Below are positions 1 to 45,607 of a DNA stretch of 45,607 nucleotides, piece after piece. Every line of letters begins with the position of its first letter. Position 1 is the stretch's first letter. Made by a program: the position numbers and the translations under genes. The notes beneath the pieces are model-generated. The model had not been told where the DNA came from and searched no databases. It saw only the letters and a program-made list of their open reading frames with translations. This DNA is from a virus, in IMG/VR virus record IMGVR_UViG_3300046817_001299, positions 1-45,607 of that record; one strand, written 5' to 3'.

Positions 1-107
1 CGCGCCAGGCCTTCAAACGAATCCACATTGATAAAGCGACCCGTCGACACATTCAAGTACCGTGCGCGGTTGTAGTAGAGGCCGAGGTCGGGGTCGAGCT
101 GCTCCCC
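1..107 (-). pseudogene. Host RHS-repeat core domain fragment, interrupted by the prophage
   Basis: Read on the minus strand from 107, the frame gives [17 protein letters not shown] followed by a TGRFINVD-type continuation. This is the classic RHS repeat-associated core signature (EQ-D-LGLYY-RARY...TGRF...D). The frame continues off the left edge of the window. Upstream of the GEQ, the minus-strand sequence stops resembling RHS and becomes repeat-bearing phage-end DNA. I infer that the prophage inserted in an rhs/YD-repeat gene encoding a large secreted or toxin-delivery protein. Only the 3' part is here. The N-terminal part should lie beyond the right end and is not recognisable in the last bases of the window. 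Confidence 0.7.
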
Positions 108-124
108 TGATGCTGCGGCCGCTC

Positions 125-178
125 GATGTCAGTAAAACGGCCGTTTGATGTCAGTAGCCGAGAATTCAGTGTCAGCGG
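125..178 (+). repeat. Left-end array of three TGTCAG sites, about 22-bp period
   Basis: TGTCAG occurs at 127-132, 149-154 and 170-175, that is, spacings of 22 and 21 bp. The first two copies share the longer core GATGTCAGTA and the third reads GTGTCAGCGG. All three point the same way, immediately inside the rhs junction. Mu-like phages carry adjacent roughly 22-bp transposase binding sites at the late-gene end. Position, spacing and orientation fit that role. The assignment is inferred, not shown. Confidence 0.6.
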
Positions 179-233
179 AAGCCGTTCGCCCCAGCTTCGC
201 CAGCCCAAGCCCGAAAGCATGCCCAGACCTGTC

Positions 234-533
234 TCATTCCAGCCAAGATTCATCTCCGTGCGCGAGCGTCAGAAAGTCGGACACATTGCCGCCGGCGCTG
301 AGCCCCGTCGCAGTGAGAATCGCCTGCGGAAGGGCGTTCGAACTGCGCGAATGATGAGGCAAGCGCGAAGCGCCCGCCTGCACCAGCGCATCGCGCAAAT
401 CAGCTCGTCGCACGCTCAGGATTTCGTGGTTCGAAAGCACCGGTCCGCGCCCCCAGCCAGGCATGGAGCTCAGCAGCGCCTGCATCGCAGGCGGCAGCGG
501 GAAAGGAACAATCACGAACCATTTTCCAGTCAT
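234..533 (-). CDS. Small protein at the end of the tail operon
   Basis: A 99-aa protein that I do not recognise. It begins with ATG at 533, sharing bases with the stop of the 901-aa tail gene (TGATG); a GTG at 536 is an equally coupled alternative. The N-terminus (GKWFVIVPFPLPP) is hydrophobic and proline-rich, and no enzymatic motif is visible. It is the last gene before the left-end repeats, the position where siphophages carry small tail-fibre-associated or assembly proteins. Translational coupling argues that it is a real gene. Function unknown. Confidence 0.5.
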   Translation of the reverse strand: MTGKWFVIVPFPLPPAMQALLSSMPGWGRGPVLSNHEILSVRRADLRDALVQAGASRLPHHSRSSNALPQAILTATGLSAGGNVSDFLTLAHGDESWLE

Positions 534-3238
534 CACGTCAGCACTCCCGAATCCAGAATCTGAACAACCGTCTGAGACAGCACGCTGAGCGGCGTGGTGT
601 TGAGAGAGTCATTCGTGCCGGAACCCTTCACGTAAAGAGCTAGCGTCAAGCCCTGCCCTGTGGGAGGACTGCTCAGCGTCAAATCCCCGTTGAAGCCAAC
701 GCCTCCGACATTCGTGTGGAAGACCTGCGGCGTTCCCGGATCGCCCGGCGATGGGCTCACATAAATCGCAAAGCCGACGCCGGTGAAGCCGGAACCAACT
801 CCAGAAATCTGCGTCGGCTCGAAGACGTGGAGCTTGATCGAAGCCGTGCCCGCCGGAATATTTATAGTCGTTGTCCCGACGTTCATCCAGCCGCCGAACG
901 TGAGATTCGTACCGGGACTCCCAGAGCACAGCGTCTGCCCAACGGTCCGCTGCCCCGTAGCCTGATTGCTGATGTGAGCAGCCTTGACCGCGCCAGAGGC
1001 AAGCGCCGTCGCCAGCGGCCGCGCATACGTCGAGCCGTCGGCGATATTGTCCAGAATCTTGTTTGTGTGCCCGCCCTGGCTGAAGTCGATCAGCGCAAGG
1101 TTCGAGCCGTCGACGGATCCCACGCCCTTTAATCCGCCCGCGTTCACGACGCCGAAGCGCGCTGACCCGTCGGGCACGTTGTCCAGGCTCTTGTTGAAAT
1201 GGATCGATTCGCTGAAGTCGATCACCGGCTTGCCAGCACTGATCCGCGTCGATAGCGGCCGAGCGTATGTCGTTCCATCAGGAATGTTATCGAGCTGCTT
1301 TCCAAGCAGCGGCTTCGTGAAATCGATTCTGTTCCCCGTCAGATCGGTGAGGATCGTCCGCGCGTACGTCGAGCCGTCCGGCACCTCGTCCAGACTCTTC
1401 GGAGTCACTGACCCGGTGAACTGGTCGAAATATGCGGTCGTCGCTGAGCTCGTGCTGACCTCGGCTTCCACTCGCCCCCAAAAAGCTCCCGATGGCGCGG
1501 CCGCCGAGACGCGAGACGTCCCGTAAGAGGACGTAGAGACGACGTTTCCCAGGCTGGTAGCGATCTCCGTGAACGACGCGTCCATCCAGCTTATTCGGAC
1601 AAAGCAGGATCCTGTTCCGGCCGTGCGCTTCACCATCGCTGTGGCCAGAATTACGTCGCCCAGCTGAACCGCGATCTTCACCGAATTTCGAAACGCCGCC
1701 GCCGCGGAGCCAGAGAATTTCGCGACCCAGCTCCCGCCATAGGCATTCGCTGGATCGTTCACGATCGAGAAGCCCGTCTCCTCCGTCCAATCGCGATCGC
1801 CGGCTTCAAGATCGGCGTTCGCCACTGTCGACGACGAAGTCGAGAGCGGTAGCCCGGTTCCCGGCACCGGTGCCTGCAGCGTCTGCTGCACAGGCGCCAC
1901 GTCCGGAAACGCATTCGGCATGTACTCCAGTCCGACGTAGTCGATCGTTCCATCCGGCGCGTACGTCGGCTCCATCACCTCGAAAAGCTTTCCTCCAAAT
2001 TCCTCGCTCAGCGATGGATCGATCGTCACGATGTCGCCTGGCTCGACGGCCAGCGAGTCCTCGTAGCCAGTCCATTCCGCGGAGAAAGGCGCGTTGTAAA
2101 CGCTGTTCGCGTCGACGTCATCGCCTAGCTGCCGCACCAGCATCGCGTCCAGGATTCGCCAGACGCGCTCGGGCGTATTCACCCCAAGGTCCAGCACCAG
2201 CTCAGTGATTTTCGGCAGCACAGAAAGCCCTGCTCCGCGCGCGCCCACGGCTCGCTGATGCGCTTCGTGGTTCAGCTGCGGATCGGAAGCAATCGCGAAT
2301 CGCGTTGCGTCGTCGGTGCTACCGGAGGCGATGTTCAAATCCCGAAAAGTGGGCGTCAGCCGGTTCGCCGCCGCTCGCAGGTTCGTCTTATAGGCCTTGA
2401 AGGTCTTAGGCGCCACGTTGTCAGTGTTGAAAGTGAAGACGGAAGCGCGAGGCTGGTCTGCATAGAGCGAGATTTTCCCGTTCCTCTCCAGCAGATAGCT
2501 TCGGCACATCAGCAGCATCTGCTCCAGCGCCTTGTCCGCGGTGTCCGTGGTGTTCGCGTAGACCACGCCGCCATCGCTGAATCTTTTTTGCCCTCCGGAA
2601 AGCACCGTGTCGTAATAGGTCGCTGCCGCGGCGAAGGAGGCCCAGTCGAATCGCCCCAGCTCGGCCGCCACGAGCGGCTGATTCGTTTTCCCCTCGCGAA
2701 GCACGAATTTCCGGATCAGGAAGTCGCAGATGATCCACGCCCAGTTCTGCGTCCAGGCAAAAGCGGTTTGGTTTCCGCTCGAATCGAACTGCCGCACTTG
2801 CATCGCCTGGTAATCGGCCAGGACTGTGAGCTGCGCGGAAGGCGCGGAGGGATCGGGCGCCGTCCTCAGCGCCAGCCACGCGTAGCGGCTGAACGTGATT
2901 GGACTCAGGCCTCCGGGGACAAGCGTAAAGAACTGATCGACGTGCTGGTCGCCTCCGGTTGAAACCGCGGAAAGCCCGTTGCCGATTTCTCCATCGAGGC
3001 CTGGGTGGAAGTGCACCGTCGTGCTGCTCGGCAGCGTGACGAGCTTGTCGTTGATCCAAAGCCGCAAGATCGAGTCCCACGGTCCTTCTCCCAGCATGTA
3101 GAACGAGACGCGTGTCTTGTCCGTCAGTTCTTGTTGCAGGATCAGGTTTCCCGCGCCGCGCACCAGCCCGTAGGCCAGCGTCTTCGGCTGATCGAGGAAA
3201 GCTGTCGAAAGGTCGAATGCCGCGGCGACGGGCGCCAT
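533..3238 (-). CDS. Large tail tip / receptor-contact protein
   Basis: A 901-aa protein starting with ATG at 3238, directly after the TAG stop of the upstream DUF2163-like gene. Its place downstream of the tape measure and two distal-tail genes is where siphophages encode the tip attachment (J-like or GTA-like) protein. The first 450 or so residues look like a structural hub. The rest is Ser/Thr/Gly-rich beta sequence. Between about residues 620 and 770 a motif of the form LDN-[IV]-P/A-DG-[ST]-TYAR recurs about four times (LDEVPDGSTYAR, LDNIPDGTTYAR, LDNVPDGS, LDNIADGSTYAR), as in tail-fibre-like repeats. The tip role is inferred from order and composition. No enzymatic domain was recognised. 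Confidence 0.65.
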   Translation of the reverse strand: MAPVAAAFDLSTAFLDQPKTLAYGLVRGAGNLILQQELTDKTRVSFYMLGEGPWDSILRLWINDKLVTLPSSTTVHFHPGLDGEIGNGLSAVSTGGDQHVDQFFTLVPGGLSPITFSRYAWLALRTAPDPSAPSAQLTVLADYQAMQVRQFDSSGNQTAFAWTQNWAWIICDFLIRKFVLREGKTNQPLVAAELGRFDWASFAAAATYYDTVLSGGQKRFSDGGVVYANTTDTADKALEQMLLMCRSYLLERNGKISLYADQPRASVFTFNTDNVAPKTFKAYKTNLRAAANRLTPTFRDLNIASGSTDDATRFAIASDPQLNHEAHQRAVGARGAGLSVLPKITELVLDLGVNTPERVWRILDAMLVRQLGDDVDANSVYNAPFSAEWTGYEDSLAVEPGDIVTIDPSLSEEFGGKLFEVMEPTYAPDGTIDYVGLEYMPNAFPDVAPVQQTLQAPVPGTGLPLSTSSSTVANADLEAGDRDWTEETGFSIVNDPANAYGGSWVAKFSGSAAAAFRNSVKIAVQLGDVILATAMVKRTAGTGSCFVRISWMDASFTEIATSLGNVVSTSSYGTSRVSAAAPSGAFWGRVEAEVSTSSATTAYFDQFTGSVTPKSLDEVPDGSTYARTILTDLTGNRIDFTKPLLGKQLDNIPDGTTYARPLSTRISAGKPVIDFSESIHFNKSLDNVPDGSARFGVVNAGGLKGVGSVDGSNLALIDFSQGGHTNKILDNIADGSTYARPLATALASGAVKAAHISNQATGQRTVGQTLCSGSPGTNLTFGGWMNVGTTTINIPAGTASIKLHVFEPTQISGVGSGFTGVGFAIYVSPSPGDPGTPQVFHTNVGGVGFNGDLTLSSPPTGQGLTLALYVKGSGTNDSLNTTPLSVLSQTVVQILDSGVLT

Positions 3239-4429
3239 CTATTTCACCCTCAATCTTCCGCCGGAGCCTAGGCCGTTATCTCCCCCTGATGAGCCGCCGC
3301 CCCCTCCGCCACCGCCTCCGCCTCCCGTTCCCACGCCGGTCGGCCCGTTGACCGCCGTGATCTGCGGCTGAAGAAAAATAATTCCCGGGAATCGCTCCGT
3401 CACTCCGCGCGTCGTGCAGGATCCCAGGTCCTTCGGGCAAGAGCGATAGACGACGAAGAATACGCTCGTCGCGTCCGGCGTCGTCGCCCACGCCGGAGAG
3501 ATCGTGAACGTCGTCGCGGTGTTGCTCGCGATCGCGCGGTTCTGCCCCGCTCCGGTGCCACGGACGATATAGACGGCTCCATCCACGTCGCCGTTCACCG
3601 CCCGCGCAAGGCCGCTATTGCCGATCGTCGTCGCCGAAAAAATATCCGTTCCGATCTCTCCGACCTTCAGCGTTCCAGGCCCCGTAACGATGAAAGTGCT
3701 CGTCGCATCGGGCGTTGTCGTCCAGTTGGTCTTCAGCGTGAAGGTCGTTGCCGTATGCGAAAGGATATAGCGCTCCTGGCCTGAGCCAGTGCCGCCGAGG
3801 ATCATCACCAGCTCGTCCTTGTAAAGGTTCGGCGTCAGCGCCAGCCCGCTGTTGCCGATTGTGTTCGCGCTGAAGATGTTTGCTGCCGTGTTAGGAACGA
3901 AAAGCTGCCCGCGACGATAGCCGCACTGCGCGGAGTTGAATCGCCAATGGCACGCTCGCGTCTGCCGCTGGTCATAGACGGGGATTTCATTCGGCTGCAG
4001 CAGTTGCAGCATCCGCATCGAGACCGTGTCCGCTTCGACGCTCTGCTCCGTGATGTAACCGTGAAATTCGAAGGGCGCTGCATCCAGCGGCACGTACCAG
4101 GGGCGATAGATGACGTAGGCTCCCTCGAATTCGCCGTTCTTGAAAAGCGCCGCCACTTCGCGGTCGATCGTGTTTCCGCTCAGGTTCTGGATCCGGAAAT
4201 CGCCGCCATCTGCGGTCAGCGAGCGTGTCATTTTGATAGTCGGCGGCTGCGCGATCCAGGGCTTGTAGAGCTGCTGCGCGCCCGTCAGCCGGGAAAGGAA
4301 TTGCCCTTCGAAGTTCGACCAGAAGTAGTTCGTGCCGTCAGCCCGCTGCACGTCCAGCAAATGCACACGATGTAGCGAGCGCCCGCGCTTCGCCAGCTCC
4401 GTCGCCATCCCCGCCGGCAGCGTCCTCAC
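3239..4429 (-). CDS. DUF2163 / phage_BR0599-like distal tail protein with internal duplication
   Basis: A 396-aa protein with a GTG start at 4429 overlapping the upstream stop (GTGA). The N-terminal 160 residues resemble GTA gp13 / DUF2163 baseplate-type proteins, ending in the cysteine motif CHWRFNSAQCGYR. In this family a second cysteine pair normally follows closely. Here it (CPKDLGSC) comes only after a duplicated segment of two similar roughly 55-65-aa units, each starting IFSA-TIGNSGLA and ending TTPDATS-F. The C-terminus has an uninterrupted run of glycines. The protein probably forms part of the tail tip hub. Family assignment comes from motif and gene order. Confidence 0.65.
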   Translation of the reverse strand: MRTLPAGMATELAKRGRSLHRVHLLDVQRADGTNYFWSNFEGQFLSRLTGAQQLYKPWIAQPPTIKMTRSLTADGGDFRIQNLSGNTIDREVAALFKNGEFEGAYVIYRPWYVPLDAAPFEFHGYITEQSVEADTVSMRMLQLLQPNEIPVYDQRQTRACHWRFNSAQCGYRRGQLFVPNTAANIFSANTIGNSGLALTPNLYKDELVMILGGTGSGQERYILSHTATTFTLKTNWTTTPDATSTFIVTGPGTLKVGEIGTDIFSATTIGNSGLARAVNGDVDGAVYIVRGTGAGQNRAIASNTATTFTISPAWATTPDATSVFFVVYRSCPKDLGSCTTRGVTERFPGIIFLQPQITAVNGPTGVGTGGGGGGGGGGGSSGGDNGLGSGGRLRVK

Positions 4430-5244
4430 TGCATCACCTGGACTGCGTCAGCGTCGCAGATTACAGCTGACGACGACGCGTTCTTAGCTCCGGTCACTCG
4501 CAGCCGGACGCGATAGAAATCGAGAGGGAAATTCGTCCTTGAATCGATTACGGCGGAGGGAACCAATGAAGCCGAGTAAAGATCGAACAGGTTTTCGCCC
4601 GCCACCGCAACGCCGTCCCTGACGCGAAAGACGGACACTGCGACGATCCCCCGGTCGCCGTTCTTTTCGCAATAGACTTGGTACCCGTATCCAAAGTAGC
4701 TCCACTCCGCAGTCTCGACCCCGGAAGGAGACGCCGAATAGTAGTGAGCGCCTCCGTGGGCGTTCGCATCCACCTGATATGTCCAGTTCCCCGGAGTAAG
4801 CAGTTTCACCAGATCTTCGCCGAAGCCATTCCGCTCTTCGAGGAAAATCGCGTCTCGTGTCCAGTTCGTCGGGTAGGCGAACAGAGCCAGCCCCGGCAGC
4901 TCGATGAATCTTCCTTTGACGTTGTACCCCTGGTTTCCCGCCGGGCTGAAGCTCAGAGGCCCGTCGAATCGCCCGCTGAAATAGCGCGATCGTTCCCAGT
5001 CCGCAAGCGTGAAGAAATCGTTCTCATATTGCTGCGCCCATTGCTGCAGCGCGTGCTTTGTCGCCAGGTCGCGGTTGTTCCAGGCCAGATCGTAGATTCG
5101 TCCCAGCCCCATCTGCCGCCGCGAATAGAGCTTTCCGGAGGTGGCCTGGAAAAGCGATCGCGTTTCCGGCAGCCCTTCGGTGTAGCCGAAATCTGGATTG
5201 AAGAGGCTCGTCACCGCGGGATTAAGAATGTTTTGCTCGCTCAC
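4426..5244 (-). CDS. Distal tail protein (DUF2460-position)
   Basis: A 272-aa protein using GTG at 5244, which overlaps the stop of the tape measure gene (GTGA). It sits immediately after the tape measure and before the DUF2163-like gene, the place of GTA gp12 / DUF2460-type distal tail proteins. Early residues include TRSLFQATSGKLYSRR and a segment about matching local sequence coordinates (ALQQWAQQYENDFFTLADW), compatible with a beta-rich ring protein. A clear family signature is not certain, so the name reflects position as much as sequence. Confidence 0.55.
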   Translation of the reverse strand: MSEQNILNPAVTSLFNPDFGYTEGLPETRSLFQATSGKLYSRRQMGLGRIYDLAWNNRDLATKHALQQWAQQYENDFFTLADWERSRYFSGRFDGPLSFSPAGNQGYNVKGRFIELPGLALFAYPTNWTRDAIFLEERNGFGEDLVKLLTPGNWTYQVDANAHGGAHYYSASPSGVETAEWSYFGYGYQVYCEKNGDRGIVAVSVFRVRDGVAVAGENLFDLYSASLVPSAVIDSRTNFPLDFYRVRLRVTGAKNASSSAVICDADAVQVMQ

Positions 5245-7739
5245 CAGGACCCCTCAAGCTGCATTCGCCGGAAAAGCTGCGAAACGGATTTCGCATCCAG
5301 CGCATAGACGTAGAAGTGGTTGTGCGTGATCCCCGTGCCTCCGCCGGCGTTCAGCCGGTTCAGTCCGGCTTCGCCAATCATGCTCATCGCTCTGCGGTTC
5401 AGCACGCCTTCGCCGATCAGCAAATTCGCGTTCACTTCGCCGCCGCTGTGCAGCGCAGGCCTGCCGGCGATTGCGCCCGGTCCGCCGCGCACAAGACCGC
5501 CCTCGTGGAACTGCGGCGCTCCGAACTGGATCTGCGCGCGTCTCTGCCGCTCCGCTTCCGTGTCCTTCAGATGTTTCTCCGCCGCGTCGATCAGCGTATT
5601 CGCCGATGTTGTGTTGCCCTTCAACTGTTTGCCGCCGATTTTTCGCAGCCCTGCCAGCGTGTCGCTGCGCAGCTTTTCCAGCTCCGATTCTCCCGTGTTG
5701 AAATCCGTCTGGAAGACGTCGTAGGAATCGGTGATCTGCTTGATGGCCGCCAGCATCGGCTCCATCACCTGGATTCGCGCCTTGTCCCCGCTGTGCTGCC
5801 CGAAGATCGCTCCGAAGATGCTTCCGATCAGCCCGATCGCTCCGCCGATCAGGGCGCCGATCGGTCCGCCGATCGCGAAGCCCGTCAAGGCTCCGCCGCC
5901 GATGCTCTCCAGCCCGCCGAGTATCCCGCCGCGCTGCAGCCCGTTGATGGCGAGCATCAGCCCTCCGGTCGCTAACGCGGATCCTGAAATATTCATGCCT
6001 CCGATGCTGAGGCCGTGCGGAAAGATTTTCGTCAGCAATCCGGTAAGGCCCGCCGTCGCCGCGCCCGTGCTCGATCCCGAAGGCAGCACTACGCCGCCAA
6101 GTCCCGCGCCCTGGCCAGCTGAAATCCCCAAGCCGGGAATGCTCAGCGGAAGCGCTCCAAGATCGCCCGAGAACGCAGGCCCCAGTCCACCTCCAGCGAA
6201 ATTCGTGATCACTCCCGGCAGTCCGCTGATGCCGCCCTGCCCGCCGCCGGCTCCGCCGCCAAATCCGCCGCCGCCGATCCCAAGGATCGCGCCCAGTATT
6301 CCAGTCGGCCCTCCGCCGAATCCCGTCGCTGCCGCCGATCTCATGGATTGCATCCCGAGGATCCACGTCGCCACCATTTGAAAGACCAGATCCTCGAACA
6401 TTTTTTTGAAGCGCTTTCCAATGTTGCCGCTCGTCAAATCATCGAAGAAGCTTTCCATGTCCTGCGCCAGCTGGTCGCGCGTTCGCGCGAAGTTCACTTG
6501 CCAGGCCGCGGCGCTCAGCGCCGCCGCTTGCTCCGAAGTGATTCTCGTCTCGTCCAGCTGCTGCTGAATTTCCCGCAGCCGGGCCTGCGTGTCCGCGGAG
6601 ATCTGCGCGTAGCTTCGCGCCCAGGGCGGCGCCATCGCCACGGCCGCCTGATTTTCCGCTTGGAACACTTCGTTCGCGTTCTGGATCTGCGCCAGCTTGA
6701 TCTGATTGTCGTGCGTCAGGATGATGGATTTTTTCCGCTCTTCGAACTGCTCCTGCTCGATCAGCCCGCGGTCCAGCAGCACCTTCAGGTTGTCGAGCTC
6801 GTTCTGCTCGGATTCGTTGATCGCGGCAAAACCCTGAAGTCCGGATTGGATCGCTTGCTGCGCCAGTTGCCGCGTCGTGTCCCATTCGGCGCGGCTGAAG
6901 GCGATTCTTTGCGCGGCCGCTTTCGCGTGCACCGCGGTGATCTGCGCCTGCCCCAGCGTCTCCGTCGTCACATTCGCCGCGATGTTCGCTCTGATCACGG
7001 CCACCTGGTCGCGTTCCGCCTGCGTGATGGCTTTCACGCCGAGCAGCCCGGCTTCGCGCGCCGCGTTCTCCTGCTGCAGCACGGCGATCGGCTCCGTCCG
7101 CTTCTGTTCGTCCAGGAGCTTCGCCTGCTCGATGAAAAGCTGGTTCAGGGTGTTTTTCTGCTGATCCAGCGCTTCCACCAGAGTCGTCTTTGCCGCGCTG
7201 TATTTCGTCAGCCCGCGCGTCAGCGCGTCCCCGAGGGCGTTTCCCGTCAACCCGAGCTGCTGATTCAGCTGCGCGATATTCTGCGTCGTTTGCAGGATGC
7301 GCGCGTCAATCTGCTGCAGTGTTTGCGGCCCGATCAGCGTCTTGTTCGCCTGCATCACGCTCTGCACGATCGCGTCGTTCTGTTTGGCGATCTCGGCCAG
7401 CGCTGCGCTGTAGCCCGTCAGGTTGTCGACGGCTTGCTTCACGAATTCCACGAATCCCGCCACGACGAGGCCGCTGAAGGCGGCTTTCAATCCCGCGGCC
7501 ATGATCGGGCTCTGGGAGATCACGTTGCGCAGTCCGCGCGGGATATGCGTGCCCAGCTCTTCGCTCAGCAGCGCGGCGGATTCGCGCGCCTCGTTCGATC
7601 CTCTCGTGATTCCATCCAGCGCGGGCTTCGCCGGCGCGAGGCTCGGCCCTATTTTCGCGCCTTCGGCGTTGATCTGCCGGAGCGCCGCGACGGCGCCGCT
7701 ATCGTCCACCTCGATCAGGATTTGCGCTGTCGCCGCCAT
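5241..7739 (-). CDS. Tail tape measure protein
   Basis: An 832-aa protein, the longest in the tail block, starting with ATG at 7739 overlapping the upstream stop (TGATG). It opens with an ILIEVDDSGAVAALRQIN type N-terminus seen in tape measure proteins. Residues about 120-430 are long, Gln/Ala/Glu-rich helical coiled-coil sequence. A very Gly-rich segment (about 460-560) and a hydrophobic glycine-zipper stretch (GGPIGALIGGAIGLIG) follow. The protein would set tail length and probably helps DNA entry. Its moderate size suggests a fairly short siphoviral tail. It follows two small genes at the tail-chaperone position, as expected. Confidence 0.85.
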   Translation of the reverse strand: MAATAQILIEVDDSGAVAALRQINAEGAKIGPSLAPAKPALDGITRGSNEARESAALLSEELGTHIPRGLRNVISQSPIMAAGLKAAFSGLVVAGFVEFVKQAVDNLTGYSAALAEIAKQNDAIVQSVMQANKTLIGPQTLQQIDARILQTTQNIAQLNQQLGLTGNALGDALTRGLTKYSAAKTTLVEALDQQKNTLNQLFIEQAKLLDEQKRTEPIAVLQQENAAREAGLLGVKAITQAERDQVAVIRANIAANVTTETLGQAQITAVHAKAAAQRIAFSRAEWDTTRQLAQQAIQSGLQGFAAINESEQNELDNLKVLLDRGLIEQEQFEERKKSIILTHDNQIKLAQIQNANEVFQAENQAAVAMAPPWARSYAQISADTQARLREIQQQLDETRITSEQAAALSAAAWQVNFARTRDQLAQDMESFFDDLTSGNIGKRFKKMFEDLVFQMVATWILGMQSMRSAAATGFGGGPTGILGAILGIGGGGFGGGAGGGQGGISGLPGVITNFAGGGLGPAFSGDLGALPLSIPGLGISAGQGAGLGGVVLPSGSSTGAATAGLTGLLTKIFPHGLSIGGMNISGSALATGGLMLAINGLQRGGILGGLESIGGGALTGFAIGGPIGALIGGAIGLIGSIFGAIFGQHSGDKARIQVMEPMLAAIKQITDSYDVFQTDFNTGESELEKLRSDTLAGLRKIGGKQLKGNTTSANTLIDAAEKHLKDTEAERQRRAQIQFGAPQFHEGGLVRGGPGAIAGRPALHSGGEVNANLLIGEGVLNRRAMSMIGEAGLNRLNAGGGTGITHNHFYVYALDAKSVSQLFRRMQLEGSW

Positions 7740-8152
7740 CAGCGGTTCCTCTTTCGCGCTTCAGCCGCTGCCGCGGCTTCACAGTCGTTGCAGGTTTTGT
7801 CCCATTCGTTCCGCAGCAGTTTTCCGCAGCCGCGGCACGGCGGATGCTTCCTTCGAAAATCCTGTCGCGCTTGCCGTAGCACGCGCAGCGTCAGCAGCTC
7901 CTCCGGCAGCAGGCTCGCTTCGCGGAATTCCACGCCCGCTTCGAGCGGCTGCTCGATCGTTTCCAGCACAAACTCGATCCAGAGATAATAGCCAGGCGAA
8001 AGCGTGCGCAGCTCCGGCGTCAGCGGGTTCTCGTCCTCCGAAGCGCGCGCGGTGCGCGCGTTTTCTTGCAGCGCCGGCGCTTCGAAAGCCTCTTCGAAAA
8101 GCTCTGCCGCGGCGATGCGCAGCCCTTCCTCGTCTTGGAACGCGGCAATCAC
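7739..8152 (-). CDS. Tail-chaperone-position protein with C-terminal zinc ribbon
   Basis: A 137-aa protein with a GTG start at 8152 (GTGA overlap with the preceding gene) and a stop shared with the tape measure start. The first 95 residues are acidic and helical. The C-terminus carries CRGCGK...CNDC, a four-cysteine zinc-ribbon-like pair, followed by a basic tail. Genes directly before the tape measure normally encode tail assembly chaperones, and this one fits by size and place. A zinc ribbon is not typical of that family. I saw no slippery heptamer near 8149-8152 to suggest a G/GT-style frameshift; translation looks coupled instead. Confidence 0.5.
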   Translation of the reverse strand: MIAAFQDEEGLRIAAAELFEEAFEAPALQENARTARASEDENPLTPELRTLSPGYYLWIEFVLETIEQPLEAGVEFREASLLPEELLTLRVLRQARQDFRRKHPPCRGCGKLLRNEWDKTCNDCEAAAAAEARKRNR

Positions 8153-8976
8153 TCCCGTTCGCTTTCCTCTTCCGCCATTTCCGTTTGAAAGATGCAGCCC
8201 ACGGCGCAGGACTTGTGCAGCGCGTCCATTTCGCGGACGGTCTCCTCTTTCCCGGAGAGCGGCCGGCCGTTGACGCCGTAGCCTTCCGCTCGCTCGATCA
8301 GCTCATCGTAGAGCTTCACGAGCACCCCGTGCGACGAAGGAAGAATCGTCGTCCCGGTTCGGCTTCCGCCGGCCACGAAAGCTCTGTTCCTCACGCGCAT
8401 GTAACGCCGCCGGTGCTCGGCCGAGGGGCAGGCAAACTTGTGGATGAGCCCGTTATACGCGGACATCGATCCATCTTCGTTCGCTGTCCAGAGCGCATCC
8501 AGCCGCACGGTCACTCCGTCCGCTTCGAGCATCAGCTCGTCGTCCTGCAGGTCGCGGCTCATCCCCACGCCCATCAGCGTTTTGATCGCGCGCAGCCGGA
8601 ATTTCTGGTGCACGCATTCCGGCCAGGTGGGCAGCTCGCGAGGCTCTCGCCCGTCGCTCGTCCGGTATCCCTGGACGTTTTCTATCGCGCGCGCATAAAG
8701 CAGCAGCGAAGCGGTGTCCAGGTCCACCGTCGTCGTCGCCCCGCCCTTCTCTCTTCGAATTTCGGAAATGACGTGCGAGAAGAAATGCTCCCAGTCCGCC
8801 GCGGTGATTCGCCGGAAGATGTGCCGCTGGATCCTGTCTCCCGTTTTGAAGGCCATCACGCGGCGCGTTAGATCGAGCGGAAGCAAATCGAGTCTTTCTT
8901 CAATCTTGGCTGCGGAGCGGATGGAATCCGCTGGGCCATTCAGCGCTGTGAATGTTTCGGCGTGCAGTGCGTCCAC
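8149..8976 (-). CDS. Tail assembly protein of unknown family
   Basis: A 275-aa product if started at GTG 8976, which has an AAGAGG ribosome site six bases upstream. The frame stays open upstream to a TTG at 9105, but that extension is Arg/Pro-rich and overlaps stem-loop sequence, so I reject it. The protein is mixed helical (for example FKTGDRIQRHIFRRIT, PTWPECVHQKFRLRAI) with no motif I recognise. It lies between the tail tube and the zinc-ribbon/tape-measure pair, so a tail chaperone or tail completion role is the best guess. Confidence 0.55.
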   Translation of the reverse strand: MDALHAETFTALNGPADSIRSAAKIEERLDLLPLDLTRRVMAFKTGDRIQRHIFRRITAADWEHFFSHVISEIRREKGGATTTVDLDTASLLLYARAIENVQGYRTSDGREPRELPTWPECVHQKFRLRAIKTLMGVGMSRDLQDDELMLEADGVTVRLDALWTANEDGSMSAYNGLIHKFACPSAEHRRRYMRVRNRAFVAGGSRTGTTILPSSHGVLVKLYDELIERAEGYGVNGRPLSGKEETVREMDALHKSCAVGCIFQTEMAEEESERE

Positions 8977-9186
8977 GAGACACCTCTTCTCGCCCGGCAA
9001 GGGCGGTATGCGAACGTCGAGATGTCTCAGGCTCGGAGCTCGCGGGCATCGCGAACGTCCTCTCCGCTCAAGTGCGGAGCGCTGAGGTTCTCCAGGCCTC
9101 GGCAAGAGGCCGCAGCCTGGAAATGTTCCCGGTCAGCTTGTTTGCGCTGAGGAAGCGCCCGTCCCGGGATCCTGCCTTTCAAAAAA
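8977..9186 (-). other. Structured 210-bp leader between tail tube and tail chaperone-position gene
   Basis: This is the largest gap in the tail block. On the minus strand it can form a CTCCGC/GCGGAG hairpin (9062-9079, six-base loop) and a GGCCTC/GAGGCC hairpin (9095-9111, five-base loop), the latter flanked by CCAGG/CCTGG. A T6 run follows the tube stop, at 9181-9186, but it is not preceded by a stem. These structures could attenuate or process the transcript between the highly expressed tube gene and low-copy assembly genes. No promoter was recognised. Confidence 0.4.
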
Positions 9187-10245
9187 CTACGCCAGGAAGC
9201 TCGATTCCGTATTCACCACGGTCACGGTCAGCACGTCGGCTGCGCCTTGCTTCAGCCAGTGGTCCGGAGAAATCGTGTACTGATAGACGCTCTTGTCGCC
9301 GCTCTGCCCGATCTTCACGGCGTCCGGCACCACGGCCAGCCCGCGGATCTCGATCTTGTGGAAGACGGCGCCTCCGATCAGCGCGCCGAGCACGGTGATC
9401 TTCACTTCCTGCACCGTCGAAGCGAAGAAGTCGTCGTTCGGCGTGCTCACGGCATCGTCCACGAATCGCTGGAACGAAAGCGAAATGTCCGGCCTTCCCA
9501 CCCACGCGCGCAGCCGGTAGAGACCGCCGCCAGGCCCGCGCGAATTCGCGTCGTCCATATTCGCCGTGTATCCGAATTTCACGCTGCCGCGCACGATCTG
9601 CGTGGAGATGTCCACGGGCGCGCCCTGCGCCCCGTAGGCGAAGGTCATATCGTCGGAGCGCAGCAAGTTCAGCGCGCTTAGAGTGGGCGGCGTCGCCAGC
9701 GCTCCGGAGACGATGGCTCCCGCTCCGATGAACGAGCCCGAGACGGCCAGCGGCGAAGAAGCTGGAAAGTCGATGGCCAGGGTGTGCATGCAGCAGCTTC
9801 GCAGCCGTCGCTGCAATCCGGCGGCCGCCGAAGCCTCCGCGTAGATCGTCGTCACCGGAAGATTGTTCCCGTCGGTGTTCGGGTCCATCGGTTTGATGAC
9901 GTGCTGCCACGCGGTCGGCGCGCCGATGTTGTCAGGCTGCGTGCTCGTCACTTTGCCCATCGCGAATGCGGACATCCACGCCAGCAGCCAGGTGTCGCCG
10001 GGAAACGCAAGCGAGTCCTGCAGGTCGCGCTCGATCTCCACGACCTGCGAGCCGAAATCCGTTCCGCGCATCATCAAGTCGCGATCGCTCCAGCGCTTCG
10101 TCGAAGGCTGGCCAAAGGTCGGCGCGGTCACTTCGAAATGCTTTCCCGCGATCAGATCGCTGTCCGCCAGGATGGTCGCGTAGTCCACCTGCTTCTTCTT
10201 CGAAAGCACGAGTATCCTGTTATTCAGGCGTGACGGAATGGACAT
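9187..10245 (-). CDS. Major tail tube protein
   Basis: A 352-aa protein with an ATG at 10245 behind an AAGGAG ribosome site, one of the best in the region, as expected for an abundant structural protein. The sequence has tail-tube character: an N-terminal arm (RLNNRILVLSKKK), beta-rich repeats and conserved-looking stretches such as KRWSDRDLMMRGTDFG and LAIDFPASSPLAVSG. It follows the connector and terminator genes and precedes the chaperone-position genes and tape measure. A sheath gene is absent, so a non-contractile tail is inferred. Confidence 0.7.
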   Translation of the reverse strand: MSIPSRLNNRILVLSKKKQVDYATILADSDLIAGKHFEVTAPTFGQPSTKRWSDRDLMMRGTDFGSQVVEIERDLQDSLAFPGDTWLLAWMSAFAMGKVTSTQPDNIGAPTAWQHVIKPMDPNTDGNNLPVTTIYAEASAAAGLQRRLRSCCMHTLAIDFPASSPLAVSGSFIGAGAIVSGALATPPTLSALNLLRSDDMTFAYGAQGAPVDISTQIVRGSVKFGYTANMDDANSRGPGGGLYRLRAWVGRPDISLSFQRFVDDAVSTPNDDFFASTVQEVKITVLGALIGGAVFHKIEIRGLAVVPDAVKIGQSGDKSVYQYTISPDHWLKQGAADVLTVTVVNTESSFLA

Positions 10246-10263
10246 CGGCTATTCTCCTTTTTT

Positions 10264-10470
10264 TCACTGCGCCGGCATTTCGTCGGCTAATTCAAACGGC
10301 CCGTGCGGCGCCAGCACGCTTTCGAATTCTCCCCGCGTGATTGGCGAGCCGTCGCTCCATTTCTGGGCGATCTCGCCTTTCGCGATCTTCAGCGCGTATT
10401 TCTCGCCGGCAGCGAAAGCCGCGGCTCCTCCGCCGGCCACTCGCACGCTCACAAGGTCGTCTCGATTCAT
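10264..10470 (-). CDS. Small tail-block protein
   Basis: A 68-aa protein starting at ATG 10470, preceded by a GAGGA ribosome site. It has a compact beta-like opening (DLVSVRVAGGGAAAFAAGEK) and an acidic C-terminus. It lies between the tail terminator-like gene and the tube, where Mu and related phages also have a small gene of unknown function. No motif was recognised. Codon use and spacing match its neighbours. Confidence 0.6.
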   Translation of the reverse strand: MNRDDLVSVRVAGGGAAAFAAGEKYALKIAKGEIAQKWSDGSPITRGEFESVLAPHGPFELADEMPAQ

Positions 10471-10481
10471 TTTCGTCCTCG

Positions 10482-10958
10482 CTATTGCAGTTCCCGCGGC
10501 GTGGTCTTCATGGTGATCTCGACGTGATGGCAAAGCGCCGCGCTCTGCCCGTAGGTCGCGAATTCCATCTTGCGCACGGAAGGCGTCGAGCACACTTCGA
10601 TCGTCCCGCCGAGGCTGGTCCCACCGCTGTTCGGCGGCCGCCTGTCAGCGTTCACGGCCTGCAGCACGCTGTCCACAAGCCCGTCGAAGATCTCTTCCGT
10701 GTCGTCGTCGTCTTTCACGCCCATGAATCCCTCGATCAGCATCGAGTCCTGCTGTTGCACGAGGCCTTCGTTCACGCCCAGGTCCGTCAGCTGCGTGTTC
10801 TCGCGCGAGACGAACCAGACGTGCAGCCTTCCGCTGGCCACGAGCAGCTCGCGGTCCTTTTCCGCGCTCAGCATTCGGCGGTAGGTGTAGACCTGGCCGA
10901 TTCCGGCCACGCCTTTCAGCACTGTCGCGATCCGCGCCTTGACGTCCCGCAGCGCCAT
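10482..10958 (-). CDS. Tail terminator / minor tail protein
   Basis: A 158-aa protein starting at ATG 10958, one base after the HK97-gp10-like gene stops. It has the alpha-beta layout of tail terminator (gpU / gp37-like) proteins: an N-terminal helix (LRDVKARIATVLKGVAG), then strands containing LHVWFVSRENTQ and a DGLVDSVLQAVNADR helix. The position between the HK97 gp10-like protein and the tail tube is the canonical place for a terminator. Function is inferred from order and general fold pattern. Confidence 0.6.
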   Translation of the reverse strand: MALRDVKARIATVLKGVAGIGQVYTYRRMLSAEKDRELLVASGRLHVWFVSRENTQLTDLGVNEGLVQQQDSMLIEGFMGVKDDDDTEEIFDGLVDSVLQAVNADRRPPNSGGTSLGGTIEVCSTPSVRKMEFATYGQSAALCHHVEITMKTTPRELQ

Positions 10959-11483
10959 CTATTTCGCCCCTCCCATCGCCGCCAGCGCTCTCCCGATCGC
11001 CGCTTCCACGATTCCTTTCAGCTCGCCCTGCAGCTGGTCCAGCGCCCTCGCGAACATTCCGAATCCGCTCACGCCGCGTTTCGCGATTTTTCTCGCCACG
11101 GCGAAAGCGATCGAGAGCGCCTGCTTTTCGTTCGCCGGATGGAATTTTCTCTCCACCCAGAGCAGCAAAGCTCTCGGCGGCGGAAAGTGGGGCCCGGTCC
11201 CGCTCTCGACATAGCCGGCGTAGGCGCCGCCCGGCTCGCCCGCAAAGATTTTCACCTGGCTGATTCCCACCTGGCGCGAAATGTCGAACTGCACGCTGTT
11301 CAGCAGGTTCCCCGTCGCCACGCGTGGCGGCATCCCGAGAAAAGACGACGAGATATTCTGCTTCACCAGCGCTTCGCCGCGCGCCCCGATGATGCCGAGC
11401 GCTTCGCTGATTCCGCTCTGCACCGCGGTCTGCACGCCGGCGGTCGCCTTGTCCAGCCCGATCACCTGAAAGCGCGCGGGCAT
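10959..11483 (-). CDS. HK97 gp10-like head-tail / tail completion protein
   Basis: A 174-aa protein starting at ATG 11483, which overlaps the upstream stop by one base. It has features of the HK97 gp10 / Mu G-type virion morphogenesis group: an N-terminal helix, TGNLLNSVQF, then the hallmark YAGYVESGTGPHFPPP segment, and a C-terminal amphipathic helix rich in Ala. It joins the head connector to the tail in related phages. The family call rests on the VESGTG-P-PPP motif and neighbours. Confidence 0.75.
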   Translation of the reverse strand: MPARFQVIGLDKATAGVQTAVQSGISEALGIIGARGEALVKQNISSSFLGMPPRVATGNLLNSVQFDISRQVGISQVKIFAGEPGGAYAGYVESGTGPHFPPPRALLLWVERKFHPANEKQALSIAFAVARKIAKRGVSGFGMFARALDQLQGELKGIVEAAIGRALAAMGGAK

Positions 11484-12190
11484 CAGCGGCTCCTCGAAGG
11501 ATGCGTGATGCGATCGAATCCCACGGAAAGATCTTCATGCACGCTTCCGCCGGCCATCGCCGGCCCGGTCTTCGGTCCGGTCGCGTCGTCCGTCACGCCG
11601 ATGTGATCGAAGTAGCGTTTCTTCGCCGCCTTCCCCAGGCCAAGATACTCCTGGCTTTTCGTGCGGTAGTTCACGCTGTCCGCCGCGATGGTGGGATCGC
11701 CAGTCTGCGCGTACTGCGCGGCAAGCGCTTCGAAGCAAAGCCCCGCGGCATAATCGCAGACGGCCTCGAAGTCCTTGTCAGGCACCGTTGATCCGTCGCC
11801 CGCGTGCCTCGCCGTCCAAGTCGCGCGGATGAATTCCGCGTTCGCAGGCTGGACGTCCAGAAGCATGATCTGCGTGCCCGTCGGTGTCTTGTAAAGCTGC
11901 CACTCTTCTTCGAGCAGCAGATTCGGCGGCGTATCTCCAATGGGAAACTCCAGCGATTCGATCGTGGAATATCCCTCCTCATACGCCGCCCCTGTCGCCG
12001 TCGGCAGATTCACCAGCGCTGTCCCCGTTCCCGCGATGTCGCTCACGAGTTCTTGCGGGCGATCCTTCGAGTAGCGTTGAAGGATGGCCTGCTTCAGCAG
12101 TGCGTCTCGATCCCCGGCGTCCAGCTTGTTCGCGGAGTCCTGGAGCGCGATATCGCGCTGCTGCTGAAATTGGTCGAACTCGTGAGCCAC
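11483..12190 (-). CDS. Head-tail connector (adaptor) protein
   Basis: A 235-aa protein starting at GTG 12190 with an AGAGG site upstream. It is largely helical (LLKQAILQRYSKD, DKDFEAVCDYAAGLCFEAL, SQEYLGLGKAAKKRYF), as in gp36 / DUF1320-type or gp6-type adaptors that bind below the portal. It sits between the decoration-like gene and the gp10-like gene, consistent with a connector. The sequence match to a named family is not certain. Confidence 0.6.
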   Translation of the reverse strand: MAHEFDQFQQQRDIALQDSANKLDAGDRDALLKQAILQRYSKDRPQELVSDIAGTGTALVNLPTATGAAYEEGYSTIESLEFPIGDTPPNLLLEEEWQLYKTPTGTQIMLLDVQPANAEFIRATWTARHAGDGSTVPDKDFEAVCDYAAGLCFEALAAQYAQTGDPTIAADSVNYRTKSQEYLGLGKAAKKRYFDHIGVTDDATGPKTGPAMAGGSVHEDLSVGFDRITHPSRSR

Positions 12191-12200
12191 GTCTTAGCCT

Positions 12201-12611
12201 CTAGGTGTTCTTGGCGATGCAGGCCAGGTCTACGGTCAGATCCGCCGAAGTCGTTCCGGGGATCGCCGTCACGTCCACGCGAATCACGTCGCCCGGGACG
12301 AATTCCATGCCTCCGGGTTCGCCGGCGCCCGCCGGCGCGGCAATCACGCCCGGGTTCGCGCCGCCCGTGCGAAGATTATGGGTCGCCGATCCCTGCGCAA
12401 TGGTCAGCACTGCGGTCAGGATCGAGACGCCATTCTTCTTCACGTCGACGGATGTGCTGCCGGACGTGCTTCCCGTGCTTCCGAGCGAGATCTCCACTTC
12501 CGTGATTCGCCCGAAAAACTGCGCTTGCCATTCGGCCACGTCGTTCGCCACAGCCAGAGCGCCGGCCTTGTGCAGCGTCTTCACAAATCGCAATGCCGCC
12601 GTGCTTTCCAT
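12201..12611 (-). CDS. Head decoration-like protein
   Basis: A 136-aa protein starting at ATG 12611 with a GAGAGGGAG ribosome site. The sequence is beta-rich and Thr/Ser/Gly-rich (GSTGSTSGSTSVDVKK, VPGDVIRVDVTAIPG), typical of capsid decoration or small structural proteins. It is separated from the capsid gene by a strong stem-loop at 12632-12665. No conserved motif allows a firmer name. Confidence 0.5.
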   Translation of the reverse strand: MESTAALRFVKTLHKAGALAVANDVAEWQAQFFGRITEVEISLGSTGSTSGSTSVDVKKNGVSILTAVLTIAQGSATHNLRTGGANPGVIAAPAGAGEPGGMEFVPGDVIRVDVTAIPGTTSADLTVDLACIAKNT

Positions 12612-12631
12612 TTCTCCCTCTCTTTTTTAAG

Positions 12632-12665
12632 ACCAGGCCGGCCCGCTTTCCGGGGCCGGCCTGGT
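12632..12665 (-). other. Strong stem-loop between capsid and decoration genes
   Basis: Perfect 12-bp arms (ACCAGGCCGGCC at 12632-12643 and its complement at 12654-12665) with a 10-base loop. On the minus strand it follows the capsid stop at 12703 and is followed by CTTAAAAAAG, not a T tract. It therefore looks less like an intrinsic terminator than an mRNA-protecting or partial-attenuation structure below the most abundant head transcript. Confidence 0.55.
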
Positions 12666-12702
12666 GCTGGATGTTAATCAGGCTCGATCGAGGCCGCTCG
12701 GA

Positions 12703-14250
12703 CTATCCGGCGACGACTTCTTTCCCCACTCCGCGGAAGTCGATTGGTTTCCCGCCGAACACGAATTTGACCTTGTACTGAAGCTGGTCGTTCGTGAACT
12801 GCGTGCCCTGCGTCGGCAGGTTCGCCAGGAAGATCTGCGGCGTGTCGTACCCATCCAGGAAGCCGATCTCCAGGAAGGGCGCGGTCGCCGGGAAGCATCC
12901 GTAGAACCAGTCCGTGACGTCGGTCAGCAGCGGGTTGACGATCACGTTCTCTTCGTTCGCGCCGAATTTCTGATACCAGTTGTTCGTCCCGCTCTGGTTT
13001 CGGTTGATCTGCATCGCCGTCGGCCGCAGGTCCACGGGGATCATGATCCATTCAAGCGGCAGGCCCAGCCGGTTTCCCGAGTCCTTCTCGGATTGTTTCG
13101 CCAGCGCGATGGCGCGGGCGTCCAGCTCGGTCGAGGCAAGCGCCGTCGAGCCGAGGTTGGCATGCGTCGCGTGGAACCACGCCAGGCCGTCCGGATCGTA
13201 GTTCGGCGGCGTGATGAAGAAGTTCGAGACGAAGGTCGCCAGCGTGTGCCGTGCGGCGCGCGCCATGCGGTTCGGGAATTGCGCGATCTTCCCGAGGTCG
13301 TCGTTGCGGATCGTCTCCTCGGAAATCGTCAGCAAGCCGCCGCGCTTCCCGATGGTGTAGCTGATTTTTTCGTCGGTGGGCTTCGTCAGCTCCGTGTAGG
13401 GGCCGGCTTCCGCCACGGTCGGCAGGTCGCTCAGGTAGCCCATGCGGACCCGATCCTGCGTCTTGTAGTCGCCGAGGTTCGCCGTCACGTAGAGCTTTTC
13501 GAGGCCCGGCACGATCTGATATTCGGCGTAGTCCTGGATCAGCTTCTTCGTCAGCGAGCTGAGCAAGATGTTCGGGAAGTCGCTTGTCGCGATGGCTTCA
13601 GATGTTCGCAGGAAGCCGCCGCGATCGAATTGCAGGTCGCGGTCTCCGGTGATGAGCACGTAAGCTTCGCGCAGCCCGCGGAAAGGCCGCGTGTTGCGGT
13701 CGATTTTCGCTTCGCGCACGCCGAGCATGGCGTCCATCGCCAGCTGGATTTTGTCCTGGCTGTTGCGGCCCACCTCGATCACGCCGTTGGCTCGGCCGAT
13801 TTCGCTGAAGGCCGCGAAGGATTGCCGCACCTTCGCGATGTAGGACTCCACCTGCTTCTCGTCGCCCACCGTGCCCGCGAAGTGCTCGCGCACCAGCGTT
13901 TGCGCCGGGATCGGCAGCTTCGATTCGCCGAGCTTGCGCTCCAGCGCCGACGCGAAGGAAACCTTCTTCGCCTCGTCGAGCGCTTCTTTCACCCTGGCCA
14001 TCACTTCGCCGTTCTGCGCGGCAGTCGCGGATCGCGATGCCTCGCGCACGGCGTCAGCGGCGGCCGTCGCGGCGGCGGCGTCGTTCATCGCCACGGCGGG
14101 AATCTTTTCCGCAATGGCTTCCGTCACCTTCGCGAAGAATTCGAAGTGCTTGTCCTCGCCAAGCCCTTCGAACTCCGTCTGCATTTCCGAGGCGCGGCCC
14201 GCATCGATTCTGCGGAGCGCCTCAAGCACTTTCAGGATCGACTCTTTCAT
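12703..14250 (-). CDS. Nested scaffold-capsid product from an internal start
   Basis: Met386 of the 900-aa fusion (ATG at 14250) is preceded on the minus strand by AGAGGAGCAAGC, an AGAGGAG ribosome site five bases from the ATG. This is stronger than many true starts in the window and falls exactly at the linker between the protease and the scaffold. Translation from it would give a 515-aa scaffold-plus-capsid protein lacking the protease, in excess over the full fusion. The precedent is nested in-frame scaffold starts such as lambda Nu3 inside C. What I see is the site; its use is inferred. Confidence 0.6.
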   Translation of the reverse strand: MKESILKVLEALRRIDAGRASEMQTEFEGLGEDKHFEFFAKVTEAIAEKIPAVAMNDAAAATAAADAVREASRSATAAQNGEVMARVKEALDEAKKVSFASALERKLGESKLPIPAQTLVREHFAGTVGDEKQVESYIAKVRQSFAAFSEIGRANGVIEVGRNSQDKIQLAMDAMLGVREAKIDRNTRPFRGLREAYVLITGDRDLQFDRGGFLRTSEAIATSDFPNILLSSLTKKLIQDYAEYQIVPGLEKLYVTANLGDYKTQDRVRMGYLSDLPTVAEAGPYTELTKPTDEKISYTIGKRGGLLTISEETIRNDDLGKIAQFPNRMARAARHTLATFVSNFFITPPNYDPDGLAWFHATHANLGSTALASTELDARAIALAKQSEKDSGNRLGLPLEWIMIPVDLRPTAMQINRNQSGTNNWYQKFGANEENVIVNPLLTDVTDWFYGCFPATAPFLEIGFLDGYDTPQIFLANLPTQGTQFTNDQLQYKVKFVFGGKPIDFRGVGKEVVAG

Positions 14251-15405
14251 GCTTGCTCCTCTCACACCTTTGGCAGCTTTCGGGCCGCCGCCTCCTCCTT
14301 GTTGCGTCGTGCCTGGAGGAGAAACTTTTTTCTTGATCGCGCCGCTCTGCAGCTTCGCGATCTCGCCGGAGAGCGACTTCGAAGCCGCATACGGCAGAAT
14401 CTTTCCGCCCGCGCCAGCTTCCGCGCACATGTCGAGCCCGACGTATTTGCCCAGCCGCGTGGCGAGCAGCGCTCTCTTTCCGTCCTGCACGCCCGGCTGG
14501 AATCCGAAGAACGCAAAAATCGAAACGCCGAAAAGGTCCAGCTTGTTCGCTTCCTTCGCCGCCAGCAGCTTCGCGCGCATCTCCGTTTCGGTCTTCAGCA
14601 GATTCACCACGCCGATGGCGGAGCTTCCATTCATGCGGCACTGCGAAGTCCATCCGGCAGTCAGGTCCGGCAGGTCCGCGCCGCTTCCTTCGTCTTCCGT
14701 CGGATGGCGCCGCCGGAATCGCGCTCCGTTCGCGGCCTCGGCCACCTGCGCCACGACGCTCGAAGGGAAGTAGTGCGGGATTCCGGACTGCCCCTCGACG
14801 CTGCCCTGCGCCCATCCTGATTCCATGATCTGCACCGGCCAGCTCCAGCCGTCATCCACCACGGCGCTCTGCTTCGTCTGCAGAAAGCGCGCCGATTGCT
14901 GCACGGGCACATACGCTGTTTCCACTTCCTGCGGCTCGCCGAAGGTGATCTTCTCGTTCGCTTCATCGTCCTCGTAGCTGATTTGATAAAGCTCGCCGTC
15001 CGGTCCGCGAGCGATCACGTAATCCGGGAAAGTTTCCACCAGGCAGAATCGCCGGTATCCGTCGGTAGTGAGCCCGAAGCTGTCGAGCAGCGCCTGGTCC
15101 AGCTCTTGCTGCTGGTCCTCATAGGAGTCAGCGTCGGCCGCTTCGCTGGCTTTCATGTTGTGCTCCGCCGCGAAGCCGCTCGCGTCGATCCCGAATTTCT
15201 TCGCCAGCGAGAGGAGCTTCTTCGCCACGCCGGCTTTCGCGCTGGAGGGGAGCTGAGTCTGGTCGAATCGCGCCATCGCGTCGCGGACGTGCCCCGCGTC
15301 CTCCACGAGCAAATGCCAGGTACTCGTGTCGTCCGGATTCCCGACGTACGCAAATGACGACGCCGGATAATCTTTTCCGCCTACGCTTTTCGTTTTCGCA
15401 GCCAC
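12703..15405 (-). CDS. Fused prohead protease, scaffold and major capsid protein
   Basis: A 900-aa polyprotein. I start it at GTG 15405, seven bases after a GGAGG site; an in-frame TTG at 15426 lies upstream of that site. Residues 10-80 resemble a DUF6582-type helical domain. Residues about 100-340 look like a prohead protease: His234 (RRRHPTEDEG) and Ser295 (LFGVSIFAFFGF) match the usual His and GVS catalytic positions. About 345-385 is a Gly/Lys linker. Residues 386-540 are an Ala/Glu-rich helical scaffold (delta-like) region. From about 550 to the end is the HK97-fold, Mu T-like capsid region, with RGGLLTISEETIRNDDLG and NYDPDGLAWFHATH. Mu encodes protease/scaffold and capsid separately. 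A second start inside this gene is listed separately. Confidence 0.8.
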   Translation of the reverse strand: MAAKTKSVGGKDYPASSFAYVGNPDDTSTWHLLVEDAGHVRDAMARFDQTQLPSSAKAGVAKKLLSLAKKFGIDASGFAAEHNMKASEAADADSYEDQQQELDQALLDSFGLTTDGYRRFCLVETFPDYVIARGPDGELYQISYEDDEANEKITFGEPQEVETAYVPVQQSARFLQTKQSAVVDDGWSWPVQIMESGWAQGSVEGQSGIPHYFPSSVVAQVAEAANGARFRRRHPTEDEGSGADLPDLTAGWTSQCRMNGSSAIGVVNLLKTETEMRAKLLAAKEANKLDLFGVSIFAFFGFQPGVQDGKRALLATRLGKYVGLDMCAEAGAGGKILPYAASKSLSGEIAKLQSGAIKKKVSPPGTTQQGGGGGPKAAKGVRGASMKESILKVLEALRRIDAGRASEMQTEFEGLGEDKHFEFFAKVTEAIAEKIPAVAMNDAAAATAAADAVREASRSATAAQNGEVMARVKEALDEAKKVSFASALERKLGESKLPIPAQTLVREHFAGTVGDEKQVESYIAKVRQSFAAFSEIGRANGVIEVGRNSQDKIQLAMDAMLGVREAKIDRNTRPFRGLREAYVLITGDRDLQFDRGGFLRTSEAIATSDFPNILLSSLTKKLIQDYAEYQIVPGLEKLYVTANLGDYKTQDRVRMGYLSDLPTVAEAGPYTELTKPTDEKISYTIGKRGGLLTISEETIRNDDLGKIAQFPNRMARAARHTLATFVSNFFITPPNYDPDGLAWFHATHANLGSTALASTELDARAIALAKQSEKDSGNRLGLPLEWIMIPVDLRPTAMQINRNQSGTNNWYQKFGANEENVIVNPLLTDVTDWFYGCFPATAPFLEIGFLDGYDTPQIFLANLPTQGTQFTNDQLQYKVKFVFGGKPIDFRGVGKEVVAG

Positions 15406-15442
15406 GGCTCCTCCTCCTCGGCTCAATTTTGCGACGCGCGGC

Positions 15443-15814
15443 TTACTTCGTTCCCGCGCCCTTGCCCTTCTTTTCGGGCTCCGCCGCCGCTTCCTTCGGC
15501 GCGTCGAAGTAGTGCTTTTTCCCGTCGATGGTGATCACGCAGAAGCGCCCGTTTGCGCTGTTCCCGCGGAAGAGCACCTTGTGATCCTCGATGGCCATCG
15601 CCTCTTCGTAGCTGGTCGGCGCTTCCACACGGAAGACGCGATTCGCTTCGCGCGTCGCTACGGCGCGCTGTGTGATCTCGTCGCCAGGATGGTCCACCAG
15701 CGCCTGTTTGAAGGCTTTCGCGAAATCGCTCTCCCATTTGCGCTGCATTTCCCGCGTGAAGCCGGGGATGTTCGGCGCCGCCGGAATCTGGATTTTGTTC
15801 TCTTCTGTCGCCAT
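15443..15814 (-). CDS. Small head-operon protein
   Basis: A 123-aa protein starting at ATG 15814 behind GAGAGAGG. The N-terminal half is helical (TREMQRKWESDFAKAFKQAL), faintly like ChaB-type phage proteins. The middle has an FRVEAPTSYEEAMAI segment, and the C-terminus is Lys/Glu/Ala-rich (EPEKKGKGAGTK). It lies between the Mu F-like gene and the capsid fusion. Function unknown. Confidence 0.55.
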   Translation of the reverse strand: MATEENKIQIPAAPNIPGFTREMQRKWESDFAKAFKQALVDHPGDEITQRAVATREANRVFRVEAPTSYEEAMAIEDHKVLFRGNSANGRFCVITIDGKKHYFDAPKEAAAEPEKKGKGAGTK

Positions 15815-15834
15815 CGTTGTCGCCTCTCTCTCGG

Positions 15835-16725
15835 CTATCCGGCCGAGACGGAAATTCCCGCTTTTTTCAAAAGGTCGCTCTGCGCCGCCGTCGGCTTCAG
15901 CAAATGCTCCGGGATGTATGGCACCAGCACGCAGTGGCAGTTGATGGTGTTCTCCGCGGAGCCGTTCGGATCGCGCGGGTACATCAGCTCCTCGCCGTCC
16001 ACCAGAAAGGGCTTGTCCACGTCGCGGATCTGCCCGCTCGCTTCCATGTGCGAGAATCGCGGCATCAGCGCGATCGGGATGTGGATCCACTGCTTCTGCA
16101 GCGCGGGCACTGTAGTTTGCAAATCCTCCAGCCGGGCCTGCGCAGCGATCGAATGCACGCGCAGAATCTCATTCAGCGCGATAGTCTCCGCGCGAGCTCC
16201 GATCGGAGAGAAGAGCCCGGTGAACTTGTCCCCGCCGATGGCGCGGCCTACTTGCGCGATCACGTCGGAAACGCTCTGCCCGCCAAGAAAAGCCCGCTGG
16301 ATCGCTCCGTTCAGTTTGCCCGCGGCGTCTTTCGAAAGCCCGGTGATCAGGTCCGCCGTATAGCCTTGCGCGATGGCCAGCGCGGATTCGGAAACTCCCG
16401 CAAAGCTCGGCGCCGGCAGTCCGGCCGCATCCAGCGCCTGGTCGATGCCCACTTCGCCCTGGCCGAAGGACTGCTTCTGCGAATCCTGCACGCTCTGCGT
16501 GAATTCCGTACGGAACTTCTCCATCGCCGCGTCTATGCTCCGCGAAAGCGTGCGCAGTTGCGCCGCCTGGAAGCTCAGCGGATCGACGTTCGAGATGTCG
16601 CCGACAATTCTCTTCCTCGCTTCTTCCAGCAGGTCCATCACGCGCGCGCGCACCTGCGGCCCGAATTCCTTGGCTTGCTTGATCAGCTCCTCGACTTTCG
16701 CCGCGAATCGGCTCTGCGCGCTCAT
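15835..16725 (-). CDS. Mu F-like minor head protein (SPP1 gp7 family)
   Basis: A 296-aa protein starting at ATG 16725, overlapping the portal stop (ATGA). The C-terminal half carries the phage Mu F / SPP1 gp7 signature: TIALNEILRVHSIAAQARL, then MPRFSHMEASGQ, DKPFLVDGEELMYPRDP, and INCHCVLVPY. The N-terminal half is helical. Proteins of this family associate with the portal and are injected or used in head morphogenesis. Its length is shorter than Mu gp30, but the diagnostic core is complete. Confidence 0.85.
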   Translation of the reverse strand: MSAQSRFAAKVEELIKQAKEFGPQVRARVMDLLEEARKRIVGDISNVDPLSFQAAQLRTLSRSIDAAMEKFRTEFTQSVQDSQKQSFGQGEVGIDQALDAAGLPAPSFAGVSESALAIAQGYTADLITGLSKDAAGKLNGAIQRAFLGGQSVSDVIAQVGRAIGGDKFTGLFSPIGARAETIALNEILRVHSIAAQARLEDLQTTVPALQKQWIHIPIALMPRFSHMEASGQIRDVDKPFLVDGEELMYPRDPNGSAENTINCHCVLVPYIPEHLLKPTAAQSDLLKKAGISVSAG

Positions 16726-18239
16726 TGCTTCACGCTCGTCACCGGCGGCATCTTGGCCAGCGCGTCCGGCTGCACTTTCTTCAGCGCGTCCGCCAGGTTC
16801 GCCTGCGGATCGAGATTGTTTTGCTGCTTCGCGTCGCGATTCGTCTTTTCCTGCTGCGCTTCATCGAATTCGTCCGCGTCCGTCTCCACTCCGATTTGCG
16901 TCAGCAGCGTTTGCACGGCGCGCGATGCCGTCAGCCCTTGGATCCATCCGCGGTCCTCGGCTATGGCCACGGAGGCCGTCAGCGCCTGCAGCGCCGTCGC
17001 CGCCGCGCCCAGGTCCTTCACGCTCAAATCCGGAACTTGCAGCTTGTAAGTGAGATCGGCGTCCTGCGAGAGCACACCGTGCTCGACGGCTTGTTCGATG
17101 ACGAAGTTCACGATCACCGTCACCATGCGCTTGGCCACGTTCTGCCGGCTCGTCAGCATTTTCCCTGTCGGCCCGGCCATCTCTTCCGCCGTCGCCCTGT
17201 TCGCGTCCACGGGATCGGCGAAGAACCACGCCGGCAGCCCGGCGCCGCCCATGCCATAGAGTTTCACGACTCGCGCGGCTTCGCTCATGTCCGCGCCCTT
17301 CAAGTCGGGCGTGCGCGCCTCGATCGTCACCTGGTCGTTCGTCACTTCCACTCCGCCTTGTCGCGGCGGCGATTTCGTCACGCGATCCCGCATCTTCTCG
17401 ACGGTCGGCTGATCCGCGCCCTTCAGCACGTAATGCCAGACGAAGGAATTCAGCAGCCGCACGCGGTCCGCGAAATCGAAAACCATGTTGTCAAAAACGT
17501 CGATCCAATCGGCCAGCGAGAAAAGCTCGGAGATCCCGCGCGACGCGGCTTTCACCTTGTTGATGGCGAAATAGAAGCAGTCGCCTGTCAGCTTGCCGAA
17601 GGTCGGCGAATGCGGATCGTCGTCGCGGCGGATGATCTGCAGCGTTCGGCCGTCCGTCTCGCCGATTCGCGCGCGCAGCTTCACGGCGCTTGCCACGCTG
17701 ATCTCCTGGCCGTTGCCCGTATCGATCAGGGAGAATTGCACGCTCTCGATCGTTTGCGGATCCACGTAGCCGAGCGTCACGAAGCCATCCACCGGATTCA
17801 CGGCCACCGGCAGGCACAGCTCGCCGAAGACGAGCAGCTCCGCCATGTAGGTATCCAGGTTCTCTTCGAGATTGTTTTTCGGCGCGTTCCAGAAAGCGTC
17901 CGTCACTTCCTGCAGCGCGGGATCCTCGGCGCGGACCTTGAAGCCTTCGCCCACGACATAGTCCACCATGACGCGCACGATGCGCTTCCCGAAAGGCGTC
18001 GTCATGAACAGGAAGAAGCACACCTGCTGCATGCGCTCGTGCATCGTCGGATTCAGGTCGCGGATCGTCGCCGGCGAAGTGATCCTCCGGAATCTCGCGT
18101 CTTCGCTGTCTCCGGCCACGAGGCTGCTGAAAAGCTGCGGCCCGATCGCTTCCCTAGCGCTTTGTTCCTGCGTCGCCTTCTTTTCCTCGAGGTTCGCGAT
18201 CCGCGCCGCGTCGGAAAGCTTCAGGAGCGTCAGTTCCAT
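16722..18239 (-). CDS. Portal protein
   Basis: A 505-aa protein starting at ATG 18239 and overlapping the terminase end by 10 bases. Order (terminase, this gene, Mu F-like) and size identify the portal. Recognisable features are an N-terminal MHERMQQVCFFLFMTTPFGKRI segment split by a short turn, the stem/wing region FGELCLPVAVNPVDG and YVDPQTIESVQ, and a helical C-terminus with AVQTLLTQIGVETD. It does not look like a close DUF935 (Mu gp29) relative, so another portal family is likely. Confidence 0.75.
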   Translation of the reverse strand: MELTLLKLSDAARIANLEEKKATQEQSAREAIGPQLFSSLVAGDSEDARFRRITSPATIRDLNPTMHERMQQVCFFLFMTTPFGKRIVRVMVDYVVGEGFKVRAEDPALQEVTDAFWNAPKNNLEENLDTYMAELLVFGELCLPVAVNPVDGFVTLGYVDPQTIESVQFSLIDTGNGQEISVASAVKLRARIGETDGRTLQIIRRDDDPHSPTFGKLTGDCFYFAINKVKAASRGISELFSLADWIDVFDNMVFDFADRVRLLNSFVWHYVLKGADQPTVEKMRDRVTKSPPRQGGVEVTNDQVTIEARTPDLKGADMSEAARVVKLYGMGGAGLPAWFFADPVDANRATAEEMAGPTGKMLTSRQNVAKRMVTVIVNFVIEQAVEHGVLSQDADLTYKLQVPDLSVKDLGAAATALQALTASVAIAEDRGWIQGLTASRAVQTLLTQIGVETDADEFDEAQQEKTNRDAKQQNNLDPQANLADALKKVQPDALAKMPPVTSVKQ

Positions 18240-19900
18240 AGCGAGCTCCTCCCGCGTTCTGTCCGCGAAATGTGCCGGTCCCCGCCGCGCTCGATCTCCG
18301 CCTGGTGCGCCAGCAGCTGAGACATCACTCCGCGCGGCTCGCGCGCTTCGCGCTCATCCGGCGCATCCGCGTGCGCGAAGGCAGCCTCGGCAGCGCCCGC
18401 TCCCGCCAGGTCCGCCATCGCTTTCGCCCAGAAGGAATCCGCATGCGCCCAGGCCTGCTTTTTCTTTCCGCCGGCCACGGACGTTTCGATTTCAATCCTC
18501 GGCGCATCGAAGCGCACTGCTCCGCCCGAATATTCTTTTTTGATGGATTGCAGTTCCTGGCGGATTTGCAGATCGTGCGGAATGCGATTGCGCGCCTGCT
18601 CGAAGCGCTGTTTCATGCGCACGGCCATATCCGTCTTGATCTTCACGTTGCCCGTGCTCGTGCCGTAAGCCGCAGGCACGTTGTCGCCTTTCGGCACGGA
18701 TCCGCTGAAGTTCACGCCCATCACTTTCCCAGGGCATCTCGCTGCCAGCCATTCGAAGAGCCCGAGCCCGATCCCCGTCGCATCCATCGCCACGCGCGTC
18801 GCCATCCTCACCCAGGGCAGCAGCATGTGCGCCTGGTCGTTCATCAGTTGCTCGCCGTCCGATGTGAAAAAAGGAATGTTGTGCAGGCGCTTCACCATCC
18901 GCGTCCAGGCCACGTCTCCCACCATCTCATCGAGCCATGCCGCCGTGCGGTCTCCGGATCGGCCCACGTCGATTCCCAGGTAGAGCGGCCCAAGCGGAAC
19001 GTATCCCGCGGGCCATTCGAGCGTCGCAGTGTGGTCTTCCGCTCTCGCGATCAGTTCGAGGTCGAGCCACGATCCCGTCGCCTTGATGAAAGCGCAGAGA
19101 AATTCCTGCGCCAGGGTGTCCGCATCGCCCTTGTAGAGCTGTTTCATTTCCTCGAAATTGATCGGGCAGCCCTCGGCGATCGCCATGTGGATGTCGATCC
19201 AGTGCCAGCTCCAGGGGCCGGCTTGCACGGGATTCGTCGCCGGCGCCACGCCATCCGTCATCCCGAACTCTTTCGCCAGGTCGTAGAATTTTCCCTGTTC
19301 GCCGTTCGGCGTGGAAAGCATTCGCACCTTGTGCCCAAGCGCCACTTGCCGCGAAGCCGCGGCCCAGATCGCGTAGGAGCCTTCGTGGTGCGCGAATTCG
19401 TCCAGGATCACGTTGCCGGGGAAGCCGCGCATCGTGCGCGGATTCGCGGGCATCGCCAGGATGCGCGAGCCGTTCGGAAACTTGATCTTCGTCACCTGGA
19501 TGTCCGTCGCGCCCAGCTCGTCGGCGAAGGACTCCTCGTAGATTTCCGCGCCCGCGTTGATCGCCTTGATGATTTTCCCCGCGCCTTCTTCGACGAATTC
19601 CACCGATCCCGATTTCGAATGGCTTCCGACGGTCCAGGTCGTTCCGGCATGTTCCAGGCAGTCCAGCACGGCTTCGCCGGCCGTCGCAAAGGAAAATCCA
19701 ATGCGCGCGGATTTCACGGCGCCTTTGAAGCGCGTGCGGTCGTCGATCCATCGCTGCTGATAAGGCCGCAGCTGGAGGATCGCCGGCAGCTTCACGCCTG
19801 TCTCACTGGACAGGGGGAAGCCCGAGAGCTCGCTCTCGGATCCGGTTGATGTCCTCGATCGTGAGCGGCTTTCCTTTTCCGATTTTTGCTGCTGCTTCAT
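18230..19900 (-). CDS. Terminase large subunit (Mu gp28-like)
   Basis: A 556-aa protein from ATG 19900. The start is uncertain because the first 35 residues are Ser/Arg-rich and overlap the upstream gene by 98 bases; a GTG at 19795, seven bases after that gene's stop, would give 521 aa. ATPase motifs: LRPYQQRWIDDRTRFKG and KSARIGFSFATA (Walker A-like, as KSRQIG in gp28-type terminases), then VILDEFAHHEG (Walker B with catalytic Glu). The nuclease domain starts at LYLGIDVGRSGDRTAAW, whose first Asp is the RNase H-type metal ligand. It packages the replicated, integrated DNA into heads. Confidence 0.85.
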   Translation of the reverse strand: MKQQQKSEKESRSRSRTSTGSESELSGFPLSSETGVKLPAILQLRPYQQRWIDDRTRFKGAVKSARIGFSFATAGEAVLDCLEHAGTTWTVGSHSKSGSVEFVEEGAGKIIKAINAGAEIYEESFADELGATDIQVTKIKFPNGSRILAMPANPRTMRGFPGNVILDEFAHHEGSYAIWAAASRQVALGHKVRMLSTPNGEQGKFYDLAKEFGMTDGVAPATNPVQAGPWSWHWIDIHMAIAEGCPINFEEMKQLYKGDADTLAQEFLCAFIKATGSWLDLELIARAEDHTATLEWPAGYVPLGPLYLGIDVGRSGDRTAAWLDEMVGDVAWTRMVKRLHNIPFFTSDGEQLMNDQAHMLLPWVRMATRVAMDATGIGLGLFEWLAARCPGKVMGVNFSGSVPKGDNVPAAYGTSTGNVKIKTDMAVRMKQRFEQARNRIPHDLQIRQELQSIKKEYSGGAVRFDAPRIEIETSVAGGKKKQAWAHADSFWAKAMADLAGAGAAEAAFAHADAPDEREAREPRGVMSQLLAHQAEIERGGDRHISRTERGRSSLWN

Positions 19901-20432
19901 TCGTCGCTTTCTCGCCTCTGGCTCTCAGCTCGTCGAATTTCTTTTTTGCCAGCTGGACTTTTTCCTTTTCGATTTCCACCTGCTGCTGCTTTGCCTGCGC
20001 GGTGATCAGCTTGCTCAGCACGAAGACGAGGTTCCCGAGCCCCTTCTCTCGCTCGGCCGCGGTTCCCGCTTCCATGATTCCGAAGACTTCCGCGCTCAGC
20101 GCGTTCACCGCTGCTTCCGGCAGATCCTTGAATCCTTTCGAGGCGAAGACCTGCGCCAGCGCTCTCGATCGTTCCGCCTGCTCCAGCACTTCGCGCTGCA
20201 CTTGCTCCACGCGGATGTCGTACCAGCGATGGACCACCGAAACGGCAAGCGATTCGGCTGCTTCTTTCGAGGCTCGCTCCGCTGTTTCCGTCCAGGTCGC
20301 GCCTTCCGCGCGCGCTTTCAGGATCTCGTCGCGCACTTTCTGCGAAAGCCCGTCGATGCGCAGCGGTTGCCGCGTTTCCCGCTTGTCTCCCGTGCGCGGC
20401 CGCTCGTATCCCGGTTTGTGCTGTCCTTTCAT
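19803..20432 (-). CDS. Terminase small subunit (DUF3486, Mu gp27-like)
   Basis: A 209-aa protein starting at ATG 20432, two bases after the upstream small gene. It has the DUF3486 layout: a basic N-terminus, the helix-turn-helix-like LSQKVRDEILKARAEGATWTE, a VVHRWYDIR segment, and long helices ending in a Lys/Glu-rich coil (QQQVEIEKEKVQLAKKK). It pairs with the large terminase just downstream. DNA-end recognition is its expected role. Confidence 0.75.
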   Translation of the reverse strand: MKGQHKPGYERPRTGDKRETRQPLRIDGLSQKVRDEILKARAEGATWTETAERASKEAAESLAVSVVHRWYDIRVEQVQREVLEQAERSRALAQVFASKGFKDLPEAAVNALSAEVFGIMEAGTAAEREKGLGNLVFVLSKLITAQAKQQQVEIEKEKVQLAKKKFDELRARGEKATNEAAAKIGKGKPLTIEDINRIRERALGLPPVQ

Positions 20433-20744
20433 TCATTCCACTTCCACCGCCGGATTGCTGCTGGTCTTTTCAATGATGTCTCGCCCTCCGGGCGTGATCT
20501 GGATTTTGCGGATGGCGTGGCTGCCGCTCATCCTGTCGCGTTGGCCGTCGTAACTGATCAGCCCGCGTTCTCTCAGGTCTTGCAGGATTTCGCGCACCAG
20601 GTTGACGTACACGTCGAACTGCAGCCGTTCGAGCACGCCTGTCAGCGTCACGTCGTCCAGGCGATGCTTCTGAGCCTCGTGGTTTTCGTAGATCAGCTTC
20701 AGCACCACGCCGCGAAGCCGCCGTTTAAGCTGGGGTCCGGTCAT
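20433..20744 (-). CDS. Winged-helix-like protein before terminase (Mu gp26 position)
   Basis: A 103-aa protein starting at ATG 20744 (a GTG lies one codon upstream), overlapping the preceding gene by 20 bases. The sequence is a compact helical domain with a DVYVNLVREILQDLRERGLISYDG segment that resembles a winged helix with a beta wing ending in RKIQITPGGRDIIE. In Mu-like phages the gene before DUF3486 is a small protein of unknown role, and this one occupies that place. Confidence 0.6.
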   Translation of the reverse strand: MTGPQLKRRLRGVVLKLIYENHEAQKHRLDDVTLTGVLERLQFDVYVNLVREILQDLRERGLISYDGQRDRMSGSHAIRKIQITPGGRDIIEKTSSNPAVEVE

Positions 20745-21156
20745 CACTGAAGGCTGCTCTCCCTTCGTGCGGCAATCTCCGCAGGATCTCGTCGCATTGC
20801 CGCGCCAGATGGTTCAGCGTCAGTTCCTGTTCGCGGGCTCGCTGCTCCAGCGCTTCGTCTCGCGTGCTGATCTTCATCACCAGGTTGCCCACGTTCTGCG
20901 CCAGGTGTTCCTGCGCCACGACGGAGCGGATGTGCGAAGCCTGAAACGCATCCGCTTTTTTGCTGGCGATCACCATGCCCACGATCAGCGCGGAAAATCC
21001 CAGAAAGCCTCCGCTCAGCAGCTGCGGCAGAAATTCCGGCCGCGCGATCATCGCCCGGATGCCCGCGATTCCCAGCACCACTCCGGCGCCGCCGCCGAAT
21101 GCGCCCAGCGTCCATTGCAGGCTCTTCATCCGGAAGGATGTCTTCAGCTCGCTCAT
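20725..21156 (-). CDS. Two-TM membrane protein with coiled coil, lysis/terminase junction
   Basis: A 143-aa protein starting at ATG 21156, overlapping the holin stop (ATGA). Two hydrophobic segments (about residues 13-35 and 43-63) precede a helical, charged cytoplasmic or periplasmic tail containing TRDEALEQRAREQELTLNH. Membrane plus coiled coil next to a holin resembles Mu gp25-type (DUF2730) or spanin-like proteins. Neither could be confirmed by motif. Confidence 0.6.
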   Translation of the reverse strand: MSELKTSFRMKSLQWTLGAFGGGAGVVLGIAGIRAMIARPEFLPQLLSGGFLGFSALIVGMVIASKKADAFQASHIRSVVAQEHLAQNVGNLVMKISTRDEALEQRAREQELTLNHLARQCDEILRRLPHEGRAAFSDDRTPA

Positions 21157-21662
21157 CCGGCGCCCGTGCCTCCTCCGGTATTCTTGTGCGCGCCTTGCAC
21201 CTTTTCGAAGGTGCGCAGCGCGCCCAGCCCGAGCAGCGGCACGAGCAGCGTGCTCAGAAGCGGCCCGGTGTCTAGCACCGGCAAATGCGCGATGAGATCG
21301 GGGTGACGAATCGCGAGAATGAATTTCAGGAATGGTTCGAGGACGTAGGCGTAAGCCAGCGAGACGACGCATACCCACATCACGCCGGGCCGAGCGCCGG
21401 CCACCCAGAAGCTCGTGCTCGCCGCTTCCTGCTTGTTGATTTCCAGCTGCCCCTGCGCCACGGCCAAGCTGGCCGCGAGCTGGGCTTTGTCCATGTCCAG
21501 GTTCTCGGCCGTCAGCTGCGCTTCGAGCTGCGCTTTCAGCTCCGGGCTCAGCTTGAACATGCCGATGATTTTGGAAGCGCCGTCGATCGCCGCCGCCGCG
21601 GGCGAAGCCGCCGCGCCGGCCGCGGAGCCGAAAAGCGATCCGAAAAATTTCCCGACGTCCAT
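21153..21662 (-). CDS. 3-TM holin (GTA holin type)
   Basis: A 169-aa protein starting at ATG 21662. The middle has the diagnostic FWVAGARPGVMWVCVVSLAY segment of the three-transmembrane GTA/phage holin group, followed by PLLSTLLVPLLGLGALRTFEK, the second signature of that family. The N-terminus is Ala/Gly-rich and amphipathic. It should permeabilise the inner membrane for release. It lies in the cluster with the endolysin and other small membrane proteins. Confidence 0.75.
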   Translation of the reverse strand: MDVGKFFGSLFGSAAGAAASPAAAAIDGASKIIGMFKLSPELKAQLEAQLTAENLDMDKAQLAASLAVAQGQLEINKQEAASTSFWVAGARPGVMWVCVVSLAYAYVLEPFLKFILAIRHPDLIAHLPVLDTGPLLSTLLVPLLGLGALRTFEKVQGAHKNTGGGTGAG

Positions 21663-21713
21663 CTCTTCCTATTTTCCTTCCTCAAACGAGCGCGAAAAAC
21701 CGGAAGCCCGGCC

Positions 21714-22064
21714 CTACTTGTAAATCTTGTTGAACATCCCGCCGACGAGCAGCATGGCCCCGCCGATAATCGCGCCAGTGGTCGGCCAGACTCCGTGCAC
21801 GCCCTTCCAGATCGTCACTGCCAAAACAAAGAACGCGGCAACGCGAACGATCGCGGTCAATCCCGAGAAGAGCTTCTCAAGGCGCGCTCCGACGACCGCA
21901 GCCGCCAGCAAGAGCACGGCTCCGAAGATCAGGCCGGCCGTCGGAAATCCTCCATGCACGCCCTTCCACACGGTGATCGCCAGCACGGCGATGCCGAGAA
22001 GTCTCAGCACGAAAGGCAAATAGACGTTCTGTTCGATCTTGTCCACTTCGCTCACGATTCCCAC
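21714..22064 (-). CDS. Membrane protein made of a duplicated hairpin
   Basis: A 116-aa protein with a GTG start at 22064, seven bases behind a strong GAGGAGG site. It consists of two homologous two-helix units: residues about 20-55 contain AITVWKGVHGGFPTAG and residues about 75-108 contain AVTIWKGVHGVWPTTG, each followed by a glycine-rich hydrophobic helix. This gives four predicted transmembrane segments. Its position in the lysis group suggests a holin or antiholin. The family is unknown to me. Confidence 0.65.
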   Translation of the reverse strand: MGIVSEVDKIEQNVYLPFVLRLLGIAVLAITVWKGVHGGFPTAGLIFGAVLLLAAAVVGARLEKLFSGLTAIVRVAAFFVLAVTIWKGVHGVWPTTGAIIGGAMLLVGGMFNKIYK

Positions 22065-22074
22065 CGCGTCCTCC

Positions 22075-22248
22075 TCAGAGGCATCCCTGCCTCTTCATCT
22101 GAAAAAAGAAAAGCGCGTCGCCCGCAAAATGCACCGCGAAGGCCGCCGCGAAAATCCAGTGCGGCGCATGCGCGAAGCAGAGCGCCACGAGCGCTCCGGC
22201 GAATCCGCCGATCTGCATCGGCAATCCGGCTTTGGACAAATCCTTCAT
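22075..22248 (-). CDS. Small two-TM membrane protein
   Basis: A 57-aa protein starting at ATG 22248 that overlaps the preceding stop (ATGA). Two short hydrophobic helices (MQIGGFAGALVALCFAHAP and IFAAAFAVHFAGDALFFF) separated by a His/Trp turn are visible, with a basic C-terminus. A holin or antiholin accessory is possible from its neighbours. It is too short to assign. Confidence 0.5.
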   Translation of the reverse strand: MKDLSKAGLPMQIGGFAGALVALCFAHAPHWIFAAAFAVHFAGDALFFFQMKRQGCL

Positions 22249-22454
22249 CGCTTCACGCACTTTCTGAAAATCGTCGTGCTCTCCGGGCAGCGCACTTCGA
22301 TGCGGTCCTCGAAATTCTGCAGATAGCATCCCCGCGGCACGAAGGCGTAAGCGTGAATGCAGCCCGGCACCTGTGCCGAATGGCCCAGTCCCGCTTTCCG
22401 CGCGGCGCATCCTGCTATCGAAAATGCCAGGGCGAGGATCATGGCTCGTCTCAA
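22245..22454 (-). CDS. Small Cys-rich lipoprotein (spanin-like position)
   Basis: A 69-aa protein if started at TTG 22454, which overlaps the upstream stop (TTGA); an ATG at 22442 gives 65 aa. The N-terminus is a lipoprotein signal with lipobox FSIAGC. The mature part contains further cysteines (PGC, RGC, VRC, RKC), probably disulfide bonded. A small outer-membrane lipoprotein next to endolysin and holin fits an outer spanin (Rz1-like). No proline-rich Rz1 signature is seen. Confidence 0.5.
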   Translation of the reverse strand: MRRAMILALAFSIAGCAARKAGLGHSAQVPGCIHAYAFVPRGCYLQNFEDRIEVRCPESTTIFRKCVKR

Positions 22455-23110
22455 TTCGCCTTTGCGGCCCCTTTCGGTGCGCTCGCCAGGTGCGCGTCCA
22501 GGTAGACCTGATACCAGTCGGTCGCGATCTCGCGTTGCGCTTCCTGCAGCTCGATCTTTCCCGCGCATACTTCGCGGTGCAGATAATTTTCCACGGCGTC
22601 TTTCTCGTGCGCTCCCGGATGCGCGTAGTAGGGTTGCGGCCAGAGGTTTTTTTCCTCGTCGGCTCCGCCAAGCTCTAGCGAAATCAGATGGTCGATCTCA
22701 TAGAGCGGCGGCTTCGGCTTCGGCCCCATTCCTTCTTCGCTCCCGAGCGTTTCGCTCTTGTCCACGCCGTAGAGCGCATAGACGTGCTTCTTCATCGATT
22801 CCGTTGTGTGGCGGAATTGTTTCGTCGATCCCCCTTCGCACACTTCTTTCTTGCTGATCGTTCGCACCGCTCCGGGCGTCAGCTCCAGGCTGTTCAGCAG
22901 CACGGTCGTTCCAGCGTGCAGCCGGTAGTGATGCTTCAGAAAAGGGTTGCCGTATTCGACGGTGATCTGCGCCGCGGCCGTCAGCGCGAAAAATCCCAGG
23001 AGGACCGCCATGAAAGAAACCGCCCGAGTTCCTCCACCTCTCGATTCACCGCTATCCGCAGCGCCAGAAACGTTTTTTGTCGCGGTCCGCAGTCTCTGCC
23101 TTCCCCACAT
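22451..23110 (-). CDS. Exported HNH-like nuclease
   Basis: A 219-aa protein starting at ATG 23110 behind AGGAGG with nine-base spacing. The N-terminus is long and basic, followed by a hydrophobic signal segment (FMAVLLGFFALTAAAQ). The C-terminal half contains YEIDHLISLELGGADEEKN followed by LWPQPY, the core of a small His-Asn-His-type endonuclease found in secreted host and phage proteins. It sits between the endolysin and the lipoprotein. It may degrade DNA at or outside the cell surface; its target is unknown. The long n-region is odd for a Sec signal, so the start could be the Met at 23011. Confidence 0.65.
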   Translation of the reverse strand: MWGRQRLRTATKNVSGAADSGESRGGGTRAVSFMAVLLGFFALTAAAQITVEYGNPFLKHHYRLHAGTTVLLNSLELTPGAVRTISKKEVCEGGSTKQFRHTTESMKKHVYALYGVDKSETLGSEEGMGPKPKPPLYEIDHLISLELGGADEEKNLWPQPYYAHPGAHEKDAVENYLHREVCAGKIELQEAQREIATDWYQVYLDAHLASAPKGAAKAN

Positions 23111-23123
23111 TGCTGCGATCCTC

Positions 23124-23609
23124 CTAAGCCTTCTTCACTGCGGAACGCTTCACGTCATAGTCCCGCAAATGAAATTCGGTGATCAGGCTCGCCAGCTCCT
23201 TCGGATAGCTCGGATCGGTCGAGTAGCCGCATTCGTAAAGCCTTGCGGCAAAGATGAAAGGGTCGTCGGCATCGGCGATGGCCGGCCGGTAGCGTCCGCT
23301 CTGCGAAAGCAGCGAAGCGTGCGCCGTGAAGCATTGCGCCTCCGTGCGGAACTTGCGGAAGCGCGCCATTTCTTTCGCGGGCAGTCCGTTGCGGAATTCT
23401 TTCGTCTGGAACTCCGCGTAGTCGTCCGCGCGCCGTGCTTTGATGCCGAAGAAGTTGTTCGCTTCCTTCGCGAGTTTCGATTCGCCCCATGCGGATTCGA
23501 GGATGGCTTGCGCGATCGTCACGCTCGCCGGCACGCCCGTTTGCGCCGCGCCCATCTGCGCTGCCGGCGCGATTCGCGCGATGAAGTCCAGCTGATCTTT
23601 GCGCTTCAT
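23124..23609 (-). CDS. Glucosaminidase-type endolysin (FlgJ/GH73-like)
   Basis: A 161-aa protein from ATG 23609. The frame stays open to 23699, but that stretch contains a hairpin and is not family-like, so I reject the extension. The catalytic core SVTIAQAILESAWGESKL has Glu38 in the conserved ESAWG motif, then NNFFGIKA and the typical YPKELASLI near the end. It cleaves the peptidoglycan glycan backbone. It lacks a signal peptide, so it relies on the holins downstream for access to the wall. Confidence 0.85.
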   Translation of the reverse strand: MKRKDQLDFIARIAPAAQMGAAQTGVPASVTIAQAILESAWGESKLAKEANNFFGIKARRADDYAEFQTKEFRNGLPAKEMARFRKFRTEAQCFTAHASLLSQSGRYRPAIADADDPFIFAARLYECGYSTDPSYPKELASLITEFHLRDYDVKRSAVKKA

Positions 23610-23619
23610 CGGGAAAAGG

Positions 23620-23647
23620 GCCGCAGCGGACTTGCGGCCGCTGCGGC
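23620..23647 (-). terminator. Candidate stem-loop terminator before the endolysin
   Basis: Perfect 10-bp arms, GCCGCAGCGG at 23620-23629 and its complement at 23638-23647, with an eight-base loop. On the minus strand the stem is followed by CCTTTTCCC. The T run is only four bases, so it may be an attenuator rather than a full terminator. It separates the regulatory genes upstream (about 23.7-25.7 kb) from the endolysin. Confidence 0.35.
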
Positions 23648-23737
23648 AGAGGCGACCATCGAGTTGGTCCAGGTCCTTCGCACAAGCGGACAATCGCATG
23701 TTGGCCGAAGAAGTTACTGTTAGATTTATTATTTTTG

Positions 23738-24007
23738 TTACTTATTTTCGGGGAAGAGCATCTTGTCGCGGCGCTCCGCGAGGAACTCCATCAGCGAGGA
23801 AAAATCGATTCTCCACCAGCCGCGGTCCGTCACGCGCCAGGCCCGCAGCTTTCCTTCTTCGCACAGGCTCTCGATCGTTCCGCGCGAGACTTTCATCAGC
23901 CGCGCCGCCGTTCCGCTCGTCACCTGCGTGGACGAAATGCTTCGCGGCGCCTCGGCCGCCGGCGTCGGCCGTTCTTCTCGCGCGAATTCGAAAAGGTTCT
24001 GCGTCAA
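23738..24007 (-). CDS. Excisionase-like HTH protein
   Basis: An 89-aa protein. No ATG occurs upstream of its conserved core, so I take the TTG at 24007, coupled to the preceding stop (TTGA). It contains the MerR/excisionase-type helix-turn-helix TSGTAARLMKVSRGTIESL followed by KLRAWRVTDRGWWRI and a helix. Proteins of this type bind DNA at phage or plasmid regulatory sites. In a transposable phage it could be a middle or late regulator. The DNA just downstream (about 23700-23737) is unusually AT-rich. Confidence 0.6.
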   Translation of the reverse strand: MTQNLFEFAREERPTPAAEAPRSISSTQVTSGTAARLMKVSRGTIESLCEEGKLRAWRVTDRGWWRIDFSSLMEFLAERRDKMLFPENK

Positions 24008-24525
24008 GCCGTGGTCCCTTCCGCGTCGCGAGTTTTTTTCTGCCGCGCCAGAAATCTTTTCAGCACCCAGATCACGCGGTTCGCGTCCGCCAGCGTGCGA
24101 ACCGTTCCGCCGCGCACCGGCGATTTGCTGGAGCGTAGAAACGCGTCGAGCCGTTCGCGGCTCCAGCCGAGCGCCGTGCAGAGATTCGCCAGCAGCTGCA
24201 ACGTGCCCGCGTCCGCCATGCGCACTTCTGCGGACTTGTCCGCGCCGCGCCGCCCGGCCGTTCCGTAGGCGTGCGCCGCCCATCGCGAAGGCCGCGTCCG
24301 GCGCAGCAGCTCCGCCGGCAGATGCTTCTGCACGGCCTCGATCGCCGTCTTGGCCTCCGTAGCCGTCAGCTCGCCGCAAGAGAGGATCTGCCGCCCGACG
24401 GCTCCGCCCACCCAGGCCAGGCGGACCTGGCGGTCCTTGGCGTCCAGGTTGGCCTGCCGGCAGAAGAGCCCCCAGAGCGTCTGGAGCCTCTTCATCTGCT
24501 TCCCGGAAATGGCCGTATCGCTCAC
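24004..24525 (-). CDS. GemA/gp16-like (DUF1018) regulatory protein
   Basis: A 173-aa protein with a GTG at 24525 coupled to the upstream stop (GTGA). The first half has the pattern of GemA-like Mu proteins: ISGKQMKRLQTLWGLFCRQ, then DRQVRLAWVGGAVGRQI and LTATEAKTAIEAVQKHL. The C-terminal half is helical and basic. GemA of Mu modulates host gene expression and DNA topology. The match is by general pattern, so I am only moderately sure. Confidence 0.5.
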   Translation of the reverse strand: MSDTAISGKQMKRLQTLWGLFCRQANLDAKDRQVRLAWVGGAVGRQILSCGELTATEAKTAIEAVQKHLPAELLRRTRPSRWAAHAYGTAGRRGADKSAEVRMADAGTLQLLANLCTALGWSRERLDAFLRSSKSPVRGGTVRTLADANRVIWVLKRFLARQKKTRDAEGTTA

Positions 24526-24827
24526 GCCTTCTCCATAGTCCTAGTACTAGCCGTCAGCCGCAGGAAAAAGAGCGGCCGCAAGGCCGCCAGGCGCCCGAGC
24601 ACATTTCGCAAGGAGCGGCTTTCTCCCGGCGGGGTGCGGGAGAACCTAGTAGAATGCGTCCGGGACGCATCGGCTCGCCTGCGTTTGCGTTTTCTGGCCA
24701 TCAGGCGCGCCTCCTCGGCGTGATGAAATCGGGCCCGGCAGCCATCCGAGCAGAACTGCTGCCACGGCCTCCTCTTATAGAAGGTTTTTCCGCAGCCCTT
24801 CCGGGCGCAGACTACCCTCGGGCTCAC
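24522..24827 (-). CDS. Small zinc-finger protein
   Basis: A 101-aa protein with a GTG at 24827 coupled to the previous stop. The N-terminus has CARKGCGKTF...FCSDGCRARF, a compact zinc knuckle of a type common in phage and plasmid genomes, followed by a run of basic residues (ARKRKRRRAD). The C-terminal third is low in recognisable features and may be a weakly constrained tail. It may bind nucleic acid. Confidence 0.55.
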   Translation of the reverse strand: MSPRVVCARKGCGKTFYKRRPWQQFCSDGCRARFHHAEEARLMARKRKRRRADASRTHSTRFSRTPPGESRSLRNVLGRLAALRPLFFLRLTASTRTMEKA

Positions 24828-25228
24828 TTCCCTTTGCCCTCGCCTTTTGCCGCCGGGGCGGCTGGCGGGATGAAGCTCCGCAGGCTCGCCTCGTATTGCC
24901 AGTCGAGCGGCACCTTGTGGTCCGTCATCCAGGCTTTCAGCTTCGCCAGTTTCAGGTCGGCCCGCTCGTGCAGCTCCGCGGCGCTCACCGGGATCTCGAC
25001 GGTCCCTTTGGCGTTCTCGATCCTCGCGATCTCCCGCTGGATCATCTGGTAGTCCGCCAGCGTTTCAAGGAAAGGCGCGTCCACGGCCACCGGCTCCGCG
25101 GCCGCTTTTTCCTGCGCCACCGGTTTCGCTTTCTCCTGCGTGTGCGCATACACGATGTGATTCCCCCAGGCCGCAGCCAGACTAAGCGCCAGCAGCGTTT
25201 CGAACTTCCAAACTCGATTTCCCGTCAT
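24824..25228 (-). CDS. Exported or membrane-anchored small protein
   Basis: A 134-aa protein starting at ATG 25228 (ATGA overlap with the LuxR-type gene). It has a basic start and a hydrophobic segment (LLALSLAAAWGNHIVYAH), then a helical acidic body and a Pro/Ala/Lys-rich tail (PPAAPAAKGEGKGK). It is either a cleaved signal peptide protein or an N-anchored periplasmic protein. It follows the regulator in the same transcript. Function unknown. Confidence 0.55.
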   Translation of the reverse strand: MTGNRVWKFETLLALSLAAAWGNHIVYAHTQEKAKPVAQEKAAAEPVAVDAPFLETLADYQMIQREIARIENAKGTVEIPVSAAELHERADLKLAKLKAWMTDHKVPLDWQYEASLRSFIPPAAPAAKGEGKGK

Positions 25229-25698
25229 CCTCGTTCCCCCTCGTGCGAATTGGACTCCAAAGTTTTTTCTCCGAGCGAAGCCATCGCCAGCTCGCCGCGT
25301 CCGCGCACTCCGAATTTCAGCAGCAGAGAGCTGACGTGGAATTTCACGGTGCGTTCGGCGATGTTCAGCCTCGCGCCGATTTCCTTGTTGCTCAGCATTT
25401 CCTCCACGCCGCGCAGCACTTGCATCTCCCTCCGCGTCAGCCGGTCTCCGCATCCCACGGCGCGCCTCGTCAGCAAAATCTCGTTCCGCGCGCGGCCCGC
25501 GATCGCCCTGGCCGCGCATATGTCCGCGTCGGCGGTCATTGTGTATTCATCAGGAGCGCGGTGCGCGGCCAGGCTGTGCATCGCCAGAAGTCCCGCCGCC
25601 CGTTCGATCGGCGGCGTTCCGTCTTCCTCGGCTTCCACGGAAAAAACCACTCTCCCTCCGTTTGAAAAATAAAATCTTTTCTTTGCGAGCGCTGGCAT
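25225..25698 (-). CDS. LuxR-family HTH transcription regulator
   Basis: A 157-aa protein starting at ATG 25698. The C-terminal third is a typical GerE/LuxR DNA-binding domain: LTRREMQVLRGVEEMLSNKE, then IGARLNIAERTVKFHVSSLL with the recognition helix. The N-terminal 80 residues are short and match no receiver or autoinducer domain. It lies within the exported-protein module with a six-base gap to the upstream gene. A LuxR-type regulator embedded in this module is unusual for a phage and suggests control tied to host physiology. Its target is unknown. Confidence 0.75.
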   Translation of the reverse strand: MPALAKKRFYFSNGGRVVFSVEAEEDGTPPIERAAGLLAMHSLAAHRAPDEYTMTADADICAARAIAGRARNEILLTRRAVGCGDRLTRREMQVLRGVEEMLSNKEIGARLNIAERTVKFHVSSLLLKFGVRGRGELAMASLGEKTLESNSHEGERG

Positions 25699-25704
25699 CG
25701 CGGC

Positions 25705-26616
25705 TTATCGCAGCGCGGTCAGGATCAGCGTCCAGTCCATCGTCACGGGGAAAGAAGCCTGGATCGAGCCCGCCGCGGCCGCGGCTTGCGAGCTCACGAG
25801 ATTGCCGTCGAGATTCGATTGCAGCGTCCACGGAGCCGCGTTGCTCACCGTTCCGCTCGCCGCGTATGCGATCACCAGCGCCGGAGCGCTCGTCGTGATG
25901 TTGCCGGTCGCGGGCGAGGCCGGCCCGCTCCAGCCATTGGCGATATCGACAGCTGTGACTCCCGTGATCGCCAGCGCGTAAGTCTCCAGCGCGCCCGTGC
26001 AGGTGATCGTCGTTGTTCCTCCGGCCGCGTTGAAAGCCACGTAGGAGGAAGCCGTCTGCGAAGTCGCTTTCGCCGTGGCCACGAGCGCGTAGGAATTCTG
26101 CGAAGTGTCGGAAGGCTTCGGCGTCGCTGTGCCCGTCGCGTAATCGCAGCCCACCCAGATCGCTTGCCCTGGAAGTGTTGCGATCGAGACCAGCGTCCCG
26201 CGCGCGGCCGCTTTCGCGGTAATCGCTGCCGGCTGCGGTGCAGGCGCTGGCGCAGGTGCGGGAGCCGGAGCTGCGGCGGCTTTCAGCGCGTCGATCTCCG
26301 TTTGCAGATTTGCCGCGGAGCTCTGCAGGTCGGCGATCTGTTTCTGCAGCGCCAGAATGCTCGCCTCATCCTGCGGAAGCTTCGCTGTCGCCGTCTGCAG
26401 ATCGCTGATCGCTTTGTTTGTGCCCAGCACGAACGCGTTCTGGCCCGCGACGGAGATCTCGATTGCTCCCGTCACGAGGTGCGCCATCACGGGATCGACG
26501 CCGTGATTCACGAGCGCCGTCTCCAGGTCATCCGCGGTTTGCGCCGTCTGCGCCTGCACGCACGCCGGAGAAGCGAGAATCAGAAGCACGAGCCCGTGCA
26601 GCAATCTCTTTTTCAT
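25705..26616 (-). CDS. Exported protein with coiled coil and AP-repeat linker
   Basis: A 303-aa protein starting at ATG 26616 (ATGA overlap). It has a signal peptide (LLHGLVLLILASPACVQAQ), a helical coiled coil at about residues 65-110 (ILALQKQIADLQSSAANLQ), a linker of repeated Ala-Pro pairs at about 112-127, and a beta-rich C-terminal domain of about 170 residues with two or more cysteines. This coil-linker-beta plan resembles a surface stalk bearing a head domain. No catalytic motif was seen. Confidence 0.6.
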   Translation of the reverse strand: MKKRLLHGLVLLILASPACVQAQTAQTADDLETALVNHGVDPVMAHLVTGAIEISVAGQNAFVLGTNKAISDLQTATAKLPQDEASILALQKQIADLQSSAANLQTEIDALKAAAAPAPAPAPAPAPQPAAITAKAAARGTLVSIATLPGQAIWVGCDYATGTATPKPSDTSQNSYALVATAKATSQTASSYVAFNAAGGTTTITCTGALETYALAITGVTAVDIANGWSGPASPATGNITTSAPALVIAYAASGTVSNAAPWTLQSNLDGNLVSSQAAAAAGSIQASFPVTMDWTLILTALR

Positions 26617-28835
26617 TTCATTCCTCCGTACGCCCCTTCGAGCTTTTCCAGCTTCTTCCGTTTATTGATGGCTGGAGCCGGCCCTCCGCCGGCTCCGGGA
26701 AGTCTCACTCCCACGGCAAGGCCCGCCCACGCGCCCACTCCGTTTGATCCGCTGGCGTTGTCGTGCGTCCAGCCGAAAGCTGTCAAGGTGTGCGTCGTGC
26801 CGTTCGTCCATGTCCCCCAGCAGTTGTTCTCATCATAAAAAGTTGGATCGCCCTCTGTGATCCAGGTGGCCGATGTCAGGATGGTATTCGTCGCCGGAGT
26901 CGAAAGCGCGGTGCAGCTCTGATTCGCTATGCCGACGACGACCACGACGAGCTCGTTGTCGCTTCCTGGCGTCCCGGAAACGCTGGTGAAAGTTCCGCCC
27001 GCTCCGCCGCTCGTCGAATCCGTTCCCGTGGCCACCGCCGCTTTGACTCCGGATCCCCCAAAGTTCGGATCCAACGGGCTGCTCGTGTCCGCGCCCGCGA
27101 TGTCGTACTCCATGAACGTATCGCCGTTGCCTCCTGAGGGGCGTGGGTGCATCGTATAGGTCAGGTTATAAATCCCCGGAGTGACGTTGTGCGCTTCCCA
27201 GATCTGGCAGACGGAGTCATTCAGCGCCGTGTTGCTGTCGATCTGCGTCAGGCCGGTCGGCCCGCCGCTGATCGAAGTGATATAAGAACACGACGAAAGG
27301 GTGTTCGGCGTGGAACATCCAGCGATGAACCCGATAATGAATTCGTTCCCGGTAATGTTCATCTGAGTCGTGAAGCTCGCAGCGGTCTCGTTGAAGGTGT
27401 TGTCGTGCTGCGCGTAGACGACGTGCGGCGATGCATACGTCGGAACGGAACCTGCGCCAGACGACTTGAACGCGAGCATCGCCCCGTTAGTCGAGGTCGC
27501 GCCCGTCATCGTGAACGTTGGCGTGAACGAAGTCGTTGTCGTGTAGACGCCGTACTGTCCGCAAGTAGGCTGACTCGTAGTCTGGATTGTTTGCGCCTCA
27601 ACCATCGTCCACGTAATGTTCGCTTGCGTCGCTGGCGTGCAAGCGGTGATATGCGCTCCGCCAAAGTCCTCCGTCGCCCAGACGAGAATGAGGTCGCCAG
27701 TCCCGAGCGTTCCGGTGGCCCCAGGAGCCACGGTTGCGCTGGTCGCGTTCGCGCAAACTCCGTGGTCAAGGGCGGCAGCCGTGGCTACATTCGCGAACTC
27801 GTACATACTGAATTGGTCGAAAGAAGAACTGCCGCCTGACCAATGGAGTTTTACCTGCCTCACTCCGCCGACGTTGTTCATCACGTAGTAGGCCACGATG
27901 AACAGTCCGTTCGGCGTATCGAGGTTCGTGCAGGCTTGCGTATAGGTGTTTCCGCCGACGTCGTCGGTGAAGGTGGCTCCCGTGAGTCCGGTCGAGCCTG
28001 CCTGCCCGAAAATGACGATCAGGTTTCCTGCGGCCGTCGGCTCGTTGAACTGGCAGAGGTAGTCTGTGCCGCCCGTGCTCCCCGTCGTTGGACAGGAGGC
28101 AGCCTGGACGAACGCCGGATTGACAATAGCCGTCGCATCCAGCTCGACGATGATGGCTCCGAATACTGATCCCGACGTGCTCCCCCAGGTCACTGTCGTT
28201 CCCGTGAATCCAGTTGCAACCGTCGCCGCTTCCTGGCCTGTCGTCGGCGTGCTATATCCGATGTCGTCCTGCTCCGTGAAGGTGCTTGGCGGCGTCAGCG
28301 TTGCCGGGCTTGTGCTGTTCCCTACGGTCCCAATGACGGGGTTTCCGGTAAGAACCGCGGCGGCGAAAGCCGGTGCTGGCGTTGCGCTCGCCGCGCCGTT
28401 GCTTGTAATCGCGCTCTGGCGAATCGCGCCAGCTCCCGTCCGCGACATTCCGGAAAGCCGCTCGACCACGATGTTCGCGCCCGTTCCGCTCGTGCTGCTG
28501 GTGAAGGTGACTGTCTCTGTCGTCGAAGCGGTCGCGAAGGAATTCGCGACGAAGCACCAAACCGAATTCGCCGAAGAGCTATAAGCCGCTGCGGCGATCT
28601 GCGACCAGCCGAGGCTCTCAACGTCCGTGACGGTCATCGTCGCGCCGGTTGTCACGCCGCTCACGCTCGCGCAAGCCACGAGCAGATCGCTCGCAGCAAC
28701 GGTGAATGTCGCCGTGGTATGCGCCGTCGAGTTCGATGTGCTCGCCGTCCCGACGCCGTGCGTCCATGTCACTCCCTGAGCGCAGCATGCGAGCAGGGCC
28801 AGCACTACGCCGAGAATCGCGCTTCGTTTGATCAC
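26613..28835 (-). CDS. Large exported beta-rich protein
   Basis: A 740-aa protein with a GTG at 28835 coupled to the upstream stop (GTGA). It has a signal peptide (ILGVVLALLACCAQGVTW). The body consists of about three successive beta-sandwich-like units, each opening with a TFTV/SFTT strand and containing patterns like NSVWCFVANSFATASTTETV, LIVIFGQAGSTGLTGATF, and ELVVVVVGIANQSCTAL. Such modules are found in secreted or surface proteins. It has little charge and abundant Ser/Thr/Gly. Function unknown. Confidence 0.6.
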   Translation of the reverse strand: MIKRSAILGVVLALLACCAQGVTWTHGVGTASTSNSTAHTTATFTVAASDLLVACASVSGVTTGATMTVTDVESLGWSQIAAAAYSSSANSVWCFVANSFATASTTETVTFTSSTSGTGANIVVERLSGMSRTGAGAIRQSAITSNGAASATPAPAFAAAVLTGNPVIGTVGNSTSPATLTPPSTFTEQDDIGYSTPTTGQEAATVATGFTGTTVTWGSTSGSVFGAIIVELDATAIVNPAFVQAASCPTTGSTGGTDYLCQFNEPTAAGNLIVIFGQAGSTGLTGATFTDDVGGNTYTQACTNLDTPNGLFIVAYYVMNNVGGVRQVKLHWSGGSSSFDQFSMYEFANVATAAALDHGVCANATSATVAPGATGTLGTGDLILVWATEDFGGAHITACTPATQANITWTMVEAQTIQTTSQPTCGQYGVYTTTTSFTPTFTMTGATSTNGAMLAFKSSGAGSVPTYASPHVVYAQHDNTFNETAASFTTQMNITGNEFIIGFIAGCSTPNTLSSCSYITSISGGPTGLTQIDSNTALNDSVCQIWEAHNVTPGIYNLTYTMHPRPSGGNGDTFMEYDIAGADTSSPLDPNFGGSGVKAAVATGTDSTSGGAGGTFTSVSGTPGSDNELVVVVVGIANQSCTALSTPATNTILTSATWITEGDPTFYDENNCWGTWTNGTTHTLTAFGWTHDNASGSNGVGAWAGLAVGVRLPGAGGGPAPAINKRKKLEKLEGAYGGMK

Positions 28836-31800
28836 GGCGTCGTCGTCTCCGCGTAGTCGAAGGTCACGTCGAAGCTTCCGCCTGTCACTGTCGCGGCGTT
28901 CAGGTTCACGGCCAGCTGCTCCGCGACCCCTCGCAGCAGAATCGGTTTCGCCGGCTTGAAAATGTAGATGTCGTTCGGTGCCGCCGTTCCCGTCGCCATG
29001 CAGCCCACGATGGCCGTGTCCACGTTTCCAACGGGCGTCCCCGCCGTCGGATTCGCCGTGTAGGTTTTCGGCACGCTCGATCCCGCGGAGAAGCCGGAAT
29101 CATCCGGGACGACGGTCATGTTCGCGGAAGTTCCCGCGGTGTCCGCCGTCGACCGCTTGATCAGCTGCAGCGTGATCAGCCCCGCGGTCGTCTGCGAGCA
29201 GCTCACCGTCACGCGGTAAACGAGCACTGTATTCGTCGCGTTGCCGGGGAGAACTGCGACGTCCGTCGCCGAAGCTGCGCTGGCCACATTCGCCGAAGCG
29301 TGATAGCTCGCCGTCGTCGTGTCCGGATAGATCTTCACGATCTGCCGGCCTGTCGCATCTCCAAGTGCACGCCGTGCGTTCGTGCCGTCGCTCAATCCTT
29401 CCATCAGCACGTTTGCGGGCACTGCCGAGCCCGGCGCCTGGTCGAAGATCGCGCCCGCATTCCCAACCACGCCGACTTTCTGCACGCCGGTCGCGGCCGT
29501 GGAAACCGCGCTGCCGCCCACTTGCGCCTCATTCACGCTCGCGTTCGCCTGGATGTTGAAGGTTCCGGTTCCGGCATTCGCCGTCACCGTTCCGCTCACG
29601 GGCTGCGTCGCCCCGCTGCCGTCCACGCGAAGCAACCCGCCGGTGCCGCAGGAAAGCGGATCCGTCTGCGCTGTCGTGTAAGTCGGCGCGGAAGTCGTCA
29701 CTGCGCATTGCGCCAGGATTCCTTTTTGCCCGGAGGTCGTCGAAGCTTGCGCCACTTCAAGTCCCGTCACGCTGGCATCCAGCGCCAGCGATCCGCTGGT
29801 CCCGATGTTGGCCGTCACCGTCCCGCTCACGGGCTGCGTGGTCGTTCCCGTCGGATCGGTGCGCACCGGATTCGTAGCTGTCGCCAGCTCCGTCCCTGCC
29901 TGATTCCGGATGTTGATGTGCAGCGCGCGATTGTTCGTGATGCGCGCGCTCGCCGCGTGTCCCGTGGTGATCGCGGTCGGTGGCGTGTCGTCGAAGAGCC
30001 CGCCCACTGGATTGATCGCCGTCGTTCCCGTCGTGAATGCGCCGTTATCCGCGAAGCCCGCGCTCGAAGAGCATCCCGAATCGCAGACGACGTGCAGGTT
30101 CGTTCCCGTCGATTGCGTCACGGTGAAATTCCCCGTGCCCGCATTCGCTGTCACCGTCCCGCTCACCGGCTGCGTCGCTCCGCTTCCATCCACTCGCAGC
30201 GCTCCTGCGGTCGTCAGGGAAAGCGGCGAGCTCTGTGCCGTCGTATAGGTCGGCGCGCTCGTCGTCACCGCGCCAAGGTCGAGAATTCCTTTCTGTCCCG
30301 ATGTCGTCGAAGCCTGTGCCACTTCGAGTCCCGTAACGCTCGCATCCAGCGCCGCGCCATTCAGCGTCCCGAGATTCGCCGTCACCGTTCCGCTGACGGG
30401 CTGCGTCGTCGTTCCCGTCGGATCCGTGCGCACCGGATCGGTGTTCGTTCCGAAGTCCACCGTCCCGCCGCTCGCGGGTTTCTTCAGCAGAGCGCCCATC
30501 ACGTATTGCGTGCCCGCGCCCGTGTCTCCGTCGAAGACGCGCGCCAGCTGCATGTTCGTGCCGTCGCTGAATCCCGCGGCCGTTCCCGTCGCCGGGATCG
30601 CCGCGCCAAAGCTTGAAGAAGTTCCGCCGGAGCCTCCGCCCGCCGCCACGTTCACTTTCAGGAATCCGCTCGCGTCCACGAGCAGCGCTTTCATGTTCGT
30701 TCCGTCGCTCGCGCCCACAGCCGTCCCAGTCGCAGGAAACGCGGCGCCGAAGGAAGACGAGGTTCCACCCGTGCCTCCGCCGATAGCCACATTCACTTTC
30801 AGGTTTCCGCTCGAGTCAAGCTGCAGGGGAAGCGTCTGTCCCGTCGAAGGCGTCGGCGCGGCGGAATTGAAAATCCCTCCGACGACTCCCGTCTTCGAAG
30901 GCGCCGTGCCAGGCGTTGTTCCGCTCATGTCGGAGCTGTCCGTCGTCAGCCACGCGGTTGTGTTCGGTGTATTGCCGGGCTGCACTGTCCACGTTCCGCT
31001 CTGCGTCGCGTTCACTGTCGGCGTTCCGGAAATCGTCACGGCGAATCCGCTCACGCCCGGCGCCACGAGCTGCTCGCCTCGCGCCGTCATCTGCGCGTCC
31101 ACGCGCTGCCCGGTCGTCACTGTCGGCTGCGTCGTGTTGAAGACGCCGCCAATCTTCAGCGGATTTCCGGAGTCGCTCGCCGCGCTCGCCGCGTTGCCTT
31201 GCGCTTTCAGGCTTCCGCCTGTCAGCGTCGCATCCAGCGCCACGCCGTTCAGCGTTCCGAGATTCGCCGTCACCGTCCCGCTCACGGGCTGCGTGGTCGT
31301 TCCCGTCGGATCGGTGCGCACCGGATTCGTAGCTGTCGCCAGCTCCGTCCCCGCCTGGTTCCGGATGTTGATATGCAGCGCGCGATTGTTCGTGATGCGC
31401 GCGCTCGCCGCATGTCCCGTGGTGATCGCTGTCGGCGGCGTGTCGTCGAAGAGGCCGCCCACCGGATTGATCGCCGTCGTTCCTGCCGTGAATGCGCCGT
31501 TATCCGCGAAGCCCGCGCTCGAAGAGCATCCCGAATCGCAAACGACGTGCAGGTTAGTTCCTGTCGATTGCGTCACGGTGAAGTTTCCCGTGCCCGCATT
31601 CGCTGTCACTGTCGGCGTCCCGGAAATCGAGACTGTCGGCGTTCCCGAAATCGTCACGGCGAATCCGCTAACTCCTGGCGCCACGAGCTGCTCGCCTCGC
31701 GCGCTCATTTGCGCGTCTACGCGCTGCCCAGTCGTCACCGTAGGCTGCGTCGTGTTGAACGTGCCGCCTATCTTTACTGGGTTCCCTGAGTCCGCCGAAG

Positions 31801-32647
31801 CGCTCGCCGCGTTGCCCACCACTTGCGCGTTCAGGTTCGAAGCTGTCGCCTGCGAGACGATCGGATCGCCCGGGATATATTTGTTCGTCGGCTGGTCGAA
31901 GATCAGGATCTGTCCGTTTGTCGGCGCTGTAGTGCTCACGCTGATCCCGCGAATCGCGATGACCGTCTGCGAAGTGGAAGTTCCGGAGAGATCGCCTCCC
32001 GCGGTAAAGCTGCCGGAGGCTGCGCTCAAGTCGCACGTCGATCGCAGGTTCAACGCGTCGTCCGTGCAGGTCACGCCCGCTCCGGTGAAGTTCAGCGCCT
32101 GCCGCGCCGGCAGCGCCGCGCCTTCGTCCTCAACCGTCGCGTAGCCGGTGTATGTTGGCGCCGTCACTCCGGAGGCTGCAAGCGTTCCCCAGTCCACGCT
32201 CGCCTGCGAAGGCAGCGTCTTGTCCTCCGTCCAGGTTATGCTTTGCACACGGCCGTCCGGCGAAGCCGCCAGCGTGATGAAGGCGCGCGTCACGAGTCCT
32301 GTCGGCGTGCAGCCGGCGTTCGGAACGAGGTTCACTCCAGCCGCCGCCGTGTAGTTGTCCACGAGCGTTCCATCGCCCGCGATCCAGCCGCGCACGCGCT
32401 GCGGGATGTAGGTGATTCCGCCGCAGAGGATCCGCGTCGGCTTGTTCCCGCTGGAGTCGAAAGGCTGGAAATCGATCGAGCCGTAGACGGGCACCGCATT
32501 GATCGTCGCGACGGCCTTCAATCCGGCTGCCGAAGGCGTCTTTCCCTCAGGAGTTTTGAACGTTCCGGTGACGTGCGGAATAGTTTGCGCTGCTGCGGTC
32601 GCGGCGAAAATTGAAGTCAAACAAAAAAGAGCCAGAAACTTCTTCAT
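28832..32647 (-). CDS. Giant repetitive exported protein
   Basis: A 1271-aa protein starting at ATG 32647. The signal peptide (FLALFCLTSIFAATAAAQ) and a GGGAGGA ribosome site choose this start over upstream in-frame codons. Residues 1-300 are non-repetitive. Most of the remainder is built of recurring units such as PVSGTVTANLGTLNG, QRVDAQMSARGEQLVAPG, and TVTQSTGTNLHVVCDSGCSS. Two near-identical 346-bp tracts lie at 29811-30156 and 31266-31611, in frame. Repetitive beta composition is fibre-like, yet the signal peptide implies export from the lysogen or infected cell. Expression may be controlled by a hairpin over the ribosome site. Confidence 0.65.
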   Translation of the reverse strand: MKKFLALFCLTSIFAATAAAQTIPHVTGTFKTPEGKTPSAAGLKAVATINAVPVYGSIDFQPFDSSGNKPTRILCGGITYIPQRVRGWIAGDGTLVDNYTAAAGVNLVPNAGCTPTGLVTRAFITLAASPDGRVQSITWTEDKTLPSQASVDWGTLAASGVTAPTYTGYATVEDEGAALPARQALNFTGAGVTCTDDALNLRSTCDLSAASGSFTAGGDLSGTSTSQTVIAIRGISVSTTAPTNGQILIFDQPTNKYIPGDPIVSQATASNLNAQVVGNAASASADSGNPVKIGGTFNTTQPTVTTGQRVDAQMSARGEQLVAPGVSGFAVTISGTPTVSISGTPTVTANAGTGNFTVTQSTGTNLHVVCDSGCSSSAGFADNGAFTAGTTAINPVGGLFDDTPPTAITTGHAASARITNNRALHINIRNQAGTELATATNPVRTDPTGTTTQPVSGTVTANLGTLNGVALDATLTGGSLKAQGNAASAASDSGNPLKIGGVFNTTQPTVTTGQRVDAQMTARGEQLVAPGVSGFAVTISGTPTVNATQSGTWTVQPGNTPNTTAWLTTDSSDMSGTTPGTAPSKTGVVGGIFNSAAPTPSTGQTLPLQLDSSGNLKVNVAIGGGTGGTSSSFGAAFPATGTAVGASDGTNMKALLVDASGFLKVNVAAGGGSGGTSSSFGAAIPATGTAAGFSDGTNMQLARVFDGDTGAGTQYVMGALLKKPASGGTVDFGTNTDPVRTDPTGTTTQPVSGTVTANLGTLNGAALDASVTGLEVAQASTTSGQKGILDLGAVTTSAPTYTTAQSSPLSLTTAGALRVDGSGATQPVSGTVTANAGTGNFTVTQSTGTNLHVVCDSGCSSSAGFADNGAFTTGTTAINPVGGLFDDTPPTAITTGHAASARITNNRALHINIRNQAGTELATATNPVRTDPTGTTTQPVSGTVTANIGTSGSLALDASVTGLEVAQASTTSGQKGILAQCAVTTSAPTYTTAQTDPLSCGTGGLLRVDGSGATQPVSGTVTANAGTGTFNIQANASVNEAQVGGSAVSTAATGVQKVGVVGNAGAIFDQAPGSAVPANVLMEGLSDGTNARRALGDATGRQIVKIYPDTTTASYHASANVASAASATDVAVLPGNATNTVLVYRVTVSCSQTTAGLITLQLIKRSTADTAGTSANMTVVPDDSGFSAGSSVPKTYTANPTAGTPVGNVDTAIVGCMATGTAAPNDIYIFKPAKPILLRGVAEQLAVNLNAATVTGGSFDVTFDYAETTTP
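29811..30156 (-). repeat. 346-bp intragenic direct repeat, copy 2
   Basis: Nearly identical, with no gaps that I could see, to 31266-31611 (constant offset 1455 bp, a multiple of three). Both encode PVSGTVTANLGT, an NPVGGLFDDTPPTAITTGHA segment and HVVCDSGCSSS in the same frame. The few differences are mostly at third codon positions. This indicates internal duplication or gene conversion under protein-level constraint. Confidence 0.75.
31266..31611 (-). repeat. 346-bp intragenic direct repeat, copy 1
   Basis: The partner of 29811-30156. In this copy the repeat is followed by two extra GTPTVSISGTPTV-type units, absent after the other copy. The paired tracts could allow homologous deletion or duplication of about 485 codons without shifting the frame. 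Confidence 0.75.
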
Positions 32648-32648
32648 C

Positions 32649-32677
32649 GGTCCTCCCGATGTGCGGTCGGAAGGACC
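32649..32677 (-). promoter_or_regulatory. Hairpin sequestering the ribosome site of the 1271-aa gene
   Basis: In minus-strand RNA, 32677-32667 (GGUCCUUCCGA) pairs with 32659-32649 (UCGGGAGGACC) over 11 bp, including one U-G wobble, with a seven-base loop. The 3' arm contains the GGGAGGA ribosome site and ends one base before the ATG. The wobble would be a C-A mismatch on the other strand, so the fold favours the sense RNA. The structure could be opened by temperature, a ligand or an upstream factor. Confidence 0.6.
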
Positions 32678-32754
32678 AACTCGATGCGTTGCCTCTATCC
32701 TATCAGGTGCTCGCTCCATCTCCCCTCAAGATGTTGCGAAAAGTGTTTTCTGCT

Positions 32755-33366
32755 TCACGCCGTAGCAGCCTGCATCCAGAGCGGCCGCCCGTTCGCGCAT
32801 TCGCGCTCATTCGGCGATGCCGGCGGAATCCCCAGCGCCTTGAAAATCTCCTCTTCGTTCTTTGCGCGGATCACGCGCGAGTTCACTGTCTTCTGCAGCA
32901 CGGGGTCGTACTGCCCCGGAACTTCCAGGCCCGTTCCGTCAGCATGCAGCCTTCCGCCGCAGGCTCGTGCCCGCGCGCACATCCAGATGTTGTGCTCCGC
33001 CGAGCCCGTTCGAATCAGCATCAGCGTCGCCCAGCTTTCCGGCGTCGCTATGTATACGTCGATCGAAATCAGCTTCGCGCCCAGCCACACGTTTCCGCGG
33101 ATCATCCGCTGGCCTTCGGAGTTCGTTTGCACAAATTGCCGTGAAAGCGCCGCGTAAAAATCCGTTTCCGCCAGCTCGCTCGTGCTTCCGAAGAGCGCGT
33201 CCTTCGATGTCATCTTCGGAATCACTACGAGGTCGATGTCTTTCACCCAGGGCTTTCCGCGCCGGATCGAGCCTGCCACTTCGATCCGCTCGCAGTGCGG
33301 CCCCAGCACCTGCGCGATTTCGAGCGCCTTTGCTCGTGCTTCGTCCAGCGGGAATCTTTGGCTCAT
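32755..33366 (-). CDS. DNA polymerase X-type nucleotidyltransferase, minimal
   Basis: A 203-aa protein starting at ATG 33366 (ATGA overlap). Its core matches the Pol X family: AGSIRRGKPWVKDIDLVVIP has the GS motif (Gly32-Ser33) and metal ligands Asp43 and Asp45, and LISIDVYIATPE has the third ligand Asp103. Then TGSAEHNIWMCARARACG and EEEIFKALGIPP match the thumb region of bacterial Pol X. The HhH 8-kDa domain and the PHP exonuclease domain of full PolX (about 570 aa) are absent. It may fill gaps or end-process during repair of transposition products, or act as a template-independent transferase. It is the last gene of the early operon. Confidence 0.75.
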   Translation of the reverse strand: MSQRFPLDEARAKALEIAQVLGPHCERIEVAGSIRRGKPWVKDIDLVVIPKMTSKDALFGSTSELAETDFYAALSRQFVQTNSEGQRMIRGNVWLGAKLISIDVYIATPESWATLMLIRTGSAEHNIWMCARARACGGRLHADGTGLEVPGQYDPVLQKTVNSRVIRAKNEEEIFKALGIPPASPNERECANGRPLWMQAATA

Positions 33367-33605
33367 TCGTCGAACTCCTCGTCCAGTTCATCGAGCTCGT
33401 TCAGGTCGTCGCCGGAGGCCGCCACTCGCGGGCATCCTGCGATCGGGCAAGCCCAGATCTTCCGTTGCGCGCGCCGTTCCTGCGTGTGCCTGGCTGCGCC
33501 TCCAGCGCTCTCGAAGGGCCGCGTCGATTCCTTCGCGATCATTTCCGTGCCGACGTGCAGCGGGCATCTTGGCCTCGCTGCGGAAGAAATGGAAGCCGCG
33601 CGCAT
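33363..33605 (-). CDS. Small acidic-tailed protein
   Basis: An 80-aa protein starting at ATG 33605 with a TGATG junction. The N-terminus is basic. A CPIAGCPRV Cys pair with upstream RRAQRKIWAC hints at a zinc knuckle, and an RPRCPLH segment adds Cys and His. It ends in a strongly acidic stretch (NELDELDEEFDE). No family recognised. Translational coupling and codon pattern support it. Confidence 0.5.
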   Translation of the reverse strand: MRAASISSAARPRCPLHVGTEMIAKESTRPFESAGGAARHTQERRAQRKIWACPIAGCPRVAASGDDLNELDELDEEFDE

Positions 33606-34108
33606 CAGTCTTTCCTCGCGCCGTAGTGTTTGCTGGCGTTCTGGATGATCACGCCGCTGCTCCACGCGGCATTGAAGGTGGGGAAGATCCACCAGATCTT
33701 GTGATCGGCTCCGTCGCGCTCCTCGATCCGCTTCACTTCGAAGGAAGGCCAGATCAGGAATCCGGTCAGCGCCTGGCGAATCACCTCGCGCTGCGTGAAG
33801 GGTCCGTAGCCTCCATCCGTGCATGGGCCGATGCCGTGGTCGCGCCGGCAGCGGCTGATTGTCGCTGTCGCCGCGATCGAGGCGCCCACGCTGATCGCCG
33901 TAGCGAGCAGGAATTTCTTGTCGAGCACGCGCTGCCGGATGCCCTGCTTCGGCGGATCCGGATTCACGTCTTTCTGCAGGCTCGGCATCGGCGGCTGCTG
34001 CAGCAGCGTGCGCGCATTCGGCCGCGGGATGTAGCGGTCCGCCAGCTCCTGCGCTCGGCTCGTCAACGCCAGCGATGCAAGCAAAAAAAACGCAGCGAGA
34101 ATTTTCAC
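33605..34108 (-). CDS. Exported protein of unknown function
   Basis: A 167-aa protein from GTG 34108, chosen because a GAAGGAGG ribosome site precedes it and because the next residues (MKILAAFFLLASLALTSRAQ) form a clean signal peptide. The Met here is the initiator read from GTG. A second hydrophobic segment (FLLATAISVGASIAATATI) lies at about residues 70-88. The C-terminal region has WWIFPTFNAAWSSGVIIQN. Its presence in the early operon is unexpected. Confidence 0.6.
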   Translation of the reverse strand: MKILAAFFLLASLALTSRAQELADRYIPRPNARTLLQQPPMPSLQKDVNPDPPKQGIRQRVLDKKFLLATAISVGASIAATATISRCRRDHGIGPCTDGGYGPFTQREVIRQALTGFLIWPSFEVKRIEERDGADHKIWWIFPTFNAAWSSGVIIQNASKHYGARKD

Positions 34109-34578
34109 GCAACCTCCTTCAGATTTTTCTCCAGCCTGCAGATGTCGCAGTTGCCGTCCCATTCGAGATGGCCCGGGTGCGCGTTGAAATGCCGCGCGTG
34201 CGCCGTGTTCCTCGCCGCGCGCCAGAGCATGAACCAGCTTCCCGCCGCGTGCCTCACTCGGCCGCCTGCCACTTCGTAGAAACGCCCGTTGTGCTCGACG
34301 AAGTGCGTCGCAGGCCACGTCCTCGGCTCCAGGTCGACTCTGTCGATTTCTTCGAACGGCCGGCGCCGGCCAAGAAACTGAATCGTCGTGTGCAGGCAGA
34401 CGTGCGGCTGCGTCCAGCTCGGCGCCTTCGTCGGGATCGGCTCGAAAACGTCCAGGCCAAACGGTCCGTCTGGACGGCGCCAGAAAGTTTCCGCCCATGA
34501 GCAGTCCGGCCGCACGATTCTTCCCGCGCGATTCGCCAGCAGCCGCTCGCATTCCCAGTGCGAGAGTCGCTCGCTCAC
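34105..34578 (-). CDS. Hypothetical early protein with C-terminal Cys motif
   Basis: A 157-aa protein with a GTG at 34578 coupled to the previous stop. It is rich in aromatic and His residues (SHWECERLLANR, THFVEHNGRFYEVAGG), with a CDICRLEKN end that may bind metal with upstream histidines (HARHFNAHPGH). No family recognised. It ends by overlapping the exported gene (GTGA). Confidence 0.5.
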   Translation of the reverse strand: MSERLSHWECERLLANRAGRIVRPDCSWAETFWRRPDGPFGLDVFEPIPTKAPSWTQPHVCLHTTIQFLGRRRPFEEIDRVDLEPRTWPATHFVEHNGRFYEVAGGRVRHAAGSWFMLWRAARNTAHARHFNAHPGHLEWDGNCDICRLEKNLKEVA

Positions 34579-34883
34579 CGCGCTGCCTCCGCGTCGAACA
34601 GAGACTGCGGCCTTTTAGCCCGGAGCCACTCAACCGACGCCGCAAATGCCTCCTCGTATCCTTCGCCGAACCGCCTCCAAAGCGCGGACTGCATGGCCTT
34701 GGGAAGCGAGCGGTAGCAGCCACGGCAATGGGACATCCTGGACTGCTTCGGCGCTCCGCAGGCGCAGCGCTCTCCTAAAAACTCGCCTAGAACGCTGCGT
34801 TTCTGCGCTGTCGCCTCCGCGATGCGCCGCTCCTCGGCAACCGCGTCTAGGTCTTCCGCGCTCGGCAATCCATTCGCGTTCAT
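34575..34883 (-). CDS. Small zinc-ribbon protein
   Basis: A 102-aa protein starting at ATG 34883. A helical N-terminus precedes a CACGAPKQSRMSHCRGC zinc ribbon at residues about 40-56, then a helix-rich end (MQSALWRRFGEGYEEAFAA). This layout is common among phage proteins of unknown function. It probably binds nucleic acid or a protein partner. Confidence 0.6.
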   Translation of the reverse strand: MNANGLPSAEDLDAVAEERRIAEATAQKRSVLGEFLGERCACGAPKQSRMSHCRGCYRSLPKAMQSALWRRFGEGYEEAFAASVEWLRAKRPQSLFDAEAAR

Positions 34884-35377
34884 GCGGCCTCCTTCGGTTT
34901 ACCCTGAGCCTCGAAGGGCTTTTCCGAATCCAGCTTCAGCATCGCCTGGCCGAACATTCGCGCCGCATCCTCTCGCGAGGTTAGGGCGCGGATCCGCCGC
35001 AGCAGCGCGTGGAACTCTCCCCGCAGCGGCGCCAGCGCTAGGTCCAGATCGTTCATGGAGACGATCAGGAAATATCCGTAAGGCTTCGTGCGCAGCCCGC
35101 CGATCGGGATCTTGTGCAGCAGGACGGCCGCTTCGACCGTTCCCGCGATGTCCCGCCGCGCTCTTTCATTCCATGCCATTCCCGCTTCGCGCGCTACGTC
35201 CTCGCTGCGGATCGCTTTCGCCGCGCCTTTGTGTCCCGCGATCACGCGCAGCACTTCTTTCTCGCGCTCCGCGAGTTCGTCCGACCTCAGCGCCTTCGCC
35301 ACGCGATCGTCCAGCTCTCGCCAGCGCTGCGTCGCCGCCAGCGCCTCGAACGGATCGAATTGGAGCTGCTCGGTCAT
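34880..35377 (-). CDS. Winged-helix-like early protein
   Basis: A 165-aa protein starting at ATG 35377 (ATGA overlap). The central part has an HTH-like pattern: EVLRVIAGHKGAAKAIRSED, VAREAGMAWNERARRDI, then a TVEAAVLLHKIPIGG helix and the wing-like GLRTKPYGYFLIVS. A C-terminal helix follows. This resembles winged-helix DNA-binding modules of phage replication or regulatory proteins. A specific function cannot be named. Confidence 0.55.
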   Translation of the reverse strand: MTEQLQFDPFEALAATQRWRELDDRVAKALRSDELAEREKEVLRVIAGHKGAAKAIRSEDVAREAGMAWNERARRDIAGTVEAAVLLHKIPIGGLRTKPYGYFLIVSMNDLDLALAPLRGEFHALLRRIRALTSREDAARMFGQAMLKLDSEKPFEAQGKPKEAA

Positions 35378-35586
35378 TTCACCTGCACGACCTTCAGTGA
35401 GCTTGTATCGACGGCGAACACTTCCCACTTCACGTTCGGGTAAACGGCCTCTTCGCGCGCAACGAAATTGCTCCAGCCCTCGTTCGTCCAGAACAACCGC
35501 GGCCCGAAGTTCATTCGGCGAATCGGAGTCCTGGCAATCCAGAACATCCCGATCGCGGGGCCCCCGACTTTGGAGTTCGTGTTCAT
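35374..35586 (-). CDS. Small hypothetical protein
   Basis: A 70-aa protein starting at ATG 35586, coupled to the ASCH gene by ATGA and overlapping the next gene likewise. It has aromatic-rich beta-like sequence (GPAIGMFWIARTPIRR, WEVFAVDTSSLKVVQ). No recognisable family. Confidence 0.55.
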   Translation of the reverse strand: MNTNSKVGGPAIGMFWIARTPIRRMNFGPRLFWTNEGWSNFVAREEAVYPNVKWEVFAVDTSSLKVVQVK

Positions 35587-35939
35587 CGCTTCCAATGGAT
35601 GATCTGGCCCGTGAACGGCAGCCGGCCATCCCAGAAATTCATCATTTCTTGAAAACTTGAAAACCCGTCCGCGCGCGCCAGTTGCTCTTCCTCACTTTGG
35701 TCGAGAAGATGTCCGGCGAGGCTCACGCGATGAAGAGGAGTGTTCGTTATGGCGATTTCTTCGACTTTTGTGCACACGACGAGCGCGATCCGCTTCGCGC
35801 ACTTTGTCCGCAAGCCCTGGTAAAGGAAAAGCGTGTCGCCCGGCTTGTCCGGATACTTCCGCGTCGCGCGGATCGTGTGCGTCTTGCGGCCGTCCTGGAT
35901 GAACGGCACGAAGCGCCGATGGAAGTTGTAAAGGCCCAC
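35583..35939 (-). CDS. ASCH-domain protein
   Basis: A 118-aa protein from GTG 35939, nine bases after a GGGAGGG site. It has the ASCH pattern: LYNFHRRFVPFIQDGRKTHT (the Gly-Arg-Lys-Thr that begins the domain), then PDKPGDTLFLYQ and the ending FWDGRLPFTGQIIHW. ASCH domains bind RNA or modified nucleosides, and some cleave acylated cytidines. The early-operon location suggests action on nucleic acid. The catalytic Lys/Glu set of YqfB-type amidohydrolases was not verified. Confidence 0.7.
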   Translation of the reverse strand: MGLYNFHRRFVPFIQDGRKTHTIRATRKYPDKPGDTLFLYQGLRTKCAKRIALVVCTKVEEIAITNTPLHRVSLAGHLLDQSEEEQLARADGFSSFQEMMNFWDGRLPFTGQIIHWKR

Positions 35940-35972
35940 GAAAGTCTACCCTCCCAAACTTTCCGGCGGAAG

Positions 35973-35998
35973 CGGGCCAGCCCGCCCAGGCTGGCCCG
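35973..35998 (-). other. GC-rich stem-loop upstream of the ASCH gene
   Basis: Perfect 10-bp arms (CGGGCCAGCC at 35973-35982, complement at 35989-35998) and a six-base loop, in the 111-bp gap between two early genes. On the minus strand no T run follows, so it is not a canonical terminator. It could mark an operon break, an RNase processing point or a protein-binding site. The gap holds nothing else I recognise. Confidence 0.5.
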
Positions 35999-36050
35999 TC
36001 CTAGCCCCCGCCGTTCCATTCCACGCCAACCCGACGTGGAATCTCGCGCG

Positions 36051-36533
36051 CTATGCCTCCAGCGCGGAAAGCTGATTCAGCAGCGCCGCCTTCTTCTCCA
36101 GCGTCAAAGCCGCCCAGACGGCGTTCAGCAATTCCGGCGTCGCATGCAGCGTCACGCTTCCGTTGCCGTTCGAAAATCCCGCCGCGCCATTCGCCGGCCT
36201 CCCTCGCTTCGCTTTCTTCGCTCGCGCGCCGCCGCCGTCGTCGATGATCTTCTTCGCCGTCATCCATCCCACGCCGTTCTTGAGCCGGATTTGTTCCACG
36301 TTCATTCCCGCGGCAGCGTCCTTCAGGACCGCCGCGCGTGTCTCTTCGCTCGTGTGCTTCATCGTCGTGTCCTCGCTTTTCTTTTTCAGAAATTCCGCTG
36401 CCAGAGCCGTCTTCACGCCGTTCGAAGGTTCTCCTCCGAAGCATTCGCCGCACATCAGCGTCCCCGCCACTTCGTGGCTTGCGATGCTCAATCGTCCGCG
36501 AGCCTTGCAGGGCTGGCACCACTCGAGCGCCAT
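36051..36533 (-). CDS. Zinc-knuckle plus HTH-like early protein
   Basis: A 160-aa protein starting at ATG 36533 with a TGATG junction. Residues 6-32 have CQPCKARG...CGEC, a zinc knuckle. About residues 60-95 contain EETRAAVLKDAAAGMNVEQ and RLKNGVGWMTAKKIIDDG, an HTH-like unit, followed by a basic linker and a Leu-rich C-terminal helix. An internal ATG at the HTH part (about residue 58) could give a shorter product. A DNA-binding role is inferred. Confidence 0.55.
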   Translation of the reverse strand: MALEWCQPCKARGRLSIASHEVAGTLMCGECFGGEPSNGVKTALAAEFLKKKSEDTTMKHTSEETRAAVLKDAAAGMNVEQIRLKNGVGWMTAKKIIDDGGGARAKKAKRGRPANGAAGFSNGNGSVTLHATPELLNAVWAALTLEKKAALLNQLSALEA

Positions 36534-36952
36534 CAGCGGCCTCCCCGGCAGGCGCGGCAAACCAGCACGGTGCGCGCTTCGAATTTCCCGTCGTGCCGGA
36601 TCACGTTTCTCTCCATCGGCCTCAGCGCTCCGCTTCCGCATCGCCCCGGCAATCCCGCGGCGCCGCAGAAGTGGCAGCGCTTCCGCGTCGCCAGGTAATG
36701 CCGCCGTCTCGATCTCCTCGCCGCGTCGGCGTTCTCTTTCCGCCATCGCCGTGTCGCGCGCCGCGAAGTCCTGCGATTCTCGGGCTTGCTGCGCCACGCC
36801 GCGTTTTTCTCCGCATGCGCCTTCAGGAATTCCTGCTCGCGTGCTCTCTGCCGCCACCAGGCCCGCCAGTAGCGTCTCCGGAAGATCGCGCTGCTCCAGC
36901 AGCGCCGGAATCTTTTCGGAAAGCGAATCGGCAAGTCGCGGTGCGCTCTCAT
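36533..36952 (-). CDS. Very basic zinc-ribbon protein (HNH-like remnant)
   Basis: A 139-aa protein starting at ATG 36952 (ATGA overlap). The N-terminal 90 residues are extremely Arg-rich, with a repeated R-A-W/R pattern. The C-terminal part has CHFCGAAGLPGRC and VLVCRACRGG with an intervening RNVIRHDGK, the arrangement of the short HNH-like zinc proteins found in phages. A complete HNH triad is not visible. Probably nucleic-acid binding. Confidence 0.5.
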   Translation of the reverse strand: MRAHRDLPIRFPKRFRRCWSSAIFRRRYWRAWWRQRAREQEFLKAHAEKNAAWRSKPENRRTSRRATRRWRKENADAARRSRRRHYLATRKRCHFCGAAGLPGRCGSGALRPMERNVIRHDGKFEARTVLVCRACRGGR

Positions 36953-37182
36953 GCCGTCCTCGCCTTCGGCGTCTGCCCTCGCGCCGAATCGCATTCCGCG
37001 CATTTCGTCCGTCCCTCGCGGTTGATGTACCAGGCGTGGTCCGTCCCGCAGCAGGTGCAGCGCACCGGCAGCCGCAGGAGGATGTGGATCGTCCCGTCCG
37101 GCAGCGCTTTCCATTCCTCGATCGCTCCGGCCATTTCGAGCGTCACGATGTCCGGCCGCTGCATGGTCTGCGTGGCGCTCAT
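36949..37182 (-). CDS. Small zinc-ribbon protein
   Basis: A 77-aa protein starting at ATG 37182. It has a beta-like front (GTIHILLRLPVRCTCCGTD) and CTCC...CAEC spacing, giving four cysteines in two pairs plus a His-Trp between, as in small phage zinc ribbons. Function unknown. Confidence 0.55.
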   Translation of the reverse strand: MSATQTMQRPDIVTLEMAGAIEEWKALPDGTIHILLRLPVRCTCCGTDHAWYINREGRTKCAECDSARGQTPKARTA

Positions 37183-37541
37183 CGAATCTCTCCAGCGCGC
37201 AGGCGCGCTCGCCGCTTCTGTTCAGCCACTCCGGCGTTTGCCGCGTTCGTGATGTGTGGCACGCAGTAGCGGAAGCTCGTCACGACGGCGTTCAGCTTCG
37301 CCGCCGTCTCGAAGGCCGTCTGGATTCCCAGGCAGATCCAGCTCGTCGGGATGTCCAGCCGGCCAGCCCATCGGCGCACGATCTCTTCTTCTGTCGGCTC
37401 TCGCGCATCGCCGAGCCTCGGCCGCCAATAAAGCTCCGCGCGGCTCTGGCCGCTCTCTTTCACCTGCGCCAGGAAGAACGCGCGGATCTCCGTGAACCGC
37501 TCCTCCGCATCCTTCCCGTTCTTGTCGCGCGCGTCGCTCAT
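37179..37541 (-). CDS. Hypothetical helical early protein
   Basis: A 120-aa protein from ATG 37541, overlapping the following gene. It has helices (ERFTEIRAFFLAQVKES, EEEIVRRWAGRLDIP, LGIQTAFETAAKLNAV) and a basic end. The LDIPTSWICLGIQTAF segment with surrounding helices is reminiscent of replication-helper proteins, but no family is recognised. Codon use and coupling support the gene. Confidence 0.5.
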   Translation of the reverse strand: MSDARDKNGKDAEERFTEIRAFFLAQVKESGQSRAELYWRPRLGDAREPTEEEIVRRWAGRLDIPTSWICLGIQTAFETAAKLNAVVTSFRYCVPHITNAANAGVAEQKRRARLRAGEIR

Positions 37542-37543
37542 CG

Positions 37544-37753
37544 TCAGTTTTTCCCGAGGTATAGAGTGAATTCCTGCGTCTGCGGGCTGTCCGTCCGCAG
37601 CAGCAGCAGCGAAACCATCCAAAGCGCGACGCCGCGATGGCAGGGGCAGGCCCGCTTCAACTCGCGCGGCTCGCAGACGAGGCCAATCCCGCGCGCCGGA
37701 TCTATCACGGTCAGATAGCCATCGTGCGTCGTCTCGCTGATTCGCTCCGTCAT
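37544..37753 (-). CDS. Small hypothetical protein
   Basis: A 69-aa protein starting at ATG 37753, overlapping the upstream stop by four bases (ATGA). It contains TVIDPARGIGLVCEPRE, a CPCH motif, and a C-terminal hydrophobic stretch (ALWMVSLLLLRTDSP) that might be a short membrane or core segment. No function assigned. Confidence 0.5.
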   Translation of the reverse strand: MTERISETTHDGYLTVIDPARGIGLVCEPRELKRACPCHRGVALWMVSLLLLRTDSPQTQEFTLYLGKN

Positions 37754-38181
37754 GCCGCGCTCCGAATCTCTTTGATCGCAAAGCCCACTTGCACCTCGAA
37801 TCCCGCTTTCGAATATTGGAATTGCTTCCGCTGCAGCAGCTCCTCGATCGGCGGCAGGAATCCCCCGCGCGCAGGCGTTTCGCAGTAAATTTCGCGGAAG
37901 CCCAGCGCCTTTGCCGAAAGAAGAAGATGAAGGTTCAAGCCGTAGACATTGCGCGCGCGAAGGAAGTCGCGGCCGCTTCTGTAGATGGAAAGAATCTCTC
38001 CGTTGACGTGCCCCAGGTGCCGTTTGCGATTTCCAGCCGTGGGGTCCTTCGGCAGGACGAGCGTCACCTCGCCGCCTTTCAGCTCCAGCCGGCATCCGCA
38101 CTTGAAGCGCACGCTAACCGTGCATTCCGGCCTGCATTCGCGCGCCGGCGTCCGCATTTGCTGTGCGCGCTTCTTAGGCAT
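37750..38181 (-). CDS. Hypothetical early protein with Cys/His N-terminus
   Basis: A 143-aa protein starting at ATG 38181. The start is basic, followed by cysteines (ARECRPECTV, KCGCRL) that could form a zinc site. Then LVLPKDPTAGNRKRHLGHVN and helical LLLSAKALGFREIYCETPA are seen. The stop overlaps the next gene (ATGA). No family recognised. Confidence 0.5.
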   Translation of the reverse strand: MPKKRAQQMRTPARECRPECTVSVRFKCGCRLELKGGEVTLVLPKDPTAGNRKRHLGHVNGEILSIYRSGRDFLRARNVYGLNLHLLLSAKALGFREIYCETPARGGFLPPIEELLQRKQFQYSKAGFEVQVGFAIKEIRSAA

Positions 38182-38446
38182 GCGGCGCTTCCTTTCCCGC
38201 GGCTTCGCTCGGGAAGAAGTTCTCGACGATCAGCTGCGCCGTCACTTTCAGTCCGCAGTCGATTCCGCAGGCGTGCTTCACGCTGGGCAGCTCCGCCGCC
38301 TTGTCATTCCACGGACTGAGCACGAGGTATTTGCTCCCGTCGTCGTTTGTCTGCGCGCCCACCAGCAGCCAGTGATTCGTGTCGTTCGCGCGCAGCATCC
38401 CGCAGCCGGACGCGTCGCACTTCCACGGATTGGCCAGCTTGCTCAT
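38174..38446 (-). CDS. Small Cys-rich hypothetical protein
   Basis: A 90-aa protein starting at ATG 38446 and sharing bases with the upstream stop (TGATG). Cysteines in CDASGCG, then a strand segment NHWLLVGAQTNDDGSKY, then HACGIDCGLKVTAQ make a plausible zinc-binding beta fold. Function unknown. Confidence 0.55.
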   Translation of the reverse strand: MSKLANPWKCDASGCGMLRANDTNHWLLVGAQTNDDGSKYLVLSPWNDKAAELPSVKHACGIDCGLKVTAQLIVENFFPSEAAGKEAPHA

Positions 38447-38718
38447 CACCTTCCTGCTCGCGCTGAAAGAACGGCCGACGCCGGCGAAGTCGGCGGGTGT
38501 CCGCTCGCTGGCCGCGGCCCGTGGGTTGCGCGGCTGTCCCGATACATCGCCGCGCCCAGCAGCGCCGCCAGCAGTAGGAAGATCCCGATCGTGAAGAGCG
38601 CCTTCCATCCCAGCTCCGCTCGCTTCCATTCGTATCGTGTGCGCGCCCAGAATTGCTGCCGCATCACTCGTCGCTGTCTCCGCTCGATGTCTTCCGCGAA
38701 TTCCTGATACGCGCTCAT
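38446..38718 (-). CDS. Small single-TM membrane protein
   Basis: A 90-aa protein starting at ATG 38718. It has a highly charged N-terminal helix (EFAEDIERRQRRVMRQQFW), one transmembrane helix (WKALFTIGIFLLLAALLGAA) at about 39-58, and a Pro/Ser-rich end. A small bitopic protein directly after the transposition genes could modulate the host envelope or anchor an early complex. No family recognised. Confidence 0.5.
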   Translation of the reverse strand: MSAYQEFAEDIERRQRRVMRQQFWARTRYEWKRAELGWKALFTIGIFLLLAALLGAAMYRDSRATHGPRPASGHPPTSPASAVLSARAGR

Positions 38719-38729
38719 CGTCGTCTCCT

Positions 38730-39749
38730 TCACGCCACGTTCTCCGCGAGAACGGACTTCACGTTCTTTTTCTGTTGCCGGATGTATTCGAGCAGCCGCC
38801 TGCTCGAAAAATAAGGCCGCGGCGGATTCGCGTAGGCGTCCGTCACCGTGCAGCGCTTCAGGCAAAGCTCCTGCTGCGCCTCGCTCAGCTTCGCTGGCTT
38901 GCCGTTTCCAAAGGCGCGCGCCGCGATTGTCAGCGCCTCGTCTTTCGTCATCCCTTCCAGCTGAATCCGGTAGCTGATCCGCGAGAGCCATTGTTCAAGG
39001 CTCGACCTCCGCGTGATGCTTTCGAAGTCGCGGTGCAGGTTGTGCGATCCGGCCAGCACGATGCCGCAGCCCTTTCGCCCGGCGCGTTTTGTGCGGTCGT
39101 GCAGCTCGCGGATCGTTTCCAGCGTCTCGACCGAAAGGTGCTGGGCCTCGTCGAAGATCAGCGCCGGCGGCGTCTTCCGCGAAACGAATTCCGTCCGCAG
39201 CGCCTGCATATAGGGCTGGTAGTAGTTCGATCGCAGCCAGACTTGCGAAGCGCGCGCGATCTCGCGCAGCACGGCCGTAGGCGTCATGCGCGGCCCGCAG
39301 TAGATGTAGATCGCTTCCTGTCCTGCCTCTCGGAATTGCGCGCAGAGATTCTCCAGCACGAAGGACTTCTCGCTCGATGGCGGGCCATAGAGGATCGAGA
39401 TCGCGCCTTCGTCGATCGCTTCTTCCAGGCATTCGCGGATCTTGCGGTAGCCGCGCGTTTCGAGCAGTTCCGCGGCTTCGTGCGCTTCCTCTTTCGGCCA
39501 TCTCGCGCTGATGAAGGGCCAGAGGCGCGCGGAAATGAAGTGCGTGTCGCGTTTTCCGCCCAGCTCGCCATAGCGCCCGGAAAGAAAAAGCCGCACTGTC
39601 GATTCTCCGACGCTCAGCCGCGCCGCCAGGTCCTGCGGCCCGATCCCCGTCCGCGCCATCCATTCATTGGCCTTCGCGGCCACCGTCTGGTAGTCCGGCG
39701 TCTCGATCTGCCTCAGCTCTCGGAGCTGCTCCGTTGGCGTCCGCGACAT
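38730..39749 (-). CDS. MuB-like AAA+ ATPase, transposition target selector
   Basis: A 339-aa protein starting at ATG 39749, two bases after the transposase stop. It has an N-terminal HTH-like region (about 30-60, GPQDLAARLSVGESTVRLFL), as in MuB, then the AAA+ domain. The P-loop position reads YGPPSSEKS (122-129) with Glu127 where Gly is usual. Walker B is ALIFDEAQH (Asp200, Glu201) and the sensor-like region is GIVLAGSHNL. MuB polymerises on target DNA with ATP, delivers targets to MuA and confers target immunity. Gene order and size match MuB (312 aa). Confidence 0.85.
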   Translation of the reverse strand: MSRTPTEQLRELRQIETPDYQTVAAKANEWMARTGIGPQDLAARLSVGESTVRLFLSGRYGELGGKRDTHFISARLWPFISARWPKEEAHEAAELLETRGYRKIRECLEEAIDEGAISILYGPPSSEKSFVLENLCAQFREAGQEAIYIYCGPRMTPTAVLREIARASQVWLRSNYYQPYMQALRTEFVSRKTPPALIFDEAQHLSVETLETIRELHDRTKRAGRKGCGIVLAGSHNLHRDFESITRRSSLEQWLSRISYRIQLEGMTKDEALTIAARAFGNGKPAKLSEAQQELCLKRCTVTDAYANPPRPYFSSRRLLEYIRQQKKNVKSVLAENVA

Positions 39750-39751
39750 TC

Positions 39752-41803
39752 TTATTCCCCGATCTCGATCTTCTGGAAAACGTCCGCATCCTGCGCCACC
39801 GCGTCAGAGACAAATGTCGGCGCGATTTCTCTCGGCCGCCTTGCTGGCGCGTTGACTGGCGAAGACTCGGCGCGAGCTCCCGGCACGGCTGCCGGTAACA
39901 AGCGCCCGTCTGTTCCTGTGCGCGCCAGCGCTCGCTCCACCAGCGCTTCGCGCTCCGTTTTCCATCCCTGATTCGCGGCCAATGCGGAGAGCGCCGCCAG
40001 ATATTCCGCGTAGCCCTTTCGCAGGGACCGCTCTCGGCGCATCGCCGCCTTGATCTGGTCGCGCGTGATCTGTCCATTCGGGCATTGCGCGATGAATTGC
40101 TGCATGCGCAGTTCGCCGATGAATTGCAGCGTCTCGGCGTCCGCGGCCACTGCCTCACCCAGGTTGTAGGGATCGCGAAGGATGGCCACCTCGCGGCCCT
40201 GCCTCGTGTCCAGCGCGAAGAGGCTTTCGTCCGTCGGCTCGTAACGCATCCCGTCGAGCTGCACGCAGCCGCCTTTTTGCACGATTCGCTTCGTCCGCTC
40301 GGAAAAAAGAATGTCCAGCAGCCGCGGATTGATCCTTGGCCGGTTGCGCTCGGGATGAGCGTCTTCCATCACTTCATTCGGCGTGCGGTGATCCAGCGAC
40401 TCCAGCCGCGTGTCGTTGTACTCCTCGATCCACTGCACGGTCGCGACGATGAACTCCGCATCCGTCGGCAGCGGACTTTCGCCACGCTTCCCCGCCAGAT
40501 ATTTCGCGTGCTGTTTTTGCGATTCGTCCGCGTCTTCCGGCCGGTTTCCCGGTGCGTTGCCCACGTAAGCCGGCCGCCAGATCACATCGAAGCGCTTGGA
40601 CCATCGTGCGAACCAGGATTCGATCGGCTTCGAGCGCGGCCGCTTCGGAATCGCGCTCGTGATGCCGATGCGGTTTCGGTCGAGCAGGGACTGCGCTTCC
40701 TCGGAAAGCGTGATCAGCTCCAGGTCCGCGCGCACGCTCCTGTAATCCTTGCCGTTGTCCCAGTAGAAGTTTGCGGGGAAGCCGTGCGAGAGCACAGCCA
40801 TGCGGATCGCGGAGTTGATCGTCCGCTTTGAAGGATTCGGCGCCAGGCAGAAGCCCACAATCTTCCTCGAGCCCCAGTCATAGAGAGCGGTCAGCCAGAG
40901 CCGGTAAGCCTGGTCCTGTTTCATTTCTCCGAAGAGCGTGTTCCGGACGAGCACGTCGAATTCGCGGTGGTCGCTCACCCACCAGTCCATCACCGGCACT
41001 TTGCTTCGCTGGATGAACGGCGAGCAGAGCCGCTCGTGGGTTTCTTTGCCGTCGCGCGAGAGCACTTTCAGCGATTCCGCCAGCGCGTTCAGGAAATTTC
41101 GCGCGGTGTCATAGCAAGGTGCTTCGCCTTTCTCGCCGATCTTCCTCCATTCGCGGCAGAGCGCTTCCCAGGCCATTTCGCGAGAGAGCCCTTCGTGCAG
41201 GAATTTCTGCTGGAGGAAAGTCGCGGCCGCGGCATGGTCCTCGAAGAAACGCGATTGCCCTTTGTCCTTGCGCGGGCGGTCCGAAAGCGCGGAATAGCCG
41301 TGGCAATCGAAGCGATCGAGCCAGCGGAAGAGCGTCCTCGAAGAAATCGGAGGCTTTTGTTGCGCCGCGATGTACTCCGCCAGGTCAGCGAGCGTGTCCA
41401 CCGTTCTGCCGTCAGCAAGCCGGATCGTCGGCCGGTGGCCGTTCGTTCGCGCGCGAAAATCCAGCAGCGGCTCGATCGCTCTCAGCCGCGCTCGCGCCTG
41501 GTCTTCCAGGTCCTCCGGGATTGCAACGCGCGGCGAAGAGGGGAGAAGCGGAGCAGACGCAAACAGGGGCATCGTCTGCTCCGCGGCGGGGACTACGAGA
41601 AGGCCTTTTTTCATTTCCGCGGCGAACTTCGCCTGCGCGTCCGCCGGCAGCGTGCTCACCAGATATTCGCGCTGCTGCTTTCCGTTGCGCGCGCGCACCT
41701 CGGAATTTCTAGCCGTCCATCCGCGCGATATTCTGCGAACGTGCCGTTCCGTGAAGCCCGTCAGCGCGCACACTTTCTCCATCGTCAGCCAGGCCTCACC
41801 CAT
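39752..41803 (-). CDS. Mu-like DDE transposase (MuA-like)
   Basis: A 683-aa protein starting at ATG 41803, overlapping the membrane-protein gene by eight bases. An N-terminal Mu DNA-binding HTH (AWLTMEKVCALTGFTERHVR) and the FRWLDRFDCHGYSALSDR linker precede the RNase H-fold core. The catalytic triad is assigned to Asp278 (WWVSDHREFD), Asp349 (FYWDNGKDYRS) and Glu395 (SKPIESWF). A beta-barrel-like region, a DTRQGREVAILRDPYNLG segment and basic C-terminal helices follow. MuA is 663 aa. The enzyme should cut and join the phage ends for integration and replicative transposition. Confidence 0.9.
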   Translation of the reverse strand: MGEAWLTMEKVCALTGFTERHVRRISRGWTARNSEVRARNGKQQREYLVSTLPADAQAKFAAEMKKGLLVVPAAEQTMPLFASAPLLPSSPRVAIPEDLEDQARARLRAIEPLLDFRARTNGHRPTIRLADGRTVDTLADLAEYIAAQQKPPISSRTLFRWLDRFDCHGYSALSDRPRKDKGQSRFFEDHAAAATFLQQKFLHEGLSREMAWEALCREWRKIGEKGEAPCYDTARNFLNALAESLKVLSRDGKETHERLCSPFIQRSKVPVMDWWVSDHREFDVLVRNTLFGEMKQDQAYRLWLTALYDWGSRKIVGFCLAPNPSKRTINSAIRMAVLSHGFPANFYWDNGKDYRSVRADLELITLSEEAQSLLDRNRIGITSAIPKRPRSKPIESWFARWSKRFDVIWRPAYVGNAPGNRPEDADESQKQHAKYLAGKRGESPLPTDAEFIVATVQWIEEYNDTRLESLDHRTPNEVMEDAHPERNRPRINPRLLDILFSERTKRIVQKGGCVQLDGMRYEPTDESLFALDTRQGREVAILRDPYNLGEAVAADAETLQFIGELRMQQFIAQCPNGQITRDQIKAAMRRERSLRKGYAEYLAALSALAANQGWKTEREALVERALARTGTDGRLLPAAVPGARAESSPVNAPARRPREIAPTFVSDAVAQDADVFQKIEIGE

Positions 41804-42503
41804 TTGCTGGCCCTCCGCGGAAAGCGGGCCGATAAATTCCCGCCATCCGGGTCCGGGTCGGAGGGATAAGCGCGAGTTTTTCGGGATTGAAGAGGTGTTC
41901 GTGCCGCGGTCCGATCAGCCAGGCCAGCGCGATCCACACGACTGTCGCCGCGAGGATCAAGCCGATGTACGCCCACATTCCCGGCCGAAGCACGCCGATG
42001 AAGAGATAGCCGAAGCCGTAGACCAGAAAGAAAACCGCGCAGCATCGCCACAAATAGAGGTCGGGACTTTCCGCTTTCACTGAGGCGAACCAGAAAATGC
42101 TCGCGAAGATCACCGCGATCCAGCAATTCACTGCCAGCATCTTCGCGATCGGCGCCATCAAGGAATTTGCGAGCGCCAGGCGCGAAGCCCCCGAGGCCAT
42201 CAGCAGCACCAGCAGAATCGCCGCCGTGTGCGGCAGCGATCGGACCGCGGCCTTGGACGCGAGCCAAAGTGCCGGCAGCCCGCAGAGCCAGGTGGCGAGC
42301 GACAAAACGAAAAACCGGACGGCGTATTGCGGCGATGCAGCCGGCCAGACTTGCGAAAGGAAGAGCGCCAGGAAGGAATAGGCCAGCCACGCGCAGAGAA
42401 AAAAGAAAATCGCGCGGCGTTCGGAAGCGAGCCCGACATAGGTCATGCGCAAAAGCGCCACGAGCAGAAACGCGTCCGGCAGCAGATGGATGCCGTACCT
42501 CAT
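41796..42503 (-). CDS. Multi-pass membrane protein upstream of transposase
   Basis: A 235-aa protein starting at ATG 42503. It has about seven hydrophobic segments (for example LLPDAFLLVALLRMTYVG, ILLVLLMASGASRLAL, LVYGFGYLFIGVLRP, YIGLILAATVVWIALAWLIG) and a basic, Pro-rich tail. No family recognised. Its placement between the HTH/early genes and the transposase is unusual for Mu-like phages. The Lys/Arg at inner loops is compatible with a polytopic inner-membrane protein. Confidence 0.6.
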   Translation of the reverse strand: MRYGIHLLPDAFLLVALLRMTYVGLASERRAIFFFLCAWLAYSFLALFLSQVWPAASPQYAVRFFVLSLATWLCGLPALWLASKAAVRSLPHTAAILLVLLMASGASRLALANSLMAPIAKMLAVNCWIAVIFASIFWFASVKAESPDLYLWRCCAVFFLVYGFGYLFIGVLRPGMWAYIGLILAATVVWIALAWLIGPRHEHLFNPEKLALIPPTRTRMAGIYRPAFRGGPANG

Positions 42504-42588
42504 CGGGTGTTTCCCCTAGCTCCGTGGCCGTGGAAAACCGGAAAAACAAAAGCGAAAGGCTCACGCAAAAAATTTTTGCTTCGCGCTT

Positions 42589-42915
42589 TCATCGCGGGCT
42601 CCCCGGGCATGGGAGAAACACGCGCTCGTCGCCGTAGAGGTGCCGTTGAAGCGGCACGAACGCTTCTAGGCGCTGGTGCTTCTTTTTTGCAGGAGTAGAC
42701 TTCGAAGAGGAGGTGCTCAATGCCACCGCTACCGCCTTGGCCTCCCGTCGACTGACGGCAGGGCGGCGGGGGTCCGGTGCGCCAGCATCGGACCTCGCAG
42801 TTCGCGCGGCAGACGCCTTCGCCAGTTGCCGGTCGCGCGGCCGTTCCGCCCTTCCCTTGGGGTGTCCTCTAAGGGAACCTCTAGATTTTGTGCGTCCTCC
42901 GCCGGTGCGCATCAT
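42589..42915 (-). CDS. Basic hypothetical early protein
   Basis: A 108-aa protein starting at ATG 42915, coupled (ATGA) to the preceding gene's stop. It is very rich in Arg, Lys, Ala and Ser (GGGRTKSRGSLRGHPKG, SSSKSTPAKKKHQRLEAF), and the end is ordered-looking (FVPLQRHLYGDERVFLP). It may be a nucleic-acid-binding protein. Support comes mainly from coupling and the absence of any better frame. Confidence 0.4.
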   Translation of the reverse strand: MMRTGGGRTKSRGSLRGHPKGRAERPRDRQLAKASAARTARSDAGAPDPRRPAVSRREAKAVAVALSTSSSKSTPAKKKHQRLEAFVPLQRHLYGDERVFLPCPGSPR

Positions 42916-43283
42916 CGCGCACCTTCTTTCATCGAACTTCTGATTTGCCCGGACCAGAATGTCGGCCGTAGTCTGCCTGCGCGGACTTCCTTGCGGAGGA
43001 TGGAGATCAGAGTGTCGATGAGGTCGAGCGCATGCCAGGGATGGCCGAGCTCGCTTAGCATCCCCTCCAGAAAATCCCTGTTCTCCGTGCAGAGGAATTC
43101 CAGGCTCACGATCTGCCGCACGCACCAGGCGCAGAAAGGCCCGAGCAGCGGATCGCCGTCGCCATATTTGCGCCGGCGCGCCTCATCGAATGCCCGCGCG
43201 TGCAGCTCCGGATGCAGCCGGATGCTCACGAGCTTGCGGTCGTCGATTCCCATGAGCAGCGGAGTGTGCAGGGCGGGCGTCAT
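42912..43283 (-). CDS. Hypothetical early protein after the Ner-like gene
   Basis: A 123-aa protein starting at ATG 43283 (ATGA overlap with the HTH gene). It has an SIRLHPELHARAFDEARRR ribbon/helix opening and a helical middle with Cys residues (FCAWCVRQIVSLEFLC), then a long Leu-rich helix with a basic end. The pattern RLHPELHARAFDEA resembles ribbon-helix-helix type openings, so a regulatory role is possible. Confidence 0.55.
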   Translation of the reverse strand: MTPALHTPLLMGIDDRKLVSIRLHPELHARAFDEARRRKYGDGDPLLGPFCAWCVRQIVSLEFLCTENRDFLEGMLSELGHPWHALDLIDTLISILRKEVRAGRLRPTFWSGQIRSSMKEGAR

Positions 43284-43498
43284 GCCGCGGCCTTCCTTTG
43301 CGCGCCTTCGATCCGTTCTATCTCTTGCAGCAGCGCGTCCATCACGCGCCGGGATTTGCGCTGGCCACGAGCCACGCGGCTGACGTGTGCTCGATGCAGG
43401 TCTAGCTTCCGCGCCACGCGCGTGAGCAGGCCGCGGTATTGCAGCGCCCGCGAAAGCTGCGGCATGGTAGATTTGTTGCGCGCACGTTTGGTGCTCAT
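43280..43498 (-). CDS. Ner/Cro-like small HTH regulator
   Basis: A 72-aa protein starting at ATG 43498. It contains a compact HTH (LLTRVARKLDLHRAHVSRVA) framed by basic ends. It is transcribed away from the repressor-like gene, beginning six bases from the palindrome, as Ner is relative to the Mu repressor. No ribosome site is visible near the ATG, so translation may be leaderless. It would repress early or repressor transcription. Confidence 0.7.
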   Translation of the reverse strand: MSTKRARNKSTMPQLSRALQYRGLLTRVARKLDLHRAHVSRVARGQRKSRRVMDALLQEIERIEGAQRKAAA

Positions 43499-43503
43499 GC
43501 GGC

Positions 43504-43523
43504 ACAGTGTTCCAGAACACTGT
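43504..43523. promoter_or_regulatory. Operator palindrome between divergent HTH genes
   Basis: A perfect inverted repeat: ACAGTGTTC, two central bases, GAACACTGT. It lies alone in the 46-bp gap between the Ner-like and repressor-like genes and overlaps the likely early promoter. It is the most probable binding site of one or both HTH proteins and the lysogeny switch. Confidence 0.75.
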
Positions 43524-43535
43524 ACTAGGTGTCAA
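43507..43535 (-). promoter_or_regulatory. Probable early promoter on minus strand
   Basis: TTGACA on the minus strand at 43535-43530 is a consensus -35 box. At 17 bp spacing the -10 position is GAACAC (43512-43507), which is a poor -10 but lies within the operator palindrome. A repressor bound there would block it. The -10 assignment is weak. Confidence 0.4.
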
Positions 43536-43544
43536 GGACTATTT

Positions 43545-43994
43545 TTGAGCGAGAAGCCAAAGACGGACTGGGGCCGGCTCATTCGCGCGGCCCGCGAAGG
43601 CAGCGGCCTGTCCCAGGACGGCCTGGCGCGCAAATCGGGGCTGTCTGTGCGCGCTATCGGCCACTACGAGCAGGGCATGCGCGAGCCCGAGCTTCTGTCC
43701 CTCGTCCAGATCTTCCTTGGCGTGAACGAAACGGAGCAGCTCGCCCTGGCGAGGCATTTGCCGTCTGAGGTGTGGCATCTGGCGGCGCGCCTCGTCGAGC
43801 TCGCGAAAGAGCATCCTTCACTTGACACGTCTGTTATTATTCTAGGCGTTCTTCGAGCCGAGTCCCCGTCTCCCACATCGAGCGCCGGCCGAAATGCAGG
43901 GTTTGATCGCCAGGTTGCGCTCGGCAAAGAGGCTCACTCGCGTGCAAAATCGCGGAAGAAAAACAGGCAAGTTGATCCTTCTAGGGTCGCCTAA
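43545..43994 (+). CDS. XRE-family repressor-like protein (c analogue)
   Basis: A 149-aa protein from TTG 43545, which has an AAGGA site six bases upstream. Residues about 8-60 are a standard XRE helix-turn-helix: LIRAAREGSGLSQDGLARKS, then GLSVRAIGHYEQGMREPEL. The rest is helical, then Ser/Lys-rich and perhaps unstructured. As in Mu, this divergent gene next to the operator and the small HTH gene should keep the lytic genes off. It lacks a peptidase/LexA-type domain, so induction is probably not by RecA-driven cleavage. Confidence 0.75.
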   Translation: MSEKPKTDWGRLIRAAREGSGLSQDGLARKSGLSVRAIGHYEQGMREPELLSLVQIFLGVNETEQLALARHLPSEVWHLAARLVELAKEHPSLDTSVIILGVLRAESPSPTSSAGRNAGFDRQVALGKEAHSRAKSRKKNRQVDPSRVA

Positions 43995-44370
43995 TCGCGA
44001 AGCGCTAGACTCGCGCGCGCGTCAGCGAATGATCGGCCAGGTTGAACTGGAAGAGCTGATCTTCAGGCGTCGCGAGCTGATGGAACTGGAGGAGGGAATC
44101 GCCAGCGCGCTTTCATGCGGGGCGAGCGTCGAGGACGGCGTCCATACGGCCAGGCTCGTTCCGGAGCGCCGCGATGGTTTCGGCCGCGAGCTCTTCCTGA
44201 AGCTCGTCATCACGATTTTTTTGCTCGCGGTAATCCCCGGAGCGCACCGGCGGCGCTCGCTCTTCGAGGATCTAAATGGCGACGGCAAGGTGGACTTCGC
44301 GGATATAGAACTGGAGCTCTCAAGTCCCGGCGGCTCGCTTCAGTGGGAAAAGGCGGTGGCAAATGCGTAA
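43894..44370 (+). CDS. Small protein with EF-hand-like loop and TM segment
   Basis: A 158-aa open frame. The N-terminal part overlaps the repressor gene in another frame, and the ATG at 44030 (113 aa) may be the true start. Features are VELEELIFRRRELMELEEG, SVEDGVHTARLVPERRD, a hydrophobic stretch (LKLVITIFLLAVIPGA) and DLNGDGKVDFADIELEL, an EF-hand/dockerin-like calcium loop. It ends overlapping the next gene by eight bases. Probably membrane-associated. Neither start has a good ribosome site. Confidence 0.5.
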   Translation: MQGLIARLRSAKRLTRVQNRGRKTGKLILLGSPNREALDSRARQRMIGQVELEELIFRRRELMELEEGIASALSCGASVEDGVHTARLVPERRDGFGRELFLKLVITIFLLAVIPGAHRRRSLFEDLNGDGKVDFADIELELSSPGGSLQWEKAVANA

Positions 44371-45217
44371 GGCATGCTTGGCTCTCGGCTTCTTTGTTCT
44401 GGCTTCTTCCGCGCTCGCGCAATCGCCGGTCATGCGCGCCAGCTCGTCCACGATCGAGCCTGGCGATTTCGATTTCTCTGGCGCCATGCTTCGCATCTCT
44501 CCTCCTTCGCCGTCCGGCCGCCAGGTCTGCTCCGTGACGACGGTCAACAATGGCGCATGGATCGCCGTCTCCGGAGACCGCGCGGCCATGATCACCACGA
44601 TGAACGATCGCGAAATAGATTACGAGCGCCCTGCATCGCTGCAGCTCGGCGACGCGCCGGCGTTCGCTGTGCAGACTGCGCGCGCGCCTCACTTCCTCGC
44701 CGTACCGCTCAGCAGGATGTCCGCTGTCGTTCTCGCTCTTTACACGCAGCAGCGTGTCCATCTTCGTTTTGTGGAATGGCCCGATGGCGGCATGTTCGAT
44801 GAGGACCTGAAGGCGGGCGACTTCGCCGCCGCCTACGATCGCGCCGTCCAGCTCTGCGCCTGGCCACGGCTCTCGGCCGCCGCGGTTCATCCTACGCCTG
44901 GTCCAGAGGAGATTGCCTCGGCCAATGCGGAGCGAGCTGCTCGCGCGTCCGTGAGCGTCTCCGGCGCCGACTGCATCTATTGCCCTGCGCCGGTGTATCC
45001 GGACGACGCGATCGCGGCCAGTCTCTCCGGCTCCGTCGTGCTGAAAATCTCCCTCACTCCAGATGGGCGCGCGGCCGAAGTTTCAGTCTTGAAGCAGCCC
45101 AGCGAAGGGCTCGGCGCCGTCGCCGCCAAGGTCGCGCGTGAATGGCGTTTTCGTCCTTCGGAAAGTGGCGCTGCGGGCTCAGTCACGTCCGTGAAAGTGG
45201 TCTTCCGGATCGACTGA
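44363..45217 (+). CDS. Secreted protein with TonB C-terminal domain
   Basis: A 284-aa protein starting at ATG 44363, overlapping the previous stop. It has a signal peptide (LALGFFVLASSALAQS). The last 85 residues form a TonB_C-like domain: APVYPDDAIAASLSGSVVLK, SLTPDGRAAEVSVLK, and AREWRFRPSE followed by a closing strand. It lacks the N-terminal membrane anchor and proline-rich spacer of true TonB transducers, so it is probably a periplasmic adaptor. The middle about 150 residues are unrecognised. As prophage cargo expressed from the repressor side it may alter envelope transport in lysogens. Confidence 0.65.
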   Translation: MRKACLALGFFVLASSALAQSPVMRASSSTIEPGDFDFSGAMLRISPPSPSGRQVCSVTTVNNGAWIAVSGDRAAMITTMNDREIDYERPASLQLGDAPAFAVQTARAPHFLAVPLSRMSAVVLALYTQQRVHLRFVEWPDGGMFDEDLKAGDFAAAYDRAVQLCAWPRLSAAAVHPTPGPEEIASANAERAARASVSVSGADCIYCPAPVYPDDAIAASLSGSVVLKISLTPDGRAAEVSVLKQPSEGLGAVAAKVAREWRFRPSESGAAGSVTSVKVVFRID

Positions 45218-45607
45218 AGCCGCGCCGTATTCCCACCATAATTTTTCTCAAGATCTGGTGGTTTGTAGCCTTCCGGACGTGTCCGTTGGATGTCCGTTGG
45301 ATTGCGGCCTAGGTTCGGAATGTCCGCTGGATTACCGGCCTGTTTTCTATGACTTAGCCTCTTCTCGCCGCGCCTCGCTGCAAATGTCCGTTGGATTCAG
45401 CTACAAACCAGCCTCCTTTGTTGATTCTAAAGGATTAATCCAACGGACATTTGCTCCGGCCCGACAGCGAGCGGCAGTATGCGCTCCGCGCGTCGCCGCT
45501 CGCAACAACAACAACTCCCACGACTTATCTCCATTTCCCCCCATCTCCCGCCACTGACACTCTACTCCAGTATCCCCAGCTGCTTTCTCTACACTCGCTT
45601 GATGGTC
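45218..45607. other. Non-coding right end
   Basis: This is 390 bp after the TonB-C gene with no convincing gene. The repeat field covers 45259-45454. Beyond it, 45455-45607 shows only an ACTGACAC site at 45553-45560, which on the minus strand reads GTGTCAGTGG, like the third left-end site (GTGTCAGCGG). No RHS-type coding sequence is visible here. Confidence 0.5.
45259..45454. repeat. Right-end repeat field with five TGTCCGTTGGATT-type motifs
   Basis: TGTCCG[TC]TGGA occurs at 45280, 45291, 45321 and 45385 in the plus direction. The fifth copy is inverted at 45437-45449. An 18-bp perfect inverted repeat is formed by 45380-45397 and 45437-45454. Another 11-bp inverted pair, TGGTTTGTAGC, lies at 45259-45269 and 45400-45410. 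The ATGTC[AC]G core resembles the left-end sites (ATGTCAGTA), so these may be transposase sites of the repressor end. They could equally belong to a small unrelated element. Confidence 0.5.

Follow-up and report, generated by a model that had tools for sequence, protein, structure and literature searches.

The prevailing view is that tailed phages make and assemble their virion proteins in the cytoplasm, and we know of no phage particle protein that needs export. Loading of proteins onto particles that are already assembled is chemically possible, as T4 Soc and Hoc illustrate. Other phage products do leave the cytoplasm. For instance, lambda Lom and Bor are lysogenic conversion (moron) genes for exported proteins. 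In addition, the tail-type proteins PblA and PblB of the Streptococcus mitis prophage SM1 are also adhesins outside the cell, and their release needs the phage holin and lysin (PMC7600539).

In this study, we analysed a block of genes at 24824-32647 on the minus strand of a Mu-like phage, for which an exported fibre/adhesin module is the best explanation. Furthermore, matching blocks were found in many unrelated uncultured tailed phages (soil phages), suggesting that some phages export fibre-type proteins. The literature searched, which covered few subscription journals, contained no description of signal-peptide fibre modules, in agreement with the first-pass annotation, which knew of no described system of this composition.

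The block and its Mu-like phage

The window, that is, the whole stretch of DNA that was analysed, comprises the 45,607 bases of one virus record, with minus-strand genes in a Mu-like layout. The order runs from MuA (39752-41803; PHROG transposase, 1.7e-82) and MuB (38730-39749; PHROG transposition protein, 8.6e-37) through small genes, the exported-protein block, a zinc-finger-like gene and a small HTH gene to a glucosaminidase endolysin (23124-23699, minus strand), a holin, terminase, portal, head genes, a tape measure and finally a conventional tail-fibre/host-specificity gene (533-3238, minus strand). The portal, protease/major head and head morphogenesis families were all matched, and TerL is 28% identical to that of Pseudomonas phage B3 over 80%. 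Judged by its genes, which include both the transposition set and the terminase, portal and head set, the window phage is a B3-type Mu-like phage. A GemA label for 24004-24525 was a reading by eye and was given up, because Pfam and PHROGs gave it no support.

The block holds five neighbouring genes. The most upstream encodes SP1271 (28832-32647; 1271 aa, or 1295 aa from an in-frame ATG that is also present 24 codons upstream), which includes a signal peptide (32588-32647; MKKFLALFCLTSIFAATAAA, cleaved before Q), an N-terminal domain with conserved cysteines (32018-32587), VSGTVTAN/NPVRTDPTGTTTQ repeats and a C-terminal jelly-roll domain with a Cys pair (28835-29335). It is followed by SP740 (26613-28835; 740 aa, GTG start), a putative exported protein of the second-gene family described below with a conserved basic C-terminal tail (26616-26672; AINKRKKLEKLE), and by SP303 (25705-26616; 303 aa), with a signal peptide, a coiled coil and a C-terminal domain. 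Then come a GerE/LuxR-type HTH protein of 157 aa (25225-25698), conserved in the Mu-like sisters, and SP134 (24824-25228; 134 aa), a putative exported protein of helical type without cysteines that is conserved only in these sisters. Genes overlap by 4 bases at the 1271/740, 740/303 and LuxR/134 junctions, and the gap between 303 and LuxR is 6 bases.

Signal peptides were called by a home-made von Heijne-type rule (n-h-c structure plus cleavage site). By this rule, a signal peptide stands at the annotated start of exactly SP1271, SP740, SP303 and SP134 in the block, with predicted cleavage at ATAAA/QTIPHV, LLACCA/QGVTWT, PACVQA/QTAQTA and HIVYA/HTQEKA, respectively. Under the same rule, the LuxR, terminase, portal, tape-measure and tail-tip genes have no signal peptide at their first start. 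Since 49 of 635 ORFs of at least 150 aa score as signal-bearing in related loci, four signal peptides among five neighbouring genes are not chance. The open reading frames and the signal rule thus confirm, at the coordinates given, what the first-pass annotation had described, namely four signal-peptide genes in coupled order with a LuxR-type gene embedded among them; this gene lies between the third and the fourth. Searches for relatives of the single proteins gave little: none were found for SP303 in viral contigs or phage records or for SP740 in phage records, PHROGs and Pfam returned nothing usable for SP1271, SP740 and SP134, and AlphaFold modelled the last unit of SP740 poorly (pLDDT 49).

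Close relatives of the phage were found via terminase, and two of them are long records (G001, 38.9 kb; G002, 45.1 kb). Both have, in order, a 1271-type gene, other signal-peptide genes including a 740-type gene, LuxR, a 134-type gene and further shared genes, and the set does recur as a unit in other Mu-like phages. The 1271-type genes are 71% (G001) and 67% (G002) identical over the first ~200 residues, and the G001 counterpart has the identical mature start QTIPHV (L034). Among the collections scanned, the N-terminal domain of SP1271 was found only in this Mu-like group. Meanwhile, the C-terminal parts of the 1271-type proteins vary, and G002 has a different end. On the sequences compared, the N-terminal domain is confined to the phage lineage, and the C-terminal parts recur in other lineages or, as in G002, are swapped.

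Several other minus-strand genes of the window deserve mention. Upstream of the block, 32755-33366 encodes a PolX-like protein that is kept in G001 and whose DNA polymerase beta thumb domain scored 39.9 bits against a cut-off of 25. Upstream of this gene lies a further signal-peptide protein (33605-34162; cleavage between LALTSRA and QELADRY). The 219 aa protein at 22451-23110, conserved in both sister phages (65% and 53%), has an internal signal-like stretch (LTAAAQITVEYG) and an HNH-like motif (YEIDHLISLELGGADEEKNLWPQ) that was read by eye and is without a Pfam match; it is possibly an exported nuclease. In addition, a beta-rich protein of 136 aa (12201-12611), 49-73% conserved in the sisters, adjoins the major head gene and might be an ordinary head-decoration protein.

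Related modules in unrelated phages

Scans recovered the C-terminal domain of SP1271 in ~60 uncultured phage contigs, and about half of these genes carry a signal peptide. No isolate phage matched this domain, and it was present in 1 of the 396 Acidobacteriota genomes searched, a gp2 MAG (L030). A TonB-like flank protein had matches through its common domain only, which gave no host pointer.

The gene that follows is signal-bearing for 20 of the 26 signal-bearing homologues versus none of the 24 signal-less ones (p=5e-9). This second signal-peptide gene is usually joined to the first by start/stop overlap or abutment, and it often belongs to the 740 family. Relatives of SP740 were reached only through family chaining among the second genes; the family is only ~18% identical to SP740, yet it has the basic C-terminal tail in common. 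The short tail, NKRxKLExL(D/E), is seen at the C-termini of the second-gene proteins of L021-L041 and of SP740, which are otherwise divergent exported proteins. Sorting of the PEP-CTERM type was considered and rejected on reading the sequences, because no membrane helix precedes the basic tail of the SP740 relatives. The signal-less counterparts end in LGVG-type tails, and the form LLGVGP ends one signal-less protein (L006) as well as a signal-bearing lectin-like protein of the podovirus ctLwi270 (MW202554). The latter has a complete circular genome, in which three consecutive signal-peptide genes, one of them unannotated, lie directly after the portal gene (L113, 14692-18597).

Signal-less homologues adjoin terminase genes. 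In contigs of sipho-, podo- and myovirus-like phages, the signal-bearing module has capsid-side genes on one side and tail genes on the other; the genes there were identified by eye, on the basis of their sequence and order. Companion genes encode an apiosidase-like glycosidase with Collagen_bind_2, a signal-bearing protein of 532 aa that the G002 module adds (L098, 15556-17154), a beta-helix protein (L009), and proteins with kelch plus Ig-like domains (L023, L025).

The signal peptide goes together with cysteines. At least two cysteines are present in the C-terminal domain of 24 of the 28 signal-bearing proteins versus 3 of the 29 signal-less ones (Fisher p=6e-9, without tree correction), and most signal-less domains have no cysteines. 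In divergent lineages the cysteines lie elsewhere in the domain but again number two. Furthermore, one copy of an internal repeat of SP1271 has both cysteines and one has neither, and no single-cysteine copy occurred among the 16 repeat copies examined. On the tree, six changes of signal-peptide state are needed, two of them forced, and because these are few independent events the above P value is not to be read as tree-corrected. A sign test on the tree that compared signal peptide with cysteines had 2 pairs only and was uninformative, and the whole-protein cysteine content of the repeat proteins gave p=0.25 with few proteins.

Proteins that fold outside the cytoplasm can use disulfides, and export looks real because the signal-bearing domains nearly always carry two cysteines. 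We consider it likely that the four proteins of the block are exported via their predicted Sec signal peptides, and the first-pass claim of export looks true on the signal peptides and the paired cysteines. Conversely, the N-terminal hydrophobic stretches might not be working signal peptides, and the proteins would then be ordinary cytoplasmic virion proteins. The heuristic nature of the prediction and the existence of signal-less homologues speak for this reading, but the n-h-c structure and the A/Q-type cleavage site are consistent across many phages and the link to paired cysteines is strong, which makes it very improbable.

Regulation and timing of the module

The LuxR-type protein matched Pfam GerE at 62.3 bits (cut-off 23.5), and no Pfam match, hence no sensor domain of the autoinducer or receiver kind, was found in its residues 1-84. 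In the module loci examined, its relatives occurred only in the Mu-like sisters and at one other locus (L038). Likewise, relatives of SP134 accompany the module only in the Mu-like group. Dedicated control by LuxR, which had been proposed at first, is thus not a property of the module, and the small protein is more likely a middle/late regulator of the phage than a private regulator of the module.

An RNA hairpin with a 14-bp stem (~32646-32680, minus strand) is predicted over the Shine-Dalgarno sequence and start codon of SP1271. At -22.4 kcal/mol (z -3.7), it was the strongest among the 21 start regions tested. In G001 a stem of different sequence stands at the same place (-17.8, z -2.4); the stem is kept while the sequence differs, which implies compensating changes. 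No such hairpin was found in G002 or upstream of the module genes of unrelated phages. The translational control proposed earlier for SP1271 is therefore plausible, with a start-masking stem that has a counterpart in G001, and in the Mu-like group this hairpin would hold back SP1271 translation. In phage Mu, the zinc-finger protein Com opens a start-masking hairpin. A Cys-rich zinc-finger-like motif (CARKGCGKTFYKRRPWQQFCSDGC) is present in the protein encoded at 24522-24827 on the minus strand, which is conserved in G001. That this protein might be linked to the SP1271 hairpin is only an idea by analogy.

The block had initially been taken for an operon of lysogeny or early infection. As a lysogenic-conversion operon, it would make prophage surface proteins in the lysogen under LuxR control. 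In favour of this, the phage has MuA and MuB, and the Mu-like module is separate from the head-tail genes and comes with a start hairpin of its own and a gene of LuxR type. However, its relatives sit in structural clusters alongside genes for capsid and tail, the module occurs elsewhere mostly without LuxR, and a tyrosine integrase was found in only 2 of the 16 module records, a weak count given that many records are fragments. We regard lysogenic conversion as improbable. The structural-gene placement and the integrase count, with the same reservation about fragments, lead us to favour a late role linked to the particle or to lysis over a lysogeny operon. Since the Mu-like module itself sits between early-type genes and lysis genes, we infer its late timing from the other phages.

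Site of action and comparison with known systems

The model of the SP1271 tip domain is a confident jelly roll (pLDDT 88, pTM 0.85). Its solved neighbours include the HFTV1 turret (Z 8.2), the KHP40 cement protein (Z 7.9) and the phage 7-7-1 tail fibre (Z 7.3), within a best range of 6-8.6 to many jelly rolls in general, a level of Z that stands for common folds. The predicted viral neighbours are uncharacterised tailed-phage proteins, and a Foldseek search of the tip domain against the PDB gave no E below 1e-3. SP1271 is best explained as a fibre-type protein with a lineage-specific N-terminal domain, a beta-repeat shaft and a predicted jelly-roll tip. Similarly, the best explanation for SP740 is a companion protein, apparently beta-rich, with the conserved basic C-terminal tail.

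From the gene data, the best reading is that these proteins would end up on particles or on the cell surface at lysis. We tentatively favour the first destination, although we rate it somewhat below an even chance: fibre or decoration proteins would pass through Sec, fold outside and load on particles when lysis mixes the compartments. The proteins would be made late, cross the membrane via Sec, and then fold and form disulfides in the periplasm. Lysis would mix the cytoplasmic virions with the periplasm, and the exported proteins could then decorate the new particles as added adhesive fibres or as fibres that bind receptors or polysaccharide. Support comes from the signal-less homologues beside terminase, the jelly-roll tip, the lineage-specific N-terminal domain and the structural-gene placement. 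Furthermore, the LLGVGP tail is shared by the signal-less L006 protein and the signal-bearing ctLwi270 protein. Against particle loading, normal assembly in the cytoplasm is closed to exported proteins, a conventional tail-fibre/host-specificity gene is still present in the phage, the companion genes resemble those for secreted enzymes or for surface proteins of host type, and the searches turned up no cultured relative.

The main rival is that the proteins are exported but act off the particle around the time of lysis, whether within the periplasm, at the outer surface or in the surrounding medium. There they could remove or bind polysaccharide at the cell surface, cover receptors and so hinder superinfection or re-adsorption to debris, or aid release. 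We think this quite possible and rate it slightly below particle loading. The signal peptides and Cys pairs would suit it equally, as would the secreted-enzyme and host-type companions and the presence of a normal tail-tip/host-specificity gene. It is less easily reconciled with homology and a fold of the virion appendage type, with an N-terminal domain specific to the lineage, or with placement within structural gene clusters. The first-pass annotation had set its exported operon against virion fibre proteins. That alternative comes partly into play with the signal-less homologues in structural clusters and with the jelly-roll tip, whose predicted fold resembles those of phage turrets, cement proteins and fibre tips. 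Moreover, fibre and decoration proteins are expected to be cytoplasmic and free of signal peptides, whereas all four proteins of the block carry one.

More broadly, a group of tailed phages may build part of the virion outside the cytoplasm, with Sec-exported fibres, periplasmic disulfides and loading only at lysis guided by C-terminal tail peptides, while signal-less forms are cytoplasmic elsewhere. We put this forward as a possibility on the doubtful side. If exported fibres do reach particles, they would represent a second, extracytoplasmic assembly step that nobody has described. If instead they work in the medium or at the cell surface, a secreted adhesin/enzyme kit for use around lysis would be common to phages of widely differing morphotypes. 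Under either reading, a natural experiment is already at hand, since members of a single protein family differ in whether they carry a signal peptide.

Compared with Pseudomonas phage B3, the window phage has transposition genes, terminase and head-tail order in common. However, the annotated B3 genome is without a comparable block of long exported-protein genes in the early region or before lysis. The predicted tip fold is similar to those of the HFTV1 turret, the KHP40 cement protein and the Agrobacterium phage 7-7-1 tail fibre (Z 7.3-8.2), and homologues of the present proteins sit among virion structural genes, as do phage decoration, turret and fibre proteins. Unlike these, the present proteins have predicted Sec signal peptides and disulfide-type Cys pairs. 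PblA and PblB differ from the present module in hosts and domains, and the proteins of the block each come with a signal peptide of their own. Finally, Lom and Bor likewise are phage genes for exported proteins, but the module described here is a multi-gene, fibre-like set that lies among structural genes in many phages.
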